A DNA stretch of 64,000 bases, from NCBI RefSeq assembly GCF_010093815.1, contig NW_022985571.1, positions 27,286 through 91,285 of the forward strand, given 5' to 3'. Each line of letters begins with the position of its first letter. The stretch's first letter is position 1. The DNA comes from Pseudovirgaria hyperparasitica (taxonomy: Eukaryota; Ascomycota; Dothideomycetes; Acrospermales; Acrospermaceae). A model generated the notes under the pieces. It made no database searches and was not told the DNA's origin. It saw only the letters and a list, made by a program, of their open reading frames with translations. The translations under genes and the position numbers were made by a program. Positions 1 through 64,000 of the stretch are shown here, piece after piece.

Positions 1-21
1 ATTATTATTATTATTATTATA
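1..21. repeat. (ATT)n microsatellite, probable LINE/SINE 3' tail end
   Basis: About seven ATT units open the window. The same (ATT)n run ends the LINE at 12045 and the SINEs at 16611 and 42414, so this is most likely the tail of an element lying to the left. Only the composition is seen; the element itself is outside the window. Confidence 0.6.
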
Positions 22-87
22 TAGAAGTCTATATATATAATAGAGAATATCTACTTATATATATATAGAATAGAAATATCTTTAGTA

Positions 88-154
88 GATTTCTTTTTAT
101 ATTATAGCTTAGACTAGAGAAGATATAGTCTATAGAGTACTATTACTATTATAC
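88..154 (+). repeat. LINE/SINE 3'-tail fragment, heavily mutated
   Basis: The stretch reads like the common 3' tail of the LINE (11950-12045) and SINE (16500-16611): a T-rich run, then tagcttagactagaga, then an imperfect ATT-rich end. RIP-like changes (C to T, G to A) account for the differences. The rest of 22-295 is TA-rich DNA in which I see nothing else. Confidence 0.5.
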
Positions 155-295
155 TATACTTACTTTATAGTAGTTAGTATATATATTTAGTACTATACTA
201 AGATTATATAGTTATTTAGAAGAGTAGCTTAGTAGATACTATAACTTAGTTTTTTAATAATACTAAGTCTTAATATAAAACTATATCTATACTAT

Positions 296-1074
296 GGAGA
301 TCCGTCTAGTCGTATATTATTAGAGCGGATGTAATTAGCCAGCTCGTGCTTAGTGCTCCGTGTGGCTGTGCCCCTAAGGACATGTGGCGCTTTTTAATTT
401 CTTGTGCCCTTTTTGCAACAAGTAACAATCACCGCGATCCGCAGCCATATGTCGATTCATCGCCGTGTCTAACCTCTAGAATTGGGGCGTAAACAGTACA
501 TCATTAGTTCGTAAACTGCTGGTCCAACACCCGCATCGCGTTATCAACTGGGAATATCTTGCTACGCCGCGGCTGTTCCATCTACCTCGTGCTTGTCCAG
601 GTGGAGCTACAATGCACTGCCAGGCATCTTTCTTTCATTTTCAGAACGTCTCATCCACTCGTTGAAGTGGTGTTCTGCGGGAAATGATCGAGCTGACCGC
701 CTGGAACACCATGACATGGCGACTCTAAACCTTGAGTCGCGCTTCTCTTGACAGACGCTGTGGCACAAGACCACAAGGATCAGTCATCTCGATTCTCTAT
801 GGCAGCACGGGGACTACAGGCTTCAGCCACTCTTGCGAGATTTCGAAGAGCGTTCATTCGAATTCTCATGCGGCGTGAGAAGTATCTAAGCGCACTTCTC
901 CAAGGCCTTGCGGTGGTTTAACCAGATGACGTGCATACTGTTGTGTGGCAAGGGTGTGAACTATATAGATATCTTGATTATCTGCTAATGATGTCCTTCC
1001 ATACCCAACAGGAGTTTACATCAAGCCTGATGAGTTCCCTGTTGACAACAGGTATCACTCGCGGGCTGGCGAAT
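296..1074. other. Normal-composition DNA upstream of the SWIM gene; no gene called
   Basis: Base composition changes sharply near 296 from TA-rich to balanced, with CpA and TpG common, so this DNA has escaped RIP. It should hold the promoter and 5' leader of the downstream gene. A TATA-like ctatatagat lies at about 960-970, some 110 bp before the preferred start. Two short frames were noted: 799-921 (40 codons) and a gene-like but startless frame at about 755-888 preceded by a possible acceptor (ttgacag). Either could be a remnant or an upstream exon; the sequence does not decide. Confidence 0.4.
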
Positions 1075-2714
1075 ATGGCAGTCACTACGCGATCTCAGGC
1101 TCAACGACAACCCGAACATGCGGGGGCAAGAGCTACGGAATTACGAATTACGACATCTATTCCTGTATCATCCATGAGTCAGGACACAAGGGTAATCGTA
1201 GTTGAAGACACTAACCAGGAAACTGACGAGCACGATGAGCACGATGAGCACGATGAGCACGATGAGCACGATGAGCACGATGAGCACGATGAGCACGATG
1301 AGCACGATGAGCACGATGAGCACGATGAGCACGATGAGCACGACGAGCACGACGAGCACGACGAGCACGATTCGAGCGACCCGGACAACTCTGACGATGA
1401 AGTAAAGAGTGAAATGGATCGACGAATGATCACAAGCCACTACACTGGTCTCAAATACGACGTCTCAGATCTCAGTAGTGAAGGATACACACGAATAGCC
1501 CAGGCGTTAAACCCAAGCCCGCGGCCTGACCAGACTTACATGTCGTACTGCGAGCAGGTCCAACTTCATGATGGAGGGGGTAATAGGCTTGGGTTTCATA
1601 TCAATGATGCGAATGTTGTTGTCATCGGTGAGCCTGGATCAGTCTCCGAAATTCCTCGCTGTACCTGCGGTATGGCAAATGCAGGCGAAGCATGCAGGGT
1701 AAGTGAAACGCCACAACTTACCCGCAGCCTTATGAGCTCTGAATAGTAACATAACCATAGCACATCTTCTGGCTCGAGGACCAACTGCTTGCAGCTTGTG
1801 GCGCACCAACGCACACTGCTCTCAAACTCGACTCGGAAGGCTTGCGGATCTGGGCGGCCACCCTAGCTAAGATATTGAAGAGCAGACAGAAAAGCCTCGA
1901 CGACGTTGTGAAAGACAGGCAGTGGGCACTGAAAGACAAGCCTAGTAGAGCGGACATCGAGGACATGATTGCAGTCTTCGAGCCGCCTGAGTCCCCGTCT
2001 CCATCTCGACAGAACTATATCAAAAAGTTTAAGGAGTTTGGGAACATGGTGATTGATCATTATGAAAAAGACCACACCCTCGGGATCAGACTCCAACGTA
2101 TTATCGATCCTGCTTTTCAAGCTGACGCTTTCTTCGACAGAATGTATGCTAGGGCCTATCAAACTCTTGCGAAGCTTGATCGACATGTTGAGAGCGGTGC
2201 TACTGGCGATGACTTCGAAGCGGATCCTATACAGTCTGCGTTGGCACTCGACAGTATCGTCAAGGATATAGATAAACGTCTAATAGCGTGTGTCGACGGA
2301 CAGGCTATGGTCCAGCCCGCTGTCAATGGGATCGGGACCCTGATTCGCATCCTCGACGACATTGCTCACCGCAACCGGAATGCTTATGCGGAAAGCGCGG
2401 TACATACAATCCGCCAAGCGAGTCCAAACGCTAAGAACAACCTATACCAAATTTTAATAGGTACGTCTGATGGAGGCCAGCCGCAGCGTAGTGAACTCTT
2501 CATCGTCGATGTGATTTGGAGACAAGCATACCCGCGGCCAGAGCTTCTGCGGGACCATGTGGAGAGTCTCGAACGTGTCACATTGACGATTCGTCGGAAC
2601 GGAGCTCCAGCCGCATTCATTGGTAGACTCGAGGACCTGAAATCACGTAGAAGGGGTGCGCCAGAGCCAGCTGGAGGAAGTTTGAAGCGAAAAAAATATA
2701 TAAGTCAAGTGTGA
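1075..2714 (+). CDS. SWIM zinc-finger protein with Asp-Glu-His repeat (two exons)
   Basis: Exon 1 is 1075-1698 and exon 2 is 1761-2714, giving about 525 residues. The ATG at 1075 is preferred: A at -3, G at +4, and a protein that begins MAVTTRSQ. An in-frame ATG at 931 would add 48 residues of unlikely composition. Residues 51-98 are 16 tandem DEH units followed by an acidic SSDPDNSDDE stretch. Residues 196-209 read CTCGMANAGEACRH, which fits the SWIM zinc-ligand pattern C-x-C-x(n)-C-x-H. Its last His is the first codon of exon 2, so the motif exists only in the spliced message. The C-terminal 310 residues look helical and end in a basic stretch (KRKK) that could be a nuclear signal. SWIM domains bind DNA or proteins, but the exact role here is unknown. 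The frame is intact, while everything around it is RIP-degraded repeat. Confidence 0.85.
1225..1368 (+). repeat. 9-bp coding minisatellite, 16 units of GA(C/T)GAGCAC
   Basis: Sixteen perfect-length 9-bp units encode (Asp-Glu-His)16 in the SWIM protein. Units differ only at the third base of the Asp codon, GAT in the central block and GAC in the first unit and the last few. Such a tract can gain or lose units in frame by slippage or unequal exchange. The long open frames on the minus strand here are by-products of the repeat. Confidence 0.95.
1699..1760 (+). other. 62-bp spliceosomal intron in the SWIM gene
   Basis: The donor is GTAAGT directly after an AGG codon and the acceptor is CATAG, giving a phase-0 intron of typical fungal length. 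A branch-like sequence (agtaac) lies about 15 bases before the acceptor. Reading through would meet an in-frame TAG soon after the donor. Removing the intron joins two long frames and completes the C-x-C-x(8)-C-x-H motif, which is strong evidence that it is real. Confidence 0.88.
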
Positions 2715-3128
2715 GTGGCCTCCAGGAGAACTTTGGAGGAAGCACTGTGGATATACGGGCGACCACGATGTTTAAATACGGACCGGCTGTCTGAAGTATG
2801 TTTATGTACGATCTTGCTTGTTTTCCTAAAGCACTTCTTCCGCTTTTCCTACTTTTTCTAGAAGTATATATCATCGTGTCCGCCGACCATAGACAAAGTA
2901 GGTAGGTTCCTTAGATTTTTCGAACTCTAAATCTAACATGAACGGGCATAAGACCACTTTAGCTTTCCGAAAGCCATTTATAAGTAGTATGTAGAATAAT
3001 TAGATAGATACTTCTTTCTCTAGACTTTCTTTATAGTTCTAAAATAATTAATTTTAATCTTTATATCTAATTATTTACTACTTTATATTTACTATCTTAT
3101 TAAAATCGATACTTTATTAATAAAGCTT
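2715..3128. other. 3' flank of the SWIM gene and boundary with RIP-mutated DNA
   Basis: Normal-composition sequence continues to about 2960-2990 and can supply the 3' UTR. From there composition drops abruptly into TA-rich DNA (about 2990-3128) in which I recognise no element or gene. Confidence 0.5.
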
Positions 3129-3569
3129 AAAAAAACTTCTTATACTCTAAGGGACTAAAACTAGTTAATTTAGAGTAATATAGTAATTAATATATATTAA
3201 TTAAGAGAGTATACTAAGTATAATAACCTCTAATATATATATATATATATAGTATATAATGTATAATAGTACTAATATATAAAGATACTATATATATATA
3301 TATACTTAAAGACTCCTTAGAGATATAAGTATAGACTACTACTAATAAATATTAATATTCAAACTCTCTTTTTATTAGTTAAGGATAGTTCTTAACTAAT
3401 AGTTATAAAGACCTTAGATACTAATATACTCTAGCTTCTACTAGATATATCTCTACTACTAGTATAATAGAAATAGCTATATAGTAGTATATTCTAGAAT
3501 AACTAAACTTCTATCTAAAAACTAAAGAATAGTTAAGAGTAAGATATACTATAGATAACTAGAATAGAG
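3129..3569 (+). mobile_element. LINE copy 1, 5' portion only (Tad-like family)
   Basis: This matches the first 440 bp of LINE copy 2 and of LINE copy 3 (minus strand), allowing for RIP changes: a run of seven A, then acttct, and a palindromic motif at 3372-3402. It stops exactly where the Gypsy LTR begins at 3570, at the equivalent of LINE 2 position about 7192. The rest of the copy is not found in the window. It is almost fully RIP-saturated, so it is an old copy. Confidence 0.8.
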
Positions 3570-3797
3570 TGTTAGGACTTAGCCTTAGATATAATCTAAT
3601 CTATATATACCTTAGCTAATAGATTTAGAAGGTAGCGTAAAGGGCGGTAAATAGTTATATACTAGATAGATTAGCGTCCCTTTATATATATACTCTTAGA
3701 TTTCTACTAAAAGGGTTTAGTAGTAATTTATTCTATAATAGAATATACCCTATTATTCTATCTAACTATACTACTATCTAATAACCCTATTCTTATA
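3570..3797 (+). repeat. 5' LTR of Gypsy copy A
   Basis: The 228-bp LTR begins TGTTAG and ends in a RIP-altered form of CTTACA. The length is identical to both LTRs of copy C, and the sequence matches them in reverse complement. Confidence 0.88.
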
Positions 3798-6743
3798 TTT
3801 AAATTACTATCTATATAGTACTATAGTTAAGATAGTCTAACTAGAACTAAGAAGGTTAATATAATCTACTATAGAGATAAGTAATACTATATTAAATAAT
3901 AGGGATTCTCTATAATTAGTATTAATTCTAGCTATTTCTAATTAAGAAGTAGAGATATTAGACTAAATTACGGAACTTTCTAATAAAGAAATAGTATATA
4001 CGCTAAGTAACTTCTAATAATATAAAGCTAGATAATAAGTTATAGTAGAGCTATATAAGATATTATAATAAACTATTACTAAACTTTAAGAATATATTAT
4101 AAATTAGACTTAAGAGATTTAAACTCTTAAAGAGTAGATAGAACACGCGAAACTCCTTATAAAGAGATAAGAACTTAAGGAGTCTCTTAAAGAACTACGC
4201 TAAATAATAATAGGTAGATAACTTTCTATACTAATTTAGGCGGAATTAGTTTACCTACTATTAGAGTTATAATAATCTACTATACTCCCGGCCGCTTTAT
4301 TACTATTTTACCCTACTTCTTCTCTAGATATACTAAAATCTAAAGATCTAACTATATTTATAGAGAAGAACTAAAAGGAGTAGAAAGACTAGAAGAGAGA
4401 CTACGAAAAGTACTTCCTTAATAACCCTCTACTCTTTTCTACTAAAGTATAATATATTTTATTTAGAGAATAATACCTAGACTTATAATGCTATAATTAA
4501 TAGAATAGATAGAAGGAAGTATAGCTACTATCTACGATAACCTAGGAATATTTAGCTATATTTATACTAAATACCCTTAGAATAGATAGAGAATATAAAA
4601 GAAAGGTACTATCTAAGTTAAGAAGCGTAGTATAATAACCGACCTAGATATCTACTTAACTACTATAATACCTCTAAAACCTATAGAATAATATCCCTAT
4701 ACTATAGGAAAATATTTATATATTCTAGTTTTATAAAGTACTACTTCTATTAATCTACGAAAGACTAGAAATAGTATTATTAAGTTTTAACTATCTATAT
4801 AAATTAGAGAAGAAAGCTAATAAATACTACTATATTCTTAAGAAACACGGCTCTCTAGATAAAACTAATAAACTCTATATAGGTTAGAAACGAGGTTAAT
4901 TAAATATATTTAATTAAGAGTAACCTTATTATAATTAGCGCTAGAAGAGTATAAATTAGGGTAAAAACGCGTTAAGAGAATACTAAAATAATTAAGGCGG
5001 TACTTCTTAATACGGAAAAGAATAAGATATAGACTTAAATATAATATCTATTATAAAACAATAGGATTATAGTATACTTCGTTACTATAAGTATAGAGAA
5101 ATAGAATACATTTTATCTAACTATAAGAATCTAAAAAAAGAGTAGACTAGTATATAAGATCTAACTATATTCTTAGCTAAATAATATATACTTAGAAGAA
5201 GCTATAGCATCTTCTAGTAAGTAAAGATCTAATATTACTAAAAGTATTATTATCTATAGTAAATAGTAATAAAACTATATAGACCCTTATAGATACTAGT
5301 ATAGAAGATAACTATATTTTATTAATTCTTATAAAGAAGTATAGATTATTATACGATCTTAGTAAAGTTAGCTAAACTATTATAGTTAATAGATATAAAG
5401 TTAGAACTTTAGGTAAAGCTATAATAAATTATAAAGTTTATAACTTAAAGATAATAAAATAGTAGATATCTAATAAATTTATTATAGCTAATATTAGCTA
5501 ATAGAATATAATTCTAGGGATACCTTAGCTTAAACGCCTAAACTCTATCCTTGATTTTTAGAAGGAGATATTAATATTCTAATAATATTATAGTAAACTA
5601 TACTAGTAAGTTATAACTATTAGTAAGAAGATATAGAACCTTACTATATAGATCTAATTATTACTAATCTATCTTATATTCTTATTAATTATTAATAAAG
5701 ATAAGAATAATAGTAATAATTAGAGTAAAGATATACTACCTAACATATATTTATAGTATACAGATATATTTTTAGTAGGAGATATATTACTTCTCCCTAA
5801 TTATAGACTATATAAGCTAAAGATTAAGCTTAAAGAGGGAGTAGACGTCTCTTATAGTCTACTTTACCTACTTTTAAGACTAGAACTTAAAGTTCTTTAT
5901 AAATATATTAAAGAATACCTTAGAAGAGACTAGATATAGTATAGTATATTATCGGCTAGTATATCTATTCTCTTTATAAAGAAGAAAGATAGAAGTTTAT
6001 ATCTATATATTAACTATTAGATACTAAATATAATAACTAAGAAGAATCGTTATCTATTACTACTAGTTAGTAAATCTTTAGACTACTTAATAAAGGTAAA
6101 GTACTTTATAAAGCTAGATTTATAAGATATATATTACTAGCTTTAAATTTATTATAGAGATAAGTAGAAAACTATATTTTTAGACTAGATATAGTTGCTT
6201 TAAGTATACTATTATACTATTTAGACTAATAAATATACTAGAAGCGTTTTAAGAATATATTAATACTGTACTTATAGAATTACTTAATATAATCTATATA
6301 GTTTATCTTAATAATATACTAATTTACTCTAATAATATATAGAATTATAAAGAATATATAAAATTAATACTAAATTAGCTTAGATAGTATAAGCTCTATA
6401 TAAAGTTATCTAAATATAAGTTCTACTAATAAGAAGTTATATTTCTTAGCTTTATTATAATATATAGTAGCCTAAAAATAGGGCTAGAGTATATAAAGAC
6501 TATTATAGAATAGCTAGAACCTACTACTATATATTAAATTAGAATATTTATAGGTTTTATAAACTACTATTATAAATTTATTATAGGCTTCTTATAAATT
6601 ATAGTACCGCTTAATAAACTTATAGAGAATAGTAGTAAAATCCCTATAGATAGGCGAGTATAGTATAAAGCTAAGTCGGTCGAGATATAGTTAACGCTAG
6701 AAGTATAAGATATATTCTAATTATTAAAGAATTACTTTATAAC

Positions 6744-6758
6744 TATACTAATTCTTAG
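6744..6758 (+). repeat. Target-site duplication of LINE copy 2, left side
   Basis: The 15-bp sequence tatactaattcttag recurs at 12046-12060. The uninterrupted Gypsy copy B has it once, near 42900. Confidence 0.85.
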
Positions 6759-7189
6759 ATTTCATTCTTAGAGGCTCACACCCTAACGGACTAAACTAGT
6801 TAATTCGGGGTAATATAGCGATCTACATACATTAAACGATAGAGTATACCGAGTATAACAACCTCTAACACACGTACGTACATATAGCGTATAATACGCG
6901 ACGATACCGACGTATAGAGACGCTATATATATACACTCGAAGGCTCTTTAACGACACGAGTATAGACTATCTCTAATAAACGCCGATACACCGACCCCCT
7001 TTTTATTAGTTACGGGTAGCCCTTTACTAATAATTATAGTAGCCTTAGGTACCGACGTACCTCGGCTTCTACCGGGTATACCCCTAATACTAGTATAGTA
7101 GAAACGGCTATATAGCGGCATATCCTAGGACGATTAAACCCCCGTCTAATAAATAACGAATAACTAAGGGTATATAACGCTATAGATAA

Positions 7190-8480
7190 TAGAGACGGAG
7201 GGGACCCCGCCCGGGGAGACCCTCCTAGATAAGATTAACTACTAGGTAGCACGTGTAGAGAGGGAAGTTAAGAAGGGAGAAACGGCCCTCCTTAGTATCT
7301 TCCGGAACCTCGTCCGGAATATTAGAGAGCTTACCGTAGGAGTAAAATAGACGCTAGAACTAGACCCGGAATCTAGACTAGATCGTATAGAGGCCAGCCT
7401 ATAGAGGATCTAGGAGGGCCTTACCTAGGGAAAACGCCCTAGCACGTGGGCATAGGTCGCCGTATCTATAAGCGGAACAGCTATATTAGCTAAAATACTA
7501 AGGGCATCTACGGACGGGGTATATAGTATACGAGTCGCTATCTAGGATAAAGAAGTACTTATATAAGTCTAGTAAGCGTCTCTAAAGGATATTATAAATA
7601 AGATTAATAAATAGAAAGGGATATAGTTAAATATAGTGGCCGCTAAACTCACTCTAGGAGGTATAGTACTAACTACTACTACTAATACAGCCTAGTAGAC
7701 TATCTCGTGTGACCCAAACGCGATTAACGATATCTTCCCTAGCGCGTCCGTCCGCGTAACCACGTACCCGATATAGGTATATACTATCTCTATCTAAGGA
7801 CATGTTATTAGAGAAGACAATATTAAGTAAATAGAGTAATCTAACGAACCGAAGTACCCTAGGATTAAGATTATAAAGGCGTGGTAGAAGAACGTCTAAG
7901 GGATTAAGATAAAATTAAAAAAGCACTCTACTATAATAGTAGAGCTTAGGGACCCCGCTCTCGCCTATAGAATAATATAGGAGGGCTTTCTAGCCGAAGG
8001 AGAGCTACTTATAGCGGAACTATAGAATAGGGCATAGGTAATAACGTAATGCTTTAACTATTAAGGATATAGATATACTAGGTAGAGATGCTCTTAGAAG
8101 ACCGCCTATAGGTGGTGTAAATAGGGCTATAATACTAAGGAATACCCTTATAAGACGTAGAGCGACGAGACGCGAGATAGGGATACCGCTAAGTACTCTA
8201 ACTACGACGGGAAACACCTATTCTAGTCGGTAACGTACACGAAACGTAAGTAGGTCGTAGAATATATTAACGCGATAAAGATAAGAGAGGCGAGGTAGAT
8301 ATACTAAGCCATAAGGCCCTCGCTACCCTCGCTACTATCCCTAACTTTACTTATAAATCCGGTAACCACCCCCTAAAGGGGAGAGGATAACGCGTAATAG
8401 TATACTATATAGAGAAAGATAGGCCGACCCCGGGGTATACTTAAAGCCGCTACCGCGCGAGGATAATCACGCCTTAGCGC
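7190..8480 (+). pseudogene. LINE copy 2 ORF1 (RNA-binding, zinc knuckles), RIP-degraded
   Basis: ORF1 proteins of Tad-like LINEs bind the element RNA. Around 7870-8040 the frame resembles the conserved region before the knuckles. From 8050 it shows two CCHC knuckles with RIP-typical damage: the first reads C-F-N-Y-x-G-Y-R-Y, so one Cys (TGT to TAT) and the His (CAT to TAT) are gone, and the second also has Tyr for His. Gln codons read TAG or TAA throughout. The limits are approximate because no start codon can be assigned. In LINE copy 3 the first knuckle keeps its His near 52040. Confidence 0.7.
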
Positions 8481-8489
8481 CACTAATAT

Positions 8490-11400
8490 ATAGACTCGAA
8501 CTTTCCCTAGCACCTAATAAGGGTATAAGATATACTTATTATTATATAGGCGAACGTATAATATAAACGAGAAAACTAAGCGACGCTCCTAGAAGAGATA
8601 GGAGCCGTAATAATAGCCATCTAGGAACTATATAAATACTACTAAACTAATAAGCTAATAACACACCTAGGATACTATACTATCTACCCCATAGGCCCGG
8701 ATAGAAGAGTTATGTTTTATATATATAAGTCGATCCCGCTCTTAGAATGGTCTTATACTAAATGTAATAACCTCCGGATAATACTATATCTCTAGATAAG
8801 TATAGGGCCTCTCTATATCTATAACATCTATAATTAATAGCGATCGCTTACGCTAGATAATATACTCGAGGGCACCACGACGCCGGGATAATATATCCTC
8901 CTAGGCGACTTTAATCTCTACCATAGGTGGTAGGGAGGCCTAGCCGTCGTAAGAGAAGAACTTAGAGTAAGGGAACTATATATACGGTACTATGACTTTC
9001 TATATCTCCTTATACCCGTGGGGTAGATTACCTAGAGGAAATATAAATAGGACGAGGACGGGTCTACGCTCGACCTCACCCTCGCCACCGAGTATATTAG
9101 CTATAGAGTATAGTACTACCGCCCGAGCCGGATATAGACGGACTCCGACTATAAATATATAGAAACCGTAATAGACGTCTCTACTCTTAACGAATAATAT
9201 AGAAAATAGCTATAGAAGGACACTAATTAGGATAAATACCTAGAGGACCTAGAATCGGCGATTCTAGACCCCTCTATAGTCGACGTATCCAACGGCCTAG
9301 CTATAGATAAGGCCGTGTAAGTCCTCCTTTAAGTATACTAAGCTACGAGAGATAAACACGTGCTATACTAAATATATAGACCCCTAGAAGTAAGGGATAT
9401 ACCTTAAATACGAGAGTGTAGAAGAGACGCCCGTAGACTATATACACGTGTATACTATATCTAGACGACTAAGGCGTAGAAAGAGTAGAAGGAAGTAGTG
9501 CGATATCGTAATAGGGCCCTCCGTAATAAACGACGAAAATAATAGCGCATGATTATTAATAAATATATATAGTAAGCCGTAGGGCTATAGCGTATAGTAA
9601 AGTAGGCTAAGGGTATAGACGCGCCGATACCGCCGCTACTAATACCTCCTCTAATATACTAAGAGAGGATATACTCTATAAGCCCGGAGAAGACGGAGAT
9701 CTTACGTAAAGTTATATTCCCCCTCCCGGAGCTAGTAGACCTATTAGATATTAATAATACTAAATATCTAGATATAATTAATATCCCCTAAGAGGTTACC
9801 GAGGAGGATATACTCGACGCCGTTAAAGTACTCCCGAATAATAAGGTACCTAGACCGGATAGGATACCGAATAGATGCCTTAAACGTACTATACCAGCTA
9901 CCCTACCGCTTATTAGTTATATATTTCAAGCATGTATTAAGAACGGATACCACCCCTAAAGCTTCTAGGCCGTCTATACCATTATACTCCCGAAACTAGG
10001 GAAGAACCCTAGCTCCCCAAAAGGATAGAGGCTAATTACCCTCCTCTTCTATCTCGGGAAGATACTAGAGGCCACGATCGCGAAGAAGATAAGCGCCGTA
10101 GTATAGGAATATAACCTCCTTCTAGTAAACTAGAAGGCGAAGGCTAGAAGCTCCCTAATTACCGCTATCTAACATATCCTTAAAGTCGTCTAGACCGTAT
10201 AGAAGTAGGGACGTGTAGTAACGCTACTCTCCCTCGATATGGCCGGCGTATTTAATAAAGTAAACTATATAAGACTCATCTATAACTTACGGAAGAGGCG
10301 TATACCCGCGTAGATTACGCGGTTTATATAGTCCTTCCTCGCTAAAAGAGTTACCTAGATATATATTCCCGGATATTAAAGTAAGTATAAGAAGACGGCT
10401 TACGGCATTCTATAAGGAAGTACTATCTCCCTAATCCTCTTCCTCTTCTTTACTATAGACCTTCTCTAGGGAATATAATATATAGAGATAGTAGGATACG
10501 TAGACGATATATACCTTCTAGCTATCGATAATAACACTAGCTAAATATATAGATGACTCGAATAAGACTATAGGAGATGCGTCTAATGGGCAAAGCGCTA
10601 CGGAGCAAAGTTCGCCCCTAAAAAGTACTAACTTATGCACTTTATTAACCGCTATAGGAAATGGGCTACTAGGGAAGGCGAGTAACGCCCTAGAATAGAC
10701 GCCTTCGACGAACCGCCGATATAAAGTATACACGCACTTAGCGTCATGATCGATAATAAGCTTAAATAGGGACCATAGATAGCATACGCCGTTTCTAGGG
10801 CCCTCTAGATAGAAGCCGCTATACGCCAGATTACGGTCTCTATATAGGGAACCGCCTAGGATAAGGCACGCTAGCTATATATATCTATAGTACGACCCGC
10901 CTTTATGTACGGACACGAGTGCTAGTACACGGCCCTTATATAGACTAGGCGAATAAAGCTTAAATCTATATAGAACCGTATACTCCGTCTTATATTAGGC
11001 GTATATAAAGCTACTAACACGGTGCTACTACGACGCGAGATAGACGTTATAAGTATATATAACTTCTACTAGATATAGAGGGTAGTATACTTTACTAAAT
11101 GATAAGCATAGAAACGTATAGAAAATGTAGAATATACCTTCGCCGCGCTACGCGCGTGAGTTAGCATATACTACTAAGTACTCTTATATATAGGCCGGAA
11201 TCGACTACGGTATAAGTGCCCGATAGAAATAGACTCGAACTAAGTAGTATAAGAGATTAAGAATAATCTAGATACTCTTCTAGACTAATAGAGCCTTCGA
11301 GAGCTCGGACGAAGTATATAGTTATAGATCTAAGATAGGTAGAAAGAGATACTCCGGGCCTAGTGGGCCTCCTAGTAGGATAGATACCTAGAGTAGATCT

Positions 11401-11900
11401 AAGGACTATAGAAGGAGCCGAGTAAATGGATATATAAAGGGCTTATAAAGGCCTAGGTATCTATACTCCTCTAAGCCCGAACGGGCGCTATAGAACTTCT
11501 ATACTACCTCTATAAGAGAGGCGTCCCCGACGTATCTCTATAGTATAAGGCGTGCGGCTAGAGAGGTATAATACGCTACTATCTTATAATATACCCCGAT
11601 CTTTACACGTAAAGGTAGAAGCTTATCTATATAATAAGAACCTCCGATATCGTATAATGGCTTAATAAGTACCCTAAGGACGTCGCCCGGTAGATGATTA
11701 TATATCTACTACTCCTCTAATTCTAGTAGACCCGGAAATATATACTAGAAGAAACCCGGTATATATCGGAGGAAACCTAGTATATGCCGGAAGAACCCCT
11801 TGACTAATAACCTCCGCACCTATACGTGCTACCTAAGGGTAAAATAACGGTAATATAGGCTATAGGCTAATAGGTGTACCCTATGGCTATATACTTAAGA
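8490..11900 (+). pseudogene. LINE copy 2 ORF2 (endonuclease-reverse transcriptase), RIP-degraded
   Basis: ORF2 of this class nicks the target and reverse-transcribes the RNA. The endonuclease domain shows G-D-F-N at 8904-8915 and D-S-D-Y at 9141-9152, where the family has S-D-H (His to Tyr by RIP). The K-V-P-x-x-D region near 9845 precedes the RT. Motif A reads S-L-D-M-A-G-V-F near 10230, and the catalytic motif C reads G-Y-V-D-D at 10494-10508, both intact. A Cys-rich segment with K-A-C-G lies near 11550, as in Tad-type C-termini. An RNase H domain probably lies between but I could not place its residues. Frequent TAG/TAA interrupt the frame. Minus-strand frames in this interval are shadows. 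Confidence 0.75.
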
Positions 11901-12045
11901 AGAAATAAAGGTTTAACGAGATGTAATTATCGACATAAGGAAGTTTTTCCCTCTTGGGTTTCTTCTTATATAGTAGTCTAGACTAGAGGAGGCATAGGCC
12001 TGTAGAGTACTACTCTACCTAGTTATATAATATTATTATTATTAT

Positions 12046-12060
12046 TATACTAATTCTTAG
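12046..12060 (+). repeat. Target-site duplication of LINE copy 2, right side
   Basis: This 15-bp sequence is identical to 6744-6758 and directly follows the (ATT)n tail, after which Gypsy A resumes. Confidence 0.85.
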
Positions 12061-13018
12061 GTATTTTAATTTTAAGAAGTATATTTAGGTTAAAACTAAC
12101 GTGTTAGAATTTATAATTATTAGAATTATTAGTTAACTATATAAAGATATAAAAGATAAGGTATAATAGTATCTAGTTACCTTCTTTTTCTATAAAATAG
12201 TAGATATAGAGATATGTTATAATATATATAACTAGAAACTACTTATAATTATTAAGAGTTTTAAGTAATAGTAATATTATTTAGAAGGTTCTATATATTA
12301 GATTAAATTATTATTAGATTATATAAATCTATATTACTTTATATTAACTAAGGTTCTTAATTACTAATAAGTATATTAGGCTAAGTAGATATTAATATTT
12401 AACTTTAAAATCTTATATAAAGCTAGAAGAGAGAATAAAGCTAATCCTCTATCGCGGTATAAAGATTATAAGAAATTATTATAGAATAATATAGATAGTT
12501 AGTATAATTTAGACTATACTATACTTTAGATACTATAAGACTAGTTATCTAATAGAATACTAGAAGCTAGGATACTTTTAGTAATTCTCTATAGAAATTA
12601 GAGCGGGTATTAAGTAATCTAAATAAATATCTAAGAAACTAAGAAAACCCTTAAAGACTTAATTAAATCTATCTAGAATTCTAATATATTAGTAAAGAAA
12701 GTTATAAGTATAAAAGGAAGTACTATAGATCCGCTATAGTTATTAAGGTAGAAATAATAATTAGACGCGATCTACTTCTAAGGCCGACTCTATATACTAG
12801 AAGGCGGCTTATAAATTAATATTTTAAGGGAATAGCACGATTACGCGTTAGTAGAATACTTTAGTATTATAAGAATAGTCGATTTAATCCGAAGAATATA
12901 TAACTAGCTAGGTCTTTATAAATATATAAAGGACTATATAAAAACGTATAACGTTTACTAGTATATAAAAGTATATAGATACTTACTATATAGTAAATTA
13001 AGACTATTACCTATGCTA

Positions 13019-15774
13019 TATAGTCTACTATTCATAGTTACTAATCTATAAATATTCTATAATATTAACTAATTACTATATATAACTAGCTTTATTCTTA
13101 TAAGACCTAGTATATTAATTTAGTAGACTTATAATAGTTATACTTAATCTAAACTAACTAATATTCTTCTATATCTATATCTAAAGGTAGGTAAAAAGTA
13201 CTACTATTAGTCTATAGAAAAGATTTAGATATAAGTAAATATTAAACTAGCTAACTAACTATTCTATATAGATCTATATAACGTAATAGTAGACTAGTTA
13301 GATTCTAAGAATTTTTCTAGCTTATTAAAAGCTTTTCTACTAATTCTTCTAGAATATATAGTAATAGAATACCCTTTATTATTAGCTCTATCTATATAGA
13401 TCTCTAGTAATAGACTAGTAGTAGATAATTTCTCTATAACTAAATAATAGCATCTATTAAAATATAATTTATAGCTATTTTATATAGATTATTCTATTAA
13501 TATTATAGAAGACTATATAACTTAGCTATCTATAAATATCTAACTATCTAACTAAGTAAAGTTACTAATTATTATAATAATAGAGTAACGGATTATAAGA
13601 AAGGGTAAGGTTAGTATCTACTAGCCGGCCGTATTCTTAAAAGAAGGATAGTTTTAGAATAGATATCTTCTATATAGAGCCCCTAGCGTTTTAAATAATA
13701 AGGTTATAATTATCTTTAATTAATTTATACTTAGTAGAGTAGTAATATTACTACTATATTATTAGTAGATACTAGAGAAGACTTATTCTAAGCCCTAGGT
13801 AATTAAAGATAAGCTACTTATAGCGAATAAAACCAACTATTATACTTAGGTAGTACCCTTAGATATTAACCTAGTATATAGATATAAAGATAATAATAGT
13901 AGTATTTTAGCTAAGTAACTATTAAAGATTATAAGTACTATATAACTAACTATAAAGAGTCTAGTAGATAATCTAATTATAGTATAATCTTAATAATTAG
14001 ATTATATATATACTATATTACTTATATTACTAACTACTATTAATAATTTAGACTTTAGCTTACTATATAATTAGTTAAGTAGGTAGTAAACGAACTCGGG
14101 TAGCTTAGTACTAAATATTAGTAACCTATTACTTTTTATACCTAAATTAAGTTATATAATTAATTTCGAAACTAGTATATAAAGATTTAACCTAATTATA
14201 ATTCTATAGAAAGATTAGCTAGATAATAAGAAAGCGACTATATTAGATATCTATATATATAACCTTAATATAGTTAAAAGAATCATTAACTAATTAATCT
14301 AGACTAATATCTATCTTACTAATATCTACTAATAGCTATATAATATAACCTTATTAATTAAGGTAAATATAGTCAATTAGAGAATCACGGTGGCTACCTA
14401 GGTATAATTTTTAATATTAGTACTAATAGCTACTAGGAATAACCTACGTATAATACTTCTTAAGTAAGCTAAAACTCTCTATAAACTTATTAGTAATAAA
14501 GGTATTAACTAGATTAAAAATAGATATAAGTAATCTATATTTAAGTATACTCTTTTAATAACTAAAGACTCCTTTAAAGTTAAGAGTAACCTAGATATAT
14601 ATATTATATTATTCTAGGATTTTTAGTAGAAAGTAAGTACCGCTAAAAAGATATAGAGCCTTAATAGAGTAGTTATAGAAAGTCTAGTTTTTAAAAAACC
14701 ATCTATTAAGAAGGAGCCTTCTATTATCTAATCTAGGCTTATAAAGGAATAACTTATTATCTTATTAGATAAGAAAGAAATTAATAGTAATTTTACTATA
14801 GTATAGCTCTATCTAGTTCTTGAGATAACCTTAACTATCTTAAAAATATTATCTTAGTTATTTTAACGAAAGCCTAAGTAGTCTAATTTAGTTAACCGCC
14901 TAGGTCTTCTATCTAGTCTAAGTAAATTAGCTTATTCTCTAGCTAACTATAGAGAACTAGAATAGTACTTATACTAGATAGATAAGCTAATTAAGTAACT
15001 AGGGCCTCTAGAGGAGGTAGTTAACCTTCTTAAGTCTATGAAGTTAATTTATAAATATAGTAAGTATACTATAAGATTATTTAATAATAAAATTAGTAAG
15101 TATATATAGAAATATCTAAATTAGGTCTATAACACTAAATATAAGCTCTATACTACTAGAATATCTACTACTATTATAGCTTTAGACTTAAGAATACTAC
15201 TATAGCTACTTATAGTTATAAGTAGTATAAATCTTACCTTACTAAACTACTACTAAATAGACTATTATATTATAAGACGTACTAAAAGATTATAAGGCTA
15301 GTTTTTCTAGATAATAACTCTAATAGCGTGTAAGATAAGGCCGTAATAACTTTATATAAACTAACTAGTATACTATCTACTAGTAAGATACTATAAGTTA
15401 ACTAGAATAATAATTAAGATATTAAAGTTACTAAGCTACTAGCTAAGTAATAAGGTTACCCTAAGAGTACTATAAATTATATTATATCTACTAAGGAACT
15501 CTCTAATATTAGTTTAGTAGTAGGTTAACTATACTATAGTATCTATAAAGATATAAACCCGTATCTAGCTAAGTATTATATATAAAGCTACTAAGGGTAG
15601 TAGTAGATTTTCTTAAATTTAGATATCTTATTATAGCTATAGTAGTAGTATATATTATATATAATTACTATAGGTAGTAGTAAACTAGTTAGATATATAA
15701 ATACAACCAACTAGATACATAGATAGAAAATAGTATACTTTACAACTAACTTAACTTAACTTATTAATAATCTT
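13019..15774 (+). other. Unidentified RIP-mutated repeat with one long coding-like frame
   Basis: Similarity to the Gypsy family stops at about 13018. From about 13100 to 15660 the plus strand reads as a single frame in which almost every stop is TAG or TAA where Gln would be expected. Over 800 codons of this pattern point to a former protein gene duplicated often enough to be hit by RIP. I see no reverse transcriptase, DDE, helicase or tyrosine-recombinase motif that I can name, and no terminal repeats. The last hundred bases contain a TATA-like tatataaata at 15691-15700. It may be a DNA transposon or a multicopy gene. Confidence 0.4.
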
Positions 15775-16611
15775 ACTATATATAGAGTTAAGTAAGTATA
15801 TAATATAAAGGTTACTATTATATAATTACTTAGTTCTAAGTAATAGTTAGATAATATAGTAGTATTATATAATAAAGTTATCTAACGTAGCTATCTATCT
15901 ATACTACCTTAAGTAGTAGGGCTAAGCCTAGAGCGGCTAGATCTAAAAAATCCTACTTAGCTTAAATTATAGAATATATATATAGAGCCTTATCTACCTC
16001 TATAGGGCCTTATCTACTCTAATCTAGCCTAGCTTACGCTTACTCCGGCTTAGTAACTATAAAATAGATAGTAATATCTAATTAAGTATTCTATCTACTA
16101 ATAGATAATTATATAGTTCTAAAGAATAATTTCTAAATTTAGTCTAGCTAGGGTTAGTACTAAGGCACGGACCTATTAGATATATACCCCCTCTAGTATT
16201 AGTTATCTTAATTAATAACTAATATCTAGCGTAAAGCTATATTTCTATAGATAGAAAAAACCCGGTAGTATAGAAATAATAGACTAGGCCTAGCCTAGTA
16301 ATCTACCTAATTATAGGAGAGGTAATACTTACTATAGTTAGTTAGGGCGTTATTAAGAGCTAGTACTAATATAGTAATAAAAAGTCTAATTTTAAAAAGG
16401 ATAAGAAGTAAGTTTATTACCTAATGGGATTTAAGAACTTAGACTAGGCTAGATTAGATTAGTAATAGGGTCTAGTTAGAGAGCTAATCATAGGAGATTT
16501 TCTTATATATATAGTAGCTTAGACTAGAGGAGGCCTGTGTCTATAGAACGTATATATAGCTATATATATAGTTCTTTCTAGTTAAATACTAATATCATTA
16601 TTATTATTATA
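15775..16611 (+). mobile_element. SINE copy, heavily RIP-mutated
   Basis: This is collinear with the body of the SINE at 41475-42414, from just after its tRNA-like head to the (ATT)n tail, for example around ctaccttaagtagtag and cctattagatatatac. The 5' limit is where recognisable similarity starts; no tRNA-like head can be seen upstream, so it is either truncated or obliterated. The tail ends directly against a LINE fragment. Confidence 0.7.
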
Positions 16612-17920
16612 GATAGTAGAAAGATCTAATAATTATAAGAAAAGAACTTAGAGTAAGAGAACTATATATAAGATACTATAATCTTCTATACTCTCTTATA
16701 TCTATTAGATAAATTATATAGAGAAAATATAAATAGAATAAGAAAGGTTCTATACTTAATCTTACTCTTACTATTAAATATATAAACTATAGAATATAGT
16801 ACTACTATCTAAGTAAGATATAGATAGACTCTAACTATAAGTATATAAAGACTATAATAGATATATCTATATCTAATAAATAATATAGAAGATAGCTATA
16901 GAAAGATACTAACTAGAAGAAATATATAGAGAATCTAAGATTAGTAATTCTAGATCTCTCTATAGTTAATATATCTAATAGTCTAGCTATAGATAGAGCT
17001 ATATAAGTTCTTCTTTAAGTCTACTAAGATATAAGAGATAAATGTATACTATACTAAATATATAGACCTCTAGATATAAGAGATATATCTTAAATATAAG
17101 AAGGTAGATAGAAAGTCTAGAGACTATATATATATATTATATCTAGATAACTAGAGTATAGAAGAAATAGAAAGAGATAATCTAACTCTATAATAAGGTT
17201 CTCTATAATAAATAATATAAATAATAGTATATAATTACTAATAAGTATATATAATAGACTATAGAACTATAGTATATAGTAAAGTAGACTAAGAATATAG
17301 ATATACTAATACTACTACTACTACTAATACCTTCTCTAATATATTAGAGAAGATTATATATTATAAGTCTAGAAAAGATAGAGATTCTATATAAAGTTAT
17401 ATTTCCCCCCCTAGAGCTAGTAGATCTATTAGATATTAATAATACTATATATTTAGATATAGTTAGTATCTCTATAGAGATTATAGAAGAGAATATACTT
17501 AATACTATTAAAGTACTTCTAAATAATAAAGTACCTAGACTAGATAGAATACTAAATAGATACCTTAAGTATACTATATAGATAACTCTACTACTTATTA
17601 GTCTTATCTTCTAGATATATACTAAGAATAGATACTATCTCTAAAGCTTCTAAACTATCTATACTATTATACTTCTAAAACTAGAGAAGAATTCTTACTC
17701 TCTAAAAGAATAGAGACTAATTACTCTTCTCTTCTATCTTAGTAAGATACTTAAGACTATAATTATAAAGAAGATAAGTACTATAATATAGAAATATAAT
17801 CTTCTTCTAGTAAACTAGAAAGTAAAGATAGAGAGCTCTCTAATTACTACTATCTAATATATTCTTAAAGTTATCTAGACTATATAGAAGTAGAGATATA
17901 TAGTAATACTACTCTCTATT
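16612..17920 (+). mobile_element. LINE fragment (middle of ORF2), heavily RIP-mutated
   Basis: It aligns without gaps at its left end to LINE copy 2 from about 8921 and runs to about 10236, i.e. from just after the endonuclease G-D-F-N motif to just before RT motif A. Nearly all CpA, TpG and CpG have become TpA or similar. Both ends are abrupt, with no tail or target duplication, so this is a broken piece. Confidence 0.8.
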
Positions 17921-18037
17921 AGAAAAGATATAGCGCTTCTAAGTACTTCTAAGTACTCCCTTAGTATTCTTTTATTCTATTATATTTATTAGATAGATCT
18001 ACTTACTATCTATTCTAATAGAACGGCTTTATATAAT

Positions 18038-18233
18038 TTATACTAAGTATTCTACTTATACTAAATATTCTAGTTATACTAGATATACTAGTTATACTAA
18101 ATATACTAGTTATACTAAATATACTAGTTATACTAAATATCCCGTTTATACTAAACGTCCCGTTTATACTAAATATACTAGTTATACTAAACGTACTATT
18201 TATACTAAATATATCGTTTATACTAATAGAATA
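18038..18233. repeat. 18-bp tandem repeat, about 11 units
   Basis: The unit is close to TTATACTAAATATACTAG. Unit length is a multiple of three and variants keep the length, which fits a former coding repeat (a six-residue unit rich in Tyr and Thr on the plus strand), although no surrounding gene is recognised. A few units carry CCCG or CGT in place of TACT. Confidence 0.8.
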
Positions 18234-19057
18234 ATTAGTACTAGTTATTTTCTTAATACTAATTAGCTTACTAGTACTACTTATTTACTATATACTAATA
18301 ACTCTTATAGAATAAATAGTATCTAGTATTTTACTTTCTCTATCTATTCTATCTACTCTATCTATCTTAATAGAAGCTTCTTTTCTAAAGTAATATCTTT
18401 ATCTAAAGTATCTCTATAACTCTATATATCTTATTATTCTAAACTATATCTTTAGTATATTTAATTATAGTCTTTAAATTTAATACTAGAAAGATAATAT
18501 ATAATAGAGAGTAGAGGTTTAAAATTAATTAGACTAGGAACTTAAATTAAATATTACTATTCTAAGCTCTCGCTAACTATATAGCTATAATAAAATATAA
18601 TAGATCTTTCTTTCTTCTATCTTGAGATAGTATTCTTTATCTATTATAAGATATTCTTATCTAGAACTACCTTTAATAACCTTTTCTTCTACTAGATACT
18701 TCCCTTTATATTTCTAGTTACTATTTTTATTCTCTCTTATTCTATCTATTTAGTCTTATAGTAGTCTATATAGTTCTCTAGCTATATACTAATATCTAAC
18801 TTCTCTTAAAAGTATATACTCTTTATATATAGATTAAAGATCTAACTTAAATATCTACTACTATCTAACTTTATTTTAATTTAAGTATTAGTTAGAGTAG
18901 ATAGACTACTAGTTAAGATAGCTATAATTAGAGATAATAAGTTAGTAATAGACTTATTTATACTATATATATATATACTACTAGGGTAGCCTATAGCTAG
19001 TAGACTATAAGTAGCCTTAAATTAAAGACTACTTTTCTAGAATTCTAAAGGTATTAG

Positions 19058-19141
19058 TATTATAGAGTAGAGTCTTATAGAGTATAGTATTATAGAGTAG
19101 AGTCTTTTAGAGTATAGTATTATAGAGTAGAGTCTTAGAAA
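19058..19141. repeat. 30-bp tandem repeat, nearly three units
   Basis: The unit begins tattatagagtagagtctt and ends agagtatag, repeated at 19058, 19088 and 19118. The third copy is incomplete at its right end. It is nearly identical between units despite RIP-like surroundings, so the amplification is later than most of the mutation. Confidence 0.8.
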
Positions 19142-22100
19142 GAGACTATATTATATCATATATATATAGCCTTAGACTATAACTAAACTAGAGTATTATA
19201 AGTTCTTAGTAATATATCTAAAACCTTATCCCTTACTTATAAGTAGATAGCTAATAGATAGTCTTTATCTATTATAGAGAGGAAATAGTAGCTAATAAGA
19301 AAATTCTCTACTATAGATAGAATACTATATAATATTATTACTAGTTGAAAAATATTCTATTTACTATTTACTATAACTAAAGGTAGTACTAGTATTAATC
19401 TAGAGCTTATATTATATAGTATAAAGGTATCTCTCTATAACCTTACCTTTAGCTACTACTATTACTACTTTATACTAGGAAGGCCCTTATTATTAAAATA
19501 ACTAAGTAAGTTACCCCTTCTATTATAACTTTATTTCTATATCTTCTATATCTTACTCTACTCTCTTAGACTACTATAGTAGTTATATAGAAGTAGAATA
19601 GCTATAGCTTAGTATAGTAAAAATTCTTTATCTCTAATTTTCTTAACCTTAAAGTAACTTCTTCTCTACTCTTATATAGCTAATATTAAATTATAGACCC
19701 TTATACTAAGTAATCCCTACTATAATAATAGTAATATTTAACTATATATCTAGTAGCTACGTAATTAGTACTTCTAGTTATAGTAGAAGTAGTAGTAGTA
19801 GTAGTTATAGCCCTCTAAAGTAGCTACTAAAATTCTATAATAATAACTACTATATCTTATCTAAGATAGAGAGCTTCTATAAAGATATTAATAGTAAGTA
19901 TAATAAAGAGATTATTTATAAGTTATTCTACTATTATAGTAAGAAGACTATCTAACTCTATATAGCTAATAGCTATAAGAACTTTAAGGCGTGCCTTACT
20001 ATTAAAAATCTAGAGTATTTCTATACTAGAAATAATACTAAGATTAAGAAGTTTATTCTAATAATAGTATAGCTTAAAATCGCGTCTACTAGGCGTTATA
20101 AGATTCATCTTAGCTATTCTTACTTTAGGTATCTAGCTCTTATCTATATCTACTCTAAGGTTACTATAAAGGTATATATAATCTATTATAAGAATAAACG
20201 CTACTTTAAGTTCTACTATATTTCTCTCTTTAGTCTTTAGATATTATTTAGTTATAGTAGATATACTAATTATAGTATAGATAGTAAGTAGTTATACTAT
20301 TCCTTTATAGTAGATAAAAGTAAGTTATATCTCTTTTAATTATACTATTATAAAGATCTCTAACTAATAATTAGAAAAGCTAGCTAAGATCTCTATCTAT
20401 ACTAGTAAAGCCTTATACTCTTATTAGTCTTCTACTACTTCTATATATACTAGTAGACCCTTCTACTTATACTAGTTATCTACTATAAAGATAATCTCTA
20501 GACTAGTTATACTATACTATCTTATAAAGAAGTCTAATCTTTAGACTATTATCTAGGTAGTTAACTCTAAGAATACTAAGACTATATACTACTATATCTA
20601 TAAACTTTATAATCTTATAAAGAAGATAGAGAAATATACTAATAATACTAAGGCTAATACTAACTTCAAGATTTTCTCTAAGTAGATAGTACTATTATAA
20701 TATAGCTAGTTAGTTAGGGTAGTAGTAGTACTACTTTATATTATAACTATACTTCTATATAGATAAATACTAAGCTCTTTCTCTAATATCTATTATATCT
20801 AGATCTTTATTATAAGTATTATAATTCTAAACTTTTTAACTATATAGTTATAAAGTCTAGAAGATATAGTACTAATCTAAAGAAGAATAGTTTAGGGTAT
20901 TAATCTTACTACTATATAGTAACGTATAATATCTAAAATTAAAAGAAGCTTTCTTAATCTATAATATTCTATAATATAGATATAGTAATTATTTAGCTCT
21001 ACTACTAGCGTAAATAATAGTAATCTTAATTTTAGTAGCTCTATATATATTACTATATCTATAACCATTATAGAGTATCTAAGCTTATTATAACTCTACT
21101 AATTAATATATAACTCGACTACTATAGTAAATATATAAATATACTAGTAAGTATATTTTATAATAGATATAAGAGAATATTATATAAATAGAAGGTATAG
21201 TACCTAGAAAAACGTCTAATTAAAATACTAGAAGCGCGATAGAATTTAAATATAAGTAGAGATTAAGATAATTTATATTATAGATTTAGATAATAGTTTC
21301 TATAATACCTATATAAAGAGTAATAGAATAACTAGAATAATATAATACTAGAAGAGGAGGAAATACTTAAGACTATTATAGAGTAGTTTAAGTAAGACTA
21401 GTATTATAGCTAGATAGAAAGGACTTTAGAGTATACGATATTCCTTAGTATACTATCTAGTATATACTTATTATTATTAGATAGAATAATATAGATATTC
21501 TTAGGGTTAGTAACGCGGCTAATAGTAATATATAGCTAGCTATAGATAAATACCTCTAGGTCTAAGAGAAGGCCTATATTTTAAAGACTCTAGCCCTATA
21601 ACTTATTAATTATTATAGTAAATACTAGCTTAACTAGAAATTAGCGTTACTTAAAGTCTATTCTATTCTTTAGCTTCTCTATAATAAATAGTATCTATAG
21701 AAGTTAGACTATCTCTCTATATTATTATATACTAAGAATCTATACTATAATAGTTCTAGAATTAATACTAGATACTCGAAGTTATATACTATTATAGATA
21801 TAATTACTTAGATTAATATTTTATAGTAATATTATAATATATCTAATCTTAAGTTATAGCTTATATAGTAGAATTCCTAGTACCTTAAATATATTTATCT
21901 ACTTAAGTATTATAAAGCTAGTACTATTATTATTCTTTAGTTCGTTAACTAAGTATTAGATTATAACTTCTTCTAGTATCTATAATAGTAGATATTTATT
22001 CAGTATATCTACTTTCTAGTTATATATAGTAAGAATAGTAGATAATTAGAGGGTCTCTAAGGTAAGACCTCTAGACTATTATATAGTAGAAAAGATTTAG

Positions 22101-22267
22101 CTTACTAATATATCTAGACTATAACTAGATATAAAGTACTAGATACTCTAAGTAGTATATCTATTATAGCTAGAGTAATTTCTAATATTAAGAACCTTTA
22201 CTATAAATTACTCTATCTTATTATAATAATACTCTATTATTCTAGGTGTCTAAAGATATATATTTAT

Positions 22268-22494
22268 TATTAGAACTTAGCTTTAGATATAACTATATCC
22301 GTACGTACCTTAACTACTCGGTTAGAAGATAGCGTAAAGGGTAGTAAACGGTTATATACTAGATAGATTAGTATCCCTTTATATATATACTCTTAGATTT
22401 CTACTAAAAGAGTTTAGTAGTAATTTATTCTATAATAGAATATACTCTATTATTCTATCTAACTATACTACTATCTAATAACTCTATTCTTATA
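22268..22494 (+). repeat. 5' LTR of Gypsy copy B
   Basis: This is 227 bp and matches the LTR of copy A base for base over most of its length, apart from RIP-type changes and a more divergent first third. Confidence 0.83.
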
Positions 22495-22676
22495 TTTAAA
22501 TTACTCTCTATATAGTACTATAGTTAAGATAGTCTAACTAGAACTAAGAAGATTAATATAATCTATTATAGAGATAAGTAATACTATATTAAATAATAGA
22601 GATTCTCTATAATTAGTATTAAATCTAGCTATTTCTAACTAAGAAGTAGAAATAATAGACTAAATTATAGAGCTTT

Positions 22677-22914
22677 TGTAAAGAGTAAAGACGTAGGATA
22701 GTAGTCTAACAGTTCATAGAGAGATATAGAAATGTATTTATAGAGTAATCTTACTCTTATACGAGGTTAATTCCTAACGAGTAGAAATCGGTTTATGCGG
22801 TCTACTTATATAGTGACCTCGCTTAACTTAGCTAACTTAACCTAGCTCTAGCCACTACGTGGCTACATGGATTAGAATAGTCTATATAGATCTATTATGG
22901 TTCCCGTCCTAATA
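22677..22914 (-). repeat. 3' LTR of Gypsy D
   Basis: 238 bp, starting TGTAAAG on the plus strand and matching 30547-30784 across its length. Confidence 0.9.
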
Positions 22915-23393
22915 ATATCCTTCTTCTTTTTATGCTTCGCCCTAAAGTACTTAAGTATATATAATCCTAAGTCTCTATAATCTATCGTATACCTATATAT
23001 CTATAACTAAGTTCCTATAACGTTATAACTATCCTTAATATAGGTGAACTCGAGATTCTAGTTTACTTTTACTAGTTTATACACGCGCTTATCCCTTACT
23101 TCGTAGCTACTACCTAGAATATATAATTACTACTTTAGTTAAGTATATATTTAGCTTCGCTCGCCTTTGATTTTATTCTCTAGTATATCCACCTCGCTCT
23201 TAAGGTAAGTCGTTAATTCATATACTATCTTCCCTAGTTTAGGTTTAGAAGGGTCTATAGTAGTCCATTCTTATTAGAACCGGTCCTATATAACCTATTT
23301 ATATTATTACGGTTACTAATTTAGCTTTATTAAACGCCGTTAAGGGTGGACGAATATTCCTTTCTTAGATCTCTAGCTAACGTATATATATAG

Positions 23394-24700
23394 ATATCTA
23401 ATACTAGTCCTATCTCTAAGCCTACCTCCTCCTCTCATAAGACTCGCTCTAAAGGCATCGCCTCCTCCCCGGCCACGCTAGCTAAGAAGCCTATCTATCG
23501 CGGTAGTATAAAGGCGCGCTCTAAGTCGGAGAAGAGAGTAGCTAGGGCTACTACTACTACTACCTCTACTACTAATATAGCTACTAGTTACTCTAATCTA
23601 GGTAATTCTAGTACTAAACTTATAGATAAAGTGGTCGTAGGTTCTTCTCTCGCTCTAAAGCGCACGCTATCTACTCTACCTCCTCTAGAGGATAAAGAAG
23701 ATCTTATTATAGACGATGATTACGAGCCCTCGCGCTTACCCATGCCGCCGCCTCGCCGCTCTTTCTTCCGGTCTAATATAGACTAATTTAGTTACTCTAG
23801 GTTCTTTTAGGACCTTAATATTCGCTCTAAACCCTAGCCTACTAATAATAAGGCCTAGGTCGCCGAGGATACTAAACGTAGTCACGGTTTACGCTATAGG
23901 AAAACGGCGAACTATAGTTCGATATACTATAAGTATATTAAGGGCTATACGGCCGGCTCTAAATATCTCTTTCGCTCTAACTCTAGTATTAGCTACTACT
24001 CTACTAACCGCGACGGGCCTATACGCTCTATCTTTACTCTACCTACCCGCTACCGCCGCTATACCATAACTAGTAAGACTTATCTATAGGTAAGTATAAT
24101 AGGCTATCTTAATCTAGTGTAATCTAAAGTGGTCCGCGCTAATATATTCTTAGGTTCCTATATATATATAAGATATATATAACGATCTTCGCGTCCGCGA
24201 GACCCTTAGAGGTCCTTATAGCTACCTACCTACTATATAGAGGGAGTTTAGGGAGTACTATAAGCTCTTCCTAGAGGTTATTAAAGTATAAGTTATAAGC
24301 ACGTTAATTATTTTTAACATCTATTGATTTTTCTAGCCGCCGCGAGATCCCTAGCGCCTAGACTATCTATTCTAGGGAGTCTATTCTAGCTATAGAGGCC
24401 GTAGAGAGAATTCGCTCTATTCCCCCCTATCTATCTCGCGCTACTAATAGATCTTATAAGAGGTCTACTATTTCTCCCTCTAAGTCGCCTTATAAGAGGA
24501 TATATATTCTCTTCTAGATTATTCTAGATCGTGTTAGCTAACTTTAGACCTAGTCGCTACGCTCTAGCGCTTAAGGCTCTTCCCTCTAGGCTCTAACGGA
24601 TCGAGTTATTATTTTAGAGGCTAAGGTCGTCGTCCTCCGCCGCTATATTATATAGTTAGAGAGGACTATACTAGAGGTTAGAACGGATAATAAGATAGAG
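23394..24700 (+). pseudogene. Gene-like block antisense to Gypsy D, between pol and 3' LTR
   Basis: On the plus strand, opposite to the element's own genes, a long coding-like reading begins near 23394. It is rich in Ser, Lys, Arg and Pro, with a low-complexity Thr run near 23550. Two intron-like intervals with GTAAGT- or GTATAA-type donors and CTAG/TTAG acceptors follow at roughly 24.1 and 24.3 kb, and coding character continues to about 24700. It may be an accessory gene of the family or a captured host sequence. I recognise no domain. It is decayed like the rest of the element and is treated here only as a fossil. Confidence 0.45.
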
Positions 24701-24702
24701 GA

Positions 24703-24817
24703 GTAGCTCTATGGTTCTAGCTCTATAGGTTTAGCTCTATGTATTAGCTCTATGGTCTAGCTCTATATATTAGCTCTATGCCTAGCTCTATATGTTAGCT
24801 CTATGCCTGGCTCTATA
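24703..24817. repeat. Short tandem repeat of tagctctatg units inside Gypsy D
   Basis: About nine imperfect 12-15-bp units, each with a TAGCTCTAT core, follow one another just past the antisense gene-like block. Confidence 0.75.
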
Positions 24818-27800
24818 TATTCTAGATCTACTATAGATGGTACGCGCCGGCTCTATTTGCCTAGCTTTTATCCGTTTTAGTCCTTTTTAGACCGTTTAGA
24901 TATCTATTAGCTAGTTTCTAGTAATTTAATTCTTAACTTAACGATATTATATGTGCGCTCGCTTAGCTTATAACTATCGGTTTCTATATTCTAATTTTCC
25001 TTAAGTTACCTAAGTATGGGTACCATATATAAATTAGTTTATCTCTATAAATTCTATTAGAGTACCCGAACTAGTAGCCTAGTAGTTATTAGTTTAGGTA
25101 CTCTAACCTTTTATATTTCGTGTTAAGAGTTTAATTCTATGGTAGGGTACCTTTTTTTAGGTTCTTAGTCCTATGTTTTTCTCGTATATAATAGTCTATA
25201 TTAGTCTATTCTAGACTCTTCTATGTTATTCTATTATAGTATGTCATATCGCGTTTCTAAAATAGTTATTTACGCTTTCTTCGCGTCTAGTAACTATGCG
25301 ACGCTTAAATTATAGGGCTACTATATAGAGTTTTCCTAGTACGCGTCTAGATTTCCTAGTTTAGTACTTCGTTCTCTACGGTATTCTTCTTCTTTTTATA
25401 ACGACCGCGACGTCGCTATACTTACATTAATAATACACTATTCTATATCTTTTACTTATACGTAGCTATTATAGAACTTAAGATATATACTACTAGTTCC
25501 TAGGTATCCTCGTCCTTAGTATAGTCCTTCTAACGGATTCTATATTTCTAAATACCGTCTTTATTAATCCTATATTCGATAATATAGTCTACTTCGAACA
25601 CGTCTAGTCTATCTTAGGGTATAATAGAGTATAACTATATATTCGTGCGGCTATACACGTTAGGTCGAAATCTTTTGAGTAGTAAGACGTGGAACACGTT
25701 ATAGATTCTTATATCGCTTCCTAAGTCGAGCTCGTAGACTCTTATACCGATACGACGTTTGATTCGGAAGGGACTAGCCATTTTATAATCGAGCTTCTTA
25801 TTTACTCGCGACGTTCGTATGTTACGGATGTTAAGAAGGACCTTGTCGCCCTCCTCGTACGTCTAATCCTTGGCTAATCTATTATAGTACTTCGTATATA
25901 AGTCGTTTACTTATTAGATTATAGCGCGATAGTTACGTGCGGTTTCGAAGATTTTAATTGCTAATTTCTAAGCGTGGACGTTTACGTCTGTTATTCGATT
26001 AAATTAGACCGTCTAAGGCTTAAAACCTATCCTTAGACTACGTCCGAGGTTCGCCTAGAAAGGTATAATATCTATCGTACTATAACGACTATTATTATAT
26101 ACGAACTCTACTATACTTAGTAGGGAGGCCTAGTCGTCCTACTCGAAATTATAGAATGCACGTAGGTAGGCCTCGAGCGTCTAGTTCTATCGCTCTATCT
26201 AGCTATCCGTCTAAGGATAAAATACTATAGACATGTTTCTATTTATACTTACTATTTCGTAGAATAATATCTAGAATTTGGACGTGAAGGTACTTCCTCG
26301 GTCTATAACGATCCTTTTTAGTATACTATGGACCTTAATAATCTCGTTCTAGAATACCTACGCTAGTTCTTTAGATGTAATCGTCTTCTATACCAGGATA
26401 TACCTAGATATCTTTATAAGTCTATCCACGATAATAAGAATAGAATTATAACTTATTCTAAGTATCTCGCTTAGAGGTAAGTTAACTATAAAGTCTATAG
26501 TAACGTCTTTCTATATAAAGAGGGGGGCTAAAAGAGGCTATAAATTCCTATATAGCTTATACCTAGGGGCCTTCGTTCTTTAATAAATCGGATAAGTAGC
26601 TATCTATTCTTTAACGTACTTAGATATATCTTTCTAAAAATAGTACTAACGAATTAAGCTTAGGGTACGTATATACCTAAAGTATTCTACTAGGTTAGCA
26701 TTATAGTATCGGCTAACTACGTTAAATTATGCGTTACCTATCGGTATATAATACTTTCTATTATAGTAAAGTAAGCCGTCTACAAAGGTCTACTTATAGT
26801 CTACTTTAGTCTATAATAATCTATCTTACTATATTTTATATAACTTTAAAACTATCGGGTCTATCTTCTATAGATCTATAATTAACTAGGTAAGGTTAAT
26901 TAGATATTCACGCTAGGTATTATCGCCCTTCCCAATAGCGCTAATAAACGGCCTACTAGGGACTTCGGTACCGCGTCTTTGGTTACCGGCTTTAGTCTTA
27001 GAGATTTAATTACCGGCATTAACGTTAGCATCTCGCTAATCGCCTAATAACTTAAAATCCAACCTCGTCCTTAAGAGTTAGGCCTATAGCTACTCTAGGA
27101 CCCTATAGCTACTATAATCCTAGGCGCCTTCTTTATAGTTAGGTCTTCTTAATATTCTATTAGCTAGGTTTATACTTCTAGGTTAATAGTAGATTATAAA
27201 GTAAAAGTTCGTAAGCTACTTAGCCTATTAGACCTATCGACGGTTTAAAACTATTATACTTATAAACCCCTTTAAGTTATAGTAATTAGTTAGTAACTTG
27301 ACGTTATATATAGTACCTTTAAGATAATATTACTACTATTTAAACGACTCTACTATTACTAGTAGCTCTTAGTTATAGATAGTATATCTAGTCTTAATAT
27401 CGACCATTTTACGTAAGAAGAACGTAACTAGATACCATTAGACCTTTTTAGACTTAGTTAGTCTAGGCTAGGAGAGAATATCTAAGATTATAAATCCTAA
27501 CGCGTCGGTTTTAACGCGGATAGGTTTAGTTAGGTCGAAGTATACTAGTAATAGGGTAGTTATAAATACCTCTTTGATTTTCTCGAAGGAGGCCCTTTCG
27601 CCTTCCGATAATTCTATAGACTATGATTTAATATTACGCTATTTCTATCTACCGCGGACCGTAATAGACGAATCTATAGTAGTAGTACGCGCGTTAAGCG
27701 GTACTACTAGCCGGGAAAAATGCTTAACGAATTTTCGGTAGTAATTAGCGAATCTAATAAAGACACGTATATCTTGAACTAATTTTAGTTTAGGCTAGTC

Positions 27801-30546
27801 CACGATAGTAGTAACTCTATCTCTTTCTATGGTTATACCTTAATTAGTAATAATAAAGCTAAGGAAGTTAACGTGGTCCTAGTGGAACTCGTATTTAGAT
27901 AGCTTAATATATAGCTTGTGTTTTTCTAGCCTATCTAGGACTACGCGTACGTGCTAGATGTATTCTTCTTTATTATTAGAGAAGATAAGGATGTTATCGA
28001 GGTATACGATGCACGTTATATCGAGTAGGCCTACTAGCGCGTTATTAATATACGCTTAGAAGGTTCCTAGCGCGTTAGTTAGTCTAAAAGGGACTACTAT
28101 ATACTCGAAGTATCTATAACGGGTCCTAAACGCCGTTTTCTACTTATCGCCCTTCTTAATACGTAGGCGGTAGTAGGCGTTATATAGATCGAGCTTAGTA
28201 AAGATCGTTGCGCGCCCTAGTCTATTAATAGACTCGGAGATAAGAGGTAGTAGGTAATAATTCTTTCGCGTAATATTATTTAGACTATAGTAGTTAATAC
28301 ATAGACGGAGACTCCTATCCTTCTTCTTTATAAATAGAATTAGAGCTCTAGCTAGGGATATACTAGACCTAATCTATCCTCGCGTAAGGTTCTTTTCAAT
28401 ATATTCTCGGAGGACCTATAGCTCGGGTTCTAATAGAGGGTAGATGGGTCCGTATAGGGGTTATTAACCGTCTTCGAGGTTAATAGTAAGGTCGATAGGT
28501 TAGTATTAAGGTAATTCGGACGAGTCAATCGCTAACGCGATATATTAGTATATTTTATACTAATATAGTAGGTTTTCATCTACTTTAATACTAAGCTCTC
28601 TATTTTAAGTAAGTAAGAGGACGTAGATAGCGGAGATTACCTTTTCGTAGTCCTTCTAGAATTATTCGTCGTCGACTAGCTATACTAGGTTCCATTATAG
28701 TAGGTATATACGCTAGCTAGCTGTTTTCTAGATAAAGTCTAGTTTCGGGTTATGTTTTTCGAGCTATGGTATACTAAGGATTATATTAAAGGGACTATCT
28801 ACCACGATAAAGGTTAAGTAGTAGGGTTTCCACTTCCCCCCGCTATTCTAGATACTATATTTAATGGTATAGATACCCTATAATTTAATAGGACTATTAA
28901 TACTATAGAAGGTAGCATCTATTAGTACTTAAATATCGACGTTAAGTTCTTATACTCGTTAAGTTAATATAACGTTAGTAGCTAAACCGCTATTAAGTAT
29001 TATGGTCTAATGTTATCCACGAGGGACCTCGATAGGCCTAGCCTATAGTTTAATATACTAGTTAGCTAGTTATCCCTCTATTTTAGTTACGCCTATAAGT
29101 TATAAGGGTTCCTTATAGATAGTTAGTTTTTTATATCGTATACCGGGTAGTTAGGCGCGATATATCCTAGCTACTAGTACTTATAGTATGTAACTAACTT
29201 AGTATCTATATTAGTATTCGGTAGTTTCCCTAAGCGGCACTCGGGTACTATATAGTCTATCCTACCATAGGTATAGTAGGTAACTTTAGGTTATTTATAC
29301 GAGTCGTTTCTCGCGTCTCGATATATCGACTAGTAGAAAGATCCGCGTTACGGGCCTTATCTTCTTAAGTTCATAGAGTGGTAGCGTCTACGAGGTGTTC
29401 CGCGTAATCTATTACTAAACCGGTCCTCTTTAGATGATTTCGTATTAGATTGGATTAATAGGGATAGTCATGCGTCTATATAACGTTAGTTATTCATTAT
29501 ACGCTAATGTCGTTCTACGAGATTCGCGAGTGCCTAAAGATTAGTAGAGATAGACGTTATAAGGTTAATACGTTTCTTTACGCTCGGGTTAAGGGACCTT
29601 TTAAAGTCGTCGTATTATTAAACCATATAATCTTTCTCGGCTTCTCTCTAAAGAGGTCGGAGGTATTTAAGGAGTTATAACGGGGATTATCTCTCTTACT
29701 ATTAAGTCTTAAAGATATAGCTCTAAGTCTATTTACGTTACTCGGCTCTATCGCCGAAGTATTAAAGAAGGAATTTAGTAAACGTGTCCTAGTTATACGC
29801 ATCCTTAGGGTGTTTAATTCGATATACCATCTAACGTTTAGATAGCGTTAGGTCTAGGTAGTTCTATATAAACCTAATCTTATTACTATCGTTTATAAAT
29901 AGGTAGAAGAATCGGCTATACTAGTAAGTCTATTCGTAAAAGCTCCTTCTAGTTTTACTATTAAAGTAAGGTGGTTTCTTAGGCCGAGGTAACTAGGATA
30001 GTAATAGACTTAGTTAGACTATTTCGGCTTAAGTTAGTCTATATTAGTATAGGTTAGTTACTACTAGTACTAAAGCGCGTAGTGCGGCTTCGAGTCTAGC
30101 GGTTTATCCTTATACTTCGTCGAGTTCACGAAGTTACTACTTAAGCTAAGCCTAACGCTACCTCTCCGTGTATAGCTTAGTATATATATTATTATAAGGC
30201 GTGGTTAACGTTAGTTAGTTCTAACGAATTAATTCATTAACGTTAATAGGGTCTAGTCTTATAGTAAGGATAGGTCTAGTATAGTGTAAACTAGACCGCG
30301 ATGGAGTATAATAGACTCCTTCCTTATTATCTAGGTAATCTTCTACGGTTATACGGAATACCGTACTAGTTATTAGTACGATAGCCTATAGAGTATACCT
30401 ATTGGTAGAGGTAGTTATAGGGAGACTATTCTCTTCGTTTAGATTTAGAGAGAGTCTCTTATATAAGGTAGTACCACGGGTATTATAGCGCGTAGTAGGA
30501 GCTATCTCTATAAGCTACCGTCGTGCTATATAGAGAGGAATTAAAA

Positions 30547-30784
30547 TATAAAGAGTAAAGACGTAGGATAGTAGTCTAATAGTTTATAGAGAGATATAGG
30601 CATATATTTATAGAGTAATCTTACTCTTATACGAGGTTGATTCCTAACGAGTAGGAATCGGTTTATACGGTCCACTTATATAGTAACCTCGCTTAACTTA
30701 GCTAACTTAACCTAGCTCTGGCCACTACGTGGCTACATAGATTAGAATGGTCCATATAGGTCTATTATAGTTCCCGTCCTAACA
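30547..30784 (-). repeat. 5' LTR of Gypsy D
   Basis: 238 bp, ending CCTAACA on the plus strand (TGTTAGG on the element's strand), and followed by the GCTTT duplication and the continuation of Gypsy B. Confidence 0.9.
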
Positions 30785-32379
30785 GCTTTCTAATAAAGAA
30801 ATAGTAGATATACTAAGTAACTTCTAATAATATAAAGTTAGATAATAAGTTATAACGGAGCTATATAAGGTATTATAATAAACTATTACTAAACTATAGA
30901 AGTATATTACTAATTAAGTCTAGAAGATTTAGATTCTTAAAGAATAGACTAAATATATAAAACTCCTTATAAAGAGATAAGAACTTAAGAAGTCTCTTAA
31001 AGAACTATACTAAATAATAGTAGATAAATAACTTTCTATACTAATTTAGATAGAATTAGTTTACCTACTACTAGAGTTATAATAATCTACTATAATTCTA
31101 GCTACTTCATTACTAACTTACTCTATTCTATCTCTAGATATACTAAAATCTAAAGATCTAACTATATTTATAGAGAAGAACTAAAAGAAGTAGAAAGACT
31201 AGAAGAGAAACTATAAAAAGTACTTCCTTAATAACCCTCTACTCTTTTCTACTAAAGTATAATATATTTTATTTAGAGAATAATACCTAGACTTATAATT
31301 CTATAATTAATAGAATAGATAGAAAGAAGTATAGCTACTATCTATAATAACCTAGGAATATTTAGCTATATTTATACTAAATACCCTTAGAATAGATAGA
31401 GAATATAAAAGAAAGATACTATTAGAGTTAAGAAGTATAGTATAATAACTAAACTAGATATCTACTTAACTACTATAATATCTATAAAACCTATAGAATA
31501 ATATCTCTACGCTATAGAAAAATATTTATATATTCTAGTTTTATAAAGTACTACTTCTATTAATCTATAAAAGACTAGAAATAGTACTATTAAGTTTTAA
31601 CTATCTATATAAACTAGAGAAGAAAGCTAATAAATACTACTATATTCTTAAGAAATATAGCTCTCTAGATAAAACTAATAAACTCTATATAGATTAGAAA
31701 TAAGGTTAATTAAATATATTTAATTAAGAGTAATCTTACTATAATTAGTACTAGAAGAGTATAAATTAGAGTAGAAACGTATTAAGAGAATACTAAAATA
31801 ATTAAGATAGTACTTCTTAATATAGAAAAGAATAAAATATAGACTTAAATATAATATCTATTATAAAATAGTAGGATTATAGTATACTTTATTACTATAA
31901 GTATAGAGAAATAGAATATATTTTATCTAACTATAAGAATCTAAAAAAAGAATAGACTAGTATATAAGATCTAACTATATTCTTAGCTAAATTATATATA
32001 CTTAGAAGAAGCTATAGTATCTTCTAGTAAGTAAAGATCTAATATTACTAAAAATATTATTACCTATAGTAAATAGTAATAAAACTATATAGACTCTTAT
32101 AGATACTAGTATAGAAGATAACTATATTTTATTAATTCTCGTAAAGAAGTATAGATTATTATATAACCTTAGTAAAGTTAGCCGAACTATTATAGTTAAT
32201 AAATATAAAGTTAGAACTTTAGATAAAGCTATAATAAATTATAAAGTTTATAACTTAAATATAATAAAATAGTAGATATCTAATAAATTTATTATAGCTA
32301 ATATTAGCTAATAGAATATAATTCTAGGGATACCTTAGCTTAAACGCCTAAACTCTATCCTTGATTTTTAGAAGGAGAT

Positions 32380-32607
32380 TGTAAGAATAGGGTTATTAGA
32401 TAGTAGTATAGTTAGATAGAATAATGGGGTGTATTCTATCATAGAACGAATTACTACCGAACCTTTTTAGTAGGAATCTAAGAGTATATATATAAAGGGA
32501 CGCCGATCTATCTAGCACGTGACTGTTTACCGCCCTTCACGTTACCTCCTAACTCTATTAGCTAAGGTACATATAGATTGGGTCCTACCTAAGACTAAGT
32601 TCTAATA
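32380..32607 (-). repeat. 3' LTR of Gypsy C
   Basis: 228 bp. It starts TGTAAG on the plus strand and ends in the RIP-altered counterpart of CTAACA. Confidence 0.9.
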
Positions 32608-33389
32608 ATTATCCCTTCCCTCTAGAAAGCTACTCTTAGCGACCTAGATCGTTATCTATCTCTATATCCCTATTCTAAGTCTCGTAAGACCTTAGTCGTT
32701 CTCTATGCTTCGTCTTAGATACTTACTAATATTCACCGATCTAAGATTTATATAAGTATTTTCCTAATAAACTAGATTTTATCTATCTTAACTTCTTACA
32801 TAGGTAAGATTACCTAATTAGGCCTAGCGTATCACGTAATATGATTAGGTAAGCCCGGGTACTACCTATATTAAAATCTTTTCTTAGAAATATTCCTTTC
32901 TTTAAAAAACTTCTTAACTCTTTATAGAGTTTTTTAGATTATTAGATATATTACCCAATCCTTATAGACATAGATTTATATAGATTTACTATAATTTAGT
33001 GCGATTTACGTAATTTACTAATTTTCGTACCGTCCTTAGCTAGTAATAATATAATTCGTAATAATCTATATAAATTAATAATAATCTTAATATAGTTTCC
33101 CGAAATCTCGACGCTCTAAAGTAATTAGTACGGAAATAGGCGCCTTCGAATAATCCCTATCTTGTATACGTTACCGATATGTTAAAAGCTATTAATCTAC
33201 TCTAACCTAGGCCGGGCTCTAATAATCTAGCTATATATTATTATAGTTATTACTTTCCGTTATATATTACTTATAGCGGTACTAAATCTATAATATATAG
33301 TACTTATATAACTAAGAAGCGTTATTACTTATAGGTATTTAAGTAAGTTTAAAGAACTTTACGTAGATTTACTTATATTAGTATAGATT

Positions 33390-34140
33390 ACTACTAGGCC
33401 TCTAGTAACCCCTACTAATAAGAAGCATAGTACTACCAATCACAACGCCTTAGAGAAGGCTTTCTACGAGCTATATATCTAAGGTAAGGGTTACGCCTAG
33501 GAGTACGATTCTAATAAGATCCGTAAGGATTTATCGGAATCTACTATAGCTATTATTACCGCGATTACTAGGTAATATCGTTTTTCTTAAATTATTATAG
33601 ATTCTTACTAATATATATTAATCTCTATAATAGTGCTAAAATCTCTACTACTTTGGACTTCTTTCTATATACTAGCGATATTAGAATTTCTAGAAAAGGT
33701 TCTAGTAAAAAGGCTAAGGTTCCTTCCTCGCGCGTGCTAAAGAGCCGTAAATTTAGGAAAGATAGCTCTAATCTAGAAGTTTCTATACTAAAGGTATGTG
33801 GTTCTATACCGATCGTTAAATCTTTTCGCTAATTTATGTAATTCTTAGCGTGCCTACGCCGGTCCGTCCCTCTCCGTCCCGGGTCCCGCCGCTCTATAGG
33901 TTTCTATAGAGGAGTTTATAGCTATAAGACGCGCTATATAGAATTTATAGCGTTAGAACGAAAGGCTAGAGACTTATATTATAAAGCTCTATACTATGCT
34001 AAATAAGAACTAGCGGAAGGAATTAGATATAACTATCGCGGTAATTAGTACTTCTACTCCTACTCTAACTTAATTAGTTTAGATCTATATAGATTAGTAC
34101 TAATATATCTCTTTTATCTAGCGTTTTTAGTTTTTCGGTT
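33390..34140 (+). pseudogene. Gene-like block antisense to Gypsy C, between pol and 3' LTR
   Basis: As in element D, the plus strand opposite to pol reads as coding. A first open stretch runs to about 33570. After it comes an intron-like interval of about 60 bp with a TACTAAT branch-like sequence and a TAG acceptor. A second open stretch follows, then a GTATGT-type donor near 33794 with an acceptor near 33848, and a third open stretch to about 34140. The product would be short and basic, and I recognise no domain. The sequence does not obviously resemble the block in D. Copy B should carry a more decayed version around 45400-46600. Confidence 0.42.
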
Positions 34141-37100
34141 TTAATTTTAAAGCGATCTTACTTCTTCTAGATAGATTAGTGCGAGTTTATATAGATCTAT
34201 ATAGATCTTTATATTTTCTTTTAGCTTTCTTAATTTTATCTTTCTTTAATAATAACTTCTTTAATCTCTTTAGTGATCTATACCGATCTATACCGATTAG
34301 CACCGATTTTCGATGTCCATTTCTCTTAGTAAATCATTTTTCTAAGTCTCTTTTTTAGTTAAATTTTTTAAAGTTCTAAGTTTAAACTTTCTAAGGAAGT
34401 TCCTTAATTCCTTAGAATATTTTAAAGATCTATATCTCTTTTACCTTCTTCCTTTTAGGCGGCCGTCCTCGGCGCTAAACTATACTAAAAAACGTTGAAT
34501 CGCCGTACTTTAGTATAATTCTCTACGATTCCGCGGCTTCCTTTGCTAATCGCTACTTATATACTAATATCGCTGCTTTACTAATATTTATTATAGGTTT
34601 CTAAGTATCTTTATTAGAATTATATCCTTTCTAATGAATTTTATATAGCCACGTGCTATCTTTAGCGCGTTACTAGCTAAGTATCTACTTAACTTCGTAG
34701 ATATCTATACCTTCTTACGTAACTACTTTATATAGTATCTATTCGGAACGATCCGGTAATAATAAGGCATGAAATAGCTCGAGAAGCGTAATATAGAATA
34801 TATTATATATCTTTAACGTAGGAGGGAGTTACAACTCGTACGCCTGGTTATTAATTATACGAGTAATCTTGTATAGACCTATTATTATATAGTTAAGCTT
34901 CTTCTTTGGCCTAATACTATAAATATTCTTACTATTTAGTAAAACTTTATCCCTAACATTAAAGATTATGGGTTTTCTACCCTTATTATAGTATGATTTA
35001 CTATAATTCGTAGTATCTTATAGTAACTTTATAACGCTTCTTTACGTTTAGAATAGTTCTATAGTAATTTCTATTACTTTAACGTTAGGTTATTCTACTT
35101 TAAACTAAGTCCCTAAGAACTACGTATTATAGTTCTAACCGAAGTTTACTTCGAACGGACTTACGTAGGTTAACGCATGTCGGCTATTATTATACGCGAA
35201 TTCCGCGATATAGACTAACCTTATCTAGTTATCCTACTTATAGTTATAATATATACGTAAATACGCCTCGACTATCTAATTCTACCACTCTATCTATCTA
35301 TCTATTTATAGGTGGAACGTAGTACTAAGTTTCCGCTTAATTCCTAGCGTATAGTAGAAATCCTTCTAAAATTTAGACGTTATCTACGGACCTCTATCCG
35401 AAACTATACCGTTTAGTATACTATAGAGCCGGACTACGTCACGGAGTAGTATATCTATAAGATCTAGTACTTAGATCGTCTTCCTTATAGGGATATAGTA
35501 TAATATCTTTATAAATCTATCTAGAACTACGAGTAAACTATCATAAATATACCTAGAATACTTACTTAGGGGTAGATCTATAATGAAATCCATCGATAAT
35601 TCCTTCTATACCTCCTTTAGTATAGGTAATGGCCTTAATTTACTATATAGTAAGTGTCTATATACTTTCGTATACTGGTAAACGTTATACGTTTTTACGT
35701 AGTCTTTTATATATTTATAAAGACCCGGCTAGTTATACGTCCTTCGGATTAAATCGACCGTCCTTATAACGCTAAAGTACCCTACTAACGCGTAATCGTA
35801 CTATTCCCTTAAAATATTAATTCGTAAGCCGCCTTCCGGCATATAGAGTCGGCCTTAGAAGTAGATCGCGTCTAATCGTCGTTCCTACCTTAATAACCAT
35901 AGCGGATCTATAGCACTTCCTTTTATACTTATGACTTTCTTTACTAATATATTAGAATTCTAGGTAGATTTAATTAAGTCTTTGAGGGTTTTCTTAGTTT
36001 CTTAGATGTTTATTTAAATTACTTAATACCCGCTCTAATTCCCGTGGAGAATCGCCGAAAGTGTCCTAGCTTCTAGTATTCTATTAGATAACTAGTCTTA
36101 TAGTATCTAAAGTATAGTATAGTCTAACTTGCACTAACTATCTGCGTTATTCTATGACGATTTCTTATAATCTTTACGCCGCGATAGAGGATTAGCTTTA
36201 TTCTCTCTTCTAGCTTTATATAAGATTTTAAAGTTAAATATTAATATCTACTAAGCCTAATATACTTATTGGCGATTAAGGACCTTGGTCGATATAAAGT
36301 AACGTAGATTTACGTAATCCGATAATAATTCGATCTAATATATAGAGTCTTCTAAATAATATCGCTATTACTTAAAACTCTTAATAATTATAAGTAGTTT
36401 CTAGTCGTGCGTGTTATAACGCGTCTCTATATCCGCCATTTTATAAGAAAAGAAAGCGACCGGGTACTATTATACCTTATCTTTCGTATCTTTATACGGT
36501 TAACTAATAATTCTAGTAATTACGAATTCTAACGCGTTAGTTTCGACCTAAATATACTTCTTAGAATCGAAATACCTAAGAATCGGCGTAGTTATAAAGT
36601 AATTCTTTAACGATTGGAACGTATCTCGCGCTTCCGGCGTTAACTATATCTCGACCGACTTAGCTTTACGCTATACTCGCCTACCTATAGGGATTTTACC
36701 GCTATTCTCTATAAGTTTATTAAGCGACGCCGTAATTCGTAAGAAGTCTATAATAAATTTACGATAATAGTTTACGAAACCTATGAATATTCTAATTTAA
36801 CGTATAGTAGTAGGTTCTAGCCATTCCATGATGGTCTTTATACGCTCCGGCTCTATTTTTAGGCCGCCATATATCATAATAAAGCCAAGAAACCCAACTT
36901 CTTATTAGTAAAACTCGCATTTAGATAATTTTATATAGAGTTTATACTACCTTAGACGATTTAGTACCGATTTCACGTGTTCTTTATAATCCTTTATACT
37001 ATCGGAGTAAATTAGTATATTATCGAGATAAACTACGTAAATTATATTAAGTAATCCTACGAGTATAGTATTAATATATCCTTAAAACGCTCCTAGCGTA

Positions 37101-39535
37101 TTTATTAGCCTGAATGGCATAATAGTATACTTAAAATAACTATATCTAGTCCGAAATGCGGTTTTCTACTTATCTCCGTAACGAATTCGAAGTTAGTAAT
37201 ATATATCTTATAAATCTAGCTTCGTAAAGTACTTTACCTTCGTTAATTAGTCTAAAGATTTACTAACTAGCGGTAATAGGTAACGATTCTTCTTAGTCAC
37301 CGTATTTAGTGCCTGATAGTCAACGTATAGATATAAACTTCTATCTTTCTTCTTTATAAAGAGAATAGGTACGCCGGCCGATAACGTACTATAACGTATC
37401 TAGTCTCTTTCGAGGTATTCTTTAATATATTTACAAAGAACTTCGAGTTCTAGTCTCGAAAGTAGGTAAAGTAGGCTATAAGGGACGTCTACTCCCTCTT
37501 CGAGCTCGATCTTTAGCTTATATAGCCCGTGATCGGGGAGAAGTAATATATCTCCTACCGAAAACATATCCGTATACTACGAATATACGTCGGGTAGCGT
37601 GTCTTCGCCCTAATTATTACTATCGTCCTTATCTTTATTAATAATTAATAAGGACGTAAGATAGATTAGTAATAATCGGGTCCGCACGGCGAGGTTCCAT
37701 GCCTCCTTACTAATAGTTATAACTTACTAGTATAATTTACCACGGTGTCGTCGGAACATTAATGTCTCCTTCTAAAAATCGAGGATAGGGTTTAGGCGTC
37801 TAAGCTAAGGTATCCCTAGAATTATATTCTATTAGCTAATATTAGCCACGATAAATTTATTAGATATCTACTATTTTATTATCTTTAAGTTATAAACTTC
37901 GTAATTTATTATAGCTTTACCTAAAGTTCTAACTTTATGTCCATTAACTATAATAGTTTAGCTAACTTTACCGAGATCGTACGATAATCTACACTCCTTT
38001 ATAAGAATCGACGAAATATAGTTATCTTCTATACTAGTATCCACGAGGGCCTATATAGTTTTATTACTATTTACTATGGGTAACGATACTTTTAGTAATA
38101 TTAGGTCTTTACTCGCTAGAAGGCGCTACGGCTCCTCCTAAGTATATATAATTTAGCTAAGGATATAGTTAGATCTCATGTACTAGCCTATTCTTTTTTT
38201 AGATTCTTATAGTTAGGTAAAATATATTCTATTTCTCTATACTTATAGTAATGAAGTACGCTATAATCCTACTATTTTATAATAGGCGTTATATTTAAGC
38301 CTATGCCTTATCCTTTTCCGCGTTAAGAAGCACCGCCTCGATTATTTTAGTGTCCTCTTAACGCGTTTCTACCCTGATTTACGCTCTTCTAGCGCTAATC
38401 GCGGTAAGGTTACTCTTAATCGAACGTATTTAATCGACCTCGTTTCTAACCCGTGTAGGGTTCGTCGGTTTTACCTAGAGAGCCACGTTCCTTAAGGATG
38501 CGGTAGTATTTATTAGCTTTCTTCTCTAATTTATATAGATAGTTAAAACTTAATAATACTATTCCTAGTCTTTCGCGGATTAACGGAAGTAGTACTTCGC
38601 GAAACTAGAATATACGAATATTTTTCTATAGCGTAGGGATATTATTCTATAGGTTTTAGAGATATTATAGTAGTTAAGTAGATGTCTAGTTCGGTCGTTA
38701 TACCACGCTTCTTAACTTAGATAGTGCCTTTCTTTCACGTTCTCTATCCGTTCCGAGGGTGTTTAGTATAAATATAGCTAAATGTTCCTAGGTTATCGTA
38801 GATAGTAGCTATACTTCCTTCTATCTATCCTATTAATTATAGGATTATAAGCCTAGATATCGTTCTCCAAACGAAATGCGTTATACTTTAGTAGAAAAGA
38901 GTAGAGGGTTATCGAGGAAGTACTTTTCGTAGTCTCTCTTCTAGTCTTTCTACTTCTTTTAGTTCTTCCCTATAAATATAGTCGGGTCTTTAGATTTCGG
39001 TATACCTAGGGAAGGAGTAGGGTAAATCGGTAACGAAGCGGCCGGGTATACGGTAGATTATTATAACTCTAATGGTAGGTAAACTAATTCCGCCTGAATT
39101 AGTATAGGAAGTCGTCTACCTACTATCGTTCGGCGTAGTTCTTTAAGAGACTCCTTAAGTTCTTATCTCTTTATAAGGAGTTTCGCGCATTCTACCTATT
39201 CTTTAAGGGTTTAAATCTCTCGAGCCTAATTCGCGACGTATTCCTAAAGTTCGGCGATAGTTTATTATAATACCTTACGTGGCTCTACCACGACTTATTA
39301 TCCGGCTTTATATTATTAGAAGTTACTCGGCGTATCTACCATTTCTTCGTCTAAAAGCTCCGTGATTTAGTCTAATATTTCCACTTCTCGGTTAGAAACG
39401 GCCGGGATTAATACTAATTATAGAGGATCCCTATTATTTAATATAGTATTACTTATCCCTATAGTGGATCGTGTCGACCTTCTCGGTTCTAGTTAGACTA
39501 TCTTAACTATAGTACTATATAGGGAGTAATTCGAA

Positions 39536-39763
39536 TATAAGAATAGGGTTATTAGATAGTAGTATAGTTAGATAGAATAATAGGGTGTATTCTATTATAG
39601 AACGAATTACTACCAAACCTTTTCGGTAGGAATCCGAGAGTATATACATAAAGGGACGCCGATCTATCTAGTACGTGACTATTTACCGCCCTTCACGTCA
39701 CCTTCTAACCCTGTTAGCTAAGGTATATGTAGGTTGGGTCCTACCTAAGGCTAAGTCCTAACA
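39536..39763 (-). repeat. 5' LTR of Gypsy C
   Basis: 228 bp, ending CCTAACA on the plus strand and followed by GAGAT and the continuation of copy B. Confidence 0.9.
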
Positions 39764-40248
39764 GAGATATTAACGTTCTAATAATATTATAGTAAACTAT
39801 ACTAGTAAGTTATAACTATTAGTAAGGAGATATAGAACCTTACTATATAGATCTAATTATTACTAATCTATCTTATATTCTTATTAATTATTAATAAAGA
39901 TAAGAATAATAGTAATAATTAGAGTAAAGATATACTACCTAGCGTATATTTATAGTATATAGATATATTTTTAGTAGGAGATATATTACTTCTCTCTAAT
40001 TATAGACTATATAAGCTAAAGATTAAGCTTAAAGAGAAAGTAGATATCCCTTATAGTCTACTTTATCTACTTTTAAGACTAGAACTTAAAGTTCTTTATA
40101 AATATATTAAAGAATACCTTAGAAGAGACTAGATATATTATAGTATATTATCGGCTAGTATATCTATTCTCTTTATAAAGAAGAAAGATAGAAGTTTATA
40201 TCTATATATTAACTATTAGATACTAAATATAATAACTAAGAAGAATTA

Positions 40249-41233
40249 TTATCTATTACTACTAGTTAGTAAATCTTTAGACTAATTAATAAAGGTAAAG
40301 TACTTTATAAAGCTAGATTTATAAGATATATATTACTAGCTTTAAATTTATTATAGAGATAAGTAGAAAACTATATTTCGGACTAGATATAGTTACTTTA
40401 AGTATACTATTATACTATTTAGACTAATAAATATACTAGAAGCGTTTTAAGAATATATTAATACTATACTTATAGAATTGGCCAGGTGGCGTAGTGGTAG
40501 TGTGCTACGTTACTAGAAGCGTTTATTATCTAACGTCGTGGGTTCGAATCCTATAACGGCCACCTTTTTATACACTAGTTTTCGCACGCTCTATTAAAAA
40601 GTGTGCGGGGCTAAGCGAGCACATAACGTGAAGGTTACCGTTACATGACTACTTAGTCCTAAGCGACCATTAGGTAATGTGAAAATAACTATACCATCAT
40701 TATATAATAAGAATTACCTAATATAGCTACCTACTAAGCTACCTTAAGTAGTAGAGCGACGCCTAGAGTAGCTAGACCCATAACTAGCTTAGCTCGAATC
40801 ATAGAATTTTCACTATATACTAGGGCCTTATCTACCCTAATCCGGCTTAGCTCGTGCTTACTCCGGCTCGGTAACCACGAAATAGACGGTAATACGTAAT
40901 TTAGTATCCCGCCTACCTATAGATGATTATATAGCCCCGAAGAATAATTTCCGAATTCGGCCTAGCTAGGGTTAGTGCTAAGGCATGGACCTATTAGATA
41001 TATACCCCCTCCGGCATTAGTCATCTTAATTAATGACTACTACCTAGCGTAAAGCTATATTCCCATGGATAGGAAAAAACACGGTAACACAGGAATAAAA
41101 GATTAGGCCTAGCCTAGCGACCTATCTAATCATAAGAAAGGTAATACCTACTATAGTTGGTTAGGGCGTTATTAAGAGCCGGTACTAATATAGTAATAAA
41201 AAGCCTAATATAAGGATAAGAAGTAAGTTTATC
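40249..41233. repeat. Left copy of a 985-bp exact repeat flanking the assembly gap
   Basis: The last 985 bp before the run of N recur as the first 985 bp after it (41244-42228), at a constant offset of 995. No difference was seen at any point compared. Both copies include Gypsy B sequence, the same SINE junction and the SINE body, as expected for an unmerged contig overlap. Confidence 0.9.
40480..40564 (+). other. tRNA-like head of the SINE (first of two assembled copies)
   Basis: The head contains a Pol III B box GGTTCGAATCC at 40541-40551 and an A-box-like TGGCGTAGTGG. A T arm (GTGGG/CCTAT) and a D arm can be drawn, but the anticodon stem closes on a six-base loop and only the outer four acceptor pairs (GGCC/GGCC) form, so it is not a working tRNA. 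A T5 run follows directly at 40565-40569. The same unit appears at 41475-41559. Confidence 0.7.
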
Positions 41234-41243
41234 NNNNNNNNNN
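41234..41243. other. Assembly gap (10 N)
   Basis: Ten N join two contigs. The flanks are a 985-bp exact direct repeat, so the gap probably has no missing sequence and the two ends should overlap. Confidence 0.97.
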
Positions 41244-42228
41244 TTATCTATTACTACTAGTTAGTAAATCTTTAGACTAATTAATAAAGGTAAAGTACTT
41301 TATAAAGCTAGATTTATAAGATATATATTACTAGCTTTAAATTTATTATAGAGATAAGTAGAAAACTATATTTCGGACTAGATATAGTTACTTTAAGTAT
41401 ACTATTATACTATTTAGACTAATAAATATACTAGAAGCGTTTTAAGAATATATTAATACTATACTTATAGAATTGGCCAGGTGGCGTAGTGGTAGTGTGC
41501 TACGTTACTAGAAGCGTTTATTATCTAACGTCGTGGGTTCGAATCCTATAACGGCCACCTTTTTATACACTAGTTTTCGCACGCTCTATTAAAAAGTGTG
41601 CGGGGCTAAGCGAGCACATAACGTGAAGGTTACCGTTACATGACTACTTAGTCCTAAGCGACCATTAGGTAATGTGAAAATAACTATACCATCATTATAT
41701 AATAAGAATTACCTAATATAGCTACCTACTAAGCTACCTTAAGTAGTAGAGCGACGCCTAGAGTAGCTAGACCCATAACTAGCTTAGCTCGAATCATAGA
41801 ATTTTCACTATATACTAGGGCCTTATCTACCCTAATCCGGCTTAGCTCGTGCTTACTCCGGCTCGGTAACCACGAAATAGACGGTAATACGTAATTTAGT
41901 ATCCCGCCTACCTATAGATGATTATATAGCCCCGAAGAATAATTTCCGAATTCGGCCTAGCTAGGGTTAGTGCTAAGGCATGGACCTATTAGATATATAC
42001 CCCCTCCGGCATTAGTCATCTTAATTAATGACTACTACCTAGCGTAAAGCTATATTCCCATGGATAGGAAAAAACACGGTAACACAGGAATAAAAGATTA
42101 GGCCTAGCCTAGCGACCTATCTAATCATAAGAAAGGTAATACCTACTATAGTTGGTTAGGGCGTTATTAAGAGCCGGTACTAATATAGTAATAAAAAGCC
42201 TAATATAAGGATAAGAAGTAAGTTTATC
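41244..42228. repeat. Right copy of the 985-bp exact repeat flanking the gap
   Basis: Identical to 40249-41233 at all points compared. After 42228 the SINE continues uniquely to its tail. Confidence 0.9.
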
Positions 42229-45161
42229 ACCTAATGGGATTCAAGGACTTAGACTAGGCTAGGTTAGGTTAGTAATAGGGTCTAGTTAGGGAGCCAATCA
42301 CAGGAGGTTTTCTTATATACATAGCAGCCAATACTAGAGGAGGCCTAAGGCTGTGGAGCATATATATGGCTATATATATAGTTCTTCCTAGTTAAACACT
42401 AATATTATTATTATTATACTTATAGAATTACTTAATATAATCTATATAGTTTATCTTAATAATATACTAATTTACTCTAATAATATATAGAATTAAAAAG
42501 AATATATAAAATTAATACTAAATTAGCTTAGATAGTATAAGCTCTATATAAAGTTATCTAAATATAAGTTCTACTAATAAGAAGTTAGATTTCTTAGCTT
42601 TATTATAATATATAGTAGTCTAAAAATAGAGCTAGAGCGTATAAAGACTATTATAGAATAGCTAGAATCTACTATTATATATTAAATTATAATATTTATA
42701 GATTTTATAAACTATTATTATAAATTTATTATAGACTTCTTATAAATTATAGTACTACTTAATAAACTTACTAAGAATAGTAGTAAAATCTCTATAGATA
42801 GGCGAGTATAGTATAAAGCTAAGTTAGTTAAAATATAGTTAATACTAGAAGTATAAGATATATTCTAATTATTAAAGAATTACTTTATAACTATACTAAT
42901 TCTTAGGTATTTTAATTCTAAGAAGTATATTTAGGTTATGACTAATATATTAGAATTTATAATTACTAGAATTATTAGTTAACCATATAAAGATATAAAA
43001 GATAAGATATAATAGTATCTAGTTACCTTCTTTTTCTATAAAATAGTAGATATAGAGACGTGTTATAATATATATAACTAGAAACTACTTATAATTATTA
43101 AGAGTTTTAAGTAATAGTAATATTATTTAGATAGCTCTATATATTAGATTAAATTATTATTAGATTATATAAATCTTTATTACTTTATATTAACTAAGGT
43201 TCTTAATTACTAATAAGTATATTAGACTAAGTAGATATTAATATTTAACTTTAAAATCTTATATAAAGCTAGAAGAGAGAATAAAGCTAATTCTCTATTA
43301 TAGTATAAAGATTATAAGAAATTATTATAGAATAATATAGATAGTTAGTATAATCTAGACTATACTATACTATAGATACTATAAGACTAGTTATCTAATA
43401 GAATACTAGAAACTAGAATACTTTTAGTAATTCTCTATAGAAATTAGAGTAGATATTAAGTAATCTAAATAAATATCTAAGAAACTAAGAAAGCCCTTAA
43501 AGACTTAATTAAATCTATCTAGAATTCTAATATGTTAGTAAAGAAAGTTATAAGTATAAAAGGAAGCGCTATAGATTCGCTATAGTTATTAAGATAGAAA
43601 TAATAATTAGATATAATCTACTTCTAAGACTAACTCTATATACTAGAGGGCGGCTTATAAATTAATATTTTAAGGGAATAGTATAATTATATATTAGTAG
43701 AATACTTTAGTATTATAAGAATAGTTAATTTAATCTAAAGAATATATAACTAGCTAGGTCTTTATAAATATATAAAGGACTATATAAAAATATATAATAT
43801 TTATAAGTATATAAAAGTATATAGATACTTACTATATAGTAAATTAAGACTATTACCTATACTAAAGAAGATATAAAAGAAATTATTAATAGACTTTATT
43901 ATAGATCTATCTCTAAGTAAGTATTTTAGATATATTTATAATAGTTTACTTATAGTTCTAGATAGATCTATAAAGATATTATACTATATCTCTATAAGAG
44001 AGATAATCTAAGTACTAGATCTTATAGATGTACTACTCTATAATATAGTTTAGCTCTATAGTATACTAAATAGTATAGTTTTAGATAGAGGTCTCTAGAT
44101 AATATCTAAATTTTAGAAGAATTTCTACTATATACTAGGAATTAAGTAGAAACTTAGTACTATATTCTATCTATAAATAGATAGATAGATAGAGTAGTAG
44201 AATTAGATAGTTAAGGTATATTTATATATATATTATAACTATAAGTAGAATAACTAGATAAGGTTAGTCTATATTATAGAATTTATATATAATAATAGCT
44301 ATTATATATTAACCTATATAAGTCCATTTAAAGTAACCTTTAGTTAGAACTATAATATATAGTTTTTATAAACTTAGTTTAAAGTAGAATAATCTAATAT
44401 TAAAGTAATAGAAATTACTATAGAACTATTCTAAATATAAAGAAGTATTATAAAGTTACTATAAGATACTATAGATTATAGTAAATTATACTATAATAAG
44501 AGTAGAAAACCTATAATCTTTAATATTAGAGATAAAGTTTTACTAAATAGTAAGAATATTTATAGTATTAGACTAAAGAAAAAGCTTAACTATATAATAA
44601 TAGATCTATATAAGATTACTTATATAATTAATAACTAGGTATATAAGTTAAAACTCCCTTCTATATTAAAGATATATAATATATTCTATATTATACTTCT
44701 TAAGCTATTTTATATCTTATTATTACTAGATTATTCTAAATAGATACTATATAAAGTAGTTATATAAGAAGATATAGATATCTATAAAGTTAAGTAGATA
44801 CTTAGCTAATAATATACTAAAGATAGTATATAGCTATATAAAATTTATTAGAAAGAATATAATTCTAATAAAGATACTTAGAAACCTATAATAAATATTA
44901 GTAAAGTAGTAATATTAGTATATAAGTAGTAATTAGTAAAGAAAGCTATAGAATTATAGAGAATTATACTAAAGTATAGTAATTTAATATTTTTTAGTAT
45001 AGTTTAGTACTAAGAATAGCTATCTAAAAGAAAGAAGATAAAAGAGATATAGATCTTTAAAATATTCTAAGGAATTAAGAAACTTCCTTAGAAAGTTTAA
45101 ACTTAGAACTTCCTTAGAAAGTTCGAACTTAGAACTCCCTTAGAAAGTTTAAACTTAGAAC

Positions 45162-45301
45162 TGTTAGGCACGTGCCTACCAGTTAATTATACATGTGTGC
45201 AGTAGTCGTATATAAGTAGTGTACTCCACCCTTAAAGTAGTAGCTTTAAGATTCGGTCCTTTTAGTATAGTTGGTTGGTGCATGGAGCCCGCCTCCTTAC
45301 A
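45162..45301 (+). mobile_element. 140-bp solo LTR, little affected by RIP
   Basis: It begins TGTTAGGCACGTGCC and ends CCTTACA, flanked by the 5-bp duplication AGAAC (45157-45161 and 45302-45306). It contains a TATA-like gtatataagtag. No internal region or second LTR is present, so it is a solo LTR or a very short terminal-repeat element of a family different from A-F. Its normal composition contrasts with the saturated Gypsy B around it. Orientation is taken from the TATA-like motif. Confidence 0.85.
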
Positions 45302-46648
45302 AGAACTTTAAAAAAAGTTAAAAATAATTTACTAAGAGTAATAGACATTAAAAATCATTATTAATTAGTATAGATTAGTATAGATTACTAAAGAGTTTAA
45401 AGAAGTTATTTTTAAAGAAAGATAAAATTAAGAAAACTAAAAGAAAATATAAAGATCTATATAGATCTATATAAATCTATATTAATCTATCTAGAAGAAG
45501 TAAGATTACTTTAAAATTAAAACTAAAAACTAAAAATACTAGATAAAAGAAATATATTAGTACTAATTAGTATAGATCTAAACTAATTAAGTTAGAGTAG
45601 ATATAGAATAGCTAATTAATACTATAATTATATCTAAGTCTTTCTACTAGTTCTTATTTAGTATAGAATAGAGCTTTATAATATAGGTCTCTAGTCTTTT
45701 ATTCTAATACTATAAACCCTATATAATATATCTTATAGCTATAAACTTCTCTATAGAAATCTATAGAGTAGTAGAAACTAGAGTAGAGAGAGACGGACTA
45801 GTATAGATATACTAAGAGTTATATAAATTAGTAAAAAGATTTAATAATTAGTATAGAACTATATACCTTTAGTATAGAAACCTCTAGATTAGAGCTATTT
45901 TTACTAACTTTATAGCTCTTTAGTATATATAAGAATAGAATCTTAGTCTTTTCTCTAGAATTATTCTTAGGGATTTTAATATTACTAGTATATAGAAAAA
46001 AGTCTAAATTAATTAAGGTCTTAGTACTATTATATAGATTAATATATATTAGTAAAGATTAGTAATAATTTAAGAAAAATAATATTACCTAGTAATTATA
46101 GTAATTATAGCTATAGTATACTTAGCTAGATTAGTATAGATCTTATTAGAATTATACTTCTAGCTATAATATATACTATATTTATATAATTTATAGAAGG
46201 TCTCTTCTAAAGAATTCTAATTATTAGTACTATACTTCTTATTAGTAGTATTTAGGCGTTATCTAATATTAATCTATATAAATATAAGTAAATTAGTATA
46301 AAGCTTCTTAAACTTACTTAAATACCTATAAATAATAACGCTTCTTAGTTATATAAGTACTATAAGTTATAGATTTAGTATCCCTATATATATATACTAA
46401 AGAAAAATAATAACTATAGTAATATATACTTAGATTATTAGAGTCTAGTGAAGGTTAAGGTAGATTAATAGCTTTTAATATATTATTAATATATATAAGA
46501 TAGAGATTATATAAAGACGTCTATTTCTATACTAATTACTTCTAAGTATTAAGATTTTAGAAAACTATATTATAATTATTACTAATTTATATAGATTCTT
46601 ATAGATTATTATTATTATTAGCTAAAAATACTAAAAAAATTAGTAAGC

Positions 46649-46890
46649 TATTAGGGCTAACACTAGAATAGACTTAACTAGACTACTACGGTCTAGTACG
46701 GTCCCGTAAGAGATAGAATTAGAATTAAGTTAGCTAGATTAAGCGAGACTACTATATAAGTAGACTATATATACTTAATTTCTACTCTTTAGAAATTAAC
46801 CTTATTATAAGAGTAGACTACCCTTTTAAATATATTTCTAAATCCTTCTATAATCTATTAGACTACTATTCTACGTCTATAATTCTTATA
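46649..46890 (+). repeat. 5' LTR of Gypsy E
   Basis: 242 bp, matching the D LTRs over the full length apart from RIP changes and small length differences. Confidence 0.8.
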
Positions 46891-48049
46891 TTTTAATTTC
46901 TTCTTTTATAGTATAATAGTAGTTTATAGAAATAGCTCTAACTACTTATTATAATACTTATAGTACCGCCTCTTATAGTAGACCTTCTCCTAACTTAAAT
47001 AAGAAGAATAGTCTATCTATAACTACCTCTACTAATAACTATATCTTATAGACTATTATACTAATAACTTATATAATATTCTATATAACTATAGAAGATA
47101 TAATAGAATATAAGAATAGAGTCTATTATACTCTATCTTAGTCTAGTTTAAACTATACTAGATCTAATCTTAATATAAGACTAGACTCTATTAATATTAA
47201 TAAGTTAATTTATTAGCACTATCTAATATTAACTATACCCTATAATAATATATATACTAGACTATATAAAGAGAGATAATATTATATTAGACTTAACTTA
47301 AGTAATAACTATATAAACTTAATAAAGCTTAAGAATATACTATAAGACTTAAAGCTATATTATATACTTTAGTTCTAGTAATAATTAATTTATATCTATA
47401 TAGATCTATACTAACTAAAATAGTCTATTCTAGTCTACTACTATCTTAATTACTCTAATCTAAGAAACTATCTTACTTTAATAGTAAAAGTAGAAAGAGT
47501 TTCTATATATAGACTTATTAATATAGTTAATTCTTCTATCTATTTATAAATAATAGTAATAAAATTAGATTTATCTAGAACTATCTTAATCTAATACCTT
47601 TAGAACGTTAGATAGTATACTAAATTAAATATTCTAAGGATATCTATAACTAGAATACGTTTACTAAATTTCTTCTCTAATATTTTAGTAATAGAGCTAA
47701 ATAATATAAGTAGACCTAGGGCTATATCTTTAAGACTTAATAATAAGATAATTAGTTACTATTATAACTTCTTAAATACCTTTAGTCTCTCTAGAGAGAA
47801 GCTAAAGAAGATTATATAATTTAATAATATTATAACTTTAAACGGTCCCTTACCCTAAATATAAAGAACTATCTTAACCTTATAATAATAATCTCTATAG
47901 ACCTCTAAGCTCTTATAAACCTTATAGAGTAATACTAGTATATAATAAACAATTAATACCGTACTAGTATATAACTATCTCTAATAATCTAATCTAATAT
48001 AAAATTATCTAACTAAAACTAATTTAGTAATAGATCTTAAGGAATATTA
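46649..48049 (+). mobile_element. Gypsy copy E (fossil), 5' LTR and part of gag, same family as D
   Basis: The 5' LTR at 46649-46890 (242 bp) and the following gag-side sequence match element D in reverse complement. It interrupts Gypsy B; the five preceding bases are TAAGC. Similarity to D stops where LINE copy 3 begins at 48050 and is not resumed on the other side. It is RIP-saturated and broken many times. Confidence 0.82.
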
Positions 48050-48229
48050 TAATAATAATAATAATATTATATAACTAGGTAGAGTAGTACTCTATAGGCC
48101 TATACCTCCTCTAGTCTAAGCCACTATATAAGAAGAAACCCCATAGGGAAAAACTTCCTTATATCTATAACTACATCTTATTAAACCTCTATTTCGTCTT
48201 AAGTATATAGCTATAGGGTACGCCTATTA

Positions 48230-51200
48230 GTCTATAGCCTATATTACCGTTATTTCGCCCTTAGGTAGCACGTGTAGGTATAGAGGTTATTAGTTAAGGG
48301 CTACCCTTAACTAATAATTAGGGTTCTCCCGGGGTTCTTCTAGTATATATCGGGTTACTACCGGCGTATACCGGGTCTCTTCTAGTATATATTTCCGGGT
48401 CTACTAGTACTAGAGAAGTAGTAGATATATAAGCATCTATCGGGAGACGTCCTTAGGGTACTTATTAAGCTATTATACGATATCTAAAGTCTTCGTAACG
48501 TAGATAAGCTATTACTATTATATATAGAGGTTAGAGTATATAGCTAGATAGTAGCGTATTATACCTCTCCGGCCGTACGCCTTATACTATAGAGATATAT
48601 TAGGGACGCCTCTCTTATAGAGGTAGTATAGAAGTCCCATAGCGCCTATTCGGGCTTAGATAAGTATAGATACTTAGGCTTTCGTTAGCCCTTTATATAT
48701 CTATTTACTCGGTTCCTTCTATGGCCCTCGAATCTACTCTAGATATCTATTCTACTAGGAGGTCTAGTAGGTATAGAGTGCCTCTTTCTACTTATCTTAA
48801 GTCCACGACCATATATTTTTTACGAGTTCTTAAAGGCTCTACCGGTCTAGGAGAGCGTCCGGGTTATCTCGGACTTCTTATACTACTTAGCTAGAGTCGG
48901 CTTCTATTAAGCACCTATACCGTATTCGATTCCGGCCTATATATAGGAGTACGCGGTAATATATACTAATTCGTATATATAGCGCGGCGAAAGTATATTC
49001 TATATTTTCTATACGTTCCTATACTTATTATTTAGTAAAGTATACCACCCTCTATATCTAGTAGAAGTTATATATACTTATAACGTCTATCTCGCGTCGT
49101 AGTAGTACCGTGTTAGTAGCTTTATATACGCCTAATATAAGACGGAGTATACGGTTCTATATGGATTTAAGCTTTATTCGCCTAGTCTATATAAGGGCTG
49201 TATACTAGTACTCGTGTCTATACGTAAAGACGGGTCGTGCTATAGATATATATAGCTAGCGTGCCTTATCCCGGGCGGTTCCCTACGTGGAGGCTATAAT
49301 CCGTTATATAGCGGCTTCTATCTAGAGGGCCCTAGAGACGGCGTATACTACTTATGGTCCCTATTTAAGCTTACTATCTAGTATAACTCCGAGCGCGCGT
49401 ATACTTTATACTAGTAGTTTATTAAATACGTCGATTCGGGGGCGTCGTTCGCCTTCCCTAGTTACCTATTTCCCTTAACGATTAATAAAGTATATAAGCT
49501 AGTATTTCTCCGGGGCGAACTTTACTCTATAGCGTTTTATCTACTAGAGGTACCTCTTATAGTCCTATTCTAGTCGTCTATACGTTCGGTTAGTATTATT
49601 ATTAATAGCTAGAAGGTATATATTATCGGCGTATCCGACTACCTCTATATACTTTATTTCTTAAAGAAGGTCTACCGTAAAGAAGAGGAATAGGATTAGA
49701 GAGATAGTGCTCCCTTATAGGATGCCGTATACCGTCTCTTTATATTCGCTCTAGTACCTAGGGATATGTATCTAAGTTATTCTTTCTATAAGGAATAACT
49801 ATATAAAGCGTATAATCCATTCTAGTATTCGTCTTATCTAGAGGTTATAAATAAGTCTTATATAGTTTACCTTATTAAACGCTCCGGCTATATCGAGGGA
49901 GAGGAGCGATACTACCCGTCTCTATTTCTATACGGCCTAGACGACTTTAATAATATATTAGATAGCTATTATTAGGGAGCTATCTACCTTTACCTTCTAG
50001 TTCGGAGGGAGGAGATTATATTTCTATACCGCGGTACTTATCTTCTTTACTATTATAGCCTCTAGTATCTTACCTAGGTAGGAGAGAAGGGCGATTAGTC
50101 TCTATCCCTTTAGGGAGTTAGGGCTCTTTCCTAGTTTCGGGAGTATAATAGTATAGGCGACTCGGAAGTACTAGGGGTGGTACCCCTACGTGACGCATGC
50201 TTAGAATATACGAGTAATAAGCGGTAGGGTCGCCTTTATAGTTCTTTTTAGGTATCGATTTAGAATTCTATCTAGTCCGGGTACTTTATTATTTAGGAGT
50301 ATCTTAATAATATTAAGTATATCCTCCTCCGTAACTTCTTTGGGGATATCTACTATATATAGATATTTAGCGTTATGAACGTCTAATAGGTCTACTAGTT
50401 CCGGGAGAGGGAACATGGCCTCCCATAGGGCCTTAGTTTTCTTAAGGCCCGTGGAGTATATTCTCCCCTAATATATTAGGGGAGGTATAAGTGGCGGGGG
50501 TGTCGGAGTATCTACACCCTTAGCCTATTTCGCCATGCGCCATAGCCCTATTATATATCATATCTATTAACTAGTAATTATATACTACTATTTACGCCTT
50601 TCGTTACGGAGGACTTTATCGCGTTATTATATTACTTCCTTCTATTCTTTCTATAACTCGAGTGTTCTCGTACGGTATACGCGTCTATATAGCCTTTAGG
50701 CGTCTTATCTACTTTCCCGTACTTGAGGAATCCCCTTTACTTCTAGGGGCCGGTATATTTAGTATAGTACGTGTTTATTTCTCGTATTCTAGTATATTTA
50801 TAGGAGTATCTATACGGCCTAGTCTATGGCTAGGTTATTAGATATATCGACTATAGAGGGATCTAGGATCGCCGATTCTAGGTCCTTTAGATACTTTTCC
50901 TAGTCGGTATCCTTCTATATCTATTATCCCCGTTATTTATTCGGGGTATATATGTTTATTATAGTTTCTATATATTCATAGTCGGAATCCGTCTATACCT
51001 AGCCTAGGCGGTAGTATTAGATCTAGTAACTAATATACTCCGTAGCGAAGGTAAGGTTAAGTATAGACCCGTCTTTATCCTATTTATATTTTTTCTATAT
51101 AACTTATTCTATAGATGTAAGTAGGTATAGAAAGTCGTAGTAGTGGGTGCGTAGTTCTCTTACTCTAAGTTCTTCTCTAACTATAGCTAGGCCTCCCTAC

Positions 51201-51590
51201 TATTAGTAGTAGAGGTTAAAGTCTCCTAGGAGGATGTGTTACCCTAGTTCCGTAGTACCCTTAAGTATCTCGTCTAGTATAAGTACACGTTATTAGTTAT
51301 ATATGTTATATATATATAGGGGGCCTATATCTATTTATAGGTATAGTATTATCCTAAGGTTATCGCGCTTAGTATACGACTATAATAAGAGTAGTATTAA
51401 CCTATAAATATGGAAGAGAACTCATCTTTCTAGTCCTAGAGGGTATATAGTATAGTATCCGGGGTGTATAGTTAGTTTACTCGTCTAGTAGTATTTATAG
51501 GGTTCCTAGATAGCGAGTATTATAGCCCCGGTCTCTTTAAGGAGCGTCGCCTAGTTCTCTCTTTTATATTATATATTTACCTATATAATT
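48230..51590 (-). pseudogene. LINE copy 3 ORF2 (endonuclease-reverse transcriptase), RIP-degraded
   Basis: Endonuclease G-D-F-N is preserved at about 51205-51234. A 71-codon uninterrupted stretch (50201-50416) covers the linker and the K-V-P-G-x-D region at the start of the RT. RT motif A reads S-L-D-I-A-G-A-F at about 49863-49906. Motif C reads Y-A-D-N near 49630, so the second catalytic Asp has become Asn (GAT to AAT, a RIP-type change). Gln codons read TAG/TAA elsewhere. The plus-strand frame at 52262-52540 lies antisense to ORF1 and is a shadow. Confidence 0.72.
48287..48317. repeat. 31-bp palindrome near the 3' end of LINE copy 3
   Basis: Arms of 14 bp (TTATTAGTTAAGGG and its complement) around a 3-base loop. 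The same motif recurs near the 5' end at 53064-53094 and in LINE copy 4 at 60742-60772. Confidence 0.9.
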
Positions 51591-51599
51591 CGGAGTATA

Positions 51600-52950
51600 T
51601 TCTAGTCCCTTATTAGGTACTAGGGAGTATATATATCTATATACTTATTCCTCGGAGACGCGACTATCCTCACGCGGCAGCGGCTTTAACTATACCTTTT
51701 AGTCGTCCTATCATCTTCAGGATAATCTACTATCCCGCCTAACTACCTTCCGGAGGGGAGGTTAGGGGTATTATAAAGGAAGGGCTCGTAGTAGGTATTA
51801 TATTCTATAACTATCTCGCGCCTCTTACTTTTATCGTGCGAATATATTCTATAACCTATTTACGTTTTATACACGTTAACGACTATAATAGATATTTTCC
51901 GTCGTAGTTTAAATACTATACTATATCCCTATTTCTTAGTCCGTCTCCTCGCGGTTTATAAGGGCACTTCTAGATAGTATAGTCCCCACGGTACTATCCG
52001 TACTTAGTCTTCTATAAGTACCTTTATATAGTGTGTCTATACCCTTAATAGTTAAAGTACTATATTATTATCTATACCCTATTCTATAGCTCGGCTATAA
52101 GAAGCTCTCCTTCTATTAGGAATCCCTCCTATATAATATGTTATATAAGGGCGGGGTCTCGGAGCTCTATAATTATAGTAGAGTGTTTTTTTACCGTCGT
52201 CTTAATCGCCTATAGGTTCTTCTACCACGCTTTCACGATCTTAATCCCTAGGTATTTTCGCGTGTTAGATTATTCTATACGCGTAATATTCTCCGCTCCG
52301 ATAGCCTATCCCTATATAGGTACTACGTGTACTATAATCGGGTATATAGCTACCCTAATAGACGCGCTAGGGAAGATACTACCTATCATGTTCGGATCTC
52401 GCGAGATGTTTTACTATGTAGTATTTATTATAGTAGTAAGTACTACTCTACCTAGTATAACTTTAGTAGCTACGACGCTTAACTATATTCCTTTCTATTT
52501 ATTAATCTTATTTATAATTTCCTTTAGGGATACCTATTAGACCTACGCTAGCGTGTTCTTATCCTAGATTACGATATATATACCATATACTCTATCTATA
52601 GTTCTAGTAGTCCTTAGTATAGTAGCTCCGGGTGTTACTATAATCTAAGCCTATATATTAGGGCGCTTATCTTAGGATAGCTCTTCCTAGATTCTCCGTA
52701 GACTAGCTTCTATTTAGTCGAGCCTACTACTAGGTTCCTCTCATAGCGACTTTCTTTCTTCCTCTATAATTCCTCTTAGGTTCTAGATAAGGTCCCGGAA
52801 TATATAAAGAAGGGTCTTCTTTCCCTTCTTAGCGTCCCTCTCTATATATATTATCTAGTATTCGATTTTATCTAGGAGGGTCTCCCCTCTTAGGGTCCCC
52901 TCGGTCTAGGTTATCTATAGCGCTTCGTACCCTTAGTTAGTTCCTATATT
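51600..52950 (-). pseudogene. LINE copy 3 ORF1 (zinc-knuckle RNA-binding protein), RIP-degraded
   Basis: It is collinear with ORF1 of copy 2. The knuckle region is at about 51940-52060. The first knuckle retains G-Y-R-H, where copy 2 has Tyr for this His, but its Cys residues are partly lost. The limits are estimated from copy 2. Confidence 0.6.
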
Positions 52951-53063
52951 TTAGATAGGTATCTAGCTATCTATATTAATGTCGCTATATAGTCGTTTCT
53001 ACTATACTAGTAGGGGTATATCCGGCGTCTACTAGGGTATTATAATACCTAAGGCCGCCATAG

Positions 53064-53094
53064 TTATTAGTTAAGGGCAGCCCTTAACTAATAA
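53064..53094. repeat. 31-bp palindrome near the 5' end of LINE copy 3
   Basis: Arms of 15 bp (TTATTAGTTAAGGGC and its complement) around a single A. Counterparts are at 3372-3402 in copy 1 and, less perfect, at 7003-7033 in copy 2. Confidence 0.9.
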
Positions 53095-53331
53095 AAGGGG
53101 GTTAGCGTGTTAGCGTTTATTGGATATAGTCTATACTCGTGTTATTAAAGAGTCTTTAAGCGTATATATATAGTGTCTCTATACGTTAGTATTATCGCGT
53201 ATTATACGCTATACGTACGTACGTGTGTCGGAGGTTATTATACTCGGTATACTCTATTGTTTAATGTATATAAATCGCTGTTTTGCCCCGAATTAACCAG
53301 TTTGGTCCGTTGGGGTGTGAGAAGTTTTTTT

Positions 53332-56300
53332 CTATACTACTAACTATATTATAAAGGTACTTAGAGTATATAAAGAAGTAAACTTAAAGTCTAAAATACT
53401 TATAATAGCTAAAGTATAGAATAAGTTTAATCTAAGATTTAGAGTAAGTATAGAGAAGCCTAGATTAAATATAGATCTAGATACCTTTTATAAATAGCTT
53501 AAATAGAAGTTATAGATCTAGCGGGAACTCTATAAGTAGAGTAAGTTTAACTATTTCTATTCTAGTAAAGTATTATAAGACTAGTATCTATTAAACTACT
53601 ATTCTTAGAAAGAAAAAGAAGTTAGAAATAATAACTACTTTTATAGAAACCGCGGAATATAATATACTAGTAGTAGTAGATAAGAGAACTACCCTAATAA
53701 GTACTAGATAATAAAAGAAAGTAAGAAAATAATCTAAGTTATATCTTCTTAGATAAATAAGTAAAGATCTAGTAAAGAGTATAGTTAAAACTAATATTAA
53801 GGAAGAGACTATTAACTATATAATATAAACTATTAACTATATAAAGGGAATAGTAAGTATTAGCTAAAGAGCTTTAAAAAGATAATAATAACTTCTATAT
53901 AAGTTAAGAGATAACTATATATAAAGCCGTAATATATCTATTATAATATAGTATCTATAGAATTTCTTAACTAAGAAGGTTTATAGAATAAGAAAGACTT
54001 ACTAGATAAAGATATAGATAGATAAGCTTAAGAGTAAGCTAAGAAAAGCTAGTTAGATAAGAAATCTTATAAGAAGTTAGCTAGAGTTTTCTTTATAAGA
54101 ACTAAGGGAGTTAAGACTCTATTATTACTATTACTTAAGAAACTATAAAGAAGTAGAAGAATAGTAGTAAAAAACTATTATATCTATAGATAAAAGTATC
54201 CTTCTAATAATAAGCTATATTAGTATATTATAGAAAAGTATCTAAAGAAGCTAGTAGATTATATATATATATAGTAGACGAGTTTCTATTATCTCTACTA
54301 GTACTATAAATTATTAAGAGTACTATAAAGTAGATAGAAACTAAAGACTATTACTTTTATTATTAGAACTATATTATAATAAATATAATACTAAATAGTA
54401 CTATAGAGCTAGAATTAATTATTATAGATACTAGAGTAAAGCTAAGTCTTATTAATAGAAACTAGCTAGCTATAGTACTACTAGATTATAAAAAGCATAT
54501 TATAAAACTTATATATCTAACTATAGTTATAGATATTAGTAATAAGGTTTATAATAGTAATAAGTCTATTAAAATAACTCTAATAGTATCTACTAACTTA
54601 GAAGAAACTAATATTATAGTTACTATTAAGTATAAAGTATATATTATTAAAAACCTAGTACTAAAACTACTAATAGATATAGATACTATTAGTCTAGAAG
54701 AAATAGATATTAAAGTTTAAAACTATATAATTACCTTTCTATATAGCTAAAATATAGTAGCTTCTATTAGTATCTATCTAAGATATAAGAGATAGTTAAA
54801 TATTATAGTAAGAGTATAATACTTAGTATCTATTAAGTCTAATTTAAGAGGTATAGTTCTTATATATATATATATAACCTCTCTAATAATTATAATATAC
54901 TTTTTAAACCTATAAAAGAGTATCTCTTAGCTACTAGAAAATAGTAAGCTATAATTTATATAGTAGTTATTAACTCTAGTAGTAGAGAAATTATAATTAA
55001 GAATAACGGAAATAAGACGCTTATAATTCTAAGGAATATAGTACTTAGTAAAATCTATAAACTAGATATTATAGAATACTACTAAATCTCTAATACTTAT
55101 ATAGACCTTACTACTCTTTCTCCCTTAGAAGCTATAAATATTAATTCTAAGCTTAAGACTTATCTTCTAAATAGAATAATACTCTATAGTAGAGAAGAGA
55201 AGACTATAAAATATAAAGAACTTATTAAAGAGTTTATAGAGTTATAGTAAGATAAAAAATCTATTATAAACTCTAGGGAAGTAAAGCTTATTCTTATAGA
55301 GGACTAATAAGAACTTAAGAAGTTATATACTAGAGTATATAATATTAGCCCTTAGAACTATAAAGTAATTAATAAAACCTTTAATAGACTTTATAATAAT
55401 AATAAAATAGATTAGAGTAAAAAGTCTATATAATTTAACTTTCTAGTTTTTATTATCTAGAGAGAGGTCTATAATCTAAAGATAAATAGACTAATATAGA
55501 AACTATATATAGTAATTAATATTAGAGGCCTTAATATAATTACCGTTAAAGATTTCTATCTATTAATAAGAATAGATAATATACTCTAGGCTAGCTAAGA
55601 TTACTACTATATTATAATAATAGATACTATAAGTATATTCTACTAATAGTTAGTAAGAGAAAAAGATTATAAGTATTTTATAGTAAATATCTATAGAGGT
55701 TAAGAATATCTAAAAGTTCTTACTATAGACCATATTAATTTAGTCTAGTATATATAATAGAAACTAAATAATCTTCTATAAGAGTTTCTATAGATAAAAG
55801 TCTATATAGATAATATAGTAGTTTTCTCTAAGATATTTAAAGAGTATATTTATTATTTATAGTAGCTATAGAGTATACTATTAGACTTTAATATATCTCT
55901 TACTATAACTAAGATATTTATTAGATATCTAAGTACTATAATCCTTACAAAGAGAGTTAACGCCTTTAGACTATCTTTAAAGATAGAATAAATTATAGCT
56001 CTAAAAGATATATAGTTTCTAAAAGATACTATAGTACTTAAAGAATATCTAGAAATAGCGGGATATCTATAAGACTAGTTACTATACTATATATAGTTAG
56101 TCTTACCGCTACTAAAAGCTAGTACTAAGCTCTTCTACTATATCTCTTATAAAAAGACTTAGTAAAAAGTATAGACCTTAAAAAGGCTAGTTCTATAAAC
56201 TAAAGCGCTTATTAAATTATTTTAGATAATATAAGAACTATAGAATAATCTAATCTTCTATTATTACTATAAGCTATTAAGATATATATTTCTAGATATT

Positions 56301-58560
56301 AATACTTTAAAAGAGTATAGCTTTAGAGTCTTTATATACTATATTTATAGAGACCTAGATCTAGTAATATTATTAGTTCTAGTTAATAATCTAGTTAATT
56401 CTAATAAGACTAATCTTAATCTACTTAACTCTCTAAGAATATTATAGCTATACTAGGTAGAATTATTTCTAAGGGGAGTAATTTAGCTAATCTTATTTCT
56501 TAGTAAAGCTATTATAGTAACTAAATAAAACTATTAGTCTATAGAACTTAAAATAGTAGATCTAGTTTAGTTAGTAACTAAGCTTTAATATTTTATTAAA
56601 TTATTAGTATAGTTTATTATATTTATAGACTATACTATAATAATAGCTATTACTTATTAGATAAAGCTCTCTAGTATAGCTACGGACTATAAGAATATCT
56701 ATTTTATTTAAGTAGTATAATATCTATTATAATATAAGCTTAATATCTAATACTAGTCTAGTAGAAACTATATTATACTAGACGCTCTTAGTAGACTTAT
56801 AAGTATAGCGCTAGCCGTAGAAGATAATATACTAGATAAGATTATATAGACTTTTATAATTAGTAGTAATAAAGAGATAATTACTAAATTTATCTATGTC
56901 TATTACGTAGTCTTAATTAAAATAGTAGATAAATTTAAGAATTATCTATAAAAAGCTTATAAAGAAGATAAGACTTAGAATAAAGTATATAAAGTACTAA
57001 TTAAAGAAGATACTCTCTAATAAGAAGATAAGACTATACTAATATATATTAACTTCTCTAAAGGCGAATTACTACTAAAAGAGAAATTATAACTACTAGA
57101 TAGGCTAAAGTTCTTTATAAAAGATAGTATAATTTATAATATTAATTATAGTAATAATTATAAGAGATTATATATTCTATATTCTCTTCTAGACGAGATC
57201 TTTAATATACTATATAATTATAATTTCTATTAAGAAGAGAATAGACTATATAAGAGAGTATCTACGTTCTTTTATATATACTACCTTTTAAAAGAGATTA
57301 AAGTCTATATTAAATTTTATAAGTAATATAATAAGATAGAAATCTCTTAATAATAGCTATATAGAAGTTTTACTTCTATTATAACTTAGTATATACTATT
57401 TAGAACTATATATCTTAATCTTATTACTACTCTATCTAAAATAGTAATAGATTATAATACTCTAGTATCTATTATCTATAAAGCTATAAAAAGAATACTA
57501 GTTATTCTAGAATATACTAACTAGAGTACTAAAGAATAGACTAGTCTAATTCTACTAAACCTCGTTAAATATAATTAGAGAATTCTAGCTAAAATTATTT
57601 TAGATAGAGATATAAGATAGCTCTTAGTCTTCTAGTAAAAGGTCTTTACTATACTAGAAGTTAAATTTATAATATATACTATATATTATCTATAAATAGA
57701 TAGGTAGATAGAGAGAACGAACTAATCTATAGAGATTAGAATTTACTTTATAGTTACTAAGAATTCTAATAAAGATTAGAATATCTACTTACTATTTCTA
57801 TAAGGCTTTATAAATAATACTATAAATAAAACTACTAGTATATCTCTAAATAAGTAACTATATAGTTTTAAAGTTAAAGATAGTATAGATATACTATATA
57901 AATTACCTTCTAAAGATTATAAATTACTCTACTTAAAGAATAGAGAAATAGCTACTAAAGCTACTAGCTTTATAGCGGTTATAATAAAGTACTACTATAA
58001 TAAAAAAATATAAGCCTCTTTATCTAAAACCCGAAGCTAAAGTCTATCTATAACTCTACTATAGTTACTATATCTATAGATACGTAAATAGAAAGTTTAA
58101 TATTTAGAGAACTAGTCTATTTAAGATTTTAAGATATATTAGAAATAATATATATAAACTTAATCTACTAGAAAGTATAAAAATTTATTCTATAGTATCG
58201 GTTAGCTAGCTAGTACTATATTTACCTAGTATAGATCTATTTAGATATAACTATAGTACTAATAAACTATCTAGTATCTTTACTAAAGATAATCTAGATA
58301 AATATCTATCTTATAAGATTAAAAAGTTTCTTAACTAATACTAGAATTAAAGTATAAAGAAAAGATAGTACCTAGTTAAATAGAAGAGCTAGAGTCTAAT
58401 TTATAACTAATAGTATAATAAAGAAGACCTTAGAGATATCCATGAACTTTAAGAGGAATTTAATATAATATATCTAACCTTAAAAATAGAGATAAGAAAC
58501 TATAAGAGAGAATCTAGATAAAAGGAATTTATAGTCTTAAGTACTAAGAGACGTTTCTTA
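53332..58560 (+). mobile_element. Gypsy element F (fossil), third family, 5' end missing
   Basis: It begins within gag-like sequence directly after LINE copy 3. Order on the plus strand: gag to about 54300, protease-like region from about 54400, RT with its core near 55800, RNase H near 56600, integrase from about 57100, and a chromodomain-like end near 58360. This order and the chromodomain place it among chromoviral Gypsy elements. It is not the same family as A-C or D-E. No LTR was recognised on either side. It is RIP-saturated, broken in very many places, and old. Confidence 0.7.
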
Positions 58561-60501
58561 TATAGTATTAAAATTCTAGCTTAGATTAGAAACTAAAATG
58601 TTCTAACCTAAGATAGATAGAATTCTAAATTATTATTAATAATATATATATATTCCTTCTTTTATAGTTACCCTTTAGAAGTATAAGCGTCTATTAAAGT
58701 ATTATATCTAATATTAGATATATTATAAATCTAAAAAATATACTATACTAAAACCGTATCTATATATAAGACTATTTCTATAATTATATTCCCTAAATAT
58801 TTATAATACTAGTAAGTAAGATAATATAATAGTCTAAGAAGAACGGAATCTATAAAGAAAGGCGTAGTAATATTATTTATTACTATATATCTATAAGCTT
58901 AAACGAATTCTTAATATATAGTAGTACGAATTCTATAAGAACGGTAGAGTATTCTTATAGTACTATATCTATATAGATTAATACTCGGATTAGAGAACGC
59001 CTTTCTTACTATATAATATCTTAATTAATTATTAAGTATATAATATAGACTACTATCTAGTATCTATTAAGAGGAATATATTACTATATATAATACTAAT
59101 AACGGAGGTAATACTATTTAGTAGTTATAAATAATTATTACTATACTTACTACTATTAGTTCTCTTAATAAGATAATTCTAGTACTAGTAAATATAATCC
59201 TAGTAAAGAGAAGAGTTTACTCTACTATTAAAGAAAGGTAGTAATAGTAATATTACGCTCGCGAATACTCTTACTACTAAGCTTAGTTTATCTTCTACTT
59301 ACTTATCCTTAACTTAACGTATAACTTATCTCTCTATTCTCTATCTTAATCTTATAGTCTTATAGAGACTCTAGCTTAATAAGTTTTATCTATAATCTTA
59401 AATAACTATTAATTCCTTCTTACTCTTATATCTATAGTAAATAAAGATAGTATAGAGTAAAGATAATAAAGCTAAAGTTACCTTAGATAATAAAAACGCC
59501 TTAACTCTACTAAAACTAGTTACTAAGAGAGGTTATAAATAAAAGCTAAAAGGAAATAAAGGTAATAGAGGTTATTTAGTAAGTAAAATTAATAAAGAAA
59601 AGATTATAAAGAGTAAGAAGTTATGAATTAAGAAGTCTACCGCCTTAAAATATAATATAGTTTCTATTATAACTTAAGTAGTATATAGAAAGTACCCTTA
59701 TATAAAAGAAGTAATAAGTAGTATTATTAGAACTATATAATTAGAAACCTTTCTATTCTATAAAGTATATATTAGAATTAATATAGAATAAAAAGAAAGC
59801 TTTAATAGTAGATATAATAAACGAAAACTAGTCTATAATTATTCTACCTTAGAAATTATAGTTAAAGGCCTCTGATTTATAATACTAACTTATAGTATCT
59901 ACCTTTCTAATAAGTATAAACTCGAGATTTATATAGTATTAGTATTCTATAGAAAACTTAATAATATCTTTTACTAGAAGAATATTATAAATAGATTTAT
60001 AGTATTATTTTAAGTATTAAAGACTTAGTCTTTAAAGAAAGTATTACCTTTTATAATAAAGAAAGGTAACAATTTCTATATTCTACTATAAAAGTTAGAC
60101 CCTCTCTATAAAGATAGATACTTATACTATAATAATAAAGGAAAGTTAGTTATAGTTAATAGAAAGTTCTACTATCTTATTATTAGTTAGTATATACTCT
60201 ATAAGAAGTAACTAATTCTTACTAATACTAATATTAAGAATTCTATCTAGTAGAACCCTTCTCTTCTAAAGTATAGGGTTTATTATTTAAATATAGAGGT
60301 ATTATAAATAGTATTATATAAGCTTTATTAGATTAACCTTCTATATAGAGAAGATAAGAGAGTTATATAAAATCTAAAAGGGCTAACTATACTATCTAAT
60401 ATTACTATACTATATTATATTATAATTAAGAAGAAAAATAAGCTTAAGATCTTAAGGAAGGGTAAATAAAAGGCGTATAATAAGTATAGTATAAGGTATA
60501 A
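58561..60501. other. Unidentified RIP-mutated tract
   Basis: TA-rich DNA between the end of F and the tail of LINE copy 4. It may include the 3' UTR and LTR of F, but no repeat end is recognisable. Short Lys-rich coding-like stretches occur around 59450-60480 on the plus strand without a nameable motif. Confidence 0.35.
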
Positions 60502-63500
60502 TAATAATAATAATATTATATAACTAGATAGAGTAGTCTACTCTATAGATATATATCTTCTCTAGTCTAAGCTATTATATAAGAAGAAACCTCTATAAGA
60601 GAAAAAACTCCCTTCTCTCTATAACTATATCTTATTAAGTCTTTATATTATCTTAAGTATATAGCTATAAAAAATATCTATAGACCTATAATCTATAGTA
60701 TTATTATTTTATTCTTAGATAGTATATATAGAGTATAAGGGTTATTAGTTAAGGGTTAATCTTAACTAATAATTAGAGTTCTTCTAGGGTTCTTCTAGCG
60801 TATACTAGAGTCTATCTAGTATATATCTAGTTTCTTCTAATATATATATCTAGGTCTATTAGTATTAAGGGAGTAGAAGATATATAAGTATCTATCTAGT
60901 AATCTTCTTAGAGTACTTATTAAGCTAGTATATAATATTAGAGGTTCTTATTATATAGATAAGTAATTATCTTTATATATAGAGGTCTAGATATATTATA
61001 AGATAATATTATATTATATCTCTCTAGCTATATATTTTATACTATAGAGATATATCTAGAATACCCCTCTAGTATAGATAATATAGAAGTTCTATAGCTT
61101 CCGTTTAGACTTAGAGAAGGATAGATATCTAGACTTTTATAAGCTCTTTATATATCTATTTACTTAGTGTCTTCTATAGTTCTTAAATCTACTCTAGATA
61201 TCTTTTCTATTAGAATATCTAATAGATTTAGAGAGCTTCTCTCTATTTATTCTAGATCTATAACTATATAGTCTATATAAGCTTCTAAGGGTTCTACTAG
61301 TCTAGAGAGATATCTAGATTATCTTTAGTCTCTTATATAATCTAACTTAGGTCTATCTCTATTAGATACTTATACTATATATAAGTCTAGTCTATATATA
61401 GAAGTACTTAATAGTAGATACTAACTTATATATATAGTATAGTAAAAGTATATTCTATATATTCTATATATTTTTATACTTATTATTTAGTAAAGTATAT
61501 TACCCTCTACATCTAATAGAAGTTCTATGTACTTATTATATTTATCTTATATTATAATAATACTATATTAGTACCTTTATATATACTAGATATAAGATAG
61601 AGTATATAGTTCTATATAGACTTAAGTTTTATTTATCTAGCTTATATAAGGGCTATATACTAGTACTTATATCTATATATAAAGACGGGTCTTACTATAG
61701 AGATATATAGCTAGTACGCCTTATTCTAGGTAGTTCTCTATATAGAGACTATAATCTAGTATATAGTAGCTTCTACTCTAAGAGCTCTAGATATAGTATA
61801 TATAACTTATAGTCTCTATTTAAGCTTATTATTAATTATAATACCTAGTATATATATACTCTATATTAGTAGCTTAGTAAAAGTATCTATTCTAGAATAT
61901 TACTCTCCCTTCTTAGTAGTCTATCTTCTATAGTAGTTAATAAAGTATATAAGTTAGTATTTCTTAGAGGCAAACTTTACTCTATGGCGCTTTATCTACT
62001 AGATATATCTCTTATAGTCTTATTTAAGGCGTTTATATATTAAACTAGTATTATTATTAATAGCTAGAAGATATATATTATTAGCGTATTCTACTACCTC
62101 TATATATTATATTCTCTATAGAAGGTCTATAGTAAAGAAGAGAAAGAGGATTAGGGAGATAGTACTTCCTTATAGAATACTATATATTATCTTCTTATAT
62201 TTACTTTAATATCTAGGGATATATATCTAGGTAATTCTTTTAGTAAGAAAGAACTATATAAACTTTATAATCTATTTAGATATATATCTCTTCTATAGAT
62301 TATTAATAAGTCTTATATAGTTTATCTTATTAAATACGCTAGCTATATTAAGAGAGAGTAGTATTACTATATATCTCTACTTATATATAGTCTAGATAAC
62401 TTTAAGAATATATTAAATAGTAGTAATTAGAGAGCTTCTAGTCTTTACCTTCTAGTTTACTAGAAGAAGATTATATTTCTATACTATAATACTTATCTTC
62501 TTTATAATTATAGTCTTAAGTATCTTACTAAGATAGAAGAGAAGAGTAATTAGTCTCTATTCTTTTAGAGAGTTAGAATTCTTCTCTACCTTTAGAAGTA
62601 TAATAGTATAGATAGTCTAGAAACTTTAGAGATAGTATCTATTCTTAGTATATATCTAGAAGATAAGACTAATAAGTAGTAGGGTTATCTATATAGTATA
62701 TTTAAGGCATCTATTTAGTATTCTATCTAGTCTAGATACTTTATTATTTAGAAGTACTTTAATAGTATTAAGTATATCCCCTTCTATAATCTCTATAGAG
62801 ATATTAACTATATCTAGATATATAGTATTATTAATATTAGATAGATCTACTAGCTCTAGAGAGAGAAATATAACTTTATAGAGAATCTCTATCTTTTCTA
62901 GACTTATAGTATATGTTCTTTTCTAGTATATTAGAGGAGGTATTAGTAGTAGTAGCGTTAGCGCGTCCGCGCTCTTAGTCTACTTTACTATATACTATAG
63001 CTCTATAGCTTATTATATATATTTATTAGTAATTATATACTAGTATTTATATTATTTATTATAGAGGGTTCTATTATAAGATTAGACTATCTCTTTCTAT
63101 TTCTTCTATACCTTAGCTATCTAGATATAGTATATATATATATGGTCTCTAGGCTTCCCGTCTACTTTTATATATTTAAGGTATATCTCTTATATCTAGA
63201 GACTTATATATTTAGTATAGTATATATTTATCTCTTAAGTCTTAGAAGGCTTAAAGAAGAACTTATATAGCTCTATCTATAGCTAGACTATTAGATATAT
63301 CGACTATAGAAGAATCTAGAATTACTAATCCTAGGTCCTCTCTATATTTCTTCTAGTTAGTATCTTTTTAGAGCTATCTTCTCTATTATTTATTAGATAT
63401 AGCTATATCTATTATAGTCTCTATATAATTATAGTTAGAGTTTATCTATATCTTACTTAGGCGGTAGTATTATACTCTATAGCTTATATATTCTATAGTA

Positions 63501-64000
63501 AGAGTAAGGTTAAGTATAGATCCCTTCTTATTCTATTTATATTTTCTCTATATAATTTATCTAACTAGTATAAGAAGATATAGAAGGTTATAGTACCTTA
63601 TATATAGTTCCCTTACTCTAAGCTCTTCTCTAGTAACTATTAGATCTCTCTACTATCTATAGTAGAGATTAAAGTTACCTAGAAGGATATATTATTCTAG
63701 TACTATAATACTCTCTAGTATAGTATCTAGTATAAGTAATTCTCTCTAGTTATAGATATTATAGATATAGAGGGGTCCTATATTTATCTAGAGATATAGT
63801 ATTATTTAGAGATTATTCTATTCTATATAGAACTACTTAGAGAGTAGGATTAATTTATATATATAGAATAGAACTCTTCTATCTAGACTTAGAGAATAGA
63901 TAGTATATTACTCTAGGTATATTATTAGTTTATTAGTTTAGTAGTATTTATATAGCTTCTAGATAGCTATTATTATAGTATCTATCTCTTTAAGAAGTAT
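60502..64000 (-). mobile_element. LINE copy 4 (Tad-like), 3' two thirds, runs off the window
   Basis: Starts with (AAT)n and is collinear with copy 3 on the same strand: the palindromic motif is at 60742-60772, the RT motif A region is near 62318-62355 and the endonuclease motif is near 63665-63690. Motif A reads S-L-N-I-A and the endonuclease motif G-N-F-N, so key Asp residues have become Asn by G-to-A change. RIP is much heavier than in copies 2 and 3. The 5' third lies beyond the window. Confidence 0.83.

Follow-up and report, generated by a model that had tools for sequence, protein, structure and literature searches.

Antisense Genes in LTR Retrotransposons

An antisense gene, brtn, was reportedly described by Zhao et al. 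in 2011 in the Boty-like retrotransposons of Botrytis cinerea. In the excerpt of a review that treats such genes, brtn, which is present in Sclerotinia too, is grouped with plant antisense open reading frames (aORFs) located between pol and the 3′ LTR, for which nuclear regulatory roles or control by antisense RNA are discussed (PMC7264820). Excerpts of other papers mention a Boty-like element in which brtn accompanies gag, RT, IN, and CHROMO (PMC4227169) and a Monilinia transcript resembling truncated Pol and BRTN (PMC5987419). A sequence-only reading of the locus studied here knew of no such gene described for a fungal Gypsy family; these excerpts show that one had been. No other fungal case was named in the literature searched at title level, and this is not proof of absence.

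The locus is a minus-strand LTR retrotransposon of Pseudovirgaria hyperparasitica (element D). Like Boty as described in these excerpts, it belongs to a fungal Gypsy family, has a gag-pol region that includes RT and weaker matches to IN and CHROMO, and carries a putative antisense gene in the slot that separates pol from the 3′ LTR; the likeness is one of position and description. With the plant aORFs (maize Grande gene23, rice RIRE2, Silene Retand, and PvRetro13), as far as their excerpted descriptions extend, its block shares the probable antisense orientation, the position between pol and the 3′ LTR, and the lack of clear homologs. However, these belong to plant elements, and the antisense pieces of D fall below the cut-off for all Pfam families, the Transposase_28 of Retand included. 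A promoter of its own and a nuclear product are described for Grande gene23, as a plant feature. The antisense block of D and a block in a second, related family, C, are candidate new instances of a kind already known in fungi.

A Mutated Chromovirus-Like Element

The window, which is the whole 64,000-nt stretch of DNA analysed, contains the following features of element D.

22677..30784, minus strand: element D, chromovirus-like Ty3/Gypsy, recognized by LTR pair, target duplication, and pol domains
22677..22914, minus strand: 3′ LTR (left end), whose exact inner end we infer
22915..23393, plus strand: spacer that would hold the promoter of the antisense gene
23394..24089, plus strand: antisense exon 1, 232 codons, 5 stops, without an intact start codon
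24090..24153, plus strand: putative intron 1, 64 nt, GTAAGT ... CTAAT ... TTAG, from the strict signal scan
24154..24285, plus strand: antisense exon 2, 44 codons, 2 stops
24286..24361, plus strand: putative intron 2, with a weak donor, missed by the strict scan and read from the sequence
24362..24702, plus strand: antisense exon 3, 113 codons, heptad-like C terminus
25308..30199, minus strand (element sense): gag-pol region with stops, recognized by Pfam pol domains
30547..30784, minus strand: 5′ LTR (right end), recognized by the LTR pair

A 5-bp target duplication, GCTTT, was read from the flanks at 22672-22676 and 30785-30789, and the LTRs are 93% identical, or 99% when transitions are ignored. 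In pol, RVT_1 (9.7e-17), RT_RNaseH (9.2e-6), and SH3_Tf2-1 (1.8e-14) were above the Pfam cut-off, and Integrase_H2C2 (0.041) and rve (0.26) were below it. Just after SH3_Tf2-1, at the end of pol, lies a Chromo match (E-value 0.0025) whose 18.1 bits are under the cut-off of 25.1. Thus, D has the LTR pair and target duplication of a Ty3/Gypsy chromovirus and the order RT, RNase H, and then H2C2/rve, the last two weak and below cut-off. No Gag model of Pfam matched its gag piece. Beside the left LTR, the minus strand has a purine tract (about 22918-22931); this tract and the minus-strand gag-pol together identify the left LTR as the 3′ LTR, which places the antisense block between pol and the 3′ LTR. 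The position proposed for interval 23394-24700 in the sequence-only reading is therefore borne out by LTRs, Pfam domains, and flanks.

Element D sits within a copy of family C. The only other copy of D in the window (46639-48035) is partial, comprises the 5′ LTR and the gag side, and stops short of the antisense interval, which is thus single copy within the window. This partial copy ends where another repeat family starts, at 48038. Directly after the last antisense exon of D, a tandem repeat of 13- and 25-bp units with a TAGCTCTATG core occupies 24704-24835.

In every 2-kb stretch from position 4001 on, (CA+TG)/(AC+GT) is 0.01-0.34 and TA/AT is 1.47-1.81, compared with 1.10 and 0.94, respectively, at 1-2000. 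In filamentous ascomycetes, such dinucleotide skew marks DNA that has undergone repeat-induced point mutation (RIP). The DNA of the D interval is heavily RIP-like mutated, and this copy of D is dead.

Open Frames and Intron-Like Signals Antisense to gag-pol

The antisense (plus) strand contains a stop-free stretch of 130 codons (23394-23783), which ranks second among 12,911 open stretches in the window outside positions 1-3000. When the block was dinucleotide-shuffled, 0 of 1000 shuffles gave a stretch this long; for the whole spacer, 1 of 1000 did. Similarly, 23334-24029 on the same strand has the second fewest stops among the 232-codon windows outside 1-3000. The block thus exists as noted, and its openness exceeds what chance gives. 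Period-3 power was reached by 10 of 1000 shuffles for the block and by 127 of 1000 for the whole spacer. The strong coding character previously claimed for this strand is borne out in the openness of the long stretch, whereas periodicity over the whole spacer is weak and all modelled exons contain stops. In favor of a gene, the three-exon model has fewer stops (14 in 389 codons) than the known gag-pol (115 in 1420).

A fungal-type set of GTAAGT...CTAAT...TAG coincides with the switch of open frame on the plus strand. The intron-like signals noted earlier are thus present in the strict set at 24090-24153, although shuffling also yields at least one strict set, in 61 of 500 cases for the block and in 152 of 500 for the D spacer; taken alone, the intron signal is weak. 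The acceptor of putative intron 2 was picked for frame fit and is uncertain, another TAG ending at 24336. A transition-blind purine register selected the predicted frame in all three D exons and in three of four C exons. It backs the frame and not the strand, because both strands give the same pattern and openness was the criterion by which the exons were selected.

Exon 1 differs from pol in composition (A at third position 0.14 vs 0.30; GC 0.44 vs 0.35), and its product would be rich in Ser, Thr, Lys, and Arg. A CTA-type triplet run occupies 23548-23586. AlphaFold prediction of exon 1 alone gave a mean pLDDT of 42.5, too poor for a fold search. In the spacer at 22913-23390, no coding-like excess was found; its longest open stretch (40 codons) was matched by 767 of 1000 shuffles.

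Coding Strand

Several weak signals suggest that the plus strand is probably the coding strand of the block, and two composition tests oppose this. In the same exon 1 triplets, 5 of 232 are stops on the plus strand and 10 of 232 on the minus strand, and the strict scan found one intron set on the plus strand and none on the minus strand. G at codon position 1 minus G at position 2 (G1-G2) is -0.078 for the minus reading of exon 1, under all 40 known-sense windows (minimum 0.043), these being overlapping gag-pol windows of 232 codons in just 27 of which sense scored above antisense. The plus reading (0.004) is likewise under this minimum, although the measure weighs more heavily against the minus reading, and exon 2 alone favors minus (0.068 against 0.114).

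On the other hand, a stop-based path model gave 5.4 for minus (1 of 200 shuffles) and 0.9 for plus (59 of 200); this model is unspecific, an AT-rich region having scored 0 and 1 of 200 as well. The pol-trained codon strand score is also negative for D exons 1-3 (-0.027, -0.046, and -0.069). Pol-trained codon log-odds gave no clear signal in the block, and a generic codon model, correct in three of five known regions, gave no decision on the strand. Codon models and the path model alike discriminate poorly in such mutated DNA. The earlier view that the element's own strand lacks strong coding character and intron-like signals accordingly agrees with its excess of stops and lack of a strict intron, but not with the path model and the pol-trained score.

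Searches for Homologs

The sequence-only reading had proposed a profile search of the separate open stretches; run with Pfam on the antisense pieces of both D and C, it gave nothing above cut-off. Matches to D exon 3 (Lzipper-MIP1) and to a C piece (YabA and MYO10_CC) each had an E-value of 0.13, below cut-off. For D exon 1, no match was found among PDB sequences (best E-value 0.54) or in a collection of bacterial and archaeal genome contigs. D exon 1, exon 3, and one C exon likewise had no match in a viral contig collection. These misses carry little weight, because the RT piece of D matched nothing there either, and since the scanned contig collections are viral, bacterial, and archaeal, they say little on capture from a host. 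When the D spacer was compared with the window in a transition-blind manner, its tandem repeat alone scored above the 106 bits of a reversed decoy.

A Second Antisense Block in Family C

Family C contains a block with a comparable layout, comprising the following features.

32382-39761, pol on the minus strand: family C copy c1
32606..34380, plus strand: spacer between pol and 3′ LTR of c1, with the antisense exons within
33200-33334, 33387-33571, 33634-33793, and 33849-34090, plus strand: antisense exons of c1 (approximate)
45310..46667, minus strand: matching block in family C copy c3

The blocks of C and D share the same slot and orientation, several exons, a heptad-like last exon, and low A at third position (0.20 in C), but their sequences have no detectable similarity. 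For the two products, the transition-blind alignment score was reached by 18 of 60 shuffles and the plain alignment score by 362 of 500. In contrast, D and C pol scored 570.8 in the same transition-blind test, where 20 shuffles reached at most 53.3. The heptad-like ends of both products hint at oligomerization.

In c1, the frame changes coincide with putative introns of 52, 62, and 55 nt, with one clear GTATGT donor and looser others. The strict scan of the c1 spacer found two intron signals on the plus strand (7 of 500 shuffles) and none on the minus strand; one of the two donors, at 33343, differs from the model donor and lies inside the first intron of the model. In c3, it found none on the plus strand and one on the minus strand, which is its antisense strand (79 of 500 shuffles). 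Openness of the c1 spacer alone is modest (34 of 1000 shuffles); the c3 part gave 3 of 1000. The codon strand score was positive on the plus strand for three of four C exons. A BED-finger-like residue spacing was considered in exon 33200-33334 and rejected, zero Pfam families having matched the C piece 33035-33334.

Comparison of c1 with c3 over 33053-34135 (against 45530-46615) revealed 49 transversions in 1073 aligned bases (4.6%), compared with 5 in 223 in the LTR and 6 in 1301 in pol. The block thus collects transversions about 10 times faster than pol and about twice as fast as the LTR. Its gaps are two compensated pairs only, with no net frame change, whereas 32965-33051, just outside the block, has six gaps in 87 bases. 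By codon position, the transversions number 8, 13, and 18 (third-position excess, P = 0.066; third vs first, P = 0.038), and exon 33387-33571 (3, 8, and 6) is without third-position excess. Exons contain 39 in about 722 bases and introns 4 in 170. The pattern is compatible with either a fast-changing or a weakly constrained gene.

Copy c3 also contains a 161-bp insertion (45161-45321), absent in c1, which is probably later than the RIP-like mutation because it mostly retains CA/TG. Rfam gave no match in 44950-45450, around this insertion.

Alternative Explanations

The coding sequence might instead lie on the element's own minus strand, as a third sense ORF, env-like or other, with the openness of the plus strand as a by-product, since the codon register is nearly strand-symmetric. 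Just 10 stops in the 232 minus-strand triplets of exon 1 and the preference of the path model and the pol-trained score are in its favor. Nevertheless, we consider it unlikely: its exon 1 product would have 17.7% Arg, G1-G2 is as low as -0.078, no strict intron signal is found on that strand, and in C both the codon score (three of four exons) and the bias of transversions to third over first positions favor the plus strand. Capture of a host gene by an ancestor of D, in antisense and with its introns, and its carriage since then as cargo would account for the intron-like signal and for an exon 1 so unlike pol in third-position A and GC. We regard this as quite improbable, given that no Pfam or PDB match was found and that the low-A block in the same slot of C would require two captures or one old one. 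Moreover, intron-bearing capture from spliced RNA would be unexpected unless the gene was transcribed antisense. Of the accessory gene and the captured host gene proposed earlier, the accessory gene is best supported, its layout being repeated in family C; capture found no support from Pfam, PDB, or the viral, bacterial, and archaeal collection scans, which say little on it.

There is a very small chance that an unrelated transposon is nested in D, as might be suggested by inverted arms at 23383-23406 and 24145-24168 (24 nt, 79% complementary) that bracket exon 1 and intron 1. However, the arms are TA-rich, the region contains six such pairs of 17-24 nt in all (a count without shuffle control), no transposase matched, and family C has its block in the same slot. 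Even less probable is the absence of any gene, the block being a less AT-rich, low-complexity stretch with Ser/Thr-codon-like composition, open by chance and possibly giving a non-coding antisense RNA. Such a reading agrees with the nonsignificant periodicity over the whole spacer and the CTA-type run, but it conflicts with openness that none of 1000 block shuffles reached, the frame switch at the intron signal, the purine register in all three exons, and the parallel in C.

A Putative Spliced Accessory Gene

Taking these results together, D probably carried a spliced protein gene of ~390 codons antisense to gag-pol, in the slot between pol and the 3′ LTR where the known aORFs lie. The gene would contain one or two spliceosomal introns, and its transcription would start either at a dedicated promoter within the 480 bases that adjoin the 3′ LTR or in the LTR itself. 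Splicing would remove any introns on the genomic-RNA strand before reverse transcription, whereas those on the antisense strand, being opposite to the genomic RNA and hence unspliced there, would persist. By analogy with the plant antisense ORFs, a class in which reviewers include brtn, the product would most likely be a nuclear or regulatory accessory protein. If this is true, antisense accessory genes of fungal Gypsy elements reach beyond Boty, and introns are retained on the sole strand where a retroelement can retain them.

A broader and rather doubtful hypothesis is that the chromoviruses of this fungus regularly carry spliced accessory genes in antisense, the antisense strand permitting their introns. 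Rapid turnover might have erased the likeness between the two families, as if these genes and host silencing were engaged in an arms race; the C block changes faster than pol and LTR, and faster in exons than in introns, with its frame kept. With two families side by side, conserved helpers and fast-changing counter-defence could be distinguished.

Other Features of the Window

The DNA at 300-2900, with a GC of 0.50, is unmutated and resembles a host gene region. It holds two open stretches, one of 274 codons and the other of 317, as well as a 9-bp minisatellite near 1230-1370. In Pfam, the 274-codon stretch had weak matches, all below cut-off, and the 317-codon stretch had none. In very AT-rich DNA at 18001-18306 lies a direct-repeat array with 9-base spacing. 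Finally, two 985-bp copies (40249-42228), 100% identical amid diverged DNA, flank a run of 10 Ns (41234-41243), and this duplicate is probably a scaffolding artefact.
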